NCBI GenBank assembly: GCA_015060255.1
Contig: SUYV01000006.1
Span: 1 to 57,891 of the forward strand
Origin: Bacteroidales bacterium
Lineage (GTDB): Bacteria; Bacteroidota; Bacteroidia; Bacteroidales; UBA932
Length of the DNA stretch: 57,891 nucleotides
Direction of reading: 5' to 3'
Below the pieces are notes generated by a model. That model saw only the letters and a program-made list of their open reading frames with translations, was not told the DNA's origin and searched no databases. Made by a program: the position numbers and the translations under genes. This document shows, piece after piece, positions 1 through 57,891 of this stretch (position 1 is its first letter; each line of letters starts with the position of its first letter).

Positions 1-697
1 CTTCCCCTGCATCTTTATAAAGCATTTCAAAACTGCGTAAGAAATCAACATTAGATGCATGGAACACTTTATCTGTTATTCCCTTAATTAAGGACTCGTA
101 TTTCTCAATCACTTTCTTTTGGGTCTCTATGCGTTCATTGATGAGGTTTAAAAAATCTGCTATTTTCCGCTGTTCAGCTTTGTTTACCGCAATACAATGC
201 TGGGTGTTAAAGAAATCCGGAACAGCAATATTCAATAACCCATGATTCCTTGCTCCCTCTCCTGCGATGTTAGAGACTTCTCTATGCCATTTAGGGGATT
301 CAAAATAGTGAACGAGGAAGTCAGAATCGATAATATCGGTAGGGGTAAAACATATGTATAGTGAGGATAACGCTCCTTTGTCATATCTATCTAGACGCTT
401 TATCGCTCCCCAAGGATAATCTCCGGAGTAACTTTTATTATAAGCAAATTCTCCTTTGTGCAGTAAGTAGTAGTTTGACATATCACTACTAGCAACGACT
501 TTATTAAAGAAGGAGATTTGGTCGACCAATCCATATTGTGCTGAAATCGTCAATGGTAGACGACTTTCATTATTTTTGTTTTTTCTTGTGACTCTTGTTA
601 CAATCCGAGAAAGATGTACTTTCTCCCACTCCCCACTGAACTCCGGAAATCTCAAATTAGGAACATTGAGGGTTTTATTGTTCTTTTCTGCAGCCAT
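1..697 (-). CDS. hsdS: Type I restriction-modification specificity subunit HsdS (3' part outside the window)
   Basis: This is the DNA-recognition subunit of the type I complex. It chooses the target sequence for both HsdM and HsdR. Reading leftward from the ATG at 697, 232 codons are open to the window edge. The N-terminus has the usual VPNLRFPEF opening of a target-recognition domain, and near residues 190-215 an AEQRKIADFLN segment followed by a coiled coil forms the conserved central spacer. The second recognition domain lies beyond the edge. The start is 2 nt after the yhcG-like stop, so it is translated with the rest of the operon. Whether the gene is intact or part of an invertible hsdS set cannot be seen here. 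Confidence 0.9.
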   Translation of the reverse strand, partial: MAAEKNNKTLNVPNLRFPEFSGEWEKVHLSRIVTRVTRKNKNNESRLPLTISAQYGLVDQISFFNKVVASSDMSNYYLLHKGEFAYNKSYSGDYPWGAIKRLDRYDKGALSSLYICFTPTDIIDSDFLVHYFESPKWHREVSNIAGEGARNHGLLNIAVPDFFNTQHCIAVNKAEQRKIADFLNLINERIETQKKVIEKYESLIKGITDKVFHASNVDFLRSFEMLYKDAGE

Positions 698-699
698 GA

Positions 700-1779
700 C
701 TATTCCTTCTTTGGATTATGTTCAACATAATACTCTTTTGCAATTGCGATTGCACGCTGCAATTTCTCTGACAGCAATTTCTTGTCCGGAAGTTTTGTAT
801 AATACTGCGCCACACGAATAGGGCTATCCTCTTCGAGCATCAGATATTCAATGTGTTCTGTATTACCTTCCGAACATAGAATCAGTCCTATCGGAGACTC
901 CTCACCATCTTTGCGTTCATTCTTATTCAGATAACGAAGATACAGCAACATTTGCCCTTCATACTCCGGTTTGAACTTTCCTAACTTCAAATCAACGACA
1001 ACTAATCGCTTTAACCCACGATGGAAAAACAAAAGGTCTATATAGTAGTCCACAGAATCGACGGTGATGCGTTTCTGACGGTCTAGAAAAGCGAAATCAG
1101 AGCCAAACTCCTTGATGAACAGCTGAATTTGAGAAAGGATGGCATCCTCCAAGTCCTTCTCGGAGAATGTATCCGGCAGTCCCAATATGTCCAAAAGATA
1201 ACTGCTACGGAATACCAAGTCCGGCACAAGAGTATTCGTCTCCTTAACATTTTGCAACTCTCGTTTGATGACCTCTTCCGGTCTTCTGCTGATTGCAGTG
1301 CGCTCATAGAGTTGAGAATCTATCTTGTCGTCCAATGTGCGTGTATCCCAATGTTCAATACGACACATCTCCATATAGAAAGTACGAGCCAACTCATCTT
1401 TTACTCCCATCAACGAGCGCATATGAGTCCATGTCAATTGGCTACGCACTGCGTATCCTATTTCCTCCTCAGTAAAAAGATACGCACTGCGTACACAATG
1501 TTTGAGCTTTCCGACTCCCCAGCCTGTACCATATTTCTCGGACAGGCGTGAGGCTAGATTCTTAAGTATCTGCTTGCCATACTCCGCCCTCTGATTTTTG
1601 AGGACATCCTCCTTTATGCGTTTGCCTACATACCAATTGGTCATACATACTTCTGTATTCAAGTATGAGGCGATGCGATTTCTCGTTCCTTCAATTATAC
1701 CGCAAACATCTGAGAACAGCTGCTCTTCAGCCTTGATATCCGTTAATTCCTGCATAGCAACAAAATCTTTATTCAACAA
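700..1779 (-). CDS. YhcG-type PD-(D/E)XK nuclease-like protein (DUF1016)
   Basis: This 359-residue protein has a DUF1016 N-terminal domain (about residues 20-170: NWYVGKRI, the SEKYGTGW region, SYLLF-like helices) and a YhcG-type PD-(D/E)XK nuclease fold at about 210-340. D248 (YYIDLLFF) and the D263-L-K265 pair (VVVDLKLG) are the likely metal-binding residues. It overlaps the end of hsdM by 11 nt and ends 2 nt before hsdS, so it is embedded in the restriction operon. Such proteins often accompany type I systems, but their exact role is unsettled; a nuclease or structural accessory is an inference. An alternative start at residue 9 (MQELTD) is possible. Confidence 0.85.
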   Translation of the reverse strand: MLNKDFVAMQELTDIKAEEQLFSDVCGIIEGTRNRIASYLNTEVCMTNWYVGKRIKEDVLKNQRAEYGKQILKNLASRLSEKYGTGWGVGKLKHCVRSAYLFTEEEIGYAVRSQLTWTHMRSLMGVKDELARTFYMEMCRIEHWDTRTLDDKIDSQLYERTAISRRPEEVIKRELQNVKETNTLVPDLVFRSSYLLDILGLPDTFSEKDLEDAILSQIQLFIKEFGSDFAFLDRQKRITVDSVDYYIDLLFFHRGLKRLVVVDLKLGKFKPEYEGQMLLYLRYLNKNERKDGEESPIGLILCSEGNTEHIEYLMLEEDSPIRVAQYYTKLPDKKLLSEKLQRAIAIAKEYYVEHNPKKE

Positions 1780-3313
1780 TACCCAACTCCTTAAGATACA
1801 CTTCTATCTGAGCATCAAGGTCGGCTCTCTTTGCCTCCAACTCCTTGATTTCAGCCATAACAGCCTTGATATCGATTTCCTCTTCTTCTTCGAATGTATC
1901 AACATAACGAGGGATATTGAGGTTATAGTCGTTCTCCTTTATCTCCTCAAGGCTAGCCAAGTGACTGTATTTCTCAATCTCGGTACGATTGCGGTATGTG
2001 TCTACGATTTTCTGAATATGCTCCGGACGGAGTTTGTTCTGAGTCTTGACTTTCTCAAATTCCTTGCTGGCATCAATGAACAGAATGTTGTCATCTTCCT
2101 TTCTACACTTCTTCATCACAAGGATACATGTCGGAATACTTGTACCGTAGAAGATATTTGCAGGGAGACCGATGATTGCATCAATATAATTCTTCTTCTC
2201 AATCAGATACTGACGAATCTTGCCTTCGGCAGAACCTCTGAACAACACACCATGAGGAGCTACGCAAGCCATTGTACCGCCATCATTTAGATGGTATATC
2301 ATATGCAGAATAAACGCATAGTCCGCCTTTGACTTAGGAGCGAGAACACCTGCCTTACTAAATCGGTCATCATTGTTGAACTTATTATCCGCAGACCATT
2401 CAGCAGAGAAAGGAGGATTTGCAACAACAGCATCAAACTGCTGCTCACCGAACTCATCAGCTTCCAAGGTGTCTCCATTCTCAATCTTGAAATCTTTATA
2501 CTTGACACCATGCAGTAGCATATTCATTCTTGCAAGGTTGAATGTAGTCGGATTCTTTTCCTGTCCGTAAATAGCATCAGCATTACCACCTCGTGCGGTA
2601 CGCAGGAGCAATGAGCCGGAGCCACATGTCGGGTCATATACGGTCTTGAGACGAGTCTTGCCGGTTGTCACGATTTCTGAAAGAATCTGACTGACCTCTT
2701 GCGGAGTATAGAATTCTCCTGCCTTCTTGCCTGCTCCGGCAGCGAACTGACCAATCATATACTCATAAGCATCTCCCAAGATGTCTATTTCCTGTGCATC
2801 GCTGAGTCCGAAATCAATACCATCCAACGCTACGAGGACATCGCTGATGAGCTTATTCTTATCATCAGCAGTTTTACCAAGCTTAGGAGAAGCAAGGTCA
2901 ATATCAGAGAACAGCCCACCGAAATCATCTTCAGACTCCTGTCCGATTGTACTGTCTTCTATCTTCTTCAGCGACCTTTCAAGAGCAGGCAGGATGTTCT
3001 CCTTGTGTTCTATCTTGGAAATGATTGTTGAATACAAATATTCCGGCTCAACGAAATAGCCCAAATCTTGGATGCACTGCTCCTTCAGAACATCTTTCAG
3101 TTCATCATCATCGCCACTCCACGCATCTTTGAAATTCACACCATCGTACTGAAGTATCTCATTAGCACGCAACTCTATCTTCTCCGAGAGATACTTATAG
3201 AAAATGAAGCCGAGGGTAAAATACATAAAATCCCCTGCCGACATATTTCCTCTAAGGGTGTTTGCCACAGTCCATAACTGACTGCGTAATTTCTGCTGTA
3301 ATTCTTCGCTCAT
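1769..3313 (-). CDS. hsdM: Type I restriction-modification DNA adenine methyltransferase HsdM
   Basis: HsdM transfers a methyl group from S-adenosylmethionine to adenine in the sequence chosen by HsdS, protecting host DNA and forming the core of the restriction complex. The 514-residue protein has an HsdM N-terminal helical domain (about 5-150), the SAM-binding motif DPTCGSG at 227-233 and the catalytic NPPF at 299-302, and ends in a coiled segment. Length and motif order are normal for the N6-adenine HsdM family. It starts 5 nt after the GIY-YIG-like gene and overlaps the YhcG-like gene. I see no damage in the reading frame. Confidence 0.97.
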   Translation of the reverse strand: MSEELQQKLRSQLWTVANTLRGNMSAGDFMYFTLGFIFYKYLSEKIELRANEILQYDGVNFKDAWSGDDDELKDVLKEQCIQDLGYFVEPEYLYSTIISKIEHKENILPALERSLKKIEDSTIGQESEDDFGGLFSDIDLASPKLGKTADDKNKLISDVLVALDGIDFGLSDAQEIDILGDAYEYMIGQFAAGAGKKAGEFYTPQEVSQILSEIVTTGKTRLKTVYDPTCGSGSLLLRTARGGNADAIYGQEKNPTTFNLARMNMLLHGVKYKDFKIENGDTLEADEFGEQQFDAVVANPPFSAEWSADNKFNNDDRFSKAGVLAPKSKADYAFILHMIYHLNDGGTMACVAPHGVLFRGSAEGKIRQYLIEKKNYIDAIIGLPANIFYGTSIPTCILVMKKCRKEDDNILFIDASKEFEKVKTQNKLRPEHIQKIVDTYRNRTEIEKYSHLASLEEIKENDYNLNIPRYVDTFEEEEEIDIKAVMAEIKELEAKRADLDAQIEVYLKELGIVE

Positions 3314-3318
3314 ATAAG

Positions 3319-3864
3319 TTACAATTTCTTTAGTTTCTTACTTCCGTATAAATCAATATATCCATCTTCACGCAAGTGACTAGCTATCACATCCGGAACA
3401 ATATGGGACGGTGCATTAATTGGCTGACGCTCCCATAGCTTGTCAACATCAAAATGTTTGTACCACTCGTTGATAATATATACATTCTCGCTTGGGAAAT
3501 GGAAATTTGTCTCATTTAAAATTCGTTTCTCGCCTAGTTCCCAAGCTAAGTATGCGGTTATCAGTTTCTCAACAACACATATCTGCCTTCGTGTCAAATC
3601 TTGAACATTAGCTATCGTTCCAACATAAATGGAATTCAGCCTATTCTTGACTTCTGCTAAATGATGCCCTTTATCTCTCAACCTTTCATAGACAGCCCGA
3701 GTTGACATACCGCAATAATAAGTCTCAGCGGTCTTTGCTCCTTTCAGCATACCATGCAACAGATACAATGAACATTTAAAATCCTGCCCCTTTTCCCAAG
3801 TCTTCTCATCTTCAGGACTAGCAAACGGACCATACCATTTTACTAGAAAAACATTCTCTTCCAT
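3319..3864 (-). CDS. GIY-YIG-like nuclease encoded inside the restriction operon
   Basis: The start at 3864 (MEENVFLVKW) is chosen because it lies 1 nt after the hsdR stop; a start at 3888 would overlap hsdR by 23 nt. The 181-residue protein shows a spaced GIY-YIG pattern: SLYLL, then YYCGMST, then an Arg-containing helix ending in KGHH, then VEKL as the likely metal-binding Glu and an Asn in NETNF. GIY-YIG domains nick or cut DNA. Its place between hsdR and hsdM suggests an accessory to restriction, but no substrate can be read from the sequence. The family assignment is by motif only and is less sure than those of its neighbours. Confidence 0.7.
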   Translation of the reverse strand: MEENVFLVKWYGPFASPEDEKTWEKGQDFKCSLYLLHGMLKGAKTAETYYCGMSTRAVYERLRDKGHHLAEVKNRLNSIYVGTIANVQDLTRRQICVVEKLITAYLAWELGEKRILNETNFHFPSENVYIINEWYKHFDVDKLWERQPINAPSHIVPDVIASHLREDGYIDLYGSKKLKKL

Positions 3865-3865
3865 G

Positions 3866-6679
3866 CTACTCCCAGCTAAAGGTATCAATAATTGCTCTTA
3901 ATTTCGACATCACGCGAGTAAAAATACTCTTGCGTTCTTTCAGACCCACCCTCTTCTGGAGGATGGCATCCTGTATGATTTCCGGCTTCTCACGCTGCAG
4001 ATAATCGTATTCTTTGAAGAACTCACGAATAGCCTCAACATCCAACCCCTCATCATAAGCAAGGTCATCTATTGCCTTGTTCTTTTCTTTAGAGATATAT
4101 TCTGTGAGTCGGCTTTCCAAATCCATAGAGCCATCTGCCTTTGACCTGTTAAAGCCTATCTGGTCATCATCAACATTCTGACGGATAAAGCCATCGATGA
4201 GTTTGGTCTTGCTACGCATGGCAGCATCCTTAATCATCGTATCAAGAATCTGCTGGCGTTTCTGACCATAGTCCTCACTTGTAGGGTCAAGTTCCTCAAT
4301 CAGTGCAAGGATGTATGCCACATTTATAATGTCACTATGCAGCAGTTCCAGACAGAAGTCTATATCCTCCAGCTTCGTATCACCATATTCTGACTGAGGT
4401 TCCTCAAGCTTACCACCCTCTTCCGTTTTATCTACGACACCGATGGTAATATCAAGATACTTGCTCCGGAAATCCATGTACTCCTGCTCATCCATGATGA
4501 AGTATGGGTCGTCTGCATCATAGTCCTCATATATCTGTACCTCTATCTTTCCACGAATGATATCTCGGAATGCAAGGACAAACTTCCTCTTCTCATTCTC
4601 ACTTTGAAGAGTATCTATGAAAGCAGGGTACGGATACTTCTCCAAGAATTCAATCATCTTAATATTGAGTTCCTTACGGACTTTCTCATACGGTTCTCGT
4701 ATGATTGTCTCATTAGGAGAGTTGTTGCTGAACAACTTGATGGAAGCATCGACATTTGCCTTGAGGTCTCTGAAACAAACAACCTTTCCAAAACGTTTCT
4801 TCTCATTCAGCACACGGTTTGTACGACTGAACGCCTGCAGCAGACCATGATATTCAAGATTTTTATCTACATATAGTGTGTTCAGCTTCTTTGCATCGAA
4901 TCCGGTAAGGAACATGCCTACCACCAAGAGAAGGTCAAGAGGCTCCATATCCTTCTTGCGCTTCTTCATGCGTTCGTTCACATCATCATAATATGCTCCG
5001 AAGTTATCAGTCGTGTAGGCTGTACCGAACATATCATTATAGTCATCCATAATCATCTGCAGGTCGTCAGAGGTCACCTTGTCATTGGCAAAGCCCTGTC
5101 CCATACCGGTCAGTTCATCATCTTGACTTCCATTTGCAGCATAAGTAAAGATTGCTCCTATCTTGATTTTTGGATTCAGTTGCTTGAATATCTTATAGTA
5201 AGACACGAGCATCGGTACAGACTGCACAGCGAACAACGCATTGTACTCACCATCAAAGGTGGACTTATTGTAGTTATTCAGAATAAACTGCGCTATTTCC
5301 TGCATTCTGACCTCTGCCATCATATCCACATTGGAGTCTCCTTTATAATACTCCACGAGGAATCCAAGCACATTCTCATCAGCAATCGCATCCTTGATAA
5401 GATACTTGTGCAGACACTCGCCGAAGACCTCTGCTGTAGTGTGTTCCTGCTTGGCATTCTCCACGAAAATAGGTGTTCCGGTAAAGCCGAATATCTGAAG
5501 GTTATGGAAAAATCCAACGATATTCTTGTGGCAATCACCGAAGTGGCTGCGGTGGCACTCATCAAATATCATGACCACCTTCTTATTTCTCACCTCTTGG
5601 AGATGCTTGTTATAGTAGTCACGAGTTACTGCACAATTGAGCTTCTGAATTGTTGTAATCAGAATCTTCGAGTTACCGCTCAACTTGTTTATGAGCTGAT
5701 AGGTATTATCTGTGCCATCGACTGCGCCAGCTTCAAATGCCTCATACTCACTCTTGGTCTGAGTATCAAGGTCATGTCGGTCAACAACAAAAAGCACCTT
5801 GTCAATTCCATCCAGTTCACTGACCAACTGCGCTGCCTTGAATGATGTCAGAGTCTTTCCAGCTCCTGTAGTATGCCATACATAACCATTCTTGTTCGAA
5901 TTTGCGACCCTGTCAATAATGCGTTCAACCGCATAATACTGATATGGACGCAATACCATCAGAGACTTATCGCCTTCATGCAGAACAATATATTTGCTGA
6001 TTATCTTTCCAAGAGTACACTTGTCAAAGAAGAAGTTGGCAAACATATTAAGTTCGTTGAACGGATGATTCTCCGCATCAGTCCAATTGAAAGTGAACTT
6101 GTATCCTCCATTCGGATTATTGGCAAAATATCTGGTGTTCACTCCATTTGATATCACGAATATCTGTATGTAGTCAAACAGACCATGAAATGAAGTCTTG
6201 TGATACCTCTGAACTTGATTATAAGCCTGCTTCAATTCCACTCCACGCTTTTTCAATTCTATCTGTACCAACGGCAGACCGTTTATCAGAATGGTCACAT
6301 CGTAACGACACTTCTTTCGCCCCTCAACAGTGATTTGATTTGCTACTTGAAATTCATTCTGACACCAACTCTGAGTATTCAGAAAACTTACCCAAATACG
6401 GTCTCCATCCTCTGTCTCTAACGGGAACAGGTCACGCAGTTTCTTTGCTTTCTCAAAACGAGTACCACCTTCAAGATGGATGAGAATCCTATCGAATTCC
6501 TTATCAGTGAAGTGTTCACGACCATGCAATGCGAGTTCCTTCGCATTGTGTTTCTCCAGCTGAATCTTGAAATTCTCTTTAAGATTTTCCTCTTCCTTGA
6601 TTACAACCCTCTCATAACTGTTGTCAACAAGAGTTTTAATCAAACCCTCTTCTAAAGCAGCCTCACTTTGTGTCGCCAT
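3866..6679 (-). CDS. hsdR: Type I restriction endonuclease motor subunit HsdR
   Basis: HsdR translocates DNA and cuts it far from unmodified sites. From the chosen start (MATQSEAAL at 6679, with AAGGA about 5 nt upstream) the protein is 937 residues. The N-terminal PD-(D/E)XK nuclease has D127 (RYDVTIL) and E141-x-K143 (IELKK). The superfamily-2 helicase motor has Walker A TGAGKT at 271-276, DECH at 373-376, TGTP at 400-403 and a late SRTNR motif VI. The C-terminal third is the HsdM-contacting helical region. It is the first gene of the minus-strand operon. The longer reading frame from 6727 adds 16 hydrophobic residues and runs into the promoter, so I did not use it. Confidence 0.96.
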   Translation of the reverse strand: MATQSEAALEEGLIKTLVDNSYERVVIKEEENLKENFKIQLEKHNAKELALHGREHFTDKEFDRILIHLEGGTRFEKAKKLRDLFPLETEDGDRIWVSFLNTQSWCQNEFQVANQITVEGRKKCRYDVTILINGLPLVQIELKKRGVELKQAYNQVQRYHKTSFHGLFDYIQIFVISNGVNTRYFANNPNGGYKFTFNWTDAENHPFNELNMFANFFFDKCTLGKIISKYIVLHEGDKSLMVLRPYQYYAVERIIDRVANSNKNGYVWHTTGAGKTLTSFKAAQLVSELDGIDKVLFVVDRHDLDTQTKSEYEAFEAGAVDGTDNTYQLINKLSGNSKILITTIQKLNCAVTRDYYNKHLQEVRNKKVVMIFDECHRSHFGDCHKNIVGFFHNLQIFGFTGTPIFVENAKQEHTTAEVFGECLHKYLIKDAIADENVLGFLVEYYKGDSNVDMMAEVRMQEIAQFILNNYNKSTFDGEYNALFAVQSVPMLVSYYKIFKQLNPKIKIGAIFTYAANGSQDDELTGMGQGFANDKVTSDDLQMIMDDYNDMFGTAYTTDNFGAYYDDVNERMKKRKKDMEPLDLLLVVGMFLTGFDAKKLNTLYVDKNLEYHGLLQAFSRTNRVLNEKKRFGKVVCFRDLKANVDASIKLFSNNSPNETIIREPYEKVRKELNIKMIEFLEKYPYPAFIDTLQSENEKRKFVLAFRDIIRGKIEVQIYEDYDADDPYFIMDEQEYMDFRSKYLDITIGVVDKTEEGGKLEEPQSEYGDTKLEDIDFCLELLHSDIINVAYILALIEELDPTSEDYGQKRQQILDTMIKDAAMRSKTKLIDGFIRQNVDDDQIGFNRSKADGSMDLESRLTEYISKEKNKAIDDLAYDEGLDVEAIREFFKEYDYLQREKPEIIQDAILQKRVGLKERKSIFTRVMSKLRAIIDTFSWE

Positions 6680-6715
6680 AATCCTTAATGCTATTAATTG
6701 GAGTGTTTCAACCAA

Positions 6716-6723
6716 CAAAAATA
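6716..6723 (-). promoter_or_regulatory. Candidate -7 element of the restriction operon promoter
   Basis: TATTTTTG on the minus strand matches the Bacteroidota -7 consensus TAnnTTTG and lies about 37 nt upstream of the chosen hsdR start. No clear TTTG -33 box is seen, so the promoter is likely moderate or regulated. Confidence 0.5.
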
Positions 6724-6848
6724 ACAATTTTTCCGTAGCCGATGTGCTGGGTAGGGATTTTATTTCTATCTTTATGGTCGTTAACCGCCAATCGGATAAC
6801 GAATTAAAAGCAGAAAGGAGAAGATTTTTTATAATTGCGCGATATACA

Positions 6849-6888
6849 GCCTGTGATTCCTAGAGGGAATTACGGGCTTTTTGTTTTT
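6849..6888 (+). terminator. Rho-independent terminator or attenuator with no gene in front of it
   Basis: A 12-bp stem (6849-6860 with 6666-type numbering replaced here by 6866-6877; two G-U pairs) closes a 5-nt loop and is followed by TTTTT, G, TTTTT. On the plus strand no coding region lies upstream, because hsdR diverges from 6679. It may end a short RNA started near 6840 (a weak TATAATTG box is at 6830-6837) or act as an attenuator before the early prophage genes. Confidence 0.7.
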
Positions 6889-6907
6889 GGGACTCGGCAG
6901 CGAACTC

Positions 6908-6920
6908 AATGTTTAACATT
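6908..6920. promoter_or_regulatory. Small palindrome before the first early prophage gene
   Basis: AATGTT-T-AACATT is a perfect 6-bp inverted repeat 17 nt before the ATG at 6938. It may be an operator, but a single short palindrome in AT-rich DNA is weak evidence. Confidence 0.25.
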
Positions 6921-6937
6921 CTTAAATACACACAATT

Positions 6938-7532
6938 ATGAAACATGTTATTTTCTCATGCCGTCTGATTGAGTCGGCAAAGTGCCAAGGCACACCGGCA
7001 GCCGAAGATTACGCAACGCAGTTTGAGGAGTTTTCCGGCATCGCAAGGAATATCCTCATGAGTGATGCTGGCTATCTTGCCATTGCAGAGATTCTTGATG
7101 AGACTCTCGGAATCCTTGAAGAAGCCGTCAGGAGCAAAAAAAAATCCTGCGCTTAACTCGTATCTGAAGCAGGCGTGTCGCAAGACCCGACTCTTCATCA
7201 ACAAAAACGACCTGCGACTTACTTCTCCGGAGTTATTCACTCCATTGCAGCCACCTGCAGTAATCAAGTCTCCACTGCATTGGGAAGCGAACAAGGCTGA
7301 CCTCTATGAGCTGCTCATCGCCTTCGACAGTCTCGGCATAATCACTGAGGACGGAGTCAAAGCTCCGTTCACCCATCTTGTGCGTGAATTCTCACGCGCA
7401 GTAAACATTCCTTTTGACCCAGAGTGCCACAATGAGCGCAAGAGAATCCTCAATCGCTCGACCCGTAAAACGGTCTTCATTGACAGATTGAAAAGGGATG
7501 GATTCAAAATTGATGAAAATTTTTCCTACTGA
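6938..7532 (+). CDS. RteC-like regulator split between two frames at an A9 tract
   Basis: Two overlapping frames together make an RteC-like protein of about 197 residues. The first frame (6938-7156) gives an acidic helical N-terminus. The second frame carries, from NPALNSYLKQ onward, the RteC hallmark region (LHWEANKADLYELL, an acidic helix, then RKTVFIDRLK). The frames meet at nine A residues, 7136-7144. Loss of one A, or a +1 shift or transcriptional slippage there, would join them. RteC controls excision genes in CTnDOT-type elements, so a regulatory role in this element is inferred. It could equally be a mutated gene or a base-call error. In the second frame the residues before the A tract do not look like protein of this family. 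Confidence 0.6.
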
Positions 7533-7637
7533 TTTCTAACATCTTACAAAAATAAACCTCCCCAGTCGTGAGGCGACCCGTCTTGAATGGAGTTGTTCAA
7601 GTGAAGACCTTTGCCATCGGATTTAAGCAAGAATACG

Positions 7638-7967
7638 ATGGAACTCGACCAGATATTGAACGACCTGCAGACCTCATTGGATGTAGTCCAATCGAAGCTC
7701 AATATGCTCAAGACCGTACAGACAGGAAAGCTGTATGAAGTGGATATTCTCATGACTAGAAAGGAGGCTGCATACTTCATCAATAAGTCCACGCGACAGC
7801 TTGACCGTCTATGCGATGAGCGTAAAATCAAACGCGAGTACATAGACGGGGCTGTCCGCATCCGGAGGAGTTCGCTGCTTGAATACTTGGGAGTGGAGGT
7901 AAGACCGCTTGCCAGCAAGACAAAACCGATGTCCGAGTTCGACAGGATATTCAACAAATATCATTAG
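7638..7967 (+). CDS. Helix-turn-helix protein (excisionase/MerR-type fold)
   Basis: The ATG at 7638 is preferred over an upstream TTG at 7611. The 109-residue protein has an N-terminal coiled segment (1-25) and a helix-turn-helix domain at about 38-88, with TRKEAAYFINKSTRQLDRL, then the wing-like KIKREYIDGAVRIRRSSLLEYL. This is the fold of helix_turn_helix_17 proteins, which includes excisionases. It is followed after 2 nt by the DnaD-like gene, so it belongs to the early operon. It could be the excisionase for the integrase at 30.7-32.0 kb or a regulator of replication; nothing in the sequence decides. Confidence 0.75.
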   Translation: MELDQILNDLQTSLDVVQSKLNMLKTVQTGKLYEVDILMTRKEAAYFINKSTRQLDRLCDERKIKREYIDGAVRIRRSSLLEYLGVEVRPLASKTKPMSEFDRIFNKYH

Positions 7968-7969
7968 GG

Positions 7970-8872
7970 ATGAACTACCTGACCGAAATAAAGAGATTCA
8001 ACGAGTTCTTGCCGACCAGCGGACTGACCGCATCCTCAATAGTTCTGTGGTATGGGCTGATGTACATATTCAACCGAAGCGGATGGATAAAAGTTCTTGA
8101 GATTCCCATGAACAACATTGAGTCGCAGACAAAGCTGTCGCGCTACACCATCAGCAGGGAGAGGAAACGGTTGTGCAGACTAGGGCTCATCGGCTACACC
8201 CGTCCGGACGGATGCCTGCATGGTCGATACGAAATCCTGCCACTATCCGAGAGAGGGATGTTGCAGAATGACACAACGAGGTTGCAGGAAGACACAAGCG
8301 GAAGAAGTCCGGAAAGTCCGGAGTTGTTGCAGCCTTTGTTGCAAGATGCTACACCACCCAAGATGGACACCTTTATTAAAGATAAAAAACTAAACTCTTC
8401 AAATAGTATGAATAAAAGTAAAAGGAATTCTCAATTCAAGATGGATAAGTGGCTCGAAAGTCTGGAGTCTCCTTGGAAGGAACTCATGGAGCAGTGGATG
8501 GAGTACAAGGCTGCAAGAAAGGAATCCTACAAGACGGAGATGGGAGCGCGAAAATGTCTCACGATGTTACGGAATCTATCTGCGAACAATCCGCAAGTGG
8601 CTCAACAGATTATCGACCAGAGCATGGCATACAACTATGCCGGACTCTTCCCTCTTAAGTCGTCATATGGCAGTCAGCAAAGCCGGACAGAGGCACCTCA
8701 ATACGGTCAGCGCATCGGTCAGATTATTCAACCGGAAGATGAGCAGAAGCGCAGGAAACTCATAGAAAGGCTCTCCAATGCAGGGAACAAGGACTACGAA
8801 AAAAAACAATCAATAAATACTAAAGACTATGGCTACATTGACAATTCAGCAACTCATCAGCAAGATGATTAA
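7970..8872 (+). CDS. Phage replication protein with winged-helix N-terminus (DnaD-like)
   Basis: The 300-residue protein begins with a winged-helix domain typical of phage replication initiators (about 1-95: TASSIVLWYGLMYIFN, a recognition helix with SQTKLSRYTISRERKRL, and a wing with GLIGYTRPDG). A charged, Ser/Asn-rich linker follows (about 95-155), then a second helical part (155-240) resembling DnaD/DnaB primosome domains. The tail is polar. Its gene overlaps the DnaC-like ATPase gene by 44 nt, the usual initiator-loader pair. It probably binds the phage origin and recruits the loader. The origin itself was not identified. Confidence 0.75.
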   Translation: MNYLTEIKRFNEFLPTSGLTASSIVLWYGLMYIFNRSGWIKVLEIPMNNIESQTKLSRYTISRERKRLCRLGLIGYTRPDGCLHGRYEILPLSERGMLQNDTTRLQEDTSGRSPESPELLQPLLQDATPPKMDTFIKDKKLNSSNSMNKSKRNSQFKMDKWLESLESPWKELMEQWMEYKAARKESYKTEMGARKCLTMLRNLSANNPQVAQQIIDQSMAYNYAGLFPLKSSYGSQQSRTEAPQYGQRIGQIIQPEDEQKRRKLIERLSNAGNKDYEKKQSINTKDYGYIDNSATHQQDD

Positions 8873-9473
8873 GGAAAAGGCAATCGATGAGAGAATCCAA
8901 TGGAGGTGGAGCTGGGGCAATCACGAAGAGTGCAGAAGACTCTTTGCACATATCTTCCAAAGCGTTGACGGGACAATGTCTCGCTACCAGCACCTGCCGG
9001 AATATGAGAAAATCATTGATTGGATGACTGACACCTCCGACAAGGGACTGCTGCTCATCGGAGATTGCGGACGAGGCAAAAGTATCATTCTGAACTATGT
9101 GCTGCCTGTGTTGTTCCGGATGAAGAACAAGGGGATGCGTCCGGTACATGCACAGGACTTCTACAAGGCACATCCGTATCAGCAGAACTATGGTTACTAC
9201 CAAAGACCAGAAGTATTCCTCGACCTGCTTGAACGCAGTGCCTTCCCAGCGATTGATGAACTTGGGGTTGAAGGTCAGTTGAATGACTATGGCGAGAAAT
9301 GCGAAGGCTTCAACCTTATTCTCAATGCTGCCGAAAGATACCACAGACCGGTCTTTGTTTCCACCAATCTGACAGAGGAGCAGATTCTGAATCGCTATGG
9401 AGAGAGAACTCTTGACCGTCTGATGCATCTGTGCCGGACTATCCATTTCAAAGGAGACAGCCTAAGACGATAG
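8829..9473 (+). CDS. DnaC-like helicase loader ATPase
   Basis: This 214-residue AAA+ protein has Walker A GDCGRGKS at 78-85 and a Walker B-like AIDELG at 141-146, with an arginine-rich end after TNLTEEQ (sensor region). These features match phage DnaC-type loaders, which place the host replicative helicase on phage DNA. The start lies inside the preceding replication gene, so the two are translationally linked. A phage helicase gene is absent from the window, which fits use of the host DnaB. The protein is slightly shorter than E. coli DnaC. Confidence 0.85.
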   Translation: MATLTIQQLISKMIKEKAIDERIQWRWSWGNHEECRRLFAHIFQSVDGTMSRYQHLPEYEKIIDWMTDTSDKGLLLIGDCGRGKSIILNYVLPVLFRMKNKGMRPVHAQDFYKAHPYQQNYGYYQRPEVFLDLLERSAFPAIDELGVEGQLNDYGEKCEGFNLILNAAERYHRPVFVSTNLTEEQILNRYGERTLDRLMHLCRTIHFKGDSLRR

Positions 9474-9477
9474 AGCC

Positions 9478-9774
9478 ATGCCGACAATCAAGAAAAGAAC
9501 AAAGAGACCTTGGATTCCGGAGAAGAAGCCACACGAAGGCTACCGCCACCATAACACCAAGTTCTATCAAAGCACTGCATGGAGAAAACTTCGGGAAGAG
9601 AAACTCCGTAAGAATCCCATCTGTGAGCAGTGCATCCGAATCGGATTAATCATTCCAGCACAAGTGGTCGACCATATAGTTCCGATAAACAAGGGCGGAG
9701 CTGCGCTGGACATCGATAACCTGCAGTCGTTGTGTAACCCTTGCCACAATCGTAAATCTGCTATGGACAAGTAA
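9478..9774 (+). CDS. HNH endonuclease
   Basis: The 98-residue basic protein has a zinc-knuckle HNH site: C49-x2-C52, D65-H66 (VVDHIVP), N81 and C86-x2-C89-H90. Small HNH proteins of this kind assist terminase cutting in HK97-like phages. Here it sits 4 nt after the helicase loader and before the recombinase, about 1.4 kb from terS, with only the recombinase gene and the packaging-site region between. A packaging role is known for the family and inferred here. Confidence 0.88.
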   Translation: MPTIKKRTKRPWIPEKKPHEGYRHHNTKFYQSTAWRKLREEKLRKNPICEQCIRIGLIIPAQVVDHIVPINKGGAALDIDNLQSLCNPCHNRKSAMDK

Positions 9775-9830
9775 GAAAGGAGGTAAACATGGATTAGAAT
9801 CAACATTGACAATCGGACTTGAGGGATGCG

Positions 9831-9908
9831 ATGGCGGAAAAAGTCACTATCGTGGTTGCAAGCACACGAGCCTCCATCCCTCTTGGTATTCATTCAACAG
9901 AATTATAA
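9831..9908 (+). CDS. Possible 25-residue peptide coupled to the recombinase gene
   Basis: An ATG at 9831 opens 25 codons (beginning MAEKVTIVVAST) whose TAA overlaps the ATG of the XerC/D-like gene by one base (TAATG). That overlap is the same coupling seen at two other gene pairs in this prophage (17946 and 19923). The peptide has no recognisable domain. A further 40 nt upstream, at 9789, a strong AAGGAGG precedes ATG-GAT-TAG, a two-codon frame. Either may be a leader that sets recombinase translation, or chance. Confidence 0.3.
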   Translation: MAEKVTIVVASTRASIPLGIHSTEL

Positions 9909-10846
9909 TGAGAACAACTTTATCACTCAATCAGATAGTCGAACAATGGATTGCTGAAACCGATGCACTAGAAGCAACACGCAAGGACTATCGCAGAAAA
10001 ATAAGTCTATGGTTCAGATGGCTCAAATCTCGTGGCTCAGACCCAAGAATGCCCAGCCGAGCAGATGTTATTGACTACAAGAATCAACTGCTGTCGTCCG
10101 GCAAAAGCAGGTTTACGGTCAACGGATATGTGACTGTCGTCAAGATATTCTATGCGTGGTGCGAAGGTAAACGGTACTATGACAATATCTCGCTGGGAAT
10201 CAAGAGCAGCAACAAGCAGAAGGAGTATTACAAGCTCCCACTCTCGCGTAAACAGGCTTCTGACCTTGTGGAGAGTATAGACACCAGCACCATAATCGGC
10301 AAACGGGACAAACTCATGATAATGCTGATGCTTAGTAACGGACTGCGTTCATGCGAGGTACAGAGGATAGACATCAAGGACTTCGACATGATGGATGGAG
10401 AGATGATACTTCATATCCAAAGGAAAGGCAGCACTGATAAGCACGACACAGTGGTCATATCAAACGAAGTGGCAGAACTATTTGAGGACTACATCTCCAG
10501 CAAGAAAGAGTATGAGATTGATGATGCATTGTTCACCAGCCATATGCGTGGAGTAAAGAATGAGAGAATCAACCGCGAGACCATCAGTTTTATTATCAAA
10601 CGAAGGCTTAGAGCAATAGGAATAGACGACCCGAAGATAACAGCACACTCACTCCGCCACACCTGTGGGTCTCTGATGATTGAGCAGGGATATGACCCAC
10701 AACTCATACAAGATATGCTGGGGCATACCGACCCAGCGACCACGAGAATCTATACCAATATGGCTAGGCAAAAGAGGCTTTTTGAGTCAGCACCAAGCAA
10801 GAGATTATCCAGCATTCTGACTAAAAAATCGAAAAAGAAGAAGTGA
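9908..10846 (+). CDS. XerC/XerD-like tyrosine recombinase in the replication module
   Basis: This 312-residue recombinase has a SAM-like core-binding domain (about 5-95) and a catalytic domain with all six expected residues: R147 (NGLRSCE), K173 (QRKGS), H247-x2-R250 (HSLRHT), H273 (LGHTD) and Y282. It lacks the N-terminal arm-binding domain of the other integrase (30688-32010). It could resolve multimers of the phage genome or be a second integration enzyme. The start at 9908 (MRTTLSLNQ) is chosen over 9806, because the extra 34 residues are low in structure and overlap a possible leader peptide. Confidence 0.88.
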   Translation: MRTTLSLNQIVEQWIAETDALEATRKDYRRKISLWFRWLKSRGSDPRMPSRADVIDYKNQLLSSGKSRFTVNGYVTVVKIFYAWCEGKRYYDNISLGIKSSNKQKEYYKLPLSRKQASDLVESIDTSTIIGKRDKLMIMLMLSNGLRSCEVQRIDIKDFDMMDGEMILHIQRKGSTDKHDTVVISNEVAELFEDYISSKKEYEIDDALFTSHMRGVKNERINRETISFIIKRRLRAIGIDDPKITAHSLRHTCGSLMIEQGYDPQLIQDMLGHTDPATTRIYTNMARQKRLFESAPSKRLSSILTKKSKKKK

Positions 10847-11178
10847 CCGACAAATGGTCGTATGAACATAAGATTAATTGATTATCAAGGTTTTGAGAAA
10901 GCCTTTGAAACAGGCTCAGTTACAGACCAAGCAAAATTCGGGTGAAATCAGCCGAAAAACGCTGTAACTCTTTGATAAAATTCAGGCTGACGGATGCATT
11001 AAGTCCGATGGGGAGGGGTCAGATTTCCTTCGTGGGTTTGCAAACCCAATCGCCCCCTTGGTCTTTTGCACACGCGTGCAGAATTCCAGAAATGAGAAAA
11101 CCTCATGCATCACTGCAGGAGGCTCTCTTACGAAAAATTTAAAAAACATTCTTTGACAAAGTTATCAATAATTTCGAT
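10847..11178. other. 332-bp non-coding region with two palindromes: candidate packaging site
   Basis: No convincing gene lies between the recombinase and terS. The stretch holds a perfect 14-bp palindrome GGGTTTGCAAACCC at 11034-11047 and a 5-bp inverted repeat TGCAC-ACGC-GTGCA at 11067-11080, inside a G/C-rich tract that stands out from its surroundings. Its position directly before the small terminase is where pac or cos sites usually lie. The rest is AT-rich and probably contains the promoter for the packaging genes, though I see no clean -33/-7 pair. Confidence 0.4.
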
Positions 11179-11676
11179 ATGGCAAAAGGAGGAAAAGCAA
11201 TATCAGACAATGACAAAAGACTCAGAGGAACAGACCAGCCTTGCAGGATGACGGAATCCAATCTTCCGGCTACGATATCCTGCAATTCATCACTTCAGAC
11301 ACTTCCCCGAAGCGGATTGAAAGGGACAGCCAAGAAGGTCTATATGATTGTAGGGACAGAACTGTTCAACAGAGGAATCTTGGATACACTCGGACTTGAC
11401 TTGGTCATCGCCTATTGCCGAGAGATGGGGCTGTATCATGACATGATGCGAGAACTTGAAAAAGAAGGCATGACCATAAAAGTCGAGAGCAAACATGGCT
11501 ATATAACACAAGTCAACCCCAAAAGGAAGATTGCGGAGAGTGCCTTGGCAGCAGCCAAAGGGCTGGCTTCAGACTTCGGTCTTACCCCTACCTGCAGAGC
11601 AAGAGTATTGTCTCTTGTAGCGAATGCTGTCAAGAAAGACGACTTTGCAGATTTTGAAACAATAGATGAACAATAA
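11179..11676 (+). CDS. terS: Terminase small subunit (P27 family)
   Basis: The 165-residue protein resembles P27-type small terminases: a disordered basic N-terminus (1-50), then GTAKKVYMIVGTELFNRGIL and a helical core ending in the typical NPKRKIAESALAAAKGLASDFGLTP segment (about 110-145). Small terminase binds the packaging site and hands DNA to the large subunit. The gene is the first of the structural run and its end overlaps or abuts terL. Confidence in the function is high because of position and the conserved C-terminal segment. Confidence 0.88.
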   Translation: MAKGGKAISDNDKRLRGTDQPCRMTESNLPATISCNSSLQTLPRSGLKGTAKKVYMIVGTELFNRGILDTLGLDLVIAYCREMGLYHDMMRELEKEGMTIKVESKHGYITQVNPKRKIAESALAAAKGLASDFGLTPTCRARVLSLVANAVKKDDFADFETIDEQ

Positions 11677-11677
11677 C

Positions 11678-13351
11678 ATGGCAGTAACGAAACAACATCC
11701 GGCAGAGACATACGCTCAGCAGGTACGCACTGGTAATATATTGACCTGCGAATTTGTGCAGCTTGCCGTTGACAGGTATTACCGCGACATGGACAATGCC
11801 CTAGACAAAGGCTGGTACTTTGACCGCAAGGCTGCTCAAAGAGCGATCAGTTTCATTGAAAGGCTCAAGCATACCAAAGGACAATGGGCTGGATTAAGAT
11901 TCAAGCTAGAGCCTTGGCAGCAGTTCATAATCTGGAACATCTTTGGCTGGAAGATGGCAGACGGCACTCGCAGATTCCGCTACGCCTATGTAGAGATTGC
12001 CCGTAAGAATGGCAAGACCGCCCTCTCAGCAGGAATCGGGTTGTACATGCTGTTTGCTGACGGAGAATCCCGTCCGGAGGTATATTCTGCTGCCACTGTC
12101 AAAGACCAAGCGAGGATATGCTTTTCAGATGCAGTGGAGATAGTCAAGGCGACAGACCTCAAGAACTATCTGACCACATACCGCAATTCCATCGTCTATG
12201 AACTTAAAGGAGGTATGATGAAGCCTCTGTCGTCAGACTATGGAACACATGACGGTCTGAACCCTTCCTGTGGAATCATCGATGAGTTCCACGCGCACAA
12301 AGATTCCGGAATGTTCGATGTGATAAAGTCTGCTTTCGGAGCGAGAAAACAGCCTCTCATGTTCATAATCACCACTGCCGGATTCAACAAAGCCGGAGCA
12401 TGCTATGCATACAGGGACAATGTAATCAAGATTCTGCGTGGCATCAACGAGGACGACACCTTGTTCGGAATCATATACACGATGGACGCAAACGAGGAAT
12501 GGGACAATCCTCAAATGTGGATTAAGTCCAACCCTAATCTCGGTGTCTCGCTATTCCCGAACTACCTCGAAGACCAAGTGAACGATGCCAAAAACCGTCC
12601 GGAGGCAGTGCGTAATGTGATGACCAAGAATGTAAACCTTTGGGTTGATGCTGAAAAGACATGGATACTTGATGACGCGTGGATGAAGTGTGTCGGCACA
12701 ACAGAGATTGAAGACCTGCGAGGATGCGAGTGCTGGGGTGGTCTCGACCTTTCCAATGTATCGGACATCACTGCATTTGTCTTGATATTCCATGAGAATG
12801 ACAAGTTCCAACTGCTGCCCTTCTTTTGGATTCCGGAGGAGAAAATGCTGGAAAAGATTAGAAAAGAGAACATCAACTACGACCTGTGGGTCAAGGCTGG
12901 CTTCGTAAAAGTCACATCAGGCAATGTGCTTGACTATGAATTTGTCAAAGCAGACATCCTGCAGATTGTTGAAATTTATGACCTGCAATCCTCAGCCTAC
13001 GACAGGTGGAACTCCAGCCAGACCATCATAGACCTTCAGAATGAAGGGATGGAATGCAACCCATTCGGGCAGGGCTATGGGTCTATGTCTGCCCCAAGCA
13101 AGGAGTTTGAGAAATTAGTTCTCAGCGAAAAGATTGAACACTTCGGTAATCCGGTACTGCGCTGGATGCTCTCTTCTACACTCATCAAGACCGACCCAGC
13201 CGGAAACATAAAGCCGGACAAAGAGAAATCAGTGCAAAAGATTGACGGAATCGTTGCATCCATAATGGCTCTCGGAGAATGGATGACCGCACAGGCAGAA
13301 GATGACAACGACCCATACAGCAAACGAGGGATGCTGAGTTTTAATGATTAA
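11678..13351 (+). CDS. terL: Terminase large subunit
   Basis: The packaging motor cuts concatemers and pumps DNA into the prohead. From MAVTKQH at 11678 (1 nt after the terS stop; an ATG at 11666 is the alternative) the protein is about 557 residues. The ATPase part shows a deviant Walker A ARKNGKT at about 108-114 and Walker B IIDE at about 200-203. The C-terminal RNaseH-like nuclease starts near residue 330 with GLDLSNVSD and has acidic residues downstream. This is the terminase_1/YmfN architecture that pairs with P27 small subunits. Confidence 0.95.
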   Translation: MAVTKQHPAETYAQQVRTGNILTCEFVQLAVDRYYRDMDNALDKGWYFDRKAAQRAISFIERLKHTKGQWAGLRFKLEPWQQFIIWNIFGWKMADGTRRFRYAYVEIARKNGKTALSAGIGLYMLFADGESRPEVYSAATVKDQARICFSDAVEIVKATDLKNYLTTYRNSIVYELKGGMMKPLSSDYGTHDGLNPSCGIIDEFHAHKDSGMFDVIKSAFGARKQPLMFIITTAGFNKAGACYAYRDNVIKILRGINEDDTLFGIIYTMDANEEWDNPQMWIKSNPNLGVSLFPNYLEDQVNDAKNRPEAVRNVMTKNVNLWVDAEKTWILDDAWMKCVGTTEIEDLRGCECWGGLDLSNVSDITAFVLIFHENDKFQLLPFFWIPEEKMLEKIRKENINYDLWVKAGFVKVTSGNVLDYEFVKADILQIVEIYDLQSSAYDRWNSSQTIIDLQNEGMECNPFGQGYGSMSAPSKEFEKLVLSEKIEHFGNPVLRWMLSSTLIKTDPAGNIKPDKEKSVQKIDGIVASIMALGEWMTAQAEDDNDPYSKRGMLSFND

Positions 13352-13354
13352 GTC

Positions 13355-13630
13355 ATGAGACGGAGAAAGAATACACCGGAGCAAGTGCAGTTCCGACAGG
13401 AAATACTACAGAAGATTGCAACCCAGCCACCTCTGTCCGAGGAACTGCGAGACCTTCAAACTACAGAGGGATTCTATCATCTGTACACACAGATTCGTTT
13501 ATGCTATCCGAACAACATAGAGGCATACGAAGCCATCGAAGAAGAGTATATCCGCATATTCGGTCACCGGAAATACTCTGAATATGATTCATTCCGGTCT
13601 TCCATGACGCAGAAAATGTCAAGAAAGTAA
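13355..13630 (+). CDS. Conserved-looking small phage protein of unknown function
   Basis: I do not recognise this 91-residue basic protein. It is mostly predicted helix, with a Gln/Glu-rich start, a central EELRDLQTTEGFYHLY segment and a Ser/Arg/Lys end. It begins 3 nt after terL and is the last gene before a promoter region, so it is transcribed with the terminase genes. A packaging accessory is possible but unsupported. Confidence 0.65.
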   Translation: MRRRKNTPEQVQFRQEILQKIATQPPLSEELRDLQTTEGFYHLYTQIRLCYPNNIEAYEAIEEEYIRIFGHRKYSEYDSFRSSMTQKMSRK

Positions 13631-13631
13631 C

Positions 13632-13682
13632 TTTAACCGTAAGAATGTTTCCGTTAAAACCTTTAGCCGACCCTTATGTTTG
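13632..13682 (+). promoter_or_regulatory. Candidate activator-dependent late promoter (copy 1, before portal)
   Basis: A dyad TTTAAC (13632-13637) - N15 - GTTAAA (13653-13658) lies 17 bp (counted from GTTAA) upstream of TATGTTTG (13675-13682), a perfect -7 element. No TTTG -33 box is present. The same arrangement with identical spacing occurs at 23830-23880. The dyad probably binds a phage activator. Confidence 0.65.
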
Positions 13683-13707
13683 CACCGGTTATTAAACAGA
13701 AACTACG

Positions 13708-14952
13708 GTGTCAAATTTTCTTTCAAAAATTCTTGCTTTCAATCGTGGAGAGAAGCGGACTTCATCTGCAGAGTTCGAGGCTGCCGTCAATGCAGCACTT
13801 CTCTCCGACACCGTTTCCGGAATCACCAAGAAACCATATATCAGCGAAGAGGGCTCTCTGAATCTGTCAGCAGTCTGGGCTTGTGTCCGTATATTGTCAG
13901 AAACTGTCGGCACTCTTCCAATACATCTTTACCGCAAGACTGACAAAGGTCGTGAGCAGGTAAGGCAGCATCCATGCAGCCTTATTCTCTCATTACCCAA
14001 TTCATACACCTCCCGATTCTCGCTGCTCCATCACCTTATGGTCTCATGTACGCTTTGGGGCAATGGATATGCGAGAATCTATCGCGACCCGATGTTCCGT
14101 CCTGTAAGGCTCCAACTACTGCATCCCACGCAGGTAGAGCCGATTCTGACGGACGATGACATACTCTTCTATCGCACTGACAAAGGCGAGCTACTTCCAA
14201 GTCATGAGATGCTGCATCTGAGAGGGTTATCCACGAATGGCTACAAGGGTAAAAGTCCGATTGCTGTCCATCGTGATAACCTCTCTCTTACAGCATCAGC
14301 ACAGCAATATGGAGAAAAATTCTTCAACCAAGGAGGTAATATGTCCGGAGTCTTCAAGTATCCATCCACACTTAAGCCGGAGGCATATAAAAGGCTCAAG
14401 CATGACCTTATTCAACAGTCAGTAGGTCTTCATAATGCACACACGCCTCTGCTTTTGGAGGGTGGCATGACATACGAACGCATCAGCATTCCTCCGGAGG
14501 ACGCACAGTTTATCGCTACAAGAAAGTTTCAGAAAACGGAGATTGCCACCATCTATGGAGTACCGCCACACATGATTGCTGACCTTGAAAGAGCCACCAA
14601 CAACAATATTGAGCATCAAGGAATGGAGTTCGTCCAATACTGCCTCATGCCATATCTGGTGCGCCTTGAAGAGGAATTCAACCGCAAACTCCTGCGCCAT
14701 GACGAATTCGGAGAATACTACTTCCTCTTCGGTCTCAACGGACTCCTGCGAGGAGATGCCAAGACCCGAAGTGAATACTACAAGAACATGAATCTCATAG
14801 GAGCCTTGAGTGCCAACGAAATCCGCGCCCTTGAAGACATGAATTCATACGAAGGCGGTGACGAATACTTCGTGCAGGCAAATATGCAGACTGTTGAGAA
14901 CGCCCAATCCATAAACACCGATACAAATGAGCCAAAAGAAACAGAAAAATAA
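13708..14952 (+). CDS. HK97-family portal protein
   Basis: The portal forms the 12-subunit ring through which DNA enters and leaves the capsid. The 414-residue protein uses a GTG start 26 nt after the candidate late promoter -7 box. Landmarks include the conserved AVWACVRILSETVGTLP region (about 50-67), LWGNGYARI (about 111-119), and a clip/stem segment with TEIATIYGVPPHMI (about 272-285). Length matches the HK97 family. It overlaps the protease gene by 26 nt, as often seen when head genes are co-translated. The short leader leaves little room for a ribosome site, and none is visible. Confidence 0.93.
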   Translation: MSNFLSKILAFNRGEKRTSSAEFEAAVNAALLSDTVSGITKKPYISEEGSLNLSAVWACVRILSETVGTLPIHLYRKTDKGREQVRQHPCSLILSLPNSYTSRFSLLHHLMVSCTLWGNGYARIYRDPMFRPVRLQLLHPTQVEPILTDDDILFYRTDKGELLPSHEMLHLRGLSTNGYKGKSPIAVHRDNLSLTASAQQYGEKFFNQGGNMSGVFKYPSTLKPEAYKRLKHDLIQQSVGLHNAHTPLLLEGGMTYERISIPPEDAQFIATRKFQKTEIATIYGVPPHMIADLERATNNNIEHQGMEFVQYCLMPYLVRLEEEFNRKLLRHDEFGEYYFLFGLNGLLRGDAKTRSEYYKNMNLIGALSANEIRALEDMNSYEGGDEYFVQANMQTVENAQSINTDTNEPKETEK

Positions 14953-15577
14953 CGAGCCGATAGAAGTAAGAAGCGATGTCTCAGACCTGCACATTGAGCA
15001 GCGTAGTCAGTCTGATACAAATAGTCGTACTATCGTGGGATATGCAGCAAAATTTGAACGCTGGTCTGACCCTATAATGGGATGGTTCAAAGAGCAAATT
15101 GCTCGTGGGGCATTCTCCGAAACGGATGTGGACGATGTCATCATGTGCTTCAATCATGATGTGAATTCCATTCTAGCAAGAACGACCTCCGGAACTCTTA
15201 AACTTACTACGGACGATATAGGTCTCCGCTTTGAATTTGACGCTCCGGACACGACCCTCGGAAACGACATCCTTGAGCTCGTCCGAAGAGGAGACATCAG
15301 CAAATGCTCATTCAAGTTCAAAGTGGATAAAGACCAGTGGCGATATGCCGATGAGGAGAACGGACTTGAATATGACGAGCGCACCATCGAACACATATCA
15401 AAGGTCATCGATGTCTCACTCGTTGTATTTCCTGCCTACAAGGACACAGAAGCATCTGTCCGCGAGCTGGAAGAGCGCAAGGCAGAATGGCTTAAATCTC
15501 AAGAGCCACAATCAGTCACACTGAACACATCGTCAAGAGACAGACTCTTGCAATTTCTTAATCTTAAAAATCTATAA
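14927..15577 (+). CDS. HK97-family prohead protease
   Basis: This serine protease matures the capsid by removing the scaffold part of the major capsid protein. In the 216-residue sequence the likely catalytic pair is H77 (CFNHDVN) and S128 (SKCSFKF), in the spacing typical of prohead proteases, with VSLVVFPAYKDT near 165-176 completing the fold. The end is polar. It lies between portal and capsid genes in the standard HK97 order and starts inside the portal gene. Confidence 0.93.
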   Translation: MSQKKQKNNEPIEVRSDVSDLHIEQRSQSDTNSRTIVGYAAKFERWSDPIMGWFKEQIARGAFSETDVDDVIMCFNHDVNSILARTTSGTLKLTTDDIGLRFEFDAPDTTLGNDILELVRRGDISKCSFKFKVDKDQWRYADEENGLEYDERTIEHISKVIDVSLVVFPAYKDTEASVRELEERKAEWLKSQEPQSVTLNTSSRDRLLQFLNLKNL

Positions 15578-15580
15578 GTT

Positions 15581-16765
15581 ATGCCAAAACTAAAACAACT
15601 GAAAGAGAAAAGGGCATCGGTCTATTCACAGATTGATGAACTTCGCAAGGCTGCTGATGGTCGCGAAATGACCGCAGAGGAGCAGGCAAGATGGGACACT
15701 CTCCTTGCCGACTACACAAAGGCAGACAAGGCAGTGGAAGCGGAGGAACGCTTCGTTGAAATCCACCGCAAACAGGCGGAAACTGTATCGCAGCGCACTG
15801 AAGGTGTTAATGCTGAAGACGAGTACAGAAGTGCTTTCCGCGATTATCTTCTGCATGGAGCACAAGGCATATCCGCTGAGCAGAGGGCAATCTTTGAAAG
15901 CAGAGACACTTTGCAGGGACTCTCTGCCGGAGTTCTTATTCCATCCACCCTTGCATCAAGTATTGAGAAAGCTCTCAAGAGTTATGGTGGTATGTTTGAA
16001 GCCGGAAGCATCATCACGACAAGCAACGGTGGCGACCTCATCATGCCGACCATCAACGACACCTCTGCCAAGGCTACGATTGTAGCAGAATATGCTCAGT
16101 CCAGCAAGCGCACCCCATCATTCGGCTCGGTCACCCTCAAGGCGTTCACCTACCGCACTCCAATCATTCCGGTATCGCAGGAACTTCTGCAGGACTCCGC
16201 CTTCAATCTGGACACACTGCTCAGCGAACTCCTCGTTGAAAGTTTCGGAAGAGGCATCAATGAGCATCTCACAACTGGTAGCGGAAGCGGTCAGCCAAAG
16301 GGAATCGTCACTGCAGCGACAGCATCCGCAGCAGAAGCAGCTGCAACTGCAATTTCTCTTGACAATCTGCTTGACCTCATCAAGGGCGTGGACAGTTCGT
16401 ATGCAAAGAACGGCAAGTTCATGTTCAACCGCAACACCCTCTTTGCCCTTGCTAAAATCAAGGATAATGAAGGACGCTACATTTGGCAGGACGGCACACG
16501 CACCGGAGCTCCATCTACACTCTTCGGAAAGAATTATGTCATAAACGATGACATGGCAGACATAGGAGCAGGAAACGCCTCTGTTCTGTTCGGAGACCTC
16601 AGCAAATACAAGATTCGCATGGTCAAGAACTTCCGAGTGATTAGACTCAACGAACTTCTTGCAGAGTATCTCTCTGTCGGACTCTTCGGCTTTGCGCGCG
16701 TGGACGGTACTCTCCTTGATGCCGGAACTCATCCTGTACAGAAACTTGTACACGCAAAATCATAA
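15581..16765 (+). CDS. HK97-fold major capsid protein with N-terminal scaffold domain
   Basis: The 394-residue capsid precursor has a charged coiled-coil delta/scaffold domain at about 1-90, a protease-sensitive region near 100-110 (before the SAGVLIPSTLASSI segment) and an HK97 core from about 115 to the end, including the E-loop and the P-domain helix region with LTTGSGSGQPKGI. Cleavage near residue 105 by the adjacent protease is inferred from the family. The gene starts 3 nt after the protease stop. Confidence 0.95.
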   Translation: MPKLKQLKEKRASVYSQIDELRKAADGREMTAEEQARWDTLLADYTKADKAVEAEERFVEIHRKQAETVSQRTEGVNAEDEYRSAFRDYLLHGAQGISAEQRAIFESRDTLQGLSAGVLIPSTLASSIEKALKSYGGMFEAGSIITTSNGGDLIMPTINDTSAKATIVAEYAQSSKRTPSFGSVTLKAFTYRTPIIPVSQELLQDSAFNLDTLLSELLVESFGRGINEHLTTGSGSGQPKGIVTAATASAAEAAATAISLDNLLDLIKGVDSSYAKNGKFMFNRNTLFALAKIKDNEGRYIWQDGTRTGAPSTLFGKNYVINDDMADIGAGNASVLFGDLSKYKIRMVKNFRVIRLNELLAEYLSVGLFGFARVDGTLLDAGTHPVQKLVHAKS

Positions 16766-16801
16766 AGAACCACCTGTGTATTCATAGTCTTTCATTTTGT
16801 T

Positions 16802-17131
16802 ATGTCAGAGTTACCTGTATCAGTAGAATTGGCAAAGCAGCATCTGCGCCTCGGAGATGACAGTTCATTCGACTCTCTTGTGGCGGAGTACCTGCAGATG
16901 GCGTTTGGTATAGCTTCGGACTTTACTAATCGGGATTTGGTGGTTGATTTCGATAACCAGAGCCTGCCACCAGCCATCAAAAGTGCCGTTCTGCTGATAT
17001 TAGGGACTCTTTTTGACAACGAGAGCGACACCCTTATCGGACGGTCTGCCACTCAAATCCCATTGACAGCCGAGAAACTGCTGCAACCTTGGAGAATCCA
17101 CCCTTATAGTTCATCTGACGACAATGTTTGA
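16802..17131 (+). CDS. Head-tail connector (gp6-like adaptor)
   Basis: The 109-residue, mostly helical protein starts with SVELAKQHLRLGDDSSFD and continues with a helix containing AEYLQMAFGIASDFTNRDL, the signature of gp6-like DNA-packaging adaptors that form a ring below the portal. It stands after the capsid gene, and its stop overlaps the start of the next connector gene. A head-completion role fits both sequence and position. Confidence 0.85.
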   Translation: MSELPVSVELAKQHLRLGDDSSFDSLVAEYLQMAFGIASDFTNRDLVVDFDNQSLPPAIKSAVLLILGTLFDNESDTLIGRSATQIPLTAEKLLQPWRIHPYSSSDDNV

Positions 17132-17441
17132 CCATAGGATAGAAATCCTTGCATACAAAGAAATGCGAGATGAGTACAACGACAGGACTGACGAGTTGGT
17201 GCATATTGCCACATGCTGTGCCTGTAGGACAGAAGCAGGTGGACGCGAAAACCTGTATGCCGGACGAATTGTTCATGAGAATGAAATTGTCTATACCGTC
17301 CGCTGGAGAGCAGGGATAGAGGCTGGGATGGTGGTAAAGGACATTAACAGGACACACCGGATTATATCTGTTCATGAAGAAGGACGCAGATGGAGACTGC
17401 ACATAAAGGTCACGAAAAGCGATGCTGACAATCAAGGTTAA
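17124..17441 (+). CDS. Head closure / head-tail joining protein
   Basis: The 105-residue beta-rich protein resembles phage head-tail joining (SPP1 gp16-type stopper) proteins: an N-terminal DHRIEILAYKEMRDEYNDR strand-loop, a middle VRWRAGIEAGMVVKD strand, and a basic end with RRWRLHIKV. It overlaps the preceding gene by 8 nt and the next one by 20 nt, so the connector genes are tightly coupled. It likely closes the portal channel after packaging. Confidence 0.82.
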   Translation: MFDHRIEILAYKEMRDEYNDRTDELVHIATCCACRTEAGGRENLYAGRIVHENEIVYTVRWRAGIEAGMVVKDINRTHRIISVHEEGRRWRLHIKVTKSDADNQG

Positions 17442-17946
17442 CGGTTATAAAGAAGCCAAGGCAATTCTTGATGAGTTGCCAAACAACATGCAGAAGAAGA
17501 TGCTGTTAGCTGCCCTCCGCCTCAGTGCCAAGCCTGCACTTGATGCTGCCAAACAGAATGTTCCCGTCAGAAGCGGAGCCTTGAAGAAGCAGCTGAAGAT
17601 TGTCAGATTCCGAGACAGAACTGCTCCGAAAAGCGAAGTGGATGTTGCTGTGAAATCTGTATTCTCGCGTTCCAAAAAGAAGAAGGCAATAAACGAACAC
17701 TATGGAAAACTCATCCACGAAGGTACGAGAGACCCTCGCACTCCTCGTAAAAAAGGACGCAGCATGGTATTCATAGGCAAAGATGGAGAAAAGGTCTATG
17801 CCAGCAGTGTAAAAGGCATCAAGCCTACCCCATATCTTGAAAAAGCCTACGCTCAGACATCTGAACGCATAGTTGCAGAGTTCGGAGACAACCTCGGAAA
17901 TGCAGTCGAAAAATTCGTAAACAAGAACTTCAAAAAGATTGAATAA
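17422..17946 (+). CDS. HK97 gp10-family tail/neck component
   Basis: The 174-residue, strongly basic protein begins with a helix typical of gp10-like proteins (GYKEAKAILDELPNNMQKKM), followed by AAKQNVPVRSGALKKQLKI, the hallmark of this family (about 50-68), and a HEGTRDPRTPRKKG loop. gp10-like proteins sit in the neck between connector and tail terminator. Its TAA shares one base with the ATG of the next gene. Confidence 0.87.
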   Translation: MLTIKVNGYKEAKAILDELPNNMQKKMLLAALRLSAKPALDAAKQNVPVRSGALKKQLKIVRFRDRTAPKSEVDVAVKSVFSRSKKKKAINEHYGKLIHEGTRDPRTPRKKGRSMVFIGKDGEKVYASSVKGIKPTPYLEKAYAQTSERIVAEFGDNLGNAVEKFVNKNFKKIE

Positions 17947-18299
17947 TGGACTTTAAGAGTACTCTTCTGACCCTTTTAACCGACTACATTCCGGAATTGA
18001 AGGAGAAAGTGCAGGCTGGTGCAGTGGATGCCAAAACACCTGCCCCATTTGCGACATTCTCCATTCCGGAGGAGAAGCCACTGCGGACTCTTTCCGGAAT
18101 TGCCGGATACGAGACGACCTTCGAGATTGCCGTCTATGACCAGCGGTTTGCTGGCGCGGAATCCCTCAAACGAAAGGTCATCAAGGCATTAGACAACCGC
18201 ATCATCAAGTCCGTAAGATGTCAGTACCGCTCATCACAGACCGACTACTTCGCAGACTATGACCTACACTGTATTACACTGACATTTAAAATTCTATAA
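17946..18299 (+). CDS. DUF3168 tail completion (terminator) protein
   Basis: The 117-residue protein has the DUF3168 pattern: an N-terminal helix, AGAVDAKTPAPFATFSIPEE, a strand with TFEIAVYDQRF and a C-terminal YDLHCITLTFKIL strand. This family forms the ring at the head-proximal end of the tail tube. It follows gp10-like with a TAATG overlap and comes just before the tube gene. Confidence 0.82.
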   Translation: MDFKSTLLTLLTDYIPELKEKVQAGAVDAKTPAPFATFSIPEEKPLRTLSGIAGYETTFEIAVYDQRFAGAESLKRKVIKALDNRIIKSVRCQYRSSQTDYFADYDLHCITLTFKIL

Positions 18300-18311
18300 A
18301 CTGACGACAAC

Positions 18312-18740
18312 ATGGCTGAAGCTGAAAAACAAGTCATTCAAGGAGAAGATATCATCCTTGTCATTGACAACCAACCGACATTACACGCCACAACCCACTC
18401 TTTGAAGGTGGACTTGGAGCTGAAAGACCTCCGTACCAAGGATACTAACGGCAAGGAGAAATGCGCTGGAGACATATCATGGAGTGTTGACGGTGACGGA
18501 CTCGTGGTCATCGACCCAAATCTCGCTGATTCCCACACTGCAGAAGATGTGCTGGCATTTGTTCTAGCCAAAAAGAAAGTTACTGCAGTATTGCGTTCTC
18601 CACTGAAAGGTCTGACAAAGACCTACAAAGGAGAGGCGTACATTACCTCATTCTCGCTGTCAACTCCAGCCGGAGACAACGCTACCTACTCTTATTCGCT
18701 CACCGGAAGCGGTGACCTCAAAGCAGAAGACCCCAACTAA
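18312..18740 (+). CDS. Major tail tube protein
   Basis: The 142-residue beta-rich protein has the features of siphovirus tail tube proteins of the TP901-1/phage_TTP type: an alternating N-terminal segment, a central GDISWSVDGDGLVVID loop, and a C-terminal YKGEAYITSFSLSTPAGDNATYSYSLTGSG segment, part of the conserved edge strand. It polymerises into the tail tube around the tape measure. Position before the chaperone genes supports this. Confidence 0.88.
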   Translation: MAEAEKQVIQGEDIILVIDNQPTLHATTHSLKVDLELKDLRTKDTNGKEKCAGDISWSVDGDGLVVIDPNLADSHTAEDVLAFVLAKKKVTAVLRSPLKGLTKTYKGEAYITSFSLSTPAGDNATYSYSLTGSGDLKAEDPN

Positions 18741-18755
18741 TAATACGAGAAACAC

Positions 18756-19085
18756 ATGAGAGAAATTACAATCAGAGGCAATGTCTGCCCGATTCATTTT
18801 GGTCTCAAAGCCATAAATGACTTTGCCAAGCGTACGGGCAAAGACTTCTCCACGACAATCACAACAACTGACGCAATCGCGACTTTTGAATCCCTCGCTG
18901 GCATCACTGCCCTTGGACTTAACGAGGGTGCAAGGCAGCAGGGACTGAAGGAAAGATATACGGAAGATGATGTGTGGGACTTCTTCGATGAGAATCCGCG
19001 CCTCGTCCTTGATGTCGCGGATATCTTCCGAGAGAGCATTGATGCCCTTACGCAGAAGTTGGGAGACATTGACCCAAACGGATAG
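18756..19085 (+). CDS. Tail assembly chaperone, short form (gpG analogue)
   Basis: This 109-residue acidic, helical protein lies directly after the tail tube gene, where lambda gpG analogues occur. It contains NDFAKRTGKDF near its start, an acidic ESLAGITALGLNEGARQQG stretch and EDDVWDFFDENP. Chaperones of this type coat the tape measure before tube assembly. Its last codons contain the slippery heptamer CCCAAAC (19073-19079), which would yield the longer form. Confidence 0.85.
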   Translation: MREITIRGNVCPIHFGLKAINDFAKRTGKDFSTTITTTDAIATFESLAGITALGLNEGARQQGLKERYTEDDVWDFFDENPRLVLDVADIFRESIDALTQKLGDIDPNG

Positions 19086-19453
19086 ACTCCGATGCCGAAA
19101 GTTCCGCTGCCTCGGAGATAACTTACGAAAGGTGGTTTGCTATCGGAGTAGGACAGATGGGGATGTCACCCTCCGACTTTGAAACTCTTACTCCGGCTGA
19201 ATTTATCTATGCATGGGCAGGATGGATGAAGCTGGAAAAAGATAGGATAATCCACAGTTGGGAAACGACAAGATGGCAGACATGGGTGCTTACCTCCATC
19301 CAGCTTGACCGTAAAGACCGCAAACCACTAGAAGATATGTTCCCTATGCCTTGGGACAAGAAATCCCCATCACCGAAAAGAGACCTCACCATTGAGGAAA
19401 GAAAAGAACGAGTAAATAAAATAATGCAATGCGTCAACTTACAGAACTCATAA
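18756..19453 (+). CDS. Tail assembly chaperone, -1 frameshift product (gpGT analogue)
   Basis: A -1 shift at C-CCA-AAC joins 108 codons of the short chaperone to 124 codons of the second frame, giving a 232-residue fusion. The second frame opens right after a TGA at 19070-19072 and runs to 19453, with the MGMSPSDFETLTPAEF and YAWAGWMKLE segments typical of gpT-like parts. No separate good start precedes its conserved part, which supports frameshifting rather than independent translation. The join is inferred from sequence alone. Confidence 0.8.
19073..19079 (+). promoter_or_regulatory. -1 ribosomal slippery site CCCAAAC
   Basis: The heptamer has the canonical X-XXY-YYZ form in the chaperone reading frame (C CCA AAC) and is 2 codons before the zero-frame stop. 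The tRNAs can re-pair as CCC AAA. Confidence 0.8.
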
Positions 19454-19923
19454 CTCTGTTTATCTGCTTCCTTGTAGTGGCTGGCTGCTCGCCCCTGCGA
19501 CACATTCAGACCACCGAGCAAGTGGATTCCACAGCGATTGACAAATCCGTCATTATGGTCAAAGACACCATAACTCAGGTTGTCAATCAAGTAGTTACGC
19601 AGACCGTCATTGAATATTATCCGATATATGATACAGTCTATATCGAAGCATCAAAGGTGGCTGTGCCGATTCCAAGCGAGGTCACCTCCTCTATACCACA
19701 GCCAATAAAAAGCATCACACAAACCGAGATACGCACAGAGATGCAGTCCTCTGCTCAAAGAGATAGTATTACTTTAAAGGATACTGCCACTCACTTTGAC
19801 AAAGAGGTTGAATCCGAAACAGAAGAGTCAGCCCCATCCTCTGTAAGGGTAATCCGGTATATTGTTCTGCTGCTCATGCTGCTATGCATCTTGATAATTG
19901 TCATAAAAATCAGAATACGATAA
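19429..19923 (+). CDS. u-spanin-like lipoprotein with C-terminal membrane segment
   Basis: The 164-residue protein has a lipoprotein signal with lipobox VAGC (lipidated Cys at residue 20), a long polar periplasmic part rich in Thr, Ser and Val, and a C-terminal hydrophobic segment at about 143-160 followed by basic residues. An outer-membrane lipid anchor plus an inner-membrane anchor in one chain is the architecture of unimolecular spanins, which fuse the two membranes at lysis. No sequence similarity to a known spanin is claimed. The gene overlaps the chaperone frame by 25 nt and the methylase by 1 nt. A structural lipoprotein is the alternative. Confidence 0.6.
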   Translation: MRQLTELITLFICFLVVAGCSPLRHIQTTEQVDSTAIDKSVIMVKDTITQVVNQVVTQTVIEYYPIYDTVYIEASKVAVPIPSEVTSSIPQPIKSITQTEIRTEMQSSAQRDSITLKDTATHFDKEVESETEESAPSSVRVIRYIVLLLMLLCILIIVIKIRIR

Positions 19924-20708
19924 TGAAAACACCCATATCCTATTATGGCGGAAAGCAGACTCTACTGAAACATATACTTCCGCTGATTCCACAACATAAA
20001 CTTTATACAGAAGCCTTCTGCGGAGGGTGCGCTGTCCTTTTTGCCAAAGAGCCTACCGGATGCGAGGTAATAAACGACATCAACACTGAGCTGGTCAATT
20101 TCTATAAGGTCGCCAAAAACAACTATCCCGAACTCAAGAAACTGATTGATGCCTCCTTGCATTCTCGCGAAGAACATGCACATGCTAGGCATATCTATGA
20201 GCATCCTTCGTTCTTCAGTCCTATTGAGCGTGCGTGGGCTGTATGGATTTGCACCAAGCTGGGATTCGCTTCTATGATTGATGGGACATTCGGCTATGAC
20301 CGCACCGGAACAACCACACAGAAACTACGCAATGCCAAGGAACAGTTTACGGAAGAGTTGTGTGGCAGGCTTGACCATGTTACCATTGAATGCGAAAACG
20401 GTACTCATGTGATTAAGCGATATGACTGTGAAGATGCCTTTCATTTCGTTGACCCACCGTATGTCGGAACTGACTGCGGACACTATAACGGCTCCTTCAA
20501 CGATGAAGATTTCCAGCATCTTCTTGAGACCCTCTCCAAGGTCAAAGGCAAGTTCATGCTAACGATGTTCCCTCATCCTCTCATTGAGAAGTTCGTAGAG
20601 CAACATGGCTGGTATATCCACCGTATTGAACGCACAATCACAGCATCCAAGGTGTCAAGGCGCAGACAGGAAGAGTGGATTGTAACCAACTATCCAAAGC
20701 CGGAATAA
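19923..20708 (+). CDS. D12-class DNA N6-adenine methyltransferase (Dam-like)
   Basis: The 261-residue enzyme has the D12 (alpha-type) order: ISYYGGKQTLLKHIL at the N-terminus, SAM motif I TEAFCGGCAVLF (about 31-42), a recognition region, and the catalytic DPPYVG (about 178-183). The start at 19923 is chosen because TAATG links it to the previous gene; a longer start at 19884 lies inside that gene. It would methylate adenine, possibly in GATC, and may protect phage DNA from restriction or control gene expression. The target sequence cannot be read directly. Confidence 0.92.
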   Translation: MKTPISYYGGKQTLLKHILPLIPQHKLYTEAFCGGCAVLFAKEPTGCEVINDINTELVNFYKVAKNNYPELKKLIDASLHSREEHAHARHIYEHPSFFSPIERAWAVWICTKLGFASMIDGTFGYDRTGTTTQKLRNAKEQFTEELCGRLDHVTIECENGTHVIKRYDCEDAFHFVDPPYVGTDCGHYNGSFNDEDFQHLLETLSKVKGKFMLTMFPHPLIEKFVEQHGWYIHRIERTITASKVSRRRQEEWIVTNYPKPE

Positions 20709-20735
20709 AGCACATAAACTATTGAATATAAATGC

Positions 20736-20755
20736 GTTAATTCTCTCGAATTAAC
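20736..20755. promoter_or_regulatory. Perfect inverted repeat, candidate operator
   Basis: GTTAATTC-TCTC-GAATTAAC is a perfect 8-bp inverted repeat with a 4-nt spacer, directly upstream of the -33 box of the promoter at 20756-20786. It has no T-run, so an operator or activator site is more likely than a terminator. Confidence 0.55.
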
Positions 20756-20786
20756 TTGCGTGTTCCAAATAGTGATGTTATGTTTG
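20756..20786 (+). promoter_or_regulatory. Bacteroidota-type promoter before the 243-residue gene
   Basis: TTG at 20756-20758, 20 bp, then TATGTTTG at 20779-20786 matches the -33/-7 consensus well. The gene begins 44 nt downstream of the -7 box. The upstream inverted repeat suggests regulation. Confidence 0.65.
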
Positions 20787-20830
20787 CAGTACAATAAACG
20801 GTTGAATACTAACAAATTAGAGCAAGGATT

Positions 20831-21562
20831 ATGACACGCAAAGAGACACTTTTGAAAGAAGTTTATGCCATCCGCAATCTTATCGCAGAGGTGAAAGGCA
20901 AGGAGCAGGAAGACCTTGAGGCACTTGTTCACACTTGGAAGTTCAAGGAAGAGGCAAAACGCTGGAAAGAATACGAACTTAGGGCAAGAATTGAGCAGCT
21001 CGGAGAACTGCTGACAATAGCAAAGAAGAACAAGACTGTAAAGGATGCAACCGAAGACTACTACCTTACACCGGAGGGAGCAGCAGTAAAAGCTGAAACA
21101 GAAGCCAAGATGGAGCAGACCGAAACCCTCTTCCACGAGACAAAGGAACAGGTCATCAGCACTATCAATGCTGAACTTAACAGGTGCATCGGAGCAGGAT
21201 GGAGAGTTTTCTCACTCTCGGACAGCAGTATGGAAATAGGAATCACTGACCCCGAAAAGCCAAATGAACTTATCTTCGGACAAAGAGCAGACCTCTACTA
21301 CGAAAGAAGGACTTACGGATACGACAGCTACAAGGAAAGATTCGAACTCAATGTAGGAACTTGCGGTGGTCACGACCTCCTTCCGGAAGAACTCACAGGT
21401 TCCTTCGCAAACTTCTACATCGGCATCGGAAAATTCTACTCAAACATTGAGTTTCTCGCTTGGCTCAAGAATACCCTCTTCGGGTACGCAGACCGCTGCA
21501 AAGAACTCCGAACGGAGTACAACAACTTAGAGGCTAAACTTGAAAACCCACTTAATATCTGA
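20831..21562 (+). CDS. Unknown phage protein with coiled coil
   Basis: I do not recognise this 243-residue acidic protein. About the first 125 residues are charged and helical with heptad character. The middle (130-190) is a mixed part with RVFSLSDSSMEIGITDPEKP and a Tyr-rich DLYYERRTYGYDSYKE stretch, and the end is helical again. It has its own promoter and operator-like repeat, so it may be expressed apart from the structural genes. Four small genes follow in the same direction up to a terminator. Confidence 0.75.
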   Translation: MTRKETLLKEVYAIRNLIAEVKGKEQEDLEALVHTWKFKEEAKRWKEYELRARIEQLGELLTIAKKNKTVKDATEDYYLTPEGAAVKAETEAKMEQTETLFHETKEQVISTINAELNRCIGAGWRVFSLSDSSMEIGITDPEKPNELIFGQRADLYYERRTYGYDSYKERFELNVGTCGGHDLLPEELTGSFANFYIGIGKFYSNIEFLAWLKNTLFGYADRCKELRTEYNNLEAKLENPLNI

Positions 21563-21566
21563 GACC

Positions 21567-21770
21567 ATGATGTACGACCTTATGATTGAAAATTGGGAGG
21601 ATGAGAAGTACGGTTACGAGCAGCAGCGAAACCAACTTCTGAATGCCGGACAATACGGAGAGCCTGTCAGAATCCTCAACACCAAGATAGAAATGTGCCG
21701 ACAGTTCGTGCAGTTTCTCAAACGATGCGAAGAGCAGGAACTGGCACTCCTTAAAGAATCGGAGGAATAG
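21567..21770 (+). CDS. Small unknown protein
   Basis: A 67-residue acidic, helical protein (start MMYDLMIENW) of unknown function. The ATG at 21567 is 4 nt after the previous stop and is preferred to a TTG at 21540 that would overlap it. Cys residues occur at CRQF and RCEEQ. It belongs to the run 20831-22147. Confidence 0.6.
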   Translation: MMYDLMIENWEDEKYGYEQQRNQLLNAGQYGEPVRILNTKIEMCRQFVQFLKRCEEQELALLKESEE

Positions 21771-21772
21771 AC

Positions 21773-21952
21773 ATGGACTTCGAACTTCAGAATCTTCGGG
21801 ACACGCCCTACAACAGACAGGTCTGCGATGATGCAGCCGACACCTTTGGCAGCAGACACTTCAGTTGGGAGATACGCAACAATGCCATATGGGTCAAGGC
21901 AAAAAATCTGACCCTTGATGAATACAGGAACTTTCTAAAATATTTGAAATAG
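21773..21952 (+). CDS. Small unknown protein, 59 residues
   Basis: An ATG at 21773, 2 nt after the previous stop, opens 59 codons (MDFELQNLRDTPYN... to NFLKYLK). The sequence mixes a polar start, FSWEIRNNAIWVKAKNLT and a basic helical end, which looks like a small folded protein. No family recognised. The next gene starts 3 nt downstream, so the tight spacing supports it as real. Confidence 0.6.
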   Translation: MDFELQNLRDTPYNRQVCDDAADTFGSRHFSWEIRNNAIWVKAKNLTLDEYRNFLKYLK

Positions 21953-21955
21953 GAC

Positions 21956-22147
21956 ATGGGAACAAAAGCAAAGATAGGCGACACTATCAAGATTATCCAC
22001 CTCAAGGGTGAGGACAACCGCTATGACGGGAAAACCGGAAAAGTGGAACTCATTGACGGCATCGGGCAGCTTCATGGCACATGGGGCGGTCTCGCTGTAA
22101 TCCCAGAGGAAGACGAATTCATCGTCATCGGGAGAGCCGACTCATAG
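21956..22147 (+). CDS. Small beta-rich protein (DUF4314-like)
   Basis: The 63-residue protein is a short beta barrel by pattern: IGDTIKIIHLKGEDNRYDGKT, GKVELIDGIGQLHGTWGG, then LAVIPEEDEFIVI. This resembles DUF4314, small proteins common in phages and mobile elements with no fixed function. It is the last gene of its run; a strong terminator follows 48 nt downstream. Confidence 0.65.
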   Translation: MGTKAKIGDTIKIIHLKGEDNRYDGKTGKVELIDGIGQLHGTWGGLAVIPEEDEFIVIGRADS

Positions 22148-22195
22148 GCTCTCTTTCTCACTTCAACCTTGCTCCTCAAAGTCAATGATACCACA

Positions 22196-22218
22196 AGGGG
22201 TCGCCCAAAGCGACCCCT
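22196..22218. terminator. Bidirectional terminator between phage genes and minus-strand cargo
   Basis: AGGGGTCGC - CCAAA - GCGACCCCT is a perfect 9-bp stem lying between the convergent genes ending at 22147 (plus) and 22225 (minus). A pyrimidine-rich ATCTTATT follows on the plus strand. It would insulate the cargo from late phage transcription. Confidence 0.8.
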
Positions 22219-22224
22219 ATCTTA

Positions 22225-22797
22225 TTATAAATCTTCCATTGCTTGTTTCTTAACTCGCTCTGTATTTATCTTATCCCTATAACGCAGAATTACTCTACAC
22301 TCATAATTATTATATTCCATAGACAGTTCTATATCACCTTTATCTGTCTGAAAAGCGGATGCCCATGTACATCTATCCATACGCAGTTCATGCATTTTTC
22401 CATTTGCATCCCTTGGTTGAGAACCAGAGAATTCTTCTACAACGACAGCTGGCTCACCATATTTTTCCGTAAGCATAGTCTTAAAGAAATCATAATCGCC
22501 CTCTAAGTCAGACCATGTCTCTCGAACATTAAACATTACTCCTATCATGCTAACCACATTAAGTGGCTTAAGCGTATAGACCCCCACCATACAGTTCTTA
22601 TACCCAGCAAAATCGCCTTGCAATACAGCCACACCATCTTGCGTTCCGAGATGGGTAAAACCAGCAGTTTTCATTTTGGTCACAAACTCAGTTAATGTTC
22701 CATCAATTGGAACACCCTTAAAGGTAAGATGCTCTGATTGCGCCCATGCCATTAATGAGCAACAAGCAATTACAAATGTCAAAAATATCCGTTTCAT
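22225..22797 (-). CDS. Secreted protein of unknown function (prophage cargo)
   Basis: The 190-residue protein starts with a clear signal peptide (MKRIFLTF..., cleavage expected after MAWAQ at about residue 20). The mature part has repeated strand-turn patterns (LTFKGVPIDGTLTEFV, then GVMFNVRETWSDLEGDYDFFKTML) like chromosomal Bacteroidota exported proteins. Two Cys residues, in KNCMV and DRCTW, may pair. It lies 17 nt after the DUF4268 gene and probably shares its promoter. Exported lysogenic products can block superinfection; for this one that is only a suggestion. Confidence 0.75.
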   Translation of the reverse strand: MKRIFLTFVIACCSLMAWAQSEHLTFKGVPIDGTLTEFVTKMKTAGFTHLGTQDGVAVLQGDFAGYKNCMVGVYTLKPLNVVSMIGVMFNVRETWSDLEGDYDFFKTMLTEKYGEPAVVVEEFSGSQPRDANGKMHELRMDRCTWASAFQTDKGDIELSMEYNNYECRVILRYRDKINTERVKKQAMEDL

Positions 22798-22814
22798 AGT
22801 CGCTGAATTATATA

Positions 22815-23756
22815 TTATTTCATGTTCTTAACACGCGGTCTGAAGAAGTTGTGGAATTTCACCGTCATATGATAGAGCCATTCAAACTGTCTGCTCCAAT
22901 CACTCCTATCATGATAGTCTCCCGCAGTCTCGACTGAAATATAGCAAGACTTCTTATCATCTAGTCGAGACCATTCTATATCCATTGAAATATCTGTTCT
23001 AGACTCCTCAAATGAGGTTTCATATAACTTATCAAAGTTTGCCTTGGCATTGTTTGAGTCTAAGATAAAGTCCACAGCAACCATTGTTCTCTTGCGTCCT
23101 ACAACAGCCGAGAGGTGAGCTGCAGAAGTACCTATTGCCACATTCGTCCAATGCTGAGGAGAAGGTGACTGAGGCTTATAAGGAGTATTGGATTGTTTCA
23201 ATACATATTCACGATATGCAGTCCAGTATTCGAGTTTGAGTTTGTCTGTCTCGCTCAAATCCTCATTAACCTGCTTCTTGACACTCTTAGACCAGCCGTT
23301 TGGCTTTGCTACGACCTTGAAATTAGGAGCCACCGGACTATCTCCAATCTTGAAAAGCTGCACTTCAATAGCAAAGAAATTATAACTCTCATCCGTGATA
23401 GCATTGAGCCAGTCTACTGCTGCGCGATGCTCCTCGCGAATCTGAGAAGCAATCCAAATAAATGTGGAAGCTTGAAGTCCGGCACAATAAGTAATAACCT
23501 GTCCCAAATGAGAATGGTCTGTCTGCTCCAGCTGATTTTCAATTACTACATTCCTATTAGTCACGATATCCTTGCAGAGAATATCTGCACTGAAGGAGCC
23601 GACCTTCTCTTCTTTAGCGATTACCTCCAGCTCCATTCCAATGGCTTCTCCAAGGAGTTCGATGTTTTCAACTTCGGCAAGCCAAGGTGTAAAATCCTTC
23701 GCTTCATCCTTCCACTGATTTCTCAGTTCTACCTTCTCAAGTCGTGCAAGTTTCAT
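22815..23756 (-). CDS. DUF4268 protein with PD-(D/E)XK nuclease-like domain (prophage cargo)
   Basis: The 313-residue protein has an N-terminal nuclease-like core: D58 (SADIL), E73-N-Q75 (VIENQLEQ) and Q86 (HLGQVITY), a pattern seen in PD-(D/E)XK enzymes with Gln in place of the catalytic Lys. From about 180 onward is the DUF4268 domain (KLEYWTAYREYVL, a Ser/Pro-rich loop, then AHLSAVVGRKRTMVAVDF and a C-terminal WLYHMTVKFHNFF). Minus-strand placement, its own host-type promoter and a terminator mark it as lysogenic cargo. A defence nuclease is plausible but unproven. Confidence 0.8.
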   Translation of the reverse strand: MKLARLEKVELRNQWKDEAKDFTPWLAEVENIELLGEAIGMELEVIAKEEKVGSFSADILCKDIVTNRNVVIENQLEQTDHSHLGQVITYCAGLQASTFIWIASQIREEHRAAVDWLNAITDESYNFFAIEVQLFKIGDSPVAPNFKVVAKPNGWSKSVKKQVNEDLSETDKLKLEYWTAYREYVLKQSNTPYKPQSPSPQHWTNVAIGTSAAHLSAVVGRKRTMVAVDFILDSNNAKANFDKLYETSFEESRTDISMDIEWSRLDDKKSCYISVETAGDYHDRSDWSRQFEWLYHMTVKFHNFFRPRVKNMK

Positions 23757-23778
23757 AGGCTTTCAATCAATTGTCTCT

Positions 23779-23808
23779 CAAAGATAAGCATTTGCCCACT
23801 GCCAACAA
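23779..23808 (-). promoter_or_regulatory. Host-type promoter of the cargo pair
   Basis: On the minus strand TTG (23806-23808), 19 bp, then TATCTTTG (23779-23786) fits the Bacteroidota consensus closely and lies 22 nt from the DUF4268 start. Unlike the late phage promoters it has a -33 element, so it should work in the lysogen. Confidence 0.7.
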
Positions 23809-23829
23809 TGGATTTGATGAAAAATAATT

Positions 23830-23880
23830 TTAACCGGAATAACCTTTCCGTTAAGTTCTATCCTCATGGTCTACCTTTAC
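23830..23880 (+). promoter_or_regulatory. Candidate activator-dependent late promoter (copy 2, before the tail gene)
   Basis: TTTAAC (23830-23835) - N15 - GTTAA (23851-23855), then exactly 17 bp, then TACCTTTA (23873-23880), one mismatch from the -7 consensus. Of the 26 dyad bases 22 agree with copy 1 at 13632. It lies 21 nt before the start of the 938-residue tail gene. Confidence 0.6.
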
Positions 23881-23901
23881 CGCCAGAGATAATGGTAGAA
23901 G

Positions 23902-26718
23902 ATGGCATACTTTGGACTGAAATATTATGCAGAGATGCGCTCAAAATATAAGGGCGTGATATGGCGAGTGGAAATAGCGGAGCGTGGCTTCATCGGTATA
24001 GCTGAGCAGATGGACTTTTCCGGAAGCAATCCGTTGAAAATCACATGGGAGAATCGTGGAGATGATTTCTTTGTTCCGGTAAAAGCCAGCGAAGCAAGCA
24101 TCACAGTCATGTGCCACAAAAACTTTCATTATATCAACCTGTTCACTTCCGACCCTAGAAAATATCGCGTGACAATATTTCGTAATGGAGGCTTCTATTG
24201 GCGTGGATTCATTACCGCAGACCTTTACTCTGAGTCTTTCTCTGCGCCTCCCTATGAGGTTACAATCAGAGCAGTTGACGGATTCAACATCCTATCCTCA
24301 ATTGACTTTTACGATGAATCTACTGCCTCCAAGACCGGTCTTCGCTCCCTTTATTCTTTACTTACGCCATGTATAGATGTGCTGGAGTTGGATATGAGCT
24401 TATGTGATTGGCTAGACTTATATGCAGAAGGCATGAGTGAATCAAGTTCCCCTCTCCGGCAGACATATCTCGATATGGAAATGTTATACTCGGTCTATGA
24501 GAATCCTACTTTTAGAGATGTGCTGGAACTGTGCCTACGACCATTCGCTGCGCAGATATTTCAGTCTGCTGGAGTGCTGAATATCAGGAGACTCCATTCC
24601 CTATATAGCGACAATCGTCCTGCAGCATTTTTTGCTCCGAACGAGAGCATTCCATCTGCTATCAGAACGACACATCAGTATATAAGGGTCATAACAGACG
24701 GAAAATGCCGAATCGCCAACCTGTTCAGAAAGCGCGATGTGCAGGATAATGCATGGGATGGTGCGATGTACATCATGGGAGACAATTCCACTTTGGAAAT
24801 CACCCCTCCCATCCGTAGTGTAAATGTCGCTGTGAAAAACAAAGAGATTGACGACCTAACAGACAAGCTAGGATTCTTTGACATCGACAATTGGTCTGAT
24901 GCCAATAATGCTCTCTCCTTTGGCGATAATAGAAGCCTGACAATCGGAGGAGACAACGACTACAAGGACACCATCATGCAGACTGCCGGATTTGATGTCA
25001 AGCAATGTAACTTCACCATCACATGGGAGTTTACCTTGAGAGCATTATACTCAGAACGCAGGTCTTCGACAGGAGGATACTATACTCCTCGTAGCACAGA
25101 GCCTCATACCTGCACTCTTAACTACGGCATAAAGGTGGTCGGCACAGATGCCACCTACTACCTTACTGCAGATGGCGCATGGGACACCTCGGAGGTCGAT
25201 GTGTGTTCCTCTGTGGATACCGGTACAGATGAGAATATAAAAATAGAGATTGACGGCATCCCTATCAATGGGAAACTGATATTCTACATCCGGCAGACTC
25301 TTGGCGGAGACTGGTACACATATAGCGGAGGACGACAGAGCGGACAGACAGTAGGGTCGCAAGAAGGCATGATGTTCTTCAATATGAGAATGAGCATAAA
25401 TGCAGATGAGTTTTATGACAATGGCTTAAGCATCAACACTATTGTCAATCCTGCCAACAACATAGACATGAGCATATCGCTCCCTGTCAGTGACATTCCG
25501 GCTATCCCTAACGACACTCTGATATTCACTCTGTATTTCCTCCACGCAGACAAGAATCCGACCCGTCTATGGCATACCAAGGGCAAGGAAGACTACATGA
25601 ATCTTGTAGAACACATGACCCTCGGAGCATTGAAGTTCCGGCAGACTCCTTCCCACAAACTTTCAGCCGAGATTCTTTCAGCATTGCACCTTGACCTCAA
25701 CTCCGTTCTGCTGGATAAGAAGTTTCTCAACGCTGGATTCTTTATCAATTCAATCGAAGTCGATGCTCTTGTTGACACACATGAATGTGAAATGGTCGAA
25801 CTACCCAAGCTGCTTCAAGTAGAAGCTCCATTGGATGGGGACGATTGCATCGCCATGAAAGTCTTTGTCGAAAAGTGTGAGCAGTGTATCAGATGCTTGA
25901 ACTTTCTGATTATAAAGATGGAGTCCGGAAAATTATATTGCTTTGATGTATTGACAAAAGGTATGACCCTACTCTATGAAGACGATGAATCATACGATAT
26001 CTTCCCTGCTGAAAACGGATATGTAAGGGCACATCAGACCGAGGCTTTCTATTGCGACTATCGTGGCAAAGTCCGAAAGACTCTCGATATTCCTACGACT
26101 TATGCTGGATTTATAACCGTCAGAGATGGTGAATGGTGGGTACTATGCCAATACACAGGAAGATATGACTCCAAATACATGGTCTTTTCGCGTCCGGAAA
26201 TAAAGACCACATATACAAGGGTTGCTGGCACAGCGAGAGCATCGAATATTCTGGTCTATATGTACGGAACATTCAAGCATGCCATAGTAGAAAAGAATCA
26301 GATTGTCATAAACACGACTTCTGCCTGTTATGTCTATGACAACCGTTATCACACAGCACCTAATGTATTCAAGGTATCTGACTACGACCAAATAGTAGCA
26401 ATCAATGATGATTACTTCATTCTTGCCGGAAGTGACGACACCTTAAAATGCTGCCACAGGGACACTCTGACCACTTACACAGAAAGTGAAAGCTTCGGAG
26501 AATACGCATACCATGCTGCCCTGTCGCAGACCAAATTCGTGACCGTTCTAGACAACGCAGCCCTGCATGACATCAAGACATTGGATAGTTATTATATCCA
26601 TAATCATGTCGGGCAATACGAGGAAATCATTGATGTATTCTTCATCTACGGAGACCTCTATCTGGTGCAGACAAACGGTATTTTCAAATTCATACAGGAA
26701 GTCACAGAAACATCTTAA
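23902..26718 (+). CDS. Large tail protein, probably distal-tail/receptor-binding
   Basis: The 938-residue protein starts with a short beta segment (KGVIWRVEIAERGF) and a region (about 30-130) reminiscent of distal-tail domains, with YRVTIFRNGGFYWRGFI. The middle is beta-rich and holds Gly/Ser/Thr loops such as RQSGQTVGSQEG. The last 310 residues or so repeat a strand pattern of about 40-50 residues with motifs like KLYCFDVLTKG, WWVLCQYTG and DDYFILAGSD, suggesting a beta propeller. Such a domain at a tail tip would suit receptor binding. It is the only very large non-tape-measure tail gene, and sits before the tape measure rather than after it. Function is inferred from size, position and pattern. 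Confidence 0.7.
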   Translation: MAYFGLKYYAEMRSKYKGVIWRVEIAERGFIGIAEQMDFSGSNPLKITWENRGDDFFVPVKASEASITVMCHKNFHYINLFTSDPRKYRVTIFRNGGFYWRGFITADLYSESFSAPPYEVTIRAVDGFNILSSIDFYDESTASKTGLRSLYSLLTPCIDVLELDMSLCDWLDLYAEGMSESSSPLRQTYLDMEMLYSVYENPTFRDVLELCLRPFAAQIFQSAGVLNIRRLHSLYSDNRPAAFFAPNESIPSAIRTTHQYIRVITDGKCRIANLFRKRDVQDNAWDGAMYIMGDNSTLEITPPIRSVNVAVKNKEIDDLTDKLGFFDIDNWSDANNALSFGDNRSLTIGGDNDYKDTIMQTAGFDVKQCNFTITWEFTLRALYSERRSSTGGYYTPRSTEPHTCTLNYGIKVVGTDATYYLTADGAWDTSEVDVCSSVDTGTDENIKIEIDGIPINGKLIFYIRQTLGGDWYTYSGGRQSGQTVGSQEGMMFFNMRMSINADEFYDNGLSINTIVNPANNIDMSISLPVSDIPAIPNDTLIFTLYFLHADKNPTRLWHTKGKEDYMNLVEHMTLGALKFRQTPSHKLSAEILSALHLDLNSVLLDKKFLNAGFFINSIEVDALVDTHECEMVELPKLLQVEAPLDGDDCIAMKVFVEKCEQCIRCLNFLIIKMESGKLYCFDVLTKGMTLLYEDDESYDIFPAENGYVRAHQTEAFYCDYRGKVRKTLDIPTTYAGFITVRDGEWWVLCQYTGRYDSKYMVFSRPEIKTTYTRVAGTARASNILVYMYGTFKHAIVEKNQIVINTTSACYVYDNRYHTAPNVFKVSDYDQIVAINDDYFILAGSDDTLKCCHRDTLTTYTESESFGEYAYHAALSQTKFVTVLDNAALHDIKTLDSYYIHNHVGQYEEIIDVFFIYGDLYLVQTNGIFKFIQEVTETS

Positions 26719-26729
26719 ATCTTAGAATC

Positions 26730-27116
26730 ATGGAAACTATCAGTCTTATTTTGAATCTCCTGCTGACCAGTGGACTTATCGGGACACTCATCTTCTTCAA
26801 AAGCAAGAAGCGCAAGGAGTCTGCAGAAGCTGATTCTGCAGAATTGAAAAACACAGAGCAGGTCGTATCCATCCAAAGCGAGCAGATTTCACGACTTGAC
26901 GGAAGAGTTAACAAACTTGAACACAAGGTCTCCAAGCTCGAAATCATCATCGAGCATAAGGACAGCGAAATTGACAAGGGTAGAAACATCATCCGGCAGG
27001 CTTATAAGTGCAAGATTCCTCCCGAAGAGTGTCCAGTACTGTGCAAACGGGCAGAACTTGAGGAGCAGGAGAAAGCCGAGAAAGAGAATGGAGAGGAGGT
27101 GACAGATGGAGAGTAG
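26730..27116 (+). CDS. Membrane-anchored coiled-coil protein (holin candidate)
   Basis: The 128-residue protein has one N-terminal membrane segment (about 5-23), then a basic KSKKRKE stop-transfer, a coiled coil (about 40-85: LDGRVNKLEHKVSKLE) and a Cys-containing acidic end with PPEECPVLCKRAE. A single-span protein just upstream of a peptidoglycan hydrolase is a holin or antiholin candidate. A structural membrane protein is the alternative. It overlaps the next gene by 11 nt. Confidence 0.6.
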   Translation: METISLILNLLLTSGLIGTLIFFKSKKRKESAEADSAELKNTEQVVSIQSEQISRLDGRVNKLEHKVSKLEIIIEHKDSEIDKGRNIIRQAYKCKIPPEECPVLCKRAELEEQEKAEKENGEEVTDGE

Positions 27117-27537
27117 ATTGCCTATGCAGCTCCCAAGAGGACTGCGAAACAACAATGCAGGAAACATCCGTAAAAGTTCAGTCCGATATCTCGGAGAGGT
27201 ACGTCCTTCATCCGACAAGGCATTCAAGCAGTTCGAGACACGCGGATGGGGTTACCGAGCAATCTTTGTGTTGCTGGAGTCATATTCAAAACGAGGTTAC
27301 AAGACCCTCCGTCAAATGATAAACCGCTATGCTCCACCTAGCGAAAACCATACAGAAATCTATCTGAAGTATGTCTGTGACTGTTCTATGACCGGAGCAG
27401 ATGCACCATTAGACATAACTGACAAGAACACGATGGTGCTGGTGGTCTCAGCCATTTCCAAAATGGAAAACGGTTATCCTGCCATTATGGATGAGGTTTT
27501 GGAAGGATGGGATTTATATCAGAAACACCGCCCCTAG
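27106..27537 (+). CDS. Peptidoglycan hydrolase candidate (P5-like, endolysin)
   Basis: The 143-residue protein begins with RGLRNNNAGNIRKS, close to the RGIRNNNPGNIR opening of a family found in many phages of Bacteroidota and often annotated as structural protein P5, a virion-linked lytic enzyme. The Pro of that motif is Ala here. The central RGWGYRAIFVLLESY and RYAPPSENHTEIYLKYV helices resemble the family's lysozyme-like core. With a membrane protein before it, this is the best endolysin candidate. No signal peptide is present, so release would need a holin. Confidence 0.72.
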   Translation: MESRLPMQLPRGLRNNNAGNIRKSSVRYLGEVRPSSDKAFKQFETRGWGYRAIFVLLESYSKRGYKTLRQMINRYAPPSENHTEIYLKYVCDCSMTGADAPLDITDKNTMVLVVSAISKMENGYPAIMDEVLEGWDLYQKHRP

Positions 27538-27540
27538 ACT

Positions 27541-29802
27541 ATGAGCAGACGAATTGCCGACCTACTGATTAAGATTGGAGCAGACTCCTATGAGTTTCAG
27601 CAGAAGGCACAGGCTGTAGAGAAAGGACTTGGCTCATTGGACAAGAAGTTGTCTTCTCTCGGCAAGTCCTTGTCTCTCAAGCTTACCGCACCGCTTACTG
27701 CATTAGGAGCAGTCGCTCTCAAGAATGCAGATACACAAGTGCAAGCGGAAAGTCGTCTGATGAATGCACTTGGAGGACGAACTGACATTCAGCAGAGACT
27801 GCTGACGCAGGCATCTGAAATCCAATCGCGTTCAGTCATTGGAGATGAAGCCATCATAGCCCAGCAAGCCTATCTTGCATCTCTTGGGATGACTGAGTCG
27901 CAGATTAAAGATGTAATAGAAGCATCAGTTCAGTTGTCCTCAGCCACAGGAATGACCCTCGAAAGCGCGGTAAAAAATCTCGCAAAGACATTTGGCGGTC
28001 TGACCGGAGAACTTGGAGAGAGCATTCCCAAACTCAAGGAACTCACAACAGAGCAACTCAAAAGCGGTGAAGCAGTCAAGTTTGTCCTTGAGAACTACAA
28101 GGGATATGCAGAAACGGCTGCAGATAATGGAACGGGCGCAATAAAGCAGTTACAGAATGCGTGGGGAGACTTCCTTGAGCAGGTCGGTGCTGCCATTATG
28201 CCTATGGCAAATAAAATCGCCAATGCTTTATCTGTAGTTGTAACCGCCATGCAGCGCATCTCTCCGGAGGGAATGAAAATCATTGTCGTGATTGGAGGAA
28301 TCGCAGCAGCAATTGCACCCCTATCTCTTGGTATCTCCGGCATTATCAAAATGATGCCGATGCTGGCTTCCGGATTGACAGCACTGCTATCTCCTGTGGG
28401 ACTTGCTGTAACTGCAATATTAGCACTTGGTGCAGCCTTCCTATATGCCAAGCAGCAGAAAGACTCCATGATTCAAGATATGACCAATGAATTCGAGGGA
28501 CTTTCTTTAAGGACATTGGAGAGCAGATTGAGAGAGAATCGTAGGCTGCAGGCTGTAAATGAAAATGAGTCGCCTTGGCAGGGACAATCCATTGCATCCA
28601 AGGTTACCTATGCACTAAACAAAGGTGACCGGAGAAGAGCATTGGAAATGGAAGAGCAGGCACTGGTTGCTGCAATTGCCAAAAGTAAGAAGGCAATCGA
28701 GGACAGAGCAAAAGCCGAAGCGGATGCCAAGGCAATCCAAGACCAGATGAATCAAGCCATCGCTGGAACAAACACTCAGATTCAGCAGGAAGGTGGACTC
28801 ATCAATGAACTCACAAAGAAGATTTCCGAACTTGAGAAAAAGAAACTGCTTCCGGAGAGTACCATAGAGGATATCGCTGCGTATAATGCAGAAATAGCCG
28901 AGTTGAAACAGAAACTGCAAAGACTCCAAAACATAACACCGGAGCAGCTGAGACCGCGAGAAAACATTGAGCCATTGGCAGCACTGCCACCAATCAAGGC
29001 TCCAGCACTTGTTGTGGAGCCACTAGACCTCAAGCCAGTCATGTCTAAATACAGCGCACAAATGGCGCAGATTTACGACTATGTGCGCAACGGATTGATG
29101 GGATGGGCGGATGATACTTCCGATTATTTGAGCGAAAATGTGGCGGATATTACAGCCATTGTGCAGACCCACACAGAGGCTCTTGTTGCAAAAGGCTACA
29201 ACTTTGAAACTGCGCTTGAAGAGGTCTATTCGCGAATGGGACAGGTCATGCAGAGTTTCGACCAGCAGGTAGGAAAATTCCTGACCGACAGCATTGTCGC
29301 TGCAGCAGATGCCATAGGTCAGATAATCACCGGAGACCTCGGATTCGGTGGACTCATGAAAGCCATACTCACTCAGTTTGCAACATTTCTCAAGAATATC
29401 GGAGCGCAACTCATCGAGTTCGGAGTCATGATTATAGGCTTTAAGAGTGCTTTGAAATCCGTCCTAGCAAATCCTTGGGCAGCAATTGCCATCGGTGCTG
29501 CAATGGTCACTGCTGCAGCTATCATGACTGCTTTGATAAACAAAAGCGCACAGCAGAGTGTTCCAGCACTCGCCAATGGCGGTCTCGCTTTCGGGGCGAC
29601 ATATGCTATGGTTGGGGACAACCCCAATGCCAGCGTTGACCCAGAGGTCATTGCTCCGCTTTCGAAGTTGAAATCAATGCTGCCATCAGCCGGAGCGCAA
29701 GAGATAAAAATATCTCTCGGAGGTCAACTGACCGCCAAGGGAAGAGACCTAGTCTATGTGCTGGGGAAAGAGAACTATAAAACCACTATATTGGGAGGAT
29801 AA
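27541..29802 (+). CDS. Tail tape measure protein
   Basis: The 753-residue protein has the tape-measure layout: an N-terminal coiled coil, a TP901-type core (about 50-220: KNADTQVQAESRL, SQIKDVIEASVQLSSATGM), two or three hydrophobic segments (about 240-305), a long coiled-coil stretch (about 330-470), and a second hydrophobic region near 600-680. It sets tail length; at about 0.15 nm per residue a tail near 110 nm is expected. Its start follows the endolysin candidate by 3 nt. Placement after the large tail gene is unusual. Confidence 0.93.
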   Translation: MSRRIADLLIKIGADSYEFQQKAQAVEKGLGSLDKKLSSLGKSLSLKLTAPLTALGAVALKNADTQVQAESRLMNALGGRTDIQQRLLTQASEIQSRSVIGDEAIIAQQAYLASLGMTESQIKDVIEASVQLSSATGMTLESAVKNLAKTFGGLTGELGESIPKLKELTTEQLKSGEAVKFVLENYKGYAETAADNGTGAIKQLQNAWGDFLEQVGAAIMPMANKIANALSVVVTAMQRISPEGMKIIVVIGGIAAAIAPLSLGISGIIKMMPMLASGLTALLSPVGLAVTAILALGAAFLYAKQQKDSMIQDMTNEFEGLSLRTLESRLRENRRLQAVNENESPWQGQSIASKVTYALNKGDRRRALEMEEQALVAAIAKSKKAIEDRAKAEADAKAIQDQMNQAIAGTNTQIQQEGGLINELTKKISELEKKKLLPESTIEDIAAYNAEIAELKQKLQRLQNITPEQLRPRENIEPLAALPPIKAPALVVEPLDLKPVMSKYSAQMAQIYDYVRNGLMGWADDTSDYLSENVADITAIVQTHTEALVAKGYNFETALEEVYSRMGQVMQSFDQQVGKFLTDSIVAAADAIGQIITGDLGFGGLMKAILTQFATFLKNIGAQLIEFGVMIIGFKSALKSVLANPWAAIAIGAAMVTAAAIMTALINKSAQQSVPALANGGLAFGATYAMVGDNPNASVDPEVIAPLSKLKSMLPSAGAQEIKISLGGQLTAKGRDLVYVLGKENYKTTILGG

Positions 29803-29806
29803 CAAT

Positions 29807-29986
29807 ATGGCAAACACTACTGACGGAGTAATGATTTCTCAGCTTGAGAGGGCTGATTCATTGCTTGGAAGCGACCTCTTAGAGATTGAGAGAGGTGGAC
29901 AGTCTGTCGCTGTCACTGTTGACGAGTTCATTAATTATATAGGTATTCCGGAGTTCATCAAGGAACTTGAAAACATCATAGGATAA
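29807..29986 (+). CDS. Small tail-region protein
   Basis: A 59-residue acidic protein (start MANTTDGVMISQ at 29807, 4 nt after the tape measure stop). It contains QLERADSLLGSDLLEIERGGQS and DEFINYIG, the pattern of short phage proteins that begin tail fibre or collagen-like chains. No separate function can be assigned. It may be a tail-fibre base. The next gene follows by 2 nt. Confidence 0.6.
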   Translation: MANTTDGVMISQLERADSLLGSDLLEIERGGQSVAVTVDEFINYIGIPEFIKELENIIG

Positions 29987-29988
29987 CC

Positions 29989-30696
29989 ATGTCTATACTA
30001 GAGCCTATCACCAGAAGACTTCAACGGGTCGTCATCAGAATGGATGAATACCTTACAAACCAAGGTGTGGACACCAGCGAAGCAAAGACCATCATGGATT
30101 ATGTGAATCTTATTTCAGAAGTCCCCTCCGGAATACAATATGTCATGGAGGGATACCATCTGTTCAAAGGTAACACAGAGATGACAGAACTGCCACCCGA
30201 CCTGCACGAAGAACGCTTTACTTCCATGTACTGCTTCTGCAGAGGCTGTACGGCACTCACCTATGTCGGGGCATTGGACACCTCCAATGTGACTGACTTT
30301 GTCTATGCATTCTATGGCTGCACATCGTTAACTGAAATCGAGTCCATCGACACTTCCTCAGCAGAATCTGTCGGAGAAATGTTCCATAATTGCAGTTCTC
30401 TTGTCCGGATAAACTCTCCTTTGGATGTCAGCAATGTCACCTCACAGCTGGACACGACCTTTACAGGATGCTCCAATCTGGTGGAATTAAGATTTACCGG
30501 AACTATCAATGTGGACATTTGGCTTTCCGGAGCATGGAGATTGAGTGTTGATAGCCTGCTGTCTGCCCTTAATGCCTTGGCTGACCTTACCGGCACAGAT
30601 GTGACGAAAAAGATAACCCTTGGCGCACGCAACAAGGCAAAACTCACAGAAGAACAACTTGCCATTGCGACAGCCAAGGGCTGGACATTAGGATAG
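29989..30696 (+). CDS. BspA-type leucine-rich repeat tail protein
   Basis: The 235-residue protein has an N-terminal helical part (about 1-55) and then DUF285/BspA repeats of roughly 22-24 residues, recognised by CTALTYVGALDTSNVTDFVYAFYGC and its neighbours (CSSL, CTSL and CSNL starts, LDTSNVT turns; about 75-165). The end (EQLAIATAKGWTLG) is typical of BspA-LRR proteins. BspA repeats bind host surfaces, so this is probably a tail adhesin. Its stop overlaps the convergent integrase stop by 9 nt. Confidence 0.78.
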   Translation: MSILEPITRRLQRVVIRMDEYLTNQGVDTSEAKTIMDYVNLISEVPSGIQYVMEGYHLFKGNTEMTELPPDLHEERFTSMYCFCRGCTALTYVGALDTSNVTDFVYAFYGCTSLTEIESIDTSSAESVGEMFHNCSSLVRINSPLDVSNVTSQLDTTFTGCSNLVELRFTGTINVDIWLSGAWRLSVDSLLSALNALADLTGTDVTKKITLGARNKAKLTEEQLAIATAKGWTLG

Positions 30697-32010
30697 AATC
30701 TGAATGCCGAGGTCTTTTGCCTCCGCTGCGATTTTAAGGCGGTCACTTGCCCTTTTACGGGACTCCTTGGATGAGGATAGGGGTTTATCAAATACTCCGC
30801 CTATTTTGCCCTCTAAAACCGTCATATCGTGGTTTACTTTCGTATCAGTAATTCGAGCATAAATCTGAGTGGTTCTCACATTCGTATGCCCCAGCATCTT
30901 GCTGACCGATTCTATCGGCACACCATTCTCTAGGGTGACAGTCGTTGCGAATGTGTGCCTTGCCGAATGGAAGGTCACCTCCTTCTTTATTCCGCAAAGG
31001 GTCGCGATTTCCTTCAGATATTCATTGCACTTCTGATTGGTCGGCACAGGCAGCAGCCGTCCACCTCTATCCGCCACTGTATCCTTGTACTTGTCGAGGA
31101 TATCGAGAGCCACAGGAAGCAGCTTTACATTTACCGGAACTTTGGTCTTCTGTCTGTGCAGGGTAAGCCAGTGGCTTCCGTCTGTCCATGTCTTCAGATG
31201 GGATTCATTCAGTTTCTGTGCATCAATGTAAGGAAGTCCGGTAAAGCAGCAGAACACAAATACATCCCTTATCTGCTCAAGCCTCACCGAGTCGAACTCC
31301 TTATGCATGACGGTTTCCAATTCCTGCTGCGAAAGATAACTTCTGTCGACCTTATCGAGATGAAGTTTCTGAAGTTTGAACGGGTCACCGTTTACCCAAC
31401 CGTTGTCCCTTGCCATCTTGAAGACTGTCGAGAATCTGTGCATGAACTTGACTGCTGTGTTATTGTTGAGTTTCCTTTCTGACCGGAGATAGAGATACAA
31501 TTTATCAAGAAAACGCTTGCTGATATCTGTCAGAGGCAGGTCTGAGGTCTTGTACTCCTTATTGACAAATGCCATGACCCTATCCTTGCAGACCTTGTAG
31601 CGAAAGAAACTCTCGTGCCCATAATCCTGCGTGACAACCAGCTTCTCATAATCAATAATGAAGAGGTCGAATAGTTTACCTACCGACATATTTACCTTCT
31701 CATCTGTCGAGAACAGGAGCATCTTTATTTTGGATGCCGTGATGACTTCTCCCGATGCCTGCAGGTCAAAGAAGTGCCTCTGAATTGAAGCCTGCAATTC
31801 ATCAAGCATAGCATTGATATTCTTTTCACTCTTGGTTACACCGAGAGTCCGATACCGCTTCGTATCCCACCTCTGTGGGTCAATGGATTGCTTGGTCGAG
31901 AAGTGGATTTTCTCTTGGTTAACGGTCAGTCTCGCGAGGATTGGCGCAGTGCCATCCGCCTTGCATTTGCCCTTCTGCACGAAGAACATTACATTGAAAG
32001 TTGCTCTCAT
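30688..32010 (-). CDS. IntDOT-type tyrosine integrase next to tRNA-Ser
   Basis: From MRATFNVMFF at 32010 (the longer frame from 32100 enters the promoter) the integrase has 440 residues: an arm-binding domain (about 1-105), a core-binding domain (110-205) and a catalytic domain with K288, H348-x2-R351, H375 and Y384. The usual first Arg is Pro at residue 260 (TGLPYID), as in CTnDOT integrase, where that Arg is also missing. It would integrate and excise the element. Its 5' end points at repeats that look like arm sites, then tRNA-Ser. Confidence 0.92.
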   Translation of the reverse strand: MRATFNVMFFVQKGKCKADGTAPILARLTVNQEKIHFSTKQSIDPQRWDTKRYRTLGVTKSEKNINAMLDELQASIQRHFFDLQASGEVITASKIKMLLFSTDEKVNMSVGKLFDLFIIDYEKLVVTQDYGHESFFRYKVCKDRVMAFVNKEYKTSDLPLTDISKRFLDKLYLYLRSERKLNNNTAVKFMHRFSTVFKMARDNGWVNGDPFKLQKLHLDKVDRSYLSQQELETVMHKEFDSVRLEQIRDVFVFCCFTGLPYIDAQKLNESHLKTWTDGSHWLTLHRQKTKVPVNVKLLPVALDILDKYKDTVADRGGRLLPVPTNQKCNEYLKEIATLCGIKKEVTFHSARHTFATTVTLENGVPIESVSKMLGHTNVRTTQIYARITDTKVNHDMTVLEGKIGGVFDKPLSSSKESRKRASDRLKIAAEAKDLGIQILS

Positions 32011-32032
32011 CTTGATAGTTATTAAACAGTTA

Positions 32033-32064
32033 CAAAAGTATTTTGTCTCAAGATGCTGCACAAT
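32033..32064 (-). promoter_or_regulatory. Integrase promoter
   Basis: On the minus strand TTG (32061-32063), 20 bp, then TACTTTTG (32033-32040) matches the Bacteroidota consensus and lies 22 nt upstream of the integrase start. Confidence 0.6.
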
Positions 32065-32091
32065 AGCGGAAGTGGACGACTTCTTACAAAT

Positions 32092-32228
32092 GGTAGTCAA
32101 ATCATAGACGCAGTAACCTATCGCTGTTTTCCGGATTTCCGGTTACGATTTGGATACCGATGGTTACAATCTGGTAACTATTTTTGACTACATTCTGTCT
32201 TTATCAGATAGTCAAAAGGTAGTCAGAA
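32092..32228. repeat. Candidate attachment-site arm repeats
   Basis: Four copies of a GTAGTCA-like heptamer occur at 32093-32099, 32185-32191 (inverted), 32209-32214 (ATAGTCA form) and 32219-32225. Between them two direct repeats GGTTAC[G/A]AT[T/C]TGG lie at 32141-32153 and 32162-32174, 21 bp apart, two helical turns. The set lies between the integrase gene and tRNA-Ser and covers most of the non-coding stretch 32011-32318. Confidence 0.5.
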
Positions 32229-32282
32229 ATCCGTCTGTAATTCTTTGATTGTTTTGCAGTTAGAACCTAACTAAAAGAAATT

Positions 32283-32311
32283 GAGGAAGTTACCATTTCA
32301 GTAACTTCCTC
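32283..32311. terminator. Terminator-like hairpin after tRNA-Ser
   Basis: GAGGAAGTTAC - CATTTCA - GTAACTTCCTC is a perfect 11-bp stem with a 7-nt loop. On the minus strand it follows the tRNA end by 8 nt and is followed by AATTTCTTTT, as expected for the tRNA terminator. The right attachment core may lie in or beside it. Confidence 0.65.
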
Positions 32312-32318
32312 TTTGCTG

Positions 32319-32403
32319 CGGAGAGTGAGGGATTCGAACCCCCGGACCCGTTAAGATCAACGGTTTTCAAGACCGCCGCATTCGACCACTCTGCCAACTC
32401 TCC
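32319..32403 (-). tRNA. tRNA-Ser (TGA anticodon)
   Basis: The minus strand folds into a complete class II tRNA of 85 nt: a 7-bp acceptor stem (GGAGAGT with ACTCTCC), D arm, anticodon loop CTTGAAA with anticodon TGA at 32367-32369, a serine-type long variable arm, and T loop TTCGAAT. The 3' CCA is not encoded. It is the likely host target of the neighbouring integrase. It follows lspA in the same direction. Confidence 0.97.
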
Positions 32404-32461
32404 AATATGTTCCCCGTTGAAAGGGATTGCAAAGGTACGAATAAAATCGTAATCTGCAAAT

Positions 32462-33043
32462 TTATTTTTCCTCTTTCGCAAAAAATTTATATTGGAACAA
32501 GAGGAGATATATTGCACCGCAGGTCACGCAGCTGTCTGCGAAGTTGAAGACTGCGCCGAAGAAGGTGCGCGGGTAGTCCATCCATGGAAGCTTGTAGTCA
32601 AAAAGCGGGAAGTAGAACATATCCACCACCTGTCCGAACATGAACGCGAAAGGCGCTCCCGGTGTGACTGTCTCCGGCCATATGAGACCATAAAAGAAAC
32701 AGTCGATTATATTCCCCAAGGCTCCGGCCGTTATCATGGTAAGGCCGACCAGCACTCCGACTGGAGTTTCCGGTTTCTTCGCCAGCTTATCTATCCACCA
32801 GCAGAGCGCTCCGAAAAGCACGATACGGAAGACAGACAGCAGGACCTTGCCCCAGAGCCCTCCGAAAGCCATTCCGAAGGCCATGCCCTTATTCAGGACA
32901 AAGTGGAGCTTGAACCAGTCCCCGATGACATCTATCGTCTCGCCCAGGTCCATGTTCGTCTTGACCAGAATCTTAATGATCTGATCGATGATAACCAACA
33001 CGACTCCAAGAACTACAAGACGGTTGCCTTTTGATAATTTCAT
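32462..33043 (-). CDS. lspA: Lipoprotein signal peptidase (signal peptidase II)
   Basis: This inner-membrane aspartyl protease removes signal peptides from lipidated prolipoproteins. The 193-residue protein has four membrane segments and both catalytic Asp motifs: GALGNIIDCF and FNFADSCVT. The first helix has the usual IDQIIK. A short periplasmic insertion before the second motif is normal for Bacteroidota. It starts 6 nt after the DksA/TraR gene. Substrates in this window would include the lipoproteins at 39352 and 19429. Confidence 0.95.
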   Translation of the reverse strand: MKLSKGNRLVVLGVVLVIIDQIIKILVKTNMDLGETIDVIGDWFKLHFVLNKGMAFGMAFGGLWGKVLLSVFRIVLFGALCWWIDKLAKKPETPVGVLVGLTMITAGALGNIIDCFFYGLIWPETVTPGAPFAFMFGQVVDMFYFPLFDYKLPWMDYPRTFFGAVFNFADSCVTCGAIYLLLFQYKFFAKEEK

Positions 33044-33049
33044 ACAGGA

Positions 33050-33460
33050 CTACTTGTTCTTGTTCATCATCTCCTTCGCCTCAACTGTAAGAGTTGCATG
33101 AGGAACGAGACGTAGTCTTTCCTTAGGGATAAGCTTGCCTGTCATGCGGCAAACGCCATAGGTCTTGTTTTCAATCCTTATGAGAGCTGCCTCGAGGTTC
33201 TGGATGAACTTATACTGACGCTGTGCAAGAGCACCTGCTTCCTCTTTGGAAAGCGCAGTTGCACCCTCCTCCATGATCTTGAATGTAGGAGATGTATCCT
33301 CAATATCATTGCTTGAGTCGTGAGTGATTATATCACGAAGGTGCTTATACTCACTCTTTGCCTTTTCAAGCATTTCAATGATAATGGCCTTGAACTCCTG
33401 GAGTTCCTCATCACTGTAACGTACCTTGAATTCAGGTGCGTTCTTTACTTCTTCTGCCAT
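33050..33460 (-). CDS. DksA/TraR-family RNA polymerase regulator
   Basis: The 136-residue protein has a long N-terminal coiled coil (about 20-95) and a C-terminal zinc-finger region reduced to CRMTGKLIP and HATLT, so only one of the four usual Cys ligands is clear. DksA/TraR proteins enter the polymerase secondary channel and alter promoter output with ppGpp. The degenerate finger is common in Bacteroidota. It lies between ileS and lspA in the same direction. Confidence 0.85.
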   Translation of the reverse strand: MAEEVKNAPEFKVRYSDEELQEFKAIIIEMLEKAKSEYKHLRDIITHDSSNDIEDTSPTFKIMEEGATALSKEEAGALAQRQYKFIQNLEAALIRIENKTYGVCRMTGKLIPKERLRLVPHATLTVEAKEMMNKNK

Positions 33461-33495
33461 AGTTTTATCGGTTTATTGTTTATTTCATATTCAGC

Positions 33496-33515
33496 TCCTT
33501 CGCTTACGCTCAGGA
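33496..33515 (+). repeat. Interspersed hairpin repeat (REP-like), before the ileS stop
   Basis: TCCT-N12-AGGA followed by TGACAAT, with CGCTTACGC in the loop, resembles the hairpins at 40656, 45878 and 52752. All end in (A/G)ATGAC on the plus strand and lie in gaps between minus-strand genes. Confidence 0.4.
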
Positions 33516-33522
33516 TGACAAT

Positions 33523-36500
33523 CTAGCGCTTTGTCACTTTTATTCTTATCGTACCCTCGTTCCACTCAACCTCCGGAGCGTCGCCGGCCTCTGCCAGAGG
33601 CGCGCTTTCCACCGAGAGAGCAAGGGTCTGGGCTCCCACATATCCTGCAAAGTTTGCCAGTGAAGCGGCGATCTCGTCATATGCCTCGCCATCGGCGTAT
33701 ACGCATACCTCAACCTTGTCGGTCACATCGAATCCGCTGGTCTTGCGGAGGTTCTGGATACGGTTGATGAGCTCGCGGGCAACACCCTCCTGCTTGAGCT
33801 CCTCTGTTATGGTAACGTCGAGAGCAATGGTCATGGCACCTTCTGTAGCCACAAGCCAGCCCGGCATATCCTCAGAAGAGATCTCATAATCTCCCTTGTT
33901 GAGGGTCACGTCTCCTGAAGGGAGATTCAAAACATATCCTGTGCCAGATGCCTCAGCAGCCTGGATTTCCGAAATCACCTCCTGCGAGAGGGTTCCGAAC
34001 GCTGCTGCGATCTCCTTCATCTGCTTGCCGTAGATCTTGCCGAGGGTCTTGAAGTTCGGTTTGATCTTCTTGGTGATGAGACCTGCAGTGTCAGAGATGA
34101 ACTCCGCTTCCTTCACATTCACCTCGCCAAGAATAAGATCCTTCACGAGCTCGAGCTGCTCCTTGACGCGCGCGTCGATGACAGGGATGATGAGCTTAGA
34201 GAGAGGCTTGCGGACATTGATCTCAGCCTTGCGGCGAAGCGCGAGAACCATGGAGGTCGCCCTCTGTGCGAGAGCCATACGCTCCTCGAGATCCTTGTCT
34301 ACGACGGTCTCGTCGTATGCAGGCATTGCCACATAGTGCACTGACTCTGCCTCTCCCTCCACGAGGTCAAGATAGAGGCGGTCCATGAAGAACGGAGCTA
34401 TCGGCGCTGCAAGCTTGGCCACAGACACAAGAACCTGATAGAGGGTCTGGTATGCAGAAAGCTTGTCTGTGTCCATTGTACCGCCCCAGAATCTCTTTCT
34501 GCCAAGACGCACGTACCAGTTGCTGACGTGGTCGCAGACGAAATCCTGGATGAGTCGGCCGGCGGTGGTGATGTCATAGTCCTCATATGCAGCAACCACA
34601 TCCTTTACGAGTGTGTTGAGCAGCGAGATCACCCATCTGTCGATCTCAGGACGCTCGTTCATAGGCACCTGCGGCGCCTTAGGATCGAATCCGTCGATGT
34701 TCGCGTAAAGCGCGAAGAATGAATATGTATTGTAAAGTGTTCCGAAGAATTTGCGGCGAACCTCATCGACACCTGTCACGTCGAAGCGGAGGTTGTCCCA
34801 AGGCTGCGCGTTTGTGAGCATATACCATCTGAGGGCATCTGCTCCGTATGTGTCAAGTGCCCAGAACGGATCCACAGCGTTTCCGAGACGCTTGCTCATC
34901 TTGTTTCCGTCCTTGTCAAGAACGAGACCGTTGGAGATCACCCTCTTGAACGCGCACTTGTCGCTTACCATCGTGTTGATTGCATGGAGAGTATAGAACC
35001 ATCCACGGGTCTGGTCGACACCCTCTGCGATGAAGTCTGCTGTGATGCCGAATCTCTCGGAGCCGAGGTTGCGGAGGCCTTCCTGTGCATATGGCATCGC
35101 ACCTGAGTCGAACCACACGTCGATGAGATCAAGCTCGCGGACCATCTTGCGACCGGTCTCCGACACGAGGAAGATATTGTCCACATATGGACGGTGGATG
35201 TCGATCTTGTCATAGTTCTCCTTCGACATGTCTTCCGGATCAAAGCCCTTGGCTGCGAAAGGATTCTCTGTCATGAAGCCTGCAGCAACGGCCTTGTCGA
35301 TCTCTGCATAGAGTTCCTTGATGGAACCGATGCACTTCGCTTTCTTGCCGTCCTCTGTCTGCCAGATAGGGAGAGGTGTGCCCCAGTAGCGGCTTCTCGA
35401 GAGGTTCCAGTCCTGGATGTTCTCGAGCCACTTTCCGAAGCGGCCTGTACCTGTAGACTCAGGCTTCCACATGATCTGCTCGTTGAGCTCCATCATCCTC
35501 TCGCGTACTGCAGTGGTCTTGATGAACCATGAGTTGAGCGGATAGTAGAGGACCGGCTTGTCGGTGCGCCAGCAGTGCGGATAGTTATGTGTATGCTTCT
35601 CGATCCTGAACGCCTTGTTCTCCTGTTTGAGCATCACGCAGATGTCAACGTCGAGAGTAGGAGCGTCGGCAGGGAGAGATGCATCGTATGCATTCTTTAC
35701 ATAGCGGCCCTCCCACTCTGCATATGCCGGCGACATGTTCGCCGCAGCATATTCAGGGTCAAGGTCCTCGATGCGGAAGAATCGGCCGCGGAGGTCCACC
35801 TGAGCCTGGAGGTCACCGTTGCGGTCAACCACCTGGAGGCCAGGCACGCCTGCGAGTCTTGCCACCTTGGCGTCGTCAGCACCGAATGTAGGCGCTATGT
35901 GTACGATACCCGTACCGTCCTCTGTAGTCACATAGTCACCAGGGATCACCTTGAATGCGCCCTCGCCAGGATTGAACCATGGAATGAGCTGCTCATAGCG
36001 GATGCCTGTGAGCTCCGATCCCTTGAGAGTTCCTTCGAGGACAGTGAATTCCTGCTTCTTAGGGTTGAAATGTGCACCTACAAGAGCCTGGGCTACGATA
36101 TAGAGACCCGGTACTCCGGTATATGGATTGGTCGAAAGGACTCGTACATAGTCGATGTTAGGGCCTACGCAGAGCGCAGTGTTTGAAGGAAGGGTCCACG
36201 GAGTTGTTGTCCATGCGAGGAAATAAGGCTGTACGCCCTCAGCGAAGAGGAACTCTGATTTCTCATCGCGGACCACCTTGAACTGTGCTGTCGCTGTGGT
36301 ATCCTTCACGTCACGGTAGCAGCCGGGCTGGTTGAGCTCGTGCGTGCTCAATCCTGTGCCGGCAGCCGGTGAATATGGCTGGATAGACTTTCCCTTGTAG
36401 AGAAGACCCTTGTCATAGATCTTCTTGAGGAGGAACCAGAGGGTCTCTATGTAGCGGTTGTCATATGTGATGTATGGATCGTCCATATCCACCCAGTATC

Positions 36501-36915
36501 CTACACGCTCGGTCATGTTCACCCACTCGGCGGTGTATTTCATCACCTCCTTGCGGCATGCGTCGTTGTACTCCTCCACTGAAATCTTTGTTCCGATATC
36601 CTCCTTGGTGATGCCAAGCATCTTCTCGACACCGAGCTCCACAGGGAGTCCGTGAGTGTCCCATCCTGCACGACGGTTCACCTTATATCCGCTCTGGGTC
36701 TTGTAGCGGCAGATGGCGTCCTTGATCGAACGGGCCATCACATGATGGATGCCCGGCATGCCGTTGGCAGAAGGCGGTCCTTCGAAGAAAATGAACTCGG
36801 GCGCACCCTCTCTCAGCTCAAGCGACTTCTCGAATGCATGATTCTTCTTCCACCTGTCAAGCACCTCGTTGCCTGTCGCAACCAGATCAAGACCTTTATA
36901 CTCTTTAAATGCCAT
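33523..36915 (-). CDS. ileS: Isoleucyl-tRNA synthetase with GXHH signature
   Basis: The class I enzyme of 1130 residues charges tRNA-Ile. The Rossmann fold has the first signature as G55-I-H-H58 (MPGIHHVM), the GXHH version of the usual HXGH, then GWDTHGLPVE, an editing domain, and KMSKR at 672-676. The C-terminal anticodon-binding and long tail regions make it larger than the bacterial type 1 enzyme, in line with the IleRS2 type. The altered signature has been linked to mupirocin hyper-resistance in such enzymes. Upstream, a candidate -7 box faces the cvpA promoter. Confidence 0.97.
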   Translation of the reverse strand: MAFKEYKGLDLVATGNEVLDRWKKNHAFEKSLELREGAPEFIFFEGPPSANGMPGIHHVMARSIKDAICRYKTQSGYKVNRRAGWDTHGLPVELGVEKMLGITKEDIGTKISVEEYNDACRKEVMKYTAEWVNMTERVGYWVDMDDPYITYDNRYIETLWFLLKKIYDKGLLYKGKSIQPYSPAAGTGLSTHELNQPGCYRDVKDTTATAQFKVVRDEKSEFLFAEGVQPYFLAWTTTPWTLPSNTALCVGPNIDYVRVLSTNPYTGVPGLYIVAQALVGAHFNPKKQEFTVLEGTLKGSELTGIRYEQLIPWFNPGEGAFKVIPGDYVTTEDGTGIVHIAPTFGADDAKVARLAGVPGLQVVDRNGDLQAQVDLRGRFFRIEDLDPEYAAANMSPAYAEWEGRYVKNAYDASLPADAPTLDVDICVMLKQENKAFRIEKHTHNYPHCWRTDKPVLYYPLNSWFIKTTAVRERMMELNEQIMWKPESTGTGRFGKWLENIQDWNLSRSRYWGTPLPIWQTEDGKKAKCIGSIKELYAEIDKAVAAGFMTENPFAAKGFDPEDMSKENYDKIDIHRPYVDNIFLVSETGRKMVRELDLIDVWFDSGAMPYAQEGLRNLGSERFGITADFIAEGVDQTRGWFYTLHAINTMVSDKCAFKRVISNGLVLDKDGNKMSKRLGNAVDPFWALDTYGADALRWYMLTNAQPWDNLRFDVTGVDEVRRKFFGTLYNTYSFFALYANIDGFDPKAPQVPMNERPEIDRWVISLLNTLVKDVVAAYEDYDITTAGRLIQDFVCDHVSNWYVRLGRKRFWGGTMDTDKLSAYQTLYQVLVSVAKLAAPIAPFFMDRLYLDLVEGEAESVHYVAMPAYDETVVDKDLEERMALAQRATSMVLALRRKAEINVRKPLSKLIIPVIDARVKEQLELVKDLILGEVNVKEAEFISDTAGLITKKIKPNFKTLGKIYGKQMKEIAAAFGTLSQEVISEIQAAEASGTGYVLNLPSGDVTLNKGDYEISSEDMPGWLVATEGAMTIALDVTITEELKQEGVARELINRIQNLRKTSGFDVTDKVEVCVYADGEAYDEIAASLANFAGYVGAQTLALSVESAPLAEAGDAPEVEWNEGTIRIKVTKR

Positions 36916-36934
36916 ATAAATTAAAATAATTATC

Positions 36935-36942
36935 TATTTTTG
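36935..36942 (+). promoter_or_regulatory. Candidate -7 element for cvpA
   Basis: TATTTTTG matches the -7 consensus and lies 60 nt before the cvpA start. No -33 box is evident. A 6-bp inverted repeat TGACGT-TACC-ACGTCA at 36946-36961 covers the expected start site of this promoter and of the opposing ileS promoter. Confidence 0.5.
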
Positions 36943-36975
36943 CAATGACGTTACCACGTCACAAAACTTAATCGG

Positions 36976-36983
36976 CAAATATA
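36976..36983 (-). promoter_or_regulatory. Candidate -7 element for ileS
   Basis: TATATTTG on the minus strand is a perfect -7 match, 61 nt upstream of ileS. Its transcript and the cvpA transcript would start about 20 nt apart and overlap head-on. Confidence 0.5.
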
Positions 36984-37001
36984 CTAATTTTTAATGAGAT
37001 A

Positions 37002-37499
37002 ATGAGCATACTGGATGTCATTCTTTTAATATGCTTCATACCTGCCCTGATACAGGGACTGAAGAAAGGTTTCATAAGCCAGGTGATATCCATCGTATCC
37101 CTCATTGCCGGCGTATGGATGTCCTTTGAATTTTCAACTGCCGTAAGCGCATGGCTGGCCCAATATGTGGAAGCTTCGGAGAAGTTGCTGAAGATTGCCT
37201 CATTTGCCATCATCATGATCGGAGTGTTCATCATTCTCGGCATTGTAGGAAAATCACTGGAGGGCATACTCAAGTTTGTCATGCTTGGATGGCTGAACAG
37301 ACTGCTTGGAGTCGTCTTCGCTTTCATAAAGACAGGACTTGTGATCGGCATTGTCATCATTCTCTTCAACTCCCTGAACAATTCACTGAATCTGGTAAGC
37401 GAGGAGACTCTGGCACAGTCGGTACTGTACCCGCCGCTGAAAGATATGGCATACACCATATTCCCCTATCTCAAAGAAATTTTCTTCTGGAACGCATAA
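37002..37499 (+). CDS. cvpA: CvpA-family membrane protein
   Basis: The 165-residue protein has four hydrophobic segments (about 4-22, 28-48, 65-85, 104-125) with the family's LDVILL, GLKKGFISQV and GRLLGVVFAF-like motifs. E. coli CvpA is linked to colicin V production and envelope stress; in Bacteroidota its role is unknown. It begins a plus-strand pair with tsaB, 1 nt apart. Confidence 0.88.
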   Translation: MSILDVILLICFIPALIQGLKKGFISQVISIVSLIAGVWMSFEFSTAVSAWLAQYVEASEKLLKIASFAIIMIGVFIILGIVGKSLEGILKFVMLGWLNRLLGVVFAFIKTGLVIGIVIILFNSLNNSLNLVSEETLAQSVLYPPLKDMAYTIFPYLKEIFFWNA

Positions 37500-37500
37500 A

Positions 37501-38208
37501 ATGGAAAGGATTCTGCTCATCGAAACCTCTACGGCACTTTGCTCTACAGCACTTGCCGAAAACGGAGTAATCACATCATACAGAGAAAGTTCAGCGCCAA
37601 AGGCACATGCATCTCTCACTGCCGTATTCATCCAGGAGATGCTCGCAGAGCGCGGCATTACACTTGACGGCTGCAACGCGATATGCGTCAGCAAGGGACC
37701 GGGATCATACACCGGCCTTCGCGTGGGTGTATCCACCGCCAAGGGTCTCTGTTTCGGTTCCGGAAAACCACTCCTTGCAGTCGGCACCCTCGACACCCTG
37801 GTGGCTCAGGCAGCCGCCGAGCTCCTGACCGTCAATCCCGACCTGACCGGGAATCTCCGCTTCATCATCCCGATGATCGACGCACGCAGAATGGAGGTAT
37901 ACTCGGCAGTATTCTCCCCAGATGGCACCCAGATCACAGAAACCACTCCGGTCATAGTAGACGAAAACAGCTTTGCAGAATACCTGGAGCAGGGCCCTGT
38001 GCTCTTCATCGGAGATGGAGCCGGCAAATGCGCAGACGTGATAAAGCATCCGAACGCACACTTCTGCCAGTGTCATCCGAAGGCATCGTCGATGCTCTCC
38101 CCCGCTATCGCGGCATATAAAGAAAAACGATTCGAAGACGTTGCGTACTTCGAACCGTTCTATCTCAAGGAATTCGTTGCTACCGTGAGCAAGAAGAAAC
38201 TCTGGTAA
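37501..38208 (+). CDS. tsaB: tRNA threonylcarbamoyladenosine biosynthesis protein TsaB
   Basis: TsaB is the ASKHA-fold partner of TsaD in t6A37 tRNA modification. The 235-residue protein has the N-terminal ILLIETSTALCS, the SPG-like ASKGPGSYTGLRVG (about 60-75) and AKGLCFG, and lacks a catalytic metal site, as expected for TsaB. Length is normal. It follows cvpA by 1 nt. Its stop faces the convergent lipoprotein stop with a 1-nt gap and no hairpin. Confidence 0.95.
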   Translation: MERILLIETSTALCSTALAENGVITSYRESSAPKAHASLTAVFIQEMLAERGITLDGCNAICVSKGPGSYTGLRVGVSTAKGLCFGSGKPLLAVGTLDTLVAQAAAELLTVNPDLTGNLRFIIPMIDARRMEVYSAVFSPDGTQITETTPVIVDENSFAEYLEQGPVLFIGDGAGKCADVIKHPNAHFCQCHPKASSMLSPAIAAYKEKRFEDVAYFEPFYLKEFVATVSKKKLW

Positions 38209-38209
38209 A

Positions 38210-39352
38210 TTATCTTGTAAGCTTGTCGAGAAGTTTCCTGAGAGATGCCTCGTCGACAATCTCGCCGTCCACTAGAGTGCCGTCTGAAATTATGAAGGCT
38301 GCCGGGATGGCCGGGATATTATACAATCCGATGTATGGAGATGCATTCCCTCGTGCGTCGCATACATTTGTCCAAGGGAGATTCTGGCCTTTTACCGTTG
38401 TTGCCCAAAGGGCTTTGTCAACGTCGAGTGACACCTGATAGATGTCAAATCCCTTTGCGTGATAGTCCTCATACAATGGCTTCAGGACCTCAACATTGAA
38501 GAGGTTCTGCTGTGGCTGCGAGGCGCTCCAGAAATAGATGAGAACGACCTTTGAATCGAGGTCCGAGAGCTTCTGGTTCTTTGCATTGATGTCAGGAAGT
38601 TCGATGTCATAGTATCCGATTTCCTCTGCGTTCTTAAGGCGCTCTATAAGCTCAAGATATCCGAAACGTCTCTCCGCCTCAGCCCTGAGTGCCTTCACAT
38701 ATCTCGAATCAGGATATGCAGTCTCAAGAGAGTCTGCCGCATTGAGGAAGAGGATGGCATCGGTGTTCTGATAGAAGAGCGGAAGATTCTCGCCAAGCAC
38801 CTGATAGAACACAGGAACGATAGTCAGCGAAGTGCTGTTCTCCATTACATATCTGACTCTGTCTCTATAGTATTCCACATAGGCCTTGCCCATCTGCTTT
38901 GACAGGTCTGAAACCATAGCCTCTGTAGAGGCAGCCTCAATCTGCTTTGCATATGAATCAAACACTCCGCGCATTGCTGCATAGTCCTTCTCAATCTGAG
39001 CAAGCTTAATGGACTCCTCCGATCCTTCGACCGTACTTCTTCCGAGAGTGTCGGTCATGACTGTAACCTTGTCGCCCGCCTCAAGAAGAAGAGAGGCGAT
39101 CTTTCTGTCACCATGAAAAAGGTAGATGAATTCCGGATCACCAGCCTTGATGTCAGCCTTGTATGTAAACTTGCCGGAAGCGTTTACCTCCACTGTGTCC
39201 AGCACCTTGTATTTGTTTACATCCAAGAGCTTTACTATTACTTCTGACGAAGGCGCGTCAGCAAGTGTTCCGTTGATCACTGCCTTCTGGCCGCAAGCGG
39301 CCAACGCCACAGCCGCAGCTGCGAGCGCTATGAACTTACTGAAGCTTGACAT
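38210..39352 (-). CDS. Thioredoxin-fold lipoprotein without the CXXC site (DUF4369 N-terminus)
   Basis: The 380-residue lipoprotein has a lipobox LAAC (Cys at about 20), a DUF4369-type N-terminal domain (about 23-120) and a C-terminal thioredoxin/AhpC fold (about 245-375). At the expected active site, IYFWSASQPQQ replaces W-C-x-x-C, so disulfide chemistry is unlikely. Later fold landmarks (VSLDVDKALW, YNIPAIPAAFII) are intact. It may bind a partner or scaffold in the envelope. It overlaps the HIT gene by 17 nt. Confidence 0.88.
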   Translation of the reverse strand: MSSFSKFIALAAAAVALAACGQKAVINGTLADAPSSEVIVKLLDVNKYKVLDTVEVNASGKFTYKADIKAGDPEFIYLFHGDRKIASLLLEAGDKVTVMTDTLGRSTVEGSEESIKLAQIEKDYAAMRGVFDSYAKQIEAASTEAMVSDLSKQMGKAYVEYYRDRVRYVMENSTSLTIVPVFYQVLGENLPLFYQNTDAILFLNAADSLETAYPDSRYVKALRAEAERRFGYLELIERLKNAEEIGYYDIELPDINAKNQKLSDLDSKVVLIYFWSASQPQQNLFNVEVLKPLYEDYHAKGFDIYQVSLDVDKALWATTVKGQNLPWTNVCDARGNASPYIGLYNIPAIPAAFIISDGTLVDGEIVDEASLRKLLDKLTR

Positions 39353-39743
39353 ATTCGTTATAGATTGCAGAAGCTATCGCAGCGAACTCATCCTGCGAAA
39401 GTTCAAGTTTTGACTTGCGGAAGTCCATGTCGGCCTCCGTATTGAGTGGAACAAGATGGATGTGGGTATGAGGCACCTCCATGCCGAGAACGGCCACGCC
39501 TACCCTCTTGCAAGGCACCGCAGCCTCGATCGCCTTGGCGACCTTTCTTGCAAATGCGCAGAGACCTGCATATGTCTTCTCGTCAAGGTTGAAGATGTAG
39601 TCATCCTCCACGTTCCTCGGGATCACGAGCGTGTGTCCCTTCGCCATAGGGGCGATGTCGAGGAATGCGTAGAACTCCTCATTCTCCGCCACTTTGTATG
39701 ACGGGATTTCGCCATTGGCTATTTTGGTGAATATTGTTGACAT
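39336..39743 (-). CDS. HIT-family nucleotide hydrolase
   Basis: The 135-residue protein has the histidine triad HTHIHLVPL (about 93-101) near the C-terminus and the usual N-terminal FTKIANGEIP and MAKGHTLVIPR segments. Such proteins hydrolyse adenosine phosphoramidates or similar nucleotides. It follows greA by 3 nt in a continuous minus-strand run. Confidence 0.93.
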   Translation of the reverse strand: MSTIFTKIANGEIPSYKVAENEEFYAFLDIAPMAKGHTLVIPRNVEDDYIFNLDEKTYAGLCAFARKVAKAIEAAVPCKRVGVAVLGMEVPHTHIHLVPLNTEADMDFRKSKLELSQDEFAAIASAIYNEYVKLQ

Positions 39744-39746
39744 GAA

Positions 39747-40214
39747 TTAAAGTGTGATTTCGAGGATTTCGAATTTGATAATGCCGGCCGGAACCTTTGC
39801 TTCTACGACTTCGCCTACGCCGTGGCCCATGAGCGCCTGACCGATAGGAGTCTTGACAGCAAGCTTTCCTGCCATGAAATCGGCCTCATTCTCGCTTACA
39901 AGAGTGAAGTTCATTATCTGGTTAGTGTTAAGATTCTTGACCTTCACCTTATTGAGCATCTGCACCTTGTCCGTACCGATCTGCGACTCGTCGATAACAC
40001 GCGCGTTTGCCACAAGATTCTGCAGCTTTGCAATATTGAGTTCGAGAAGACCCTGAGCCTCACGAGCGGCCTCATACTCCGCATTCTCGGAAAGGTCGCC
40101 CTTATCCCTTGCCTCCGCGATTGCCGCAGAGATTACAGGACGCTGTGCGATTGCCTCGGCAAGCTCCTTCTTAAGTTTGTCAAGACCCTCCTGGGTCATA
40201 TACTGAAGTGACAT
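39747..40214 (-). CDS. greA: Transcription elongation factor GreA
   Basis: GreA restarts backtracked RNA polymerase. The 155-residue protein has the N-terminal coiled coil with the acidic tip DKGDLSENAEYEAA (about 41-54) and the C-terminal FKBP-like domain ending in VPAGIIKFEILEI. Length and key acidic residues are normal. It lies between a small membrane-anchored protein gene and the HIT gene. Confidence 0.96.
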   Translation of the reverse strand: MSLQYMTQEGLDKLKKELAEAIAQRPVISAAIAEARDKGDLSENAEYEAAREAQGLLELNIAKLQNLVANARVIDESQIGTDKVQMLNKVKVKNLNTNQIMNFTLVSENEADFMAGKLAVKTPIGQALMGHGVGEVVEAKVPAGIIKFEILEITL

Positions 40215-40235
40215 AATTATTGGTTTTAATTGTTT

Positions 40236-40640
40236 TTACTCTTTATATTTTGGAGACATTATCTCCGAATAGATTACAAGTTTCTTCGGATCGACCTTTT
40301 CCTTTGGCTTCTCTTCTTCCTCAACAAGTATAGGGGCTTTCTTGGAAGGCTTCCTTGCAGGCTTTGCCGCCGAGCGCCTTTTCATATACTCATTGAAGTC
40401 TATCACCGACGGTGTGGCTTCCTCTTCTGGTGCAGGAGCGGCCTGCGGCTGAGGACGCAACTGAGGATGAGGATGCACTTCAGGTTCAACCTCATCTGTG
40501 GCCTTCTGAACCCAGGAACCCACATCAAAGGAGCCAGCAGTATCCGGAGGTGTCGCTGTACCGGCGTTCTCCAGTTTCTTGCCTATCAGCTTGAAGATGA
40601 CAGGCAGGAGGATGAATAACAGACCAATGATCGTTTCCAT
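40236..40640 (-). CDS. Small membrane-anchored protein with disordered tail
   Basis: The 134-residue protein has one N-terminal hydrophobic segment (about 4-18, LLFILLPVIFKLI), then a Pro/Glu/Ala-rich disordered region (about 45-85) and a basic end. No domain recognised. Position between ribF and greA suggests only co-transcription. A role cannot be inferred. Confidence 0.75.
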   Translation of the reverse strand: METIIGLLFILLPVIFKLIGKKLENAGTATPPDTAGSFDVGSWVQKATDEVEPEVHPHPQLRPQPQAAPAPEEEATPSVIDFNEYMKRRSAAKPARKPSKKAPILVEEEEKPKEKVDPKKLVIYSEIMSPKYKE

Positions 40641-40655
40641 ATTCTATTGTTTTAG

Positions 40656-40683
40656 ATTGCCACGGGCCTTCGCCCCTCGCAAT
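40656..40683 (+). repeat. Interspersed hairpin repeat (REP-like) between ribF and a small gene
   Basis: Nested inverted repeats ATTGC...GCAAT and GGGC-CTTC-GCCC form a hairpin directly after ribF, ending in AATGACG. It matches the shape of the copy at 52752. A role as a terminator or processing site on the minus-strand transcript is possible. Confidence 0.5.
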
Positions 40684-40689
40684 GACGTG

Positions 40690-41568
40690 TCAGTGTAGTG
40701 ACTCGCAATTACATTTGTCTCTGGCCAACTGGGCCTTCAGGTCTTCGAGCGAGGCGAAACGGATCTCGTCGCGGATCTTCCTTATGAAGGTGATCTCCAG
40801 GTCGAGTCCGTATATATCCTCGTCAAAGTCGAAGATGTTGGTCTCTATTGTACGTGAATTCCCCGCTGAAACCGTCGGACGTAGTCCTATGTTGCACATG
40901 CCGTAAAGGCTGCGGCCGACCGTGTTCACACGTACAAAATACACGCCGTTTCCGGGAACAAGCTTCAGAGGCTCATAGAGCTGCATATTTGCTGTAGGGA
41001 AACCCAGTGTACGTCCGAGCCTGTTGCCGGCCACCACTACTCCCTGAAGCGAATATTCATACCCGAGCATTGCAGAAGCATCTTCCACATCTCCCTCCTC
41101 AAGACACTGACGGATCTTGGTGGAGCTGACCGCATAACCCTTGGAAGAAGGCACCATGTCTGTCCTGATGACCTCCAGTCCGAGCATCTCGGCAGTCCTC
41201 CCGACCTGGTCGGCGTCCTTGGCGTCGCATCCCATCCTGTTGTCATATCCGACAAGGATGGCACTTGCGCCATAATCATTGATGAGCATGCGGAGGTATT
41301 CCTCCGTAGTCATCATGCTGAAGTCCTTCGTAAAACGCAGAACCTCAACCTTATCCACTCCGAGGTCCATAAGCATGCGCTTCTTTTCCGCAAGAGTGGT
41401 CAGAAGCCTGAGCGAGCGGGCTTCCTTTTGCAGCACATTACGGGGATGTGGCCAGAAAGTTACGACCATGCTTTCATCCCCGCGTACTGCTGCAGCTTCG
41501 ACAAGCTGCCGTATTACCAGACGGTGTCCGGTATGGACACCGTCGAAAAATCCGGTTGCTACAACCAT
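40690..41568 (-). CDS. ribF: Bifunctional riboflavin kinase/FAD synthetase
   Basis: RibF makes FMN and FAD. The 292-residue protein has the N-terminal nucleotidyltransferase with ATGFFDGVHTGHR (about 4-16) and ISSTK-like AVSSTKIRQ, and the C-terminal flavokinase with GRTLGFPTANM and GNGVYFVRV. The start overlaps the end of the fused glycogen gene by 10 nt. It is the downstream end of the glycogen run. Confidence 0.96.
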   Translation of the reverse strand: MVVATGFFDGVHTGHRLVIRQLVEAAAVRGDESMVVTFWPHPRNVLQKEARSLRLLTTLAEKKRMLMDLGVDKVEVLRFTKDFSMMTTEEYLRMLINDYGASAILVGYDNRMGCDAKDADQVGRTAEMLGLEVIRTDMVPSSKGYAVSSTKIRQCLEEGDVEDASAMLGYEYSLQGVVVAGNRLGRTLGFPTANMQLYEPLKLVPGNGVYFVRVNTVGRSLYGMCNIGLRPTVSAGNSRTIETNIFDFDEDIYGLDLEITFIRKIRDEIRFASLEDLKAQLARDKCNCESLH

Positions 41569-44500
41569 CTTACAAGCTCAAAGTCCTGTCTGTGAGGCAT
41601 CTTAGGGTTCTTAGCATAAATTCTGCCGGCTACCTGATAAAGGCCTGATCTGTCTGGTGCGATTGAAGCCTTGTATGTTGCAATACCGTCAGCATATGAC
41701 TCCGGAGCGAACTCATAACGCTCCTGAATATGGAACTTGCCCTTGTTATCGGTTGTCGCGAAGAGAATCTCAACTCCGATTTCCTCTGGATTGAGGTCAC
41801 CGATATTGAGGACGATCTCACCCTCGAATGCATTTCCGATCGCGAACTGGTCGCTGTTTCCGTCAGGAACAACAACAGATACAACCTCTACATTCTTCCA
41901 CTCACGACGAAGCTTCTTCTTCCATGCAGCCATCTCACGTGCCTCGGCGAAGTCATTTGCCACCACTGCTTCATAACGGGCAGACTGAGGTACATAATAC
42001 TGGTTGATATAATCAGTGAGCATACGGTTGGTTGTGAAGTTGCAAGCTACCTGTGCCACACAGTTCTTGATATACTCGATCCAGTCTGATGAGCGGCCAG
42101 TTGAAAGGCTCTTGTTGTAGAATGTAGGAGCGATCTCATTCTCGATGATGTTATAGATTGTTGCAGCATCGAGTTCATCCTGATAGTTCTGGTCATCATA
42201 TGTCCTCTTCATAGGAAGAGCCCATCCGGCACCTGGCTTGTAGCCCTCTACCCACCATCCGTCAAGTACAGAGAAGTGCATTACACCGTTCATTGCAGCC
42301 TTCTCTCCAGATGTTCCTGAAGCCTCGAGCGGACGTGTAGGGTTGTTCATCCATATGTCGACACCCTGTACGAGATACTTCGCTACTGTAATGTCATAGT
42401 TAGGTACGAAAACGATCTTACCGATGAAGCGTGGCTGCTTAGAGATGTCCACGATCATCTTGATGAGATCCTGACCTGCCTTGTCAGCAGGGTGAGCCTT
42501 ACCTGCGAAGAGGAACTGTACAGGCTGCTTAGGATCGTTCACGATCTCAGCAAGTCTGTCAAGGTCACGGAACAGGAGGTGTGCTCTCTTATAAGTAGCG
42601 AAACGGCGCGCAAATCCGATTGTAAGGACGTCGTCACGGAGAGTCTCCTTGATTGTAACCACCTGCTTAGGAGAGTAGTGGCTTGCTGCTGAAGGATCAG
42701 AGAGTCTTCTCTTGACCTCATCGATAAGCTTCTTGCGGAGTGAAGTGCGGATGTTCCATACTTCCTCGTCAGATACCTTATATATACCGTCGAAGCAAGA
42801 CTTGTCATAGTGGTGAGTCTTGAACTCCTCGCCGAATACCTTTGCATGAACCTCCTTCCACTCTGGAGCAGTCCATGTAGGATAGTGAACACCGTTGGTC
42901 ACATAGCTTACGTGGAGCTCCTCAGGGAGATAGCCTGGCCACATGTGGCCGAGGATGTCGCGGCTCACCTCACCATGGAGCCATGAAACTCCGTTCACCT
43001 CCTGCGAGATGTTTGCAGCGAGGATGGACATTGAGAACTTCTCGTTCACGTCTGCACCGTTGTTCTTGCCGAGGCCCATCATGGTCTCCCAGTCGATCTT
43101 GAGACGCTGTGGATAATGTCCGATGTACTTGCGGAGCATTCCCTCATCGAATGCATCGTGTCCTGCAGGAACAGGAGTGTGAGTTGTGAAGAGTGAAGAA
43201 GCCCTTACAACCTCGAGAGCCTCCTGGAACTCGAGATTCTGATCTGAGATGAGCTCGCGGAGACGCTCAAGTCCGATGAATGCAGCGTGTCCCTCGTTGC
43301 AGTGATATACCTGAGGGTCGAAGCCGAGCTTACGGAGAGCACGGATACCGCCGACACCGAGGAGGAGTTCCTGCTTGAGACGGTTCTCCCAGTCTCCACC
43401 ATAGAGGTTATATGTGATAGACCTGTCCTCAGGAAGGTTTTCAGGGATGTCTGTATCGAGTAGGTAAAGCTCTGTACGACCTACATCCACCCTCCAGAGA
43501 CGTGCATTGAGATTACGTCCCGGGAATGCAACGCTTACAGAAACCCAGTTTCCGTTCTCGTCACGAACCGGTGTCGCAGGAATCTTGTTGAAGTCCTGTG
43601 CAACGTCCTCTGCAACCTGCTCACCGTGAGCGGTAAGCTTCTGGTTGAAGTATCCGAAACGATAGAGAAGACCTACGGCAACAAGGTTTGTGTTCATATC
43701 AGATGTCTCCTTGATGTAGTCACCGGCAAGGATACCGAGACCACCTGAGTAGATCTTGAGGGATGTATCAAGACCATACTCCATACAGAAGTATGCCACT
43801 GAAGGAGATGTGCGCTCTGCCTTGAGGGCCATATACTCATTGAACTCATCCATTACCATCTTGAGGTCAGCAAGGAACTTGGTGTCCTTCTCAAGTTTCT
43901 GATATCTCTTGAGGCTTACCTTGTCAAGCATAGCGATAGGATTCTGGCTTGAGGCCTCCCATGCCTGAGGATCAATAGATGCAAAGAGGTTCTTTGCAGA
44001 CTCGTTCCAGCACCACCAAAGGTTCTTGGACAATATTTCGAGGTCTTTAAGTGAATCTGGAAGATGGCGTGTCACGATGACGCTGTTCCAGGTTGGCTGA
44101 TTAACTTCAAATTTTCTATATTCCATGTTTCTTTCGTTTCTGGTCGACGGATAAGAACCACCGACAGATATTAATTTCTCTAAAGCTTTTGAATATGCTT
44201 CCTTATAATATACTATATTGTTCTCCCAAAGAGCTATATCCGATACCTCCTTGGCATTCTGCATATATTTCCTTCTGCTGTCCTTGCGGAGCGAAGCGAT
44301 CTCTATCATGCGCTGAGCCACACCGTCAACCACCTCAAAGTAGTTGGCATCGGTTCTGTCAAGCACTGTGATGCCAGGATGCTTCTTTCCATAATGTGTA
44401 CGTACCCAGAGGCCGAAACCGGCAAGTGTCGTAGTAAGGGTAGGAACCCTGAATGCCAGACTCTCGAGCGGAGTATATCCCCATGGCTCATAGTATGAAG

Positions 44501-45797
44501 GGAACAGAGTGAGGTCAAGACCTGAAAGAAGATCATAATAGGTCATGTTGAACACTCCGTCATTGCCATTGAGATATGAAGGGATGAAGTATACCTTCAC
44601 CTTGTCTCCTGCAGCATTGTTGAAGTTCAGTTCATTGAGTCTTCTGGTCACATTGTCATACTCAGGATTCATCAGATAATGTGAAGACCTGGTGACATAT
44701 GTCGAACCGTTACCGTTGAGCTTAGCGAGCAGCTGCTTGTCAGGTCCGTTGTGTCCTGAAGGAATCATTATGAATGCGTGAACGCACTTACCCTTGAAAT
44801 CAGTATGGTTAAGTTTGTCAAGAGCATCAATGAACACATCGATACCCTTGTTCTTCCATTCGTAACGTCCTCCGATTCCAACAAGCACGGCATTCTCCGG
44901 CACCTCCTCGCCGCACATTGCAGATGCAACCGTAACAAGTCTCTGCCTTGCCTTATCACGAAGAACGATATACTCCTCATCTGTAGCAGGTGTGAAGCTC
45001 GGTTCGAATCCGTTAGGGGTCACGACATCCACAGGCCTGCCAAGGAACTGGCGGCACTCCTGCGCAGTTATGTCACTGACTGTAGTGAAGATGTCACTGT
45101 TCTGGGCAGCCTTCTTCTCGAGAGAATGGCGTGCCACAACATTGAACTGTCTGGCTTTCTCATCTGCATTGTAGCTGAGAATTCCATCATAAAGAGGCAG
45201 GTTGTTTCCTGCGATACATCTTCCGATCACTGTAGCATGTGTCGTGAAGACGGTAGCGATCGGCACGTTTGCCGACTTGAGATAAAGAAGTCCTGTTCCA
45301 GTCATCCACTCGTGGAACTGAGCCACGATCTTGTCAGACGGATCGAGATTGAAGCGATAGAAACTCTCGATAACCCTTCCGGCTGCATATCCGAAAAGGG
45401 CAGACTCCCTGTAGTCCCAGTTGCCTGTCAACGAATCCACTCCGAATTTCTTCCAGAAATCGGTAAGTATTTCATTCTGACGGGTCAGGAACTGTTTGAA
45501 ATCCACGAGGATTGCGGTAGGCTTTCCTGGCACGTTCCATCTTCCGATACGGACTCTGAGTCCCTCTGCGGCCGCCTGGATACGCCAAGCCCTGTACAAT
45601 GTAGGATCCTCGATGAAATCAGGATTGCTTTCAGTGTCCATCCACACATCAGGCCCCACCATGATGTGACGCCTTCTGAACTCACTCTTGAGATAAAGGG
45701 ATTTGGTAGCGATCACCGTGTAGATGCCGCCTACCTTGTTACACACTTCCCAACTAACTTCAAACAGATAATCCGGTTTGATAATTTCTGTTTTCAT
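41559..45797 (-). CDS. Glycogen synthase (GT3-type) fused to alpha-glucan phosphorylase (GT35)
   Basis: The 1412-residue protein joins two normally separate enzymes. Residues 1 to about 545 are a eukaryote-type glycogen synthase (VSWEVCNKVGGIYTVI start, FTTHATVIGR, FPSYYEPWGYTPLE). From M558 (MEYRKFEVNQ) to the end is an alpha-glucan phosphorylase of 855 residues with YSGGLGILAGD, TNGVH and the PLP-lysine motif GTSGEKAAMNG. The linker is only about 12 residues. One enzyme adds and the other removes glucose from glycogen, so both activities are held at one site. Internal initiation at M558 is possible. It opens the downstream half of the glycogen cluster. Confidence 0.93.
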   Translation of the reverse strand: MKTEIIKPDYLFEVSWEVCNKVGGIYTVIATKSLYLKSEFRRRHIMVGPDVWMDTESNPDFIEDPTLYRAWRIQAAAEGLRVRIGRWNVPGKPTAILVDFKQFLTRQNEILTDFWKKFGVDSLTGNWDYRESALFGYAAGRVIESFYRFNLDPSDKIVAQFHEWMTGTGLLYLKSANVPIATVFTTHATVIGRCIAGNNLPLYDGILSYNADEKARQFNVVARHSLEKKAAQNSDIFTTVSDITAQECRQFLGRPVDVVTPNGFEPSFTPATDEEYIVLRDKARQRLVTVASAMCGEEVPENAVLVGIGGRYEWKNKGIDVFIDALDKLNHTDFKGKCVHAFIMIPSGHNGPDKQLLAKLNGNGSTYVTRSSHYLMNPEYDNVTRRLNELNFNNAAGDKVKVYFIPSYLNGNDGVFNMTYYDLLSGLDLTLFPSYYEPWGYTPLESLAFRVPTLTTTLAGFGLWVRTHYGKKHPGITVLDRTDANYFEVVDGVAQRMIEIASLRKDSRRKYMQNAKEVSDIALWENNIVYYKEAYSKALEKLISVGGSYPSTRNERNMEYRKFEVNQPTWNSVIVTRHLPDSLKDLEILSKNLWWCWNESAKNLFASIDPQAWEASSQNPIAMLDKVSLKRYQKLEKDTKFLADLKMVMDEFNEYMALKAERTSPSVAYFCMEYGLDTSLKIYSGGLGILAGDYIKETSDMNTNLVAVGLLYRFGYFNQKLTAHGEQVAEDVAQDFNKIPATPVRDENGNWVSVSVAFPGRNLNARLWRVDVGRTELYLLDTDIPENLPEDRSITYNLYGGDWENRLKQELLLGVGGIRALRKLGFDPQVYHCNEGHAAFIGLERLRELISDQNLEFQEALEVVRASSLFTTHTPVPAGHDAFDEGMLRKYIGHYPQRLKIDWETMMGLGKNNGADVNEKFSMSILAANISQEVNGVSWLHGEVSRDILGHMWPGYLPEELHVSYVTNGVHYPTWTAPEWKEVHAKVFGEEFKTHHYDKSCFDGIYKVSDEEVWNIRTSLRKKLIDEVKRRLSDPSAASHYSPKQVVTIKETLRDDVLTIGFARRFATYKRAHLLFRDLDRLAEIVNDPKQPVQFLFAGKAHPADKAGQDLIKMIVDISKQPRFIGKIVFVPNYDITVAKYLVQGVDIWMNNPTRPLEASGTSGEKAAMNGVMHFSVLDGWWVEGYKPGAGWALPMKRTYDDQNYQDELDAATIYNIIENEIAPTFYNKSLSTGRSSDWIEYIKNCVAQVACNFTTNRMLTDYINQYYVPQSARYEAVVANDFAEAREMAAWKKKLRREWKNVEVVSVVVPDGNSDQFAIGNAFEGEIVLNIGDLNPEEIGVEILFATTDNKGKFHIQERYEFAPESYADGIATYKASIAPDRSGLYQVAGRIYAKNPKMPHRQDFELVRWL

Positions 45798-45821
45798 CTG
45801 TTAAATAAATTTACTTAGTTA

Positions 45822-45858
45822 CCCCGGTCGGAATCCTTATTTCGGAATCCGCCCGGGG
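45822..45858. repeat. Hairpin with internal direct repeat
   Basis: CCCCGG-N25-CCGGGG, with two copies of TCGGAATCC (45828-45836 and 45842-45850) inside, lies between the fused glycogen gene and the GH57 gene. It may be an RNA processing or termination element, or a mobile repeat. Confidence 0.4.
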
Positions 45859-45877
45859 AAATATATTTAGATTTCTC

Positions 45878-45901
45878 CATTCGCTTCGCTCGGTCGGAAT
45901 G
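45878..45901 (+). repeat. Interspersed hairpin repeat (REP-like) before GH57 stop
   Basis: CATTC-N14-GAATG, followed by ACATCTGTCATC, belongs to the same set as 33496, 40656 and 52752. Confidence 0.4.
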
Positions 45902-45935
45902 ACATCTGTCATCTTGAGCGAATTCGAGAGATCTC

Positions 45936-47261
45936 CTATTTCTTGGTAGTCTTCTTTGCCGCAGGCTTCTTAGCCTTTGGCGCAGCAGCCTTTGCCTTCG
46001 GAGCAGCCTTTACTGTCTTCTTTGCTGCGGCCTTCTTAGGTTTTGCGGGTGCAAAGTTAACATCTGAAACGGAAATTGCATCATCAACTCGCAAAATAAA
46101 ATCACTTAAAACGTTCATATAGTTGATAAACGCCTCATATGGAGTATCATACGGGTTGAAATATTTATGCACAGCTCCGTCTGAGAAGAACTTTGTACAC
46201 ATATAATAGAAGTGGTCGCTCTCCTGAAGGTGACCGAAGTCGGCCCAAAGAGATTCGTCATTGAGGAGACCGAGCTTCTCTACCTGATCATAGAGCTTGT
46301 TGAACGCATCGTTCTGGAGCTCGTTACCGAGCCATGCAGTGACGTCACGCTCCTCGTCTGCCCATGAGATAGGGTCCATCACGTCAAGGTCACCTACCGG
46401 ACGATGCTTCTTGGCAGCCTCAGATGGAGTAACGAACTCGAACTCACCATCTCTGAGGACTTCCTCAGGGAAGTATCTCATAAAGTCAAAGATGCCGCTT
46501 GATGCCTTCTGGTGCTCTCCGAATGTCTCATAGTCCATGAAGAGGTTCACGATCTCATCATTCTGGGCAGAAGCCTTCACCCAAGAGAGGTATTTCTCAC
46601 CTGTGAGCGGCCAGTCTGACCATCCCCTGTCTGAGAAACGGAATGCTATGTCGTCGCTGAGGCTTGAGTTCTTGAGAAGAAGCTTAAGCTTAGGTGCAGT
46701 AGCTCCGCTGTATACGAAGTTAGGGCTCTTCCATCCGAGGATGTGCTTTGCGCCTTCTGTAAGCATTGTCTTGAATCCCATCTCGTATACCATCTCGCCG
46801 ATTGCGTCTGAATAGATGAGCTCAGTATTGCGGAACGCCTTTGGAGTCACGCCGAAGTAGTGCTCGATGGCAGCCTTGTGCTTGAGCACCTGATGCTTGA
46901 ACTCTGCCTCTGAAGCAAGAGCTGCAAGAGAGTGATAGTAAGTCTCTGAAAGGAACTCCACGCATCCTGTCTGAGCGAGCTTGCGGAAGCTCTCGATCAC
47001 TTCAGGAGCATATCTGTCAAACTGCTCGAGGACTGTACCTGAGATCGAGAATGCCACCTTGAATGCGCCCTTGTTCGCCTCGATGAGGTCAAGAAGGAGA
47101 GCGTTCATAGGGAGATAGCACTTCTGCGCTACTCTGCGAAGAATGGTCCTGTTAGCGAAATCGTCATAGTAATGCGAATCCTTTCCGATGTCAAAGAATC
47201 TGTATAGCCTCAACCTTGCAGGCTGATGTACCTGAAAATACAGACATATACTCTTTTTCAT
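45936..47261 (-). CDS. GH57 alpha-glucan hydrolase/transferase with histone-like C-terminal tail
   Basis: The 441-residue protein has a GH57 barrel: HQPARL near the start, the likely nucleophile in RNTELIYS (about 143-150) and the acid in DYETFGEH (about 243-250). It would act on glycogen or maltodextrin. After residue 400 comes a 37-residue tail almost entirely of Ala, Lys, Pro and Thr (ending PAAKKTTKK), resembling histone H1-type tails. The tail is not part of the GH57 fold and could anchor the enzyme to polyanions or other proteins. It lies between the GT4 gene and the fused gene. Confidence 0.92.
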   Translation of the reverse strand: MKKSICLYFQVHQPARLRLYRFFDIGKDSHYYDDFANRTILRRVAQKCYLPMNALLLDLIEANKGAFKVAFSISGTVLEQFDRYAPEVIESFRKLAQTGCVEFLSETYYHSLAALASEAEFKHQVLKHKAAIEHYFGVTPKAFRNTELIYSDAIGEMVYEMGFKTMLTEGAKHILGWKSPNFVYSGATAPKLKLLLKNSSLSDDIAFRFSDRGWSDWPLTGEKYLSWVKASAQNDEIVNLFMDYETFGEHQKASSGIFDFMRYFPEEVLRDGEFEFVTPSEAAKKHRPVGDLDVMDPISWADEERDVTAWLGNELQNDAFNKLYDQVEKLGLLNDESLWADFGHLQESDHFYYMCTKFFSDGAVHKYFNPYDTPYEAFINYMNVLSDFILRVDDAISVSDVNFAPAKPKKAAAKKTVKAAPKAKAAAPKAKKPAAKKTTKK

Positions 47262-47275
47262 AATATTTGGTTAAT

Positions 47276-48571
47276 TTAGTTTTTGTCAATTACTTCCTGA
47301 TAAATACCCTTGATCTTTGCGGCAACATCATTCCACTTGATGCTGTTCACCTCGTCATAGCCGCAACGCGCAGCGAGCTGCGAGATTGCAGGATACTGGA
47401 GGAGGCCGTAGATCGCGTCAGACATCGCGTCGACATCCCAGAAGTCCACCTTGAGGGCATACTTGAGGATCTCAGCGCAGCCTGACTGCTTTGAAATGAT
47501 GGACGGCACGTTGGTCTGCATAGCCTCAAGCGGCGAGATGCCGAAAGGCTCAGAGATCGAAGGCATCACATATACATCCGACAGCGCAAACATCTTGTGC
47601 ACCTCCTTTCCGCGGAGGAAGCCGGTGAAATGGAACCTGTCGGAAATGCCCAGACGTGCGACGTGGCGGATACATCTGTTGAGCATGTCACCGCTGCCGG
47701 CCATCACGAAGCGCACGTTGTTGCACCTCTTGAGGACCTTTGCCGCAGCCTCGATGAAATACTCAGGACCTTTCTGATAAGTAACGCGTCCGAGGAAGGT
47801 AACGACCTTCTCCTTCACGTTCCTCTCGACCTCGAGCTTCTCGCGTCCGCTGAAGTCTACGGCATTGTGTACTGCCACCACCTTATCAGGATCGATTCCG
47901 TAACGGTTGATGCAGATGTTTCTTGTAAGTTCGCTCACAGCCATCACCTTGTCTGCAGCCATCATACCCTTTGTCTCAAGGTCTACCACTCGTGTATCGA
48001 CCTGATCGTCGCTTGCACGGTCGTATGATGTTGCATGCATGTGGACAACGAGCGGCTTGCCTGTGAGCTGCTTTGCAGCGATTCCGGCAAGATAAGTAAG
48101 CCAGTCATGGGCGTGGATAACGTCGAACTGGTCCTTGTACTGCATCGCTATGGTCGCACCGACCATAGCATAGCGTGCAACCTCTTCCATGAGGTTCGCA
48201 CCGTATTTTCCGGAGAATTTATATTTCTGGCCATACTGCACACGGAAACTCTTGATCTGTCTCTTGCGCTCCTCCTCGACCATTGTCTTGAAGTCATGAG
48301 GATCCACGTAAGGGACCATGTTTGTTCCGATATGCACGAACTGAACCTTACCGAGGAACTCGTCTACGGTCGCGCTGACTGTATCTATAGCCACGTCGCT
48401 GGCGTTGATGATCTTCACAGCGCTCTCGTCCTCGTCACCCGAAGCCGAAGGCATCACGAAGAGCACATCCACATCATTGTAGGCAAGACCCTTGGTCATT
48501 CCGTAGCAGGCTGTACCCAGACCGCCTGCGATATGAGGAGGGAACTCCCATCCAAACATCAATACTCTCAT
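47276..48571 (-). CDS. GT4 glycosyltransferase of the glycogen cluster
   Basis: The 431-residue GT-B enzyme starts with FGWEFPPHIAGGLG, the GT4 signature, and has IHAHDWLT, VAVHNAVD, FLGRVTYQKG and the C-terminal EPFGISPLEAM nucleotide-sugar site (about 340-350). It probably extends or primes alpha-glucan together with its neighbours. The sugar donor is not visible. It starts 3 nt after the debranching enzyme gene. A general cell-envelope GT4 is the alternative. Confidence 0.9.
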   Translation of the reverse strand: MRVLMFGWEFPPHIAGGLGTACYGMTKGLAYNDVDVLFVMPSASGDEDESAVKIINASDVAIDTVSATVDEFLGKVQFVHIGTNMVPYVDPHDFKTMVEEERKRQIKSFRVQYGQKYKFSGKYGANLMEEVARYAMVGATIAMQYKDQFDVIHAHDWLTYLAGIAAKQLTGKPLVVHMHATSYDRASDDQVDTRVVDLETKGMMAADKVMAVSELTRNICINRYGIDPDKVVAVHNAVDFSGREKLEVERNVKEKVVTFLGRVTYQKGPEYFIEAAAKVLKRCNNVRFVMAGSGDMLNRCIRHVARLGISDRFHFTGFLRGKEVHKMFALSDVYVMPSISEPFGISPLEAMQTNVPSIISKQSGCAEILKYALKVDFWDVDAMSDAIYGLLQYPAISQLAARCGYDEVNSIKWNDVAAKIKGIYQEVIDKN

Positions 48572-48574
48572 TGC

Positions 48575-50512
48575 TTAGTCCTCCTTCTTATATTGGTTCA
48601 TAACATATGCGATATGCAGGAGAGCGGCCGTGCTCATCGCAGAAGCGATCGCACCGTGCGGCTCGTGTGGAGGGTCTCCGTCATAAAGCTCGGAGAATGC
48701 TCCTACACCATGCTTGCTGATGTCCTCGAAGAATCCTTCTACGAGATATTTCGCTCTTCCATAGAATGTCGAGCCCATCATCCTGAAGCAGAGGTCGATG
48801 TATGGAGCGAGGAGGTCAGGGAAAGCGCAGCCCTGGTGGTATGCCAGGTCGCGGTCGATCTGTGATCCCTCGTATACGCCTCTGTAAGCCTCGTTTCTTG
48901 GCGAGAGCGACCTCAGTCCCCTCTTGGTGAGAAGTTCGTCATTTATAGTCATTACTATTGATGAGATGATCTCGTCGTCTACAGGACAATACTCCAGATA
49001 TGCAGGGATGAGCATGTTAGGTCTTACCGCCTGGCCTGCCGGTCCGTTGCCCACATAGTCCACGAGGTAGCCCCACTCCTCTCTCCAGAATGTTGGCTGG
49101 AAGTTTTCCTTCACGAGATCGCGTACAGGACTCCAGCGCTCTACGAATGCGCTCTTCTTAGGTCCGTACTTGTTCTCCATGTCTATCGCGAAGCAGAGGG
49201 CGTTGTACCAGTATGCGTTTGTCTCCACCTGGTAGCCTGCTCTCTCTGTCACAGGATTTCCATATACATAGGCGTTCATCCAAGAAAGCGCCACGCCGTC
49301 CATCTGCGCCCAGAGGAGTCCGTTAGGATGCATTGCAATCTCCTTTCTGCAGCCAGGGGCGTAGCTCTCGATGATCTTCTTGAGAGTCTCGCCGTATTTC
49401 TTCCATATCTGCTTCTCCTTGCCGCTGAAGCGGATGTACTGCTGGATAGTGTCAGTCAGTCTCAGCGGAGCCTCGCACTGTGTGGTGCGGCGGAAGAGAC
49501 GGTCCTGTTCATCCTCGATGAGAGTATCGAGAATCTTCTCGAATTCCTCGCAGTCGCCGTTTGCGTAAAGGGTAAGACCCGGGAGAGAAGCTATGGTCTC
49601 GCGGAGAAGACCTGTCTCAAGCCAAGAGTAGCCGGCATTGATGCGTGCCTTGCCGTTTGCATGACACTTGAACATCTCGGCATTGTGTCTGAGGAGGTCA
49701 TAGTGATCCTCGATGACATCCATCTTCTTGAGAGTGTCGGTGAACTTTCTCTTCAGGCCCTTAGGGTTGATTTCGTTTACTGATGCAGAGAACACTACTG
49801 AATCACCTGGCTTCATCTCGAGCGAGAAGATGCCGGGAACGAAAAGGTCCTCCCTGCAGTCGAATCCGCGGCGGTACTCGTCTGAGTAGGTCACACCGCT
49901 GTACCAATATGGCTGATACTTGAATGCCGACTGTCCCGAAATCTGCATGTTGAGATAAGGGAAGCCATTGTAAAGTCTGAATGCGACACCGCCGTCAACC
50001 TCGTCATATCCTGTATATGCCTCAGGATTCTGGCTGGTAAGGCTGTGAACGCTTCTGAACGCAAGGAAAGGCTTCAGCATAAGCGTAAGCTTTGACGGAG
50101 CCTCAAGCAACTCGTACTTGATGAGCACCTGATCGTTGTCAGGAACCATCATGATAGTCTTAGTGAACAGGATTCCTCCGACCTTATAGGTCACTACAGG
50201 CACAGGGTTCATGTCGAAATCCACGATATACTTATGTCCCTTAGGATCATAAGTGTCGCCGTAGCAGTGGATGCCGAGGTTGAACTGCTTGCCTCGGAGG
50301 ACCAGACTTTCATCCAGGGCGGACAGCAGCATGTACTTTCCGCCACCCAGCTCATCAACAGGGACTGCAAGCAGTCCGTGATAGCGTCTCGTATTGCAGG
50401 TCACGATGGACGTGTTGCAGTACGCTCCTGTCTCATTCGCAGCGATGATCTCACGCTTGAGCGAATATTCCAGGTTGACAAGCTCGGACTTGTTGAATTT
50501 AAGAAAAGCCAT
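48575..50512 (-). CDS. Glycogen debranching enzyme (GH133-type)
   Basis: The 645-residue protein has a GDE-type N-terminal beta domain (about 1-235: CNTSIVTCNTRRYHGLL, VHSLTSQNPEAY) and a C-terminal (alpha/alpha)6 domain (250-645) with GYSWLETGLLRET, ANGDCEEF and PEAYRG-like RNEAYRGVYEGSQIDRD. It removes alpha-1,6 branch stubs during glycogen breakdown. The gene follows glgB by 26 nt. Confidence 0.92.
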   Translation of the reverse strand: MAFLKFNKSELVNLEYSLKREIIAANETGAYCNTSIVTCNTRRYHGLLAVPVDELGGGKYMLLSALDESLVLRGKQFNLGIHCYGDTYDPKGHKYIVDFDMNPVPVVTYKVGGILFTKTIMMVPDNDQVLIKYELLEAPSKLTLMLKPFLAFRSVHSLTSQNPEAYTGYDEVDGGVAFRLYNGFPYLNMQISGQSAFKYQPYWYSGVTYSDEYRRGFDCREDLFVPGIFSLEMKPGDSVVFSASVNEINPKGLKRKFTDTLKKMDVIEDHYDLLRHNAEMFKCHANGKARINAGYSWLETGLLRETIASLPGLTLYANGDCEEFEKILDTLIEDEQDRLFRRTTQCEAPLRLTDTIQQYIRFSGKEKQIWKKYGETLKKIIESYAPGCRKEIAMHPNGLLWAQMDGVALSWMNAYVYGNPVTERAGYQVETNAYWYNALCFAIDMENKYGPKKSAFVERWSPVRDLVKENFQPTFWREEWGYLVDYVGNGPAGQAVRPNMLIPAYLEYCPVDDEIISSIVMTINDELLTKRGLRSLSPRNEAYRGVYEGSQIDRDLAYHQGCAFPDLLAPYIDLCFRMMGSTFYGRAKYLVEGFFEDISKHGVGAFSELYDGDPPHEPHGAIASAMSTAALLHIAYVMNQYKKED

Positions 50513-50538
50513 ATAAATATGTGTTTAGTTAACCTTTG

Positions 50539-52551
50539 TTAATCAATCTTTTTCAGCACAACCGCACAACGTGACGGCAGATAAAGGAAAAGTGTCTCGT
50601 CGTATTTTCCGTTTCCGTTCTCACTCTTGGACGATACACTAAAATGCACCTCCCCAGTCTTCAGTCTGGAGAAGCCGTCAAATTCGTTTTCGTCTGAATT
50701 CAGCACCACTTCGTATTTTCCGGCCGGTACTGCAAAGCCGTAATCGGCATAAGAAGAGGTCGGGTTGAAATTCAGCGCAAAGATACAACTTTTTCTTTTG
50801 AAAATCAGTATCTTTTTCTCTTCATCCTGCACAAAAAGTTCAGGAGCCTCGTCAAGGATGGATTCCTTACGTGCCAGTTCCACCATAGCCTTGTCAAAAT
50901 TCCTCAGATATCTATATCTCAGATAGTCAGGCTCAGCCAGCGACCATTGCCTTCTGGCATGCTTGTACGACCATCCGTTTCCTTCGCGAGGGAAATCGAT
51001 CCACTCCGGATGCCCGAACTCGTTGCCCATGAATGTAAGGTATCCGTTTCCGCAGGTCGCCATGGTCACCAGGCGTATCATCTTATGCAGAGCCATTCCT
51101 CTGTCAACCACAGGTGACTGCGACTCCTTGTTCATTGAAGTATACATCTCAGCATCCATCAGACGGAATGCTATGGTCTTGTCGCCCACCATCGCCTGGT
51201 CGTGACACTCGGCATAGCTGATAGTCTTCTCATCGGCACGTTTGTTCGTGAGCTGCCACCATATCTCACCTACGCTCCACTGGTCGTCAGTCAGTTCCTT
51301 GATCCATTTGATCCAGTTGTCGGCAACTCCCATGCTCATGCGGAAGTCGAATCCGACACCGCCCTGCTCGAGCGGAGCGGCCAGCCCGGCCATGCCGCTG
51401 ACGTCCTCGGCGATGGTGAATGCGTCCTCGTTCATCTCGTGGATGAGGATATTGGCCAGGGCAAGATATGCTATCGCATTCTCGTCCACGCCCTGGTTGA
51501 AGTAGTTCTCATATCCCACGAACGCCTTCTCGAGGCCATGATCCCAATACAGCATGCTGGTCACGCCGTCAAAGCGGAATCCGTCGATATGATACTCCTC
51601 CATCCAGTATTTGCAGTTGGACAGGAGGAAATATTTGGTCTCATCCTTTCCGTAGTCGAAGCAGCGCGAGCCCCATGCAGGATGCCTTCCCTGCCAGCCG
51701 TCGTAGAAGTACAGAGTCTCCTTTCCGTCGAAGTTTCCAAGCCCTTCGGCCTCGTTGTCCACAGAGTGCGAATGAACTATGTCCATGACGACGGCGATGC
51801 CGAGGGCATGAGCCTCGTCGACCAGGGCCTTGAACTCCTCAGGTGTGCCGAAGCGCGAACTGAGCGCATAGAAATTGGCTACCTGATAGCCGAATGAACC
51901 ATAGTATGGATGCTCCTGGAGGGCCATGATCTGGAGAGTGTCATATCCCAGGTCCGCGACCTTAGGAAGCACATTCAGGCGGAATTCCTCGAACGTTCCC
52001 ACCTTCTCCTCCTCCGCAGCCATTCCGATATGGCACTCATATATGAACGGATGCGGACGTTTGCCCGGCTTCGGATGTTTCCACTCATATGGTGCAGGGT
52101 CCCATACCTGAGCGCAGAATGTCTTGGTGTGAGGGTCCTGGACCGCCCTTGTGACATATGCAGGAAGCCTTTCGGCACCTCCGCCCGGCCACTCTATGTA
52201 TAGTTTATACAGATTGCCATGGTCCAGGAACATGGACGGAAGCACGATCTCCCAGTTTCCGCCTCCGAGAGGCCTGAGGGCGTAAGCCTCGGTACGCTTC
52301 CAGTTGTTGAACTCACCGATCAGATATATCTTGGTGGCATTAGGCGCCCACTCGCGGAACACCCAGTTGCCCTTTGCATCACGGTGAAGTCCGTAATATA
52401 CATGGTTGTTCATTCCCTTGCTCAAGGAGCCGTCCACCGACAGCCTGTCCTTGAGGGCAAGAATCATTTCGTGACGTCTGTCTATGACATCCTTGTAGGG
52501 CTTGAGCCATTTGTCGGCATCATAGATCATCTTTGTCTTCTTTGCACACAT
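50539..52551 (-). CDS. glgB: 1,4-alpha-glucan branching enzyme (GH13)
   Basis: GlgB forms alpha-1,6 branches. The 670-residue protein has an N-terminal carbohydrate-binding/CBM48-like domain (about 30-150), a GH13 barrel with DIVHSHSV (conserved region I), DGFRFDGVTSM (region II, nucleophile Asp), the acid Glu in TIAEDVSGM and ECHDQ (region IV), and a C-terminal beta domain. It resembles the eukaryote-type branching enzymes. It starts 12 nt after xseB, so glycogen genes and exonuclease VII genes share a transcript. MCAKKTKM or the next Met may be the start. Confidence 0.94.
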   Translation of the reverse strand: MCAKKTKMIYDADKWLKPYKDVIDRRHEMILALKDRLSVDGSLSKGMNNHVYYGLHRDAKGNWVFREWAPNATKIYLIGEFNNWKRTEAYALRPLGGGNWEIVLPSMFLDHGNLYKLYIEWPGGGAERLPAYVTRAVQDPHTKTFCAQVWDPAPYEWKHPKPGKRPHPFIYECHIGMAAEEEKVGTFEEFRLNVLPKVADLGYDTLQIMALQEHPYYGSFGYQVANFYALSSRFGTPEEFKALVDEAHALGIAVVMDIVHSHSVDNEAEGLGNFDGKETLYFYDGWQGRHPAWGSRCFDYGKDETKYFLLSNCKYWMEEYHIDGFRFDGVTSMLYWDHGLEKAFVGYENYFNQGVDENAIAYLALANILIHEMNEDAFTIAEDVSGMAGLAAPLEQGGVGFDFRMSMGVADNWIKWIKELTDDQWSVGEIWWQLTNKRADEKTISYAECHDQAMVGDKTIAFRLMDAEMYTSMNKESQSPVVDRGMALHKMIRLVTMATCGNGYLTFMGNEFGHPEWIDFPREGNGWSYKHARRQWSLAEPDYLRYRYLRNFDKAMVELARKESILDEAPELFVQDEEKKILIFKRKSCIFALNFNPTSSYADYGFAVPAGKYEVVLNSDENEFDGFSRLKTGEVHFSVSSKSENGNGKYDETLFLYLPSRCAVVLKKID

Positions 52552-52563
52552 ATCGATACTATT

Positions 52564-52737
52564 TTACTGTATGGTTTCGCGGGCTCCGCGGAGGTATGCG
52601 CGACATGCCTCCAGCAGCTCCTTCGAACGCTTCACATATTTGTCAATATCATCTACACCCGTCTTCGGGTCCTCCACTTTTGCGGCGATCGCCTCAAGCT
52701 CCTCTACCGCCTTTGCATAGTCAAATTTCTCAGTCAT
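52564..52737 (-). CDS. xseB: Exodeoxyribonuclease VII small subunit
   Basis: The minus strand encodes 57 residues from ATG at 52737 (MTEKFDYAKAVEELEAIA) through a helix-rich middle to the end (REGAR-like RGARETIQ). Length, the paired helices and the VEELE-IAAKVE pattern match XseB, which binds XseA to form exonuclease VII. It lies 53 nt after xseA and 12 nt before glgB. Confidence 0.9.
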   Translation of the reverse strand: MTEKFDYAKAVEELEAIAAKVEDPKTGVDDIDKYVKRSKELLEACRAYLRGARETIQ

Positions 52738-52751
52738 ATATCTTATATCAG

Positions 52752-52783
52752 ATCCTCACGTCGCCCTCCGGGCTCCTCAGGAT
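52752..52783 (+). repeat. Interspersed hairpin repeat (REP-like) between xseA and xseB
   Basis: ATCCT...AGGAT outside and GCCC-TCC-GGGC inside form a hairpin followed by GACAATG, the same form as at 40656. Confidence 0.5.
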
Positions 52784-52790
52784 GACAATG

Positions 52791-53990
52791 TTACCGGTCC
52801 CTCAGGGTGACGTCTTGCACAGCACAGTTCAATGTGCCGTCGGCGAACATAACCACCACACGGTCCCCGGGTCTGCGGCCCGCCACCCCCTTCATGACCA
52901 CTCCGTCCGCATCTGTCGCAAGAGCATATCCACGTTCCAAGATCCTGCGCGGGTCCGCCGACTCGATCCTCGCCTGCAGCACCTGCAATCTTGACTCCAT
53001 TGCCGCGATCTTCAGAGCAAAAGCCCCCTTGATCCTCGCCGCAAGCGACTCGATCAGGGTTTCCTCGCGATAAAGCCTGTTTGAAACGGCTAGCCTTATG
53101 CGGTTTTCATATGAAGAAAGCCTCTCGTCCTCATCCTCATAAAAGCCAAGGATAAAGTCCGCCAGAGCTGTAGGTGTCTTTACATATTCATGAGCGACCA
53201 TGTCGCACACATGAAAATCCTGATCGTGTCCGATAGCCGTCAGGACAGGGAACGGATACTGCGCTATCACCGATGCCAGATCATAGTCGTCGAAGCATGC
53301 CAGATCAAGTTTCGACCCTCCGCCTCTGAGGATGAGCACCGCATCATATTCCTTGCCGGAATCCAGCACCGCATCCAGGGCCGCGATTATCGAGGACGGG
53401 CATTCGGCACCCTGCATCAAGGCCGGGAAAAGTTCCGGAGCAACCTTGAATCCGTATGGATTTTCGTCCAGGTGACGGATGAAATCCCTGTAGCCGGCTG
53501 CGTCGGAGGCCGAGACGACCGCCAGGTCATACGGCAAAGCCGGCAACGCAAGACCCTTCTGCATATCCATCAGACCCTCCTTCTGCAGTCTTTCAATGGT
53601 CTTCTGCCTTTCAAGTTCCTTGATTCCGAGAGAAAACTCCGGATCTATGTCGTTTATTATCAATGACAAACCGTACAGCTGACTGAAATTGACCTGTACT
53701 TCGACAAGAACAACCATCCCCTCCTGTATCGGAGAACCGGTCACGGATTCGAAATAGGGCGAAATGAATCTGTATCTCGAACTCCAAATGATGGCATTCG
53801 CCTTTGCGACAAGACCTGATTCATCACTTTGAGACAACTCCAGATAACAATGGCCTCCGCTCCGCGCCTTTACAGCACTCACTTCGGCCTTGATCCACAA
53901 ACGTTTTGGGAAAAGCGATTCTACCCCCGTCTTAAGTCTTGTCTGAAACTCAAAAAGGTCGATAAATTCTTTTCCCATACCATTTTTCAT
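52791..53990 (-). CDS. xseA: Exodeoxyribonuclease VII large subunit
   Basis: XseA digests single-stranded DNA together with XseB. The 399-residue protein has an N-terminal OB-fold (about 25-125: RLWIKAEVSAVKARSGGHCYLEL), the nuclease core (130-320) with the ALILRGGGSKLDL-like and FPVLTAIGHDQDF segments, and a C-terminal coiled coil. It is a little shorter than E. coli XseA. Upstream, TAAATTTG on the minus strand at 54001-54008 is a candidate -7 element. Confidence 0.95.
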   Translation of the reverse strand: MKNGMGKEFIDLFEFQTRLKTGVESLFPKRLWIKAEVSAVKARSGGHCYLELSQSDESGLVAKANAIIWSSRYRFISPYFESVTGSPIQEGMVVLVEVQVNFSQLYGLSLIINDIDPEFSLGIKELERQKTIERLQKEGLMDMQKGLALPALPYDLAVVSASDAAGYRDFIRHLDENPYGFKVAPELFPALMQGAECPSSIIAALDAVLDSGKEYDAVLILRGGGSKLDLACFDDYDLASVIAQYPFPVLTAIGHDQDFHVCDMVAHEYVKTPTALADFILGFYEDEDERLSSYENRIRLAVSNRLYREETLIESLAARIKGAFALKIAAMESRLQVLQARIESADPRRILERGYALATDADGVVMKGVAGRRPGDRVVVMFADGTLNCAVQDVTLRDR

Positions 53991-54000
53991 TCTATCGCAA

Positions 54001-54008
54001 CAAATTTA
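54001..54008 (-). promoter_or_regulatory. Candidate -7 element for xseA and the glycogen run
   Basis: TAAATTTG matches TAnnTTTG and lies 10 nt from the xseA start; no -33 box was identified. If used it would drive xseA, xseB and possibly all glycogen genes. Confidence 0.4.
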
Positions 54009-54053
54009 GCAAAATTCCGGATATATACACCATTAATTACAAGGAAAATTTCA

Positions 54054-54061
54054 TATCTTTG
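54054..54061 (+). promoter_or_regulatory. Candidate -7 element for engB
   Basis: TATCTTTG is a perfect -7 match 26 nt before the engB ATG. A -33 element is not clear. It would drive engB, prs, the small gene and der. Confidence 0.55.
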
Positions 54062-54087
54062 CGCACGTTTTAAAGGCAATACTTTTT

Positions 54088-54696
54088 ATGAAGATCACCG
54101 AGGCCCTTTTTTCCGGCAGCAGCACGAGAGTCTCAGAAAAGCCGAAGCAGAAATTCCCTGAGTTCGCATTCATCGGAAGATCGAATGTCGGCAAATCGTC
54201 CCTCATCAACATGCTCTGCCGCAACAAGAAGCTAGCAATGACCTCGAGCAAGCCTGGCAAGACCAGACTGGTGAACCACTTCCTCATCAACAGGGAGTGG
54301 TATCTTGTTGACCTTCCCGGATACGGATACGCTAAGATGTCCGCGACAGCAAAGCAGAAGCTCGAGCAGGTCATCCGCAACTATCTCAACTTCTCCGAAG
54401 ACATGGTGATGCTGTTCGTCCTGATCGACTCGCGTCACGATATAGGCAAGGTCGACATGGACTTTCTCATCGAGCTGGGACAAGGCCAGATTCCTTTTGC
54501 AATCATCTTCACAAAGGGCGACAAGAGCGGCCCTAACGCCCTTGCCGGACAGGTAGAGAAGAACAAGAAGCAGATCCTCGAGCTGTGGGAGGAACTCCCG
54601 CCTACATTCATCAGTTCATCTGAGACAGGCCTCGGCAGAGAGGAAATTCTTGACTACATCGAATCCGTCCTGGAGAGCATCAAAGAAAACAATTAA
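54088..54696 (+). CDS. engB: Ribosome biogenesis GTP-binding protein EngB (YihA/YsxC)
   Basis: The 202-residue GTPase helps late assembly of the large ribosomal subunit. It has G1 GRSNVGKSSLIN (about 30-41), G2/G3 with DLPGYGYAK (about 75-83), G4 TKGDK (about 146-150) and G5 SSETG. Length is typical. It opens a plus-strand run (engB, prs, small gene, der) of growth-related genes, starting 26 nt after a good -7 element. Confidence 0.96.
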   Translation: MKITEALFSGSSTRVSEKPKQKFPEFAFIGRSNVGKSSLINMLCRNKKLAMTSSKPGKTRLVNHFLINREWYLVDLPGYGYAKMSATAKQKLEQVIRNYLNFSEDMVMLFVLIDSRHDIGKVDMDFLIELGQGQIPFAIIFTKGDKSGPNALAGQVEKNKKQILELWEELPPTFISSSETGLGREEILDYIESVLESIKENN

Positions 54697-54716
54697 CACA
54701 AAACCCTCATACTCAT

Positions 54717-55667
54717 ATGCACGACGAACATAAAATCAAGGTTTTCACCTGCAAGGCTTCAAGAGACTTTGCCGAGAAGGTAGCCTCAAAACTCGGACTC
54801 AAGCTTGGAGAGTCTGACGTACTCACATTCAGCGACGGCGAGTTCCAGCCATGCTACAACGAGAGTGTCCGCGGAGCGACAGTATTCATCATACAGTCGA
54901 CTTTCCCTCCTACAGACAACATCTTCGAACTTCTCCTGATGATCGATGCGGCAAAGAGAGCGTCTGCTCACAAGGTCATAGCCGTAATGCCTTACTTCGG
55001 ATGGGCAAGACAGGACCGCAAGGACAAGCCGAGAGTCTCAATCGGAGCCAAGCTCGTAGCCAACATGCTTGAGGCTGCAGGATGCGACCGTGTGATGACA
55101 TGCGACCTTCACGCAGACCAGATCCAGGGCTTCTTCGACTTCCCTGTTGACCATATCTACGCCAGCGCAGTATTCCTTCCATATCTGAAGGCTATGAACA
55201 TCGAGAACCTTGCGATCGCGGCACCTGACATGGGTGGCGCAAAGAGAGCCAATGCATACGCAAGATACCTCGAGTGTCCTGTCATCATCTGCCACAAGTC
55301 ACGCGAGAAGGCGAATGTGGTCGGCTCGATCACAGCCATCGGAGACGTCCAGGGCAAGAATGTCGTGATCGTTGACGACATGATCGACACAGCCGGAACA
55401 CTTGCAAAGGCGGCCAATGTCCTCAAGGAAATGGGAGCCAATAGCGTACGCGCCTGCGCAACACACCCTGTATTCTCAGGCCCTGCATATGAAAGGATAG
55501 CAGATTCGGCACTCGAGGAAGTGATCGTATCCGACACTATTCCATTGAGCAAGGACGCCGACAAAGACACCCGCAAGATTACCGTACTCTCCATGTCAGG
55601 CATCTTCGCCGACATCATCGACAAGGTGTACAACTACGAGGAGATCAGCTCAAGCTTCATCAAGTAA
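54717..55667 (+). CDS. prs: Ribose-phosphate pyrophosphokinase
   Basis: Prs makes PRPP from ribose-5-phosphate and ATP. The 316-residue protein has RQDRKDKPR (ATP loop, about 98-106), DLHADQIQGFF, and the PRPP-binding VDDMIDTAGT (about 221-230). It is the standard class I length. It follows engB by 20 nt and its stop shares one base with the start of the next gene. Confidence 0.97.
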   Translation: MHDEHKIKVFTCKASRDFAEKVASKLGLKLGESDVLTFSDGEFQPCYNESVRGATVFIIQSTFPPTDNIFELLLMIDAAKRASAHKVIAVMPYFGWARQDRKDKPRVSIGAKLVANMLEAAGCDRVMTCDLHADQIQGFFDFPVDHIYASAVFLPYLKAMNIENLAIAAPDMGGAKRANAYARYLECPVIICHKSREKANVVGSITAIGDVQGKNVVIVDDMIDTAGTLAKAANVLKEMGANSVRACATHPVFSGPAYERIADSALEEVIVSDTIPLSKDADKDTRKITVLSMSGIFADIIDKVYNYEEISSSFIK

Positions 55668-55912
55668 TGGAGCTATTTCTTGCTGCACTCGCACTGGTCG
55701 CATTCTGCGTCATAGGCCTTTGCTTCAACATCATCTTCAGGAAGGACGGAAAGTTTCCTGAGACAGAGATCGAGAACAACAAGGAGATGCGCAAGAGAGG
55801 CATCAAGTGCGCCAAAGAAGAAGAAATCAGACTTTGGGGTCCCAAGAACGAAGACGGGACCCCAAAGTGTGACGAAGGAGGCTGCGCAAGCTGCGGGGCC
55901 GACTGTAAATAA
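55667..55912 (+). CDS. Small membrane protein with C-terminal Cys cluster
   Basis: The 81-residue protein has an N-terminal membrane segment (about 3-22), a polar region and a C-terminal motif with Cys at CDEGGCASCGADC. The cluster may bind iron-sulfur or zinc; no function is known to me. It overlaps the prs stop by one base (TAATG) and lies 9 nt before der. Confidence 0.8.
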   Translation: MELFLAALALVAFCVIGLCFNIIFRKDGKFPETEIENNKEMRKRGIKCAKEEEIRLWGPKNEDGTPKCDEGGCASCGADCK

Positions 55913-55921
55913 ACGTTCAAT

Positions 55922-57229
55922 ATGAGCCTTTTAGCTATTGTAGGACGCCCTAATGTAGGTAAGTCCACACTTTTCAACCGCCTGGTCGGAATGAGACAGG
56001 CGATAGTAGATGAAACAGCGGGAGTGACCCGCGACAGACATTATGGAAGATGTGAGTGGTGCGGAACAGAGTTCTCTGTTGTCGACACCGGAGGATATAC
56101 TTCAAACTCTGACGACATCTTCGAGGAGGAGATCCGCAAGCAGGTGGTCCTGGCCATTGAGGAAGCTCACGTCGTGCTCTTTATGGTTGAGGCCGGCACA
56201 GGCATCACCGATTATGATGAGGAGATCGCAGATATTCTGCGCCGCAGCGGCAAGCCTGTCGTACTCGCTGTCAACAAGATAGACTCCGGCGAGAAGATGT
56301 ATGACGCATTCCAGTTCTATTCTCTCGGACTTGGAGAGGTCTACAGCATATCTGCAGCAAACGGAGGCGGCACCGGCGACCTTCTTGATGCTATCGTGAA
56401 AGAACTTCCGGCAGAAGACCCTGACCAGGACGAACGCCCTGACCTCCCTCACTTCACCATCGTGGGAAAGCCGAACGTAGGCAAGTCATCGCTGACAAAC
56501 GCCCTGCTCGGCAAGGAGAGGAATATAGTCACCCCTATAGCCGGAACAACACGCGACTCCATCGCTACGCTTTACAACAAGTTCGGTCATGAATTCATGC
56601 TCGTGGATACAGCCGGAATGCGCAAGAAGGCAAAGGTGCACGAAGACCTGGAGTTCTACTCGGTGATGAGATCCATCCGTGCGATCGAGCATTCAGATGT
56701 CTGCATCCTCATGGTGGATGCACAGACAGGTATCGAGGCCCAGGACATGGCCATCTTCAACCTGATCCAGCGCAATAAGAAGGGATGCGTGGTCGTGGTC
56801 AACAAATGGGACACTGTGGAGAAGGACAGCAACACCATGAAGGAGTACACCATAGCCATCAAGGAGCGTCTTGCACCATTCAATGACCTGCCTATCATCT
56901 TCACATCCGTGATAAACAAGCAGAGGATCATGGATGTTCTCGATGCAGCCGCACATGTATATGAGAATTACTCTCGCAAGATACCTACTTCAAAGATCAA
57001 CGAGGAGATGCTGCCTGAGATCGAGAACTACCCGCCACCTGCATGGAAGGGCAAGTACATCAAGATCAAGTATATAACCCAGCTTCCTACCCGTTCTCCT
57101 TCATTCGCGTTCTTCTGCAATCTTCCGCAGTACATACGCGAACCGTACAGAAGATTCCTGGAGAACAAGCTCCGCACGAAGTTCGACTTCCTCGGATGTC
57201 CGGTGCACATTTTCTTCAGACAGAAATAA
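55922..57229 (+). CDS. der: Ribosome-associated GTPase Der (EngA)
   Basis: Der has two GTPase domains in tandem and acts in large-subunit maturation. The 435-residue protein shows [12 protein letters not shown] (about 7-18) and [12 protein letters not shown] (about 183-194), with NKID and NKWD base motifs, and a C-terminal KH-like domain (about 350-435). All G motifs are intact. A strong terminator lies 3 nt after the stop. Confidence 0.97.
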
Positions 57230-57231
57230 CA

Positions 57232-57274
57232 GAAACAGAAGATGGATGACTTTCGGTCATCCATCTTCTGTTTC
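57232..57274. terminator. Bidirectional terminator between der and the DUF4783 gene
   Basis: GAAACAGAAGATGGATGA, CTTTCGG loop and the exact complement form a perfect 18-bp stem. The plus-strand arm ends in TTTC and abuts the minus-strand stop, so both genes end here. Confidence 0.9.
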
Positions 57275-57687
57275 TATTCCATCCTCTCTATCTTGAGGTG
57301 CTGTATCCTATAGGAACTGTCCTGAAATCCGACAAATATCGTCACCATGAAATGTTCTCCACCAGCATTCAGGGTTCCTAACGCATATTTCATATTAGTA
57401 CGGCCGGCCTTGTGTGCAATCTCGAAGGAGCGAGGATTATAAGATTTGAAGAATGACTTCAGCACCTGACAGGCCTGATTACGGCTACAGTCATTCGAGT
57501 TGGCGAATATCGTTATCTCAAGATTATCAGCAAACCAGGCTGACAATTTCTCCGCATCTCCCTGACTGAGATATTTCGATATCGGCACGAACATCTCATA
57601 TCCCCTGCCATGCTGGGCATTGAGCGCGGAAGGGCATGACATAAGGATGAACGCAGTCACCACTGTACTTAAGACTCTTAATCTCAT
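57274..57687 (-). CDS. DUF4783 secreted protein
   Basis: From MRLRVLSTVV at 57687 the protein is 137 residues: a signal peptide (about 1-24, ending SALNA), then an alpha+beta fold with SKYLSQGDAEKLSAWFADNLEITI typical of DUF4783 (NTF2-like) proteins. It often lies beside rlmH in Bacteroidota. No function is established. The first 13 residues of the longer frame from 57726 precede the signal and overlap the promoter, so the later Met is preferred. Confidence 0.85.
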   Translation of the reverse strand: MRLRVLSTVVTAFILMSCPSALNAQHGRGYEMFVPISKYLSQGDAEKLSAWFADNLEITIFANSNDCSRNQACQVLKSFFKSYNPRSFEIAHKAGRTNMKYALGTLNAGGEHFMVTIFVGFQDSSYRIQHLKIERME

Positions 57688-57712
57688 ATGTAAATCCCGT
57701 GATTTTGAACCA

Positions 57713-57742
57713 CAAAGATACAGCAAATTTCGAGCCAGTCAA
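57713..57742 (-). promoter_or_regulatory. DUF4783 promoter
   Basis: On the minus strand TTG (about 57740-57742), 19 bp, then TATCTTTG (57713-57720) fits the consensus. It diverges from the rlmH promoter. Confidence 0.6.
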
Positions 57743-57760
57743 CAGTTGGTAGAATTTTTG

Positions 57761-57768
57761 TATATTTG
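57761..57768 (+). promoter_or_regulatory. Candidate -7 element for rlmH
   Basis: TATATTTG is a perfect -7 match 23 nt before the rlmH start. Confidence 0.5.
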
Positions 57769-57791
57769 TGCTCAATAGTACTGAGTTTCAG

Positions 57792-57891
57792 ATGAAGATA
57801 ACGTTACTTTCTGTCGGAAAGACCGATAAGGATTGGGTAAGACAGGGGCTGGACATCTATGTCTCCAGGCTCAAGCATTATATTCCGTTCT
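57792..57891 (+). CDS. rlmH: 23S rRNA pseudouridine1915 N3-methyltransferase RlmH (5' part)
   Basis: The first 33 codons are in the window: MKITLLSVGKTDKDWV and a helix with GLDIYVSRLKHY. They match the N-terminus of RlmH, the SPOUT enzyme that methylates m3-pseudouridine 1915 in helix 69. The position next to DUF4783 agrees. Confidence 0.9.
   Translation, partial: MKITLLSVGKTDKDWVRQGLDIYVSRLKHYIPF

Follow-up and report, generated by a model that had tools for sequence, protein, structure and literature searches.

In class-II activation, for example by lambda CI at OR2 or by CRP, a dimer binds a site centred near -42 of the promoter. RteC of CTnDOT, a regulator from a Bacteroides mobile element, binds an inverted repeat upstream of a promoter. 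In phages, several activators of late genes are already known. According to one description of phage Mu (PMC4461284), the activator C is dimeric, is needed at four late promoters, and has a site that overlaps the -35 element at one of them. An account of Ltr, of RinA from staphylococcal phages and of Alt from the lactococcal phage TP901-1 places several unrelated families in the role of late regulator, and describes the sites of Ltr and Alt as direct repeats, four of them lying upstream of P23 and those of Alt spanning -76 to -32 (PMC13123087).

Herein, we analysed a 57,891-nucleotide stretch of a Bacteroidales contig (referred to as the window), which contains a prophage. Judged from its sequence and those of its relatives, it is likely that two matched late promoters, each with a dyad that is probably bound by the product of a small gene, c9, switch on the head block and a second virion block together. 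The dimer site near -42 is shared with lambda CI and CRP, whereas the folds and the sigma factor are different, and the spacing is counted here from the Bacteroidota -7 box. A relative of RteC is encoded in these phages, but c9 itself has no match to RteC, and the RteC-like protein fails to follow the dyad across phages. The gene c9 has the same position and the same (predicted) role as Ltr, but its product has 91 residues as against about 130 for Ltr-type proteins (PMC13123087), and instead of direct repeats there is a single inverted dyad with its central base at -42, present at two to four promoters, in Bacteroidota. Unlike Mu C, c9 has no match to the Mor/C family, and divergence of matched dyads does not figure in the description of Mu C drawn on above (PMC4461284). 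Among the open-access literature matches listed (a scope that leaves most subscription journals outside), there was no late-gene activator of a Bacteroidota phage; late activators as such are known, but the c9 family, the host phylum and the co-divergence of dyads did not appear among those matches.

On the forward strand, the genes of the terminase small and large subunits (TerS and TerL; 11179-13351) lie directly upstream of c9 (13355-13630), which begins 3 bp past the TerL stop and ends 1 bp before dyad 1. This predicted activator site, TTTAACCG-N8-TTTCCGTTAA, occupies 13632-13657 (13632-13658 as a 27-mer, central base 13645), and is followed by the -7 box TATGTTTG (13675-13682) of a predicted head-gene late promoter, with a start expected near 13687-13688. 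The portal gene (13708-14952; PHROG portal, E 2.7e-119), for which no relative of 60% identity or higher turned up in the phage collection, opens the first late block. Head protease and major capsid genes (14927-16765) belong to the same block, and so does a tail tube gene (18312-18740; Pfam Phage_tail_2, PF06199). The second predicted activator site, dyad 2, lies on the same strand at 23829-23854 (27-mer 23829-23855, central base 23842), with the -7 box TACCTTTA of a second predicted late promoter at 23872-23879 (start expected near 23884-23885). A forward-strand gene for a 938-residue protein (23902-26718), similar to PHROG 30639 (unknown function, E 6.9e-19) and PHROG 23570 (virion structural protein, E 5.1e-10), opens the second late block, which also holds the tape measure gene (27541-29802, forward). 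Two opposite-strand genes at 22225-23756, one of them DUF4268 (PHROG 27742), separate the late blocks and stand right before copy 2. The initial annotation had proposed one unit of head genes and one of tail genes; two blocks are indeed present, but the split is not clean, the tail tube gene being in the first.

Several other features of the region were noted. The window TerL is identical to that of a Bacteroidales MAG contig from goat rectum (L114). Genes for the type I restriction-modification subunits HsdR and HsdM and for a YhcG-like nuclease (700-6727) immediately border the early genes of the prophage on the left. Upstream of the early operon, at 6767-6802, a TATCTTTA box is followed by an imperfect inverted repeat, TCGTTAACC / GGATAACGA (by eye), which looks like an early promoter with an operator. 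Two tyrosine recombinases are encoded: the integrase at 30688-32100 has an arm-binding domain and adjoins tRNA-Ser (32318-32403), while the internal enzyme at 9806-10846 has no arm domain listed. A search for the prophage ends gave no direct repeat of at least 18 bases within 1-33500 and no useful match to the tRNA region.

The dyad, the 17-bp spacing and the box claimed ahead of the portal gene are all found at 13632-13682. At the second copy the spacing is likewise 17 bp (23829-23879), and 22 of the 26 dyad positions carry the same base as in copy 1 (22 of 27 over the 27-mers), as had been claimed, although the start is 23829 and not 23830; the spacer of N10 in the scan motif then proposed was wrong, the actual one being N8. 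Control windows shifted by -40, -27 and +27 agreed between the copies at only 7, 10 and 10 of 27 bases. As 27-mers, dyad 1 has 10 of 13 complementary pairs and dyad 2 has 8; since 15 of about 57,850 centres in the window reach at least 10 of 13, dyad 1 is unusual by itself and dyad 2 is not. The pattern TTTAACNGNAAN5TTNCNGTTAA, with up to 3 mismatches, matches just the two dyads in the window, each on both strands, as against a mean of 0.07 matches in shuffled windows (0 of 100 shuffles reached 4); a looser pattern gave 10 matches, which is chance level.

The -7 element of Flavobacterium johnsoniae is described as spanning T-12 to G-5, and the start follows 4 or 5 nt later (PMC6847099). In that numbering, the centre of the dyad would lie at -42 and transcripts would start near 13687 and 23884. 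A centre at -42 is a class-II position, a usual place for an activator. The element TAnnTTTG is found in TATGTTTG (13675), while TACCTTTA (23872) differs in the last base; all 31 aligned promoters have TAnnTTT followed by G or A, the sites having been chosen for it. The absence of a TTTG at -33 was claimed correctly for both copies, and TTTG occurs at -27 to -16 from the box in just 1 of the 31 promoters and TTG in 6, yet promoters mapped genome-wide in Flavobacterium also show a weak -33 motif (PMC6847099). The same source has G at -10 and -9 as virtually absent from -7 elements, whereas G stands at -9 in 18 of the 31 aligned boxes and at -10 in 2 (by eye), though TACCTTTA boxes have neither. 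Thus, these promoters may be weak unless helped.

The annotation had also suggested a search for the window's own dyad in related phages. TTTAAC-N15-GTTAA-N17-TAnnTTTR was found in 61 stretches of viral contigs, where 6 of seven core positions were reached only by L016, L038 and L045, which are near-identical copies of the window sites; L031/L048 scored 5, and the remaining stretches look like chance. A looser palindrome gave 35 stretches, with a box at 30 only in the same three contigs. The sole further relative seen with the window's dyad type at 30 was L131, whose c9 is 60% identical to that of the window. The check so framed would have misled, because the dyad diverges between phages.

Relatives were taken through the portal (51 loci in viral contigs) and TerL (19 loci in genomes), and the box scan covered 26 of the former and 8 of the latter. 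TAnnTTTG was present within about 300 bp upstream of the portal in all 34. The dyads before the portal differ from one relative to another (TGTAAAC-TCG-GTTTACA, TGACC-GAT-GGTCA, GTGCGACAATGTCTCAC, TGAACATTGTTCA, GGAGTAATTTACTAC and more), but a loose TGTYTCAC core is common to the half-sites (by eye), so that they look like one diverging family. In 16 portal-upstream regions, namely the window and 15 relatives (two of which, L072 and L074, hardly differ in their dyads), complementarity about a centre 30.0 bp before the box holds for 101 of 144 pairs. The mean at 95 other offsets in these regions was 26% complementary and the maximum 37.5%, and 2000 mononucleotide shuffles gave at most 58 pairs. 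Over offsets of 20-44.5 bp, the centre at 30.0 was best or tied best in 15 of the 16 regions (the exception is L087), being merely tied among several in L075 and L076 at 5 of 9 pairs. Exceptions at 30, loci examined further below included, are L124 (2 of 9 pairs) and L125, L187, L087, L075 and L076 (4-5 of 9).

The two sites of a phage change together. A homologue of the copy-2 gene is present in 11 of 17 related records, and in 9 of the 10 with upstream sequence the phage's own portal dyad recurs at this place and has TACCTTTA, or a box resembling it, at 30; G009 shows a weaker repeat. The copies were compared in the window and in 9 of these 11 records, 10 phages in all (G016 was dropped as a duplicate of G010, and G017 for a contig-edge match; of the three tandem copy-2 promoters in G003 the best-matching one was used). 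The copy-2 dyad was the best match to the copy-1 dyad of the same phage in 9 of 10, with G009 as the exception; the mean match was 15.9 of 19 to the phage's own copy 1 and 9.1 to those of other phages, and none of 100000 permutations reached the observed total. The records of G009 and G004 have the portal on one strand and the copy-2 gene on the other. In L118 the second core (GTAGTAAATTACTCC) is the reverse complement of the first, as expected of a symmetric site. When 16 phages or fragments were each scanned with their own 19-bp core, every match with up to 3 mismatches was a site with a box at 30 or its other strand (sites with 4-6 mismatches lacking a box fall outside this listing). Chance as the origin of the dyads was ruled out by the shuffles, offset controls and permutations.

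Fuller phage records carry 2 to 4 dyad-plus-box sites. Besides the three in tandem in G003, an extra site lies downstream of the portal in G004, L076 and L084, and one precedes the capsid gene in L116. In L154 one copy-2 gene is preceded by three dyad promoters in tandem (12404, 12473 and 12538), all of them with TACCTTTA at 30. To judge from these alignments, the window pair is one case of a general layout, shared by nearly all the viruses examined in this family from gut Bacteroidota genomes, in which the dyad-box distance is fixed and the dyad sequence varies by phage. The proposal of one activator for both blocks is supported to this extent: the geometry is constant while the dyad varies, and the two sites co-change within a phage. 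A fixed geometry with the own dyad repeated suggests that the binder is likely phage-specific and co-evolving.

Eight further loci having c9 and a portal (L116, L117, L124, L125, L126, L131, L187 and L188) were examined. Five of them show 6-8 of 9 pairs at 30; of these five, L188 repeats the L067 type met earlier, and L131 is the most telling, since a c9 close to that of the window goes there with the window's dyad type. The counts for L187, L125 and L124 are 5, 4 and 2, the dyad of L124 seeming to be one base nearer to the box. Among 36 distant portal loci, some of them so short that c9 may be missed there, a dyad with a box at 30 was found in 8 of the 10 with c9 (E below 1e-9) and in none of the 26 others. 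L149 and L221 (one place; c9 match at E 4.3e-6) and L097 (0.0088) were counted among the latter. The eight represent 5 dyad sequences, L190, L191, L192 and L194 of this distant set being near-identical. Over offsets of 20-41 there were 8 matches at 30, 2 at 31, 1 each at 23 and 34, and 0 elsewhere. The two misses with c9 have a dyad with TATAATTG at 31 (L094) and a dyad with CAAATTTG at 30 (L195). In two distant phages, a second dyad copy lies 39 bp upstream of the promoter dyad (L095, 3433 and 3472; L096, 2273 and 2312). L117 (11685-13750) carries two c9 genes in a row, and behind each stands a dyad promoter with a dyad unlike the other, two short inserted genes lying between the first c9 and its dyad; the second dyad recurs before the copy-2 gene (L213, 15871). 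The c9 pair of L117 is thus a possible activator relay.

Which protein binds the dyad was addressed within the early operon common to 14 loci (including the near-duplicate pairs L065/L115 and L092/L122), which comprises genes for an RteC-like protein (13 of 14), an HTH_17 protein (12 of 14), a replication protein, a DnaC-like protein, an HNH protein, a tyrosine recombinase, TerS, TerL and c9. The RteC-like winged-helix protein (window 6938-7532; PF09357, E 4.3e-6, above the family cut-off) and the HTH_17 protein (7611-7967; PF12728, below its cut-off) are both conserved early DNA-binding candidates, and RteC of CTnDOT has a site of the same general kind. It is conceivable, if rather improbable, that one of these two is the activator of the same promoters through the same dyads, and the comparisons that follow speak against both.

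In 10 phages having all 10 families (the near-duplicates L064, L115 and L122 being omitted), protein identity was correlated with dyad similarity. The correlation was strongest for c9 (r 0.88), followed by DnaC (0.71), TerL (0.53) and portal (0.45), the families other than c9 ranging over 0.36-0.71; it was low for the RteC-like protein (0.42) and for HTH_17 (0.36), which fell to -0.30 and -0.05, respectively, given c9. Every other family was at or below -0.05 given c9, whereas c9 kept 0.76-0.88 given any other. As the partner of the dyad, the RteC-like, HTH_17, tyrosine recombinase, HNH, DnaC-like, replication, TerS, TerL and portal proteins were thus each tried, and none reached c9 in these phages. 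With all available phages, c9 gave 0.72 (19 phages; 0.64 after TerL) and DnaC 0.72 (12 phages; 0.55 after TerL). The family c19 gave 0.80 in 6 phages and 0.08 after TerL; in their own sets, c12 (11 phages) gave 0.50 and the head protease (18) gave 0.47, or 0.29 and 0.21 after TerL. In a set of 18 phages with three newly added, the whole-protein correlation of c9 was 0.53. Some like dyads go with unlike c9 proteins (L066-L072, dyads 85% and c9 40%; window-L077, 75% and 40%). Since c9 adjoins dyad 1, linkage may account for some of this correlation, although TerL and portal lie at a similar distance and correlate less well. Gene and dyad are not always adjacent: inserts come between them in some relatives, and the distance exceeds 2 kb in L076, L078 and L084. 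By segments of c9 (18 phages), the last helix (77-91) gave r 0.60, the preceding loop 0.47, and the N-terminal arm and other helices 0.22-0.39; since identity in the last helix is low and the set comprises 18 phages, 77-91 as a recognition helix is only a hint.

A natural swap bears on the same point. One dyad is common to L119, L121 and L082 and a different one is found in L118, while the TerL proteins are 96-99% identical among all four. The c9 proteins are 79-96% identical within the dyad group and 34-40% identical to that of L118. The portal follows neither grouping (L118-L082 92%, L119-L082 75%); DnaC (86 versus 73%) and the replication protein c0 (59 versus 55%) also separate the groups, but narrowly. 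The RteC-like protein does not follow the swap (24-58% within the dyad group, 27-39% to L118), nor does HTH_17 (20-37% and 18-54%). The DNA of L118 and L082 aligns through TerL, is broken over c9 and the dyad, and resumes at the -7 box, while L118 and L119 give one 2.25-kb alignment (78%) that spans c9 and dyad 1. About 11 kb away, the copy-2 proteins of L118 and L119 are identical at 698 of 768 residues, and the DNA alignment there starts at the -7 box, so the upstream stretch including dyad 2 has changed as well; this swap at copy 2 is a comparison of L118 with L119, with copy 2 of L121 and L082 outside it. On these comparisons of sequence, c9 is the most likely candidate for the regulator.

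The RteC-like gene has a feature of its own. In 6 of 8 loci examined it is divided into two ORFs that overlap at a run of exactly nine A (window 6938-7532; L092 2672; L119 5136; L121 4863; L123 4874; L117 5213), whereas L065 and L115 carry AAAAAAGGGGG at that place. The second ORF is in the +1 frame in all 6, and the TGA stop of the first directly follows the run in 5, the exception being the window. In L118, L082 and L076 the gene is one longer ORF. The run may be a conserved site of programmed slippage.

At E up to 0.001 the search for relatives of c9 gave 307, and the best 120 of these were listed. The window c9 has no PHROG, Pfam or NCBIfam family at E 0.001; even at E up to 1 there was no Pfam or NCBIfam match, and the best PHROG was at E 0.15. 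For 33 members, the best stray matches were to Pfam LptD (E 0.00095, 4 members) and the winged HTH AraR_C (0.0095, 1 member), with the best PHROG at 0.012 and the best NCBIfam at 0.098; all were taken as chance. The Mor domain was absent among the 7 Pfam families matched by these members (hmmscan, E up to 1). PF09357 of RteC had no match in c9, and another gene of the phage has it. No RinA or Ltr family was named in the Pfam, PHROG and NCBIfam scans of the 33, where Ltr families are possibly not modelled. A PDB sequence search up to E 10 gave a single match, at 0.37. AlphaFold2 models c9 as five helices (pLDDT 94.7 for two members), and the model matched no PDB fold at E 0.001; insignificant matches were to ribosomal large-subunit chains, sigma-factor or initiation-complex chains and a response regulator, and four small uncharacterised viral proteins have the c9 fold at E 0.001-0.1. 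The family is mostly basic (median pI 9.2; pI above 7 in 27 of 33 members, some partial), the window c9 having pI 8.8. Neither the window c9 nor that of L192 matched any cultured phage, but L076 c9 has a distant match in gp08 of Cellulophaga phage phi39:1 (tblastn E 9e-4), which scores E 6.6e-15 against the c9 profile in a one-sequence search. This gp08 sits between TerL and portal, and phi39:1 has a 6-of-8 dyad with TAGGTTTA at 30, which is weak evidence. While many of its neighbours were annotated from virion proteomics, gp08 is annotated as hypothetical, which fits a non-structural role. The initial suggestion of a new type of regulator has thereby gained a candidate with no convincing match to a known family, c9, as a predicted activator.

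Repression of the late promoters in the lysogen, with c9 or some other protein of the phage covering -33, is still less probable. Between immunity groups of phages the operators do diverge, the dyad overlaps -33, and the positional test does not separate an activator from a repressor; but c9 stands at the end of the replication-terminase operon and not in a lysogeny block, the scarcity of TTTG and TTG leads one to expect little basal activity (though -33 is weak generally), and the dyad centre is where an activator would presumably sit. A host regulator that binds the dyad and ties the phage late genes to host physiology is very unlikely: the promoters do carry the host -7 box, but TTTAAC-N15-GTTAA-N17-TA occurs only twice in the bacterium's own 2.05-Mb genome, both times in the prophage (its reversed control gives 0), and each of the Alistipes prophages L118, L119 and L122 (the last in Alistipes sp. 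CHKCI003) has a dyad of its own. That the dyads are non-regulatory, being packaging sites or core sites for the internal tyrosine recombinase (9806-10846), is just as improbable, for although dyad 1 is near the terminase genes and an intact-looking recombinase is kept just before them in 14 of 14 related loci, the distance to the -7 box is nearly constant at 30 bp, fuller records have 2 to 4 such sites, and 4 of the central 8 bases differ between the window copies, disfavouring strand exchange between them.

With c9 as the activator, its protein would be made together with the replication and terminase genes, would bind the dyad as a dimer centred at -42, and would substitute for a -33 element by contacting the host RNA polymerase; the structural genes would then fire only once c9 had accumulated. 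Protein and dyad would be paired separately in each phage lineage, and gene plus dyad could be exchanged together as a cassette. We incline, with some reserve, to a wider reading, in which an unnamed five-helix activator of a new structural class, with its dyad at -42, would run the late switch of Bacteroidota tailed phages; its specificity would diversify fast enough for relatives to use different dyads while their terminases stay almost the same, the gene and its dyads would be swapped as matched sets, and two would act in series as a relay in one prophage. If so, a nameless protein family of 307 relatives would gain a function, and a sequence rule would locate late promoters in uncultured gut phages. 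Moreover, natural protein-DNA pairs with diverged sites would become available for studies of activator-site co-evolution, and the same pairs would offer orthogonal expression switches for Bacteroides.
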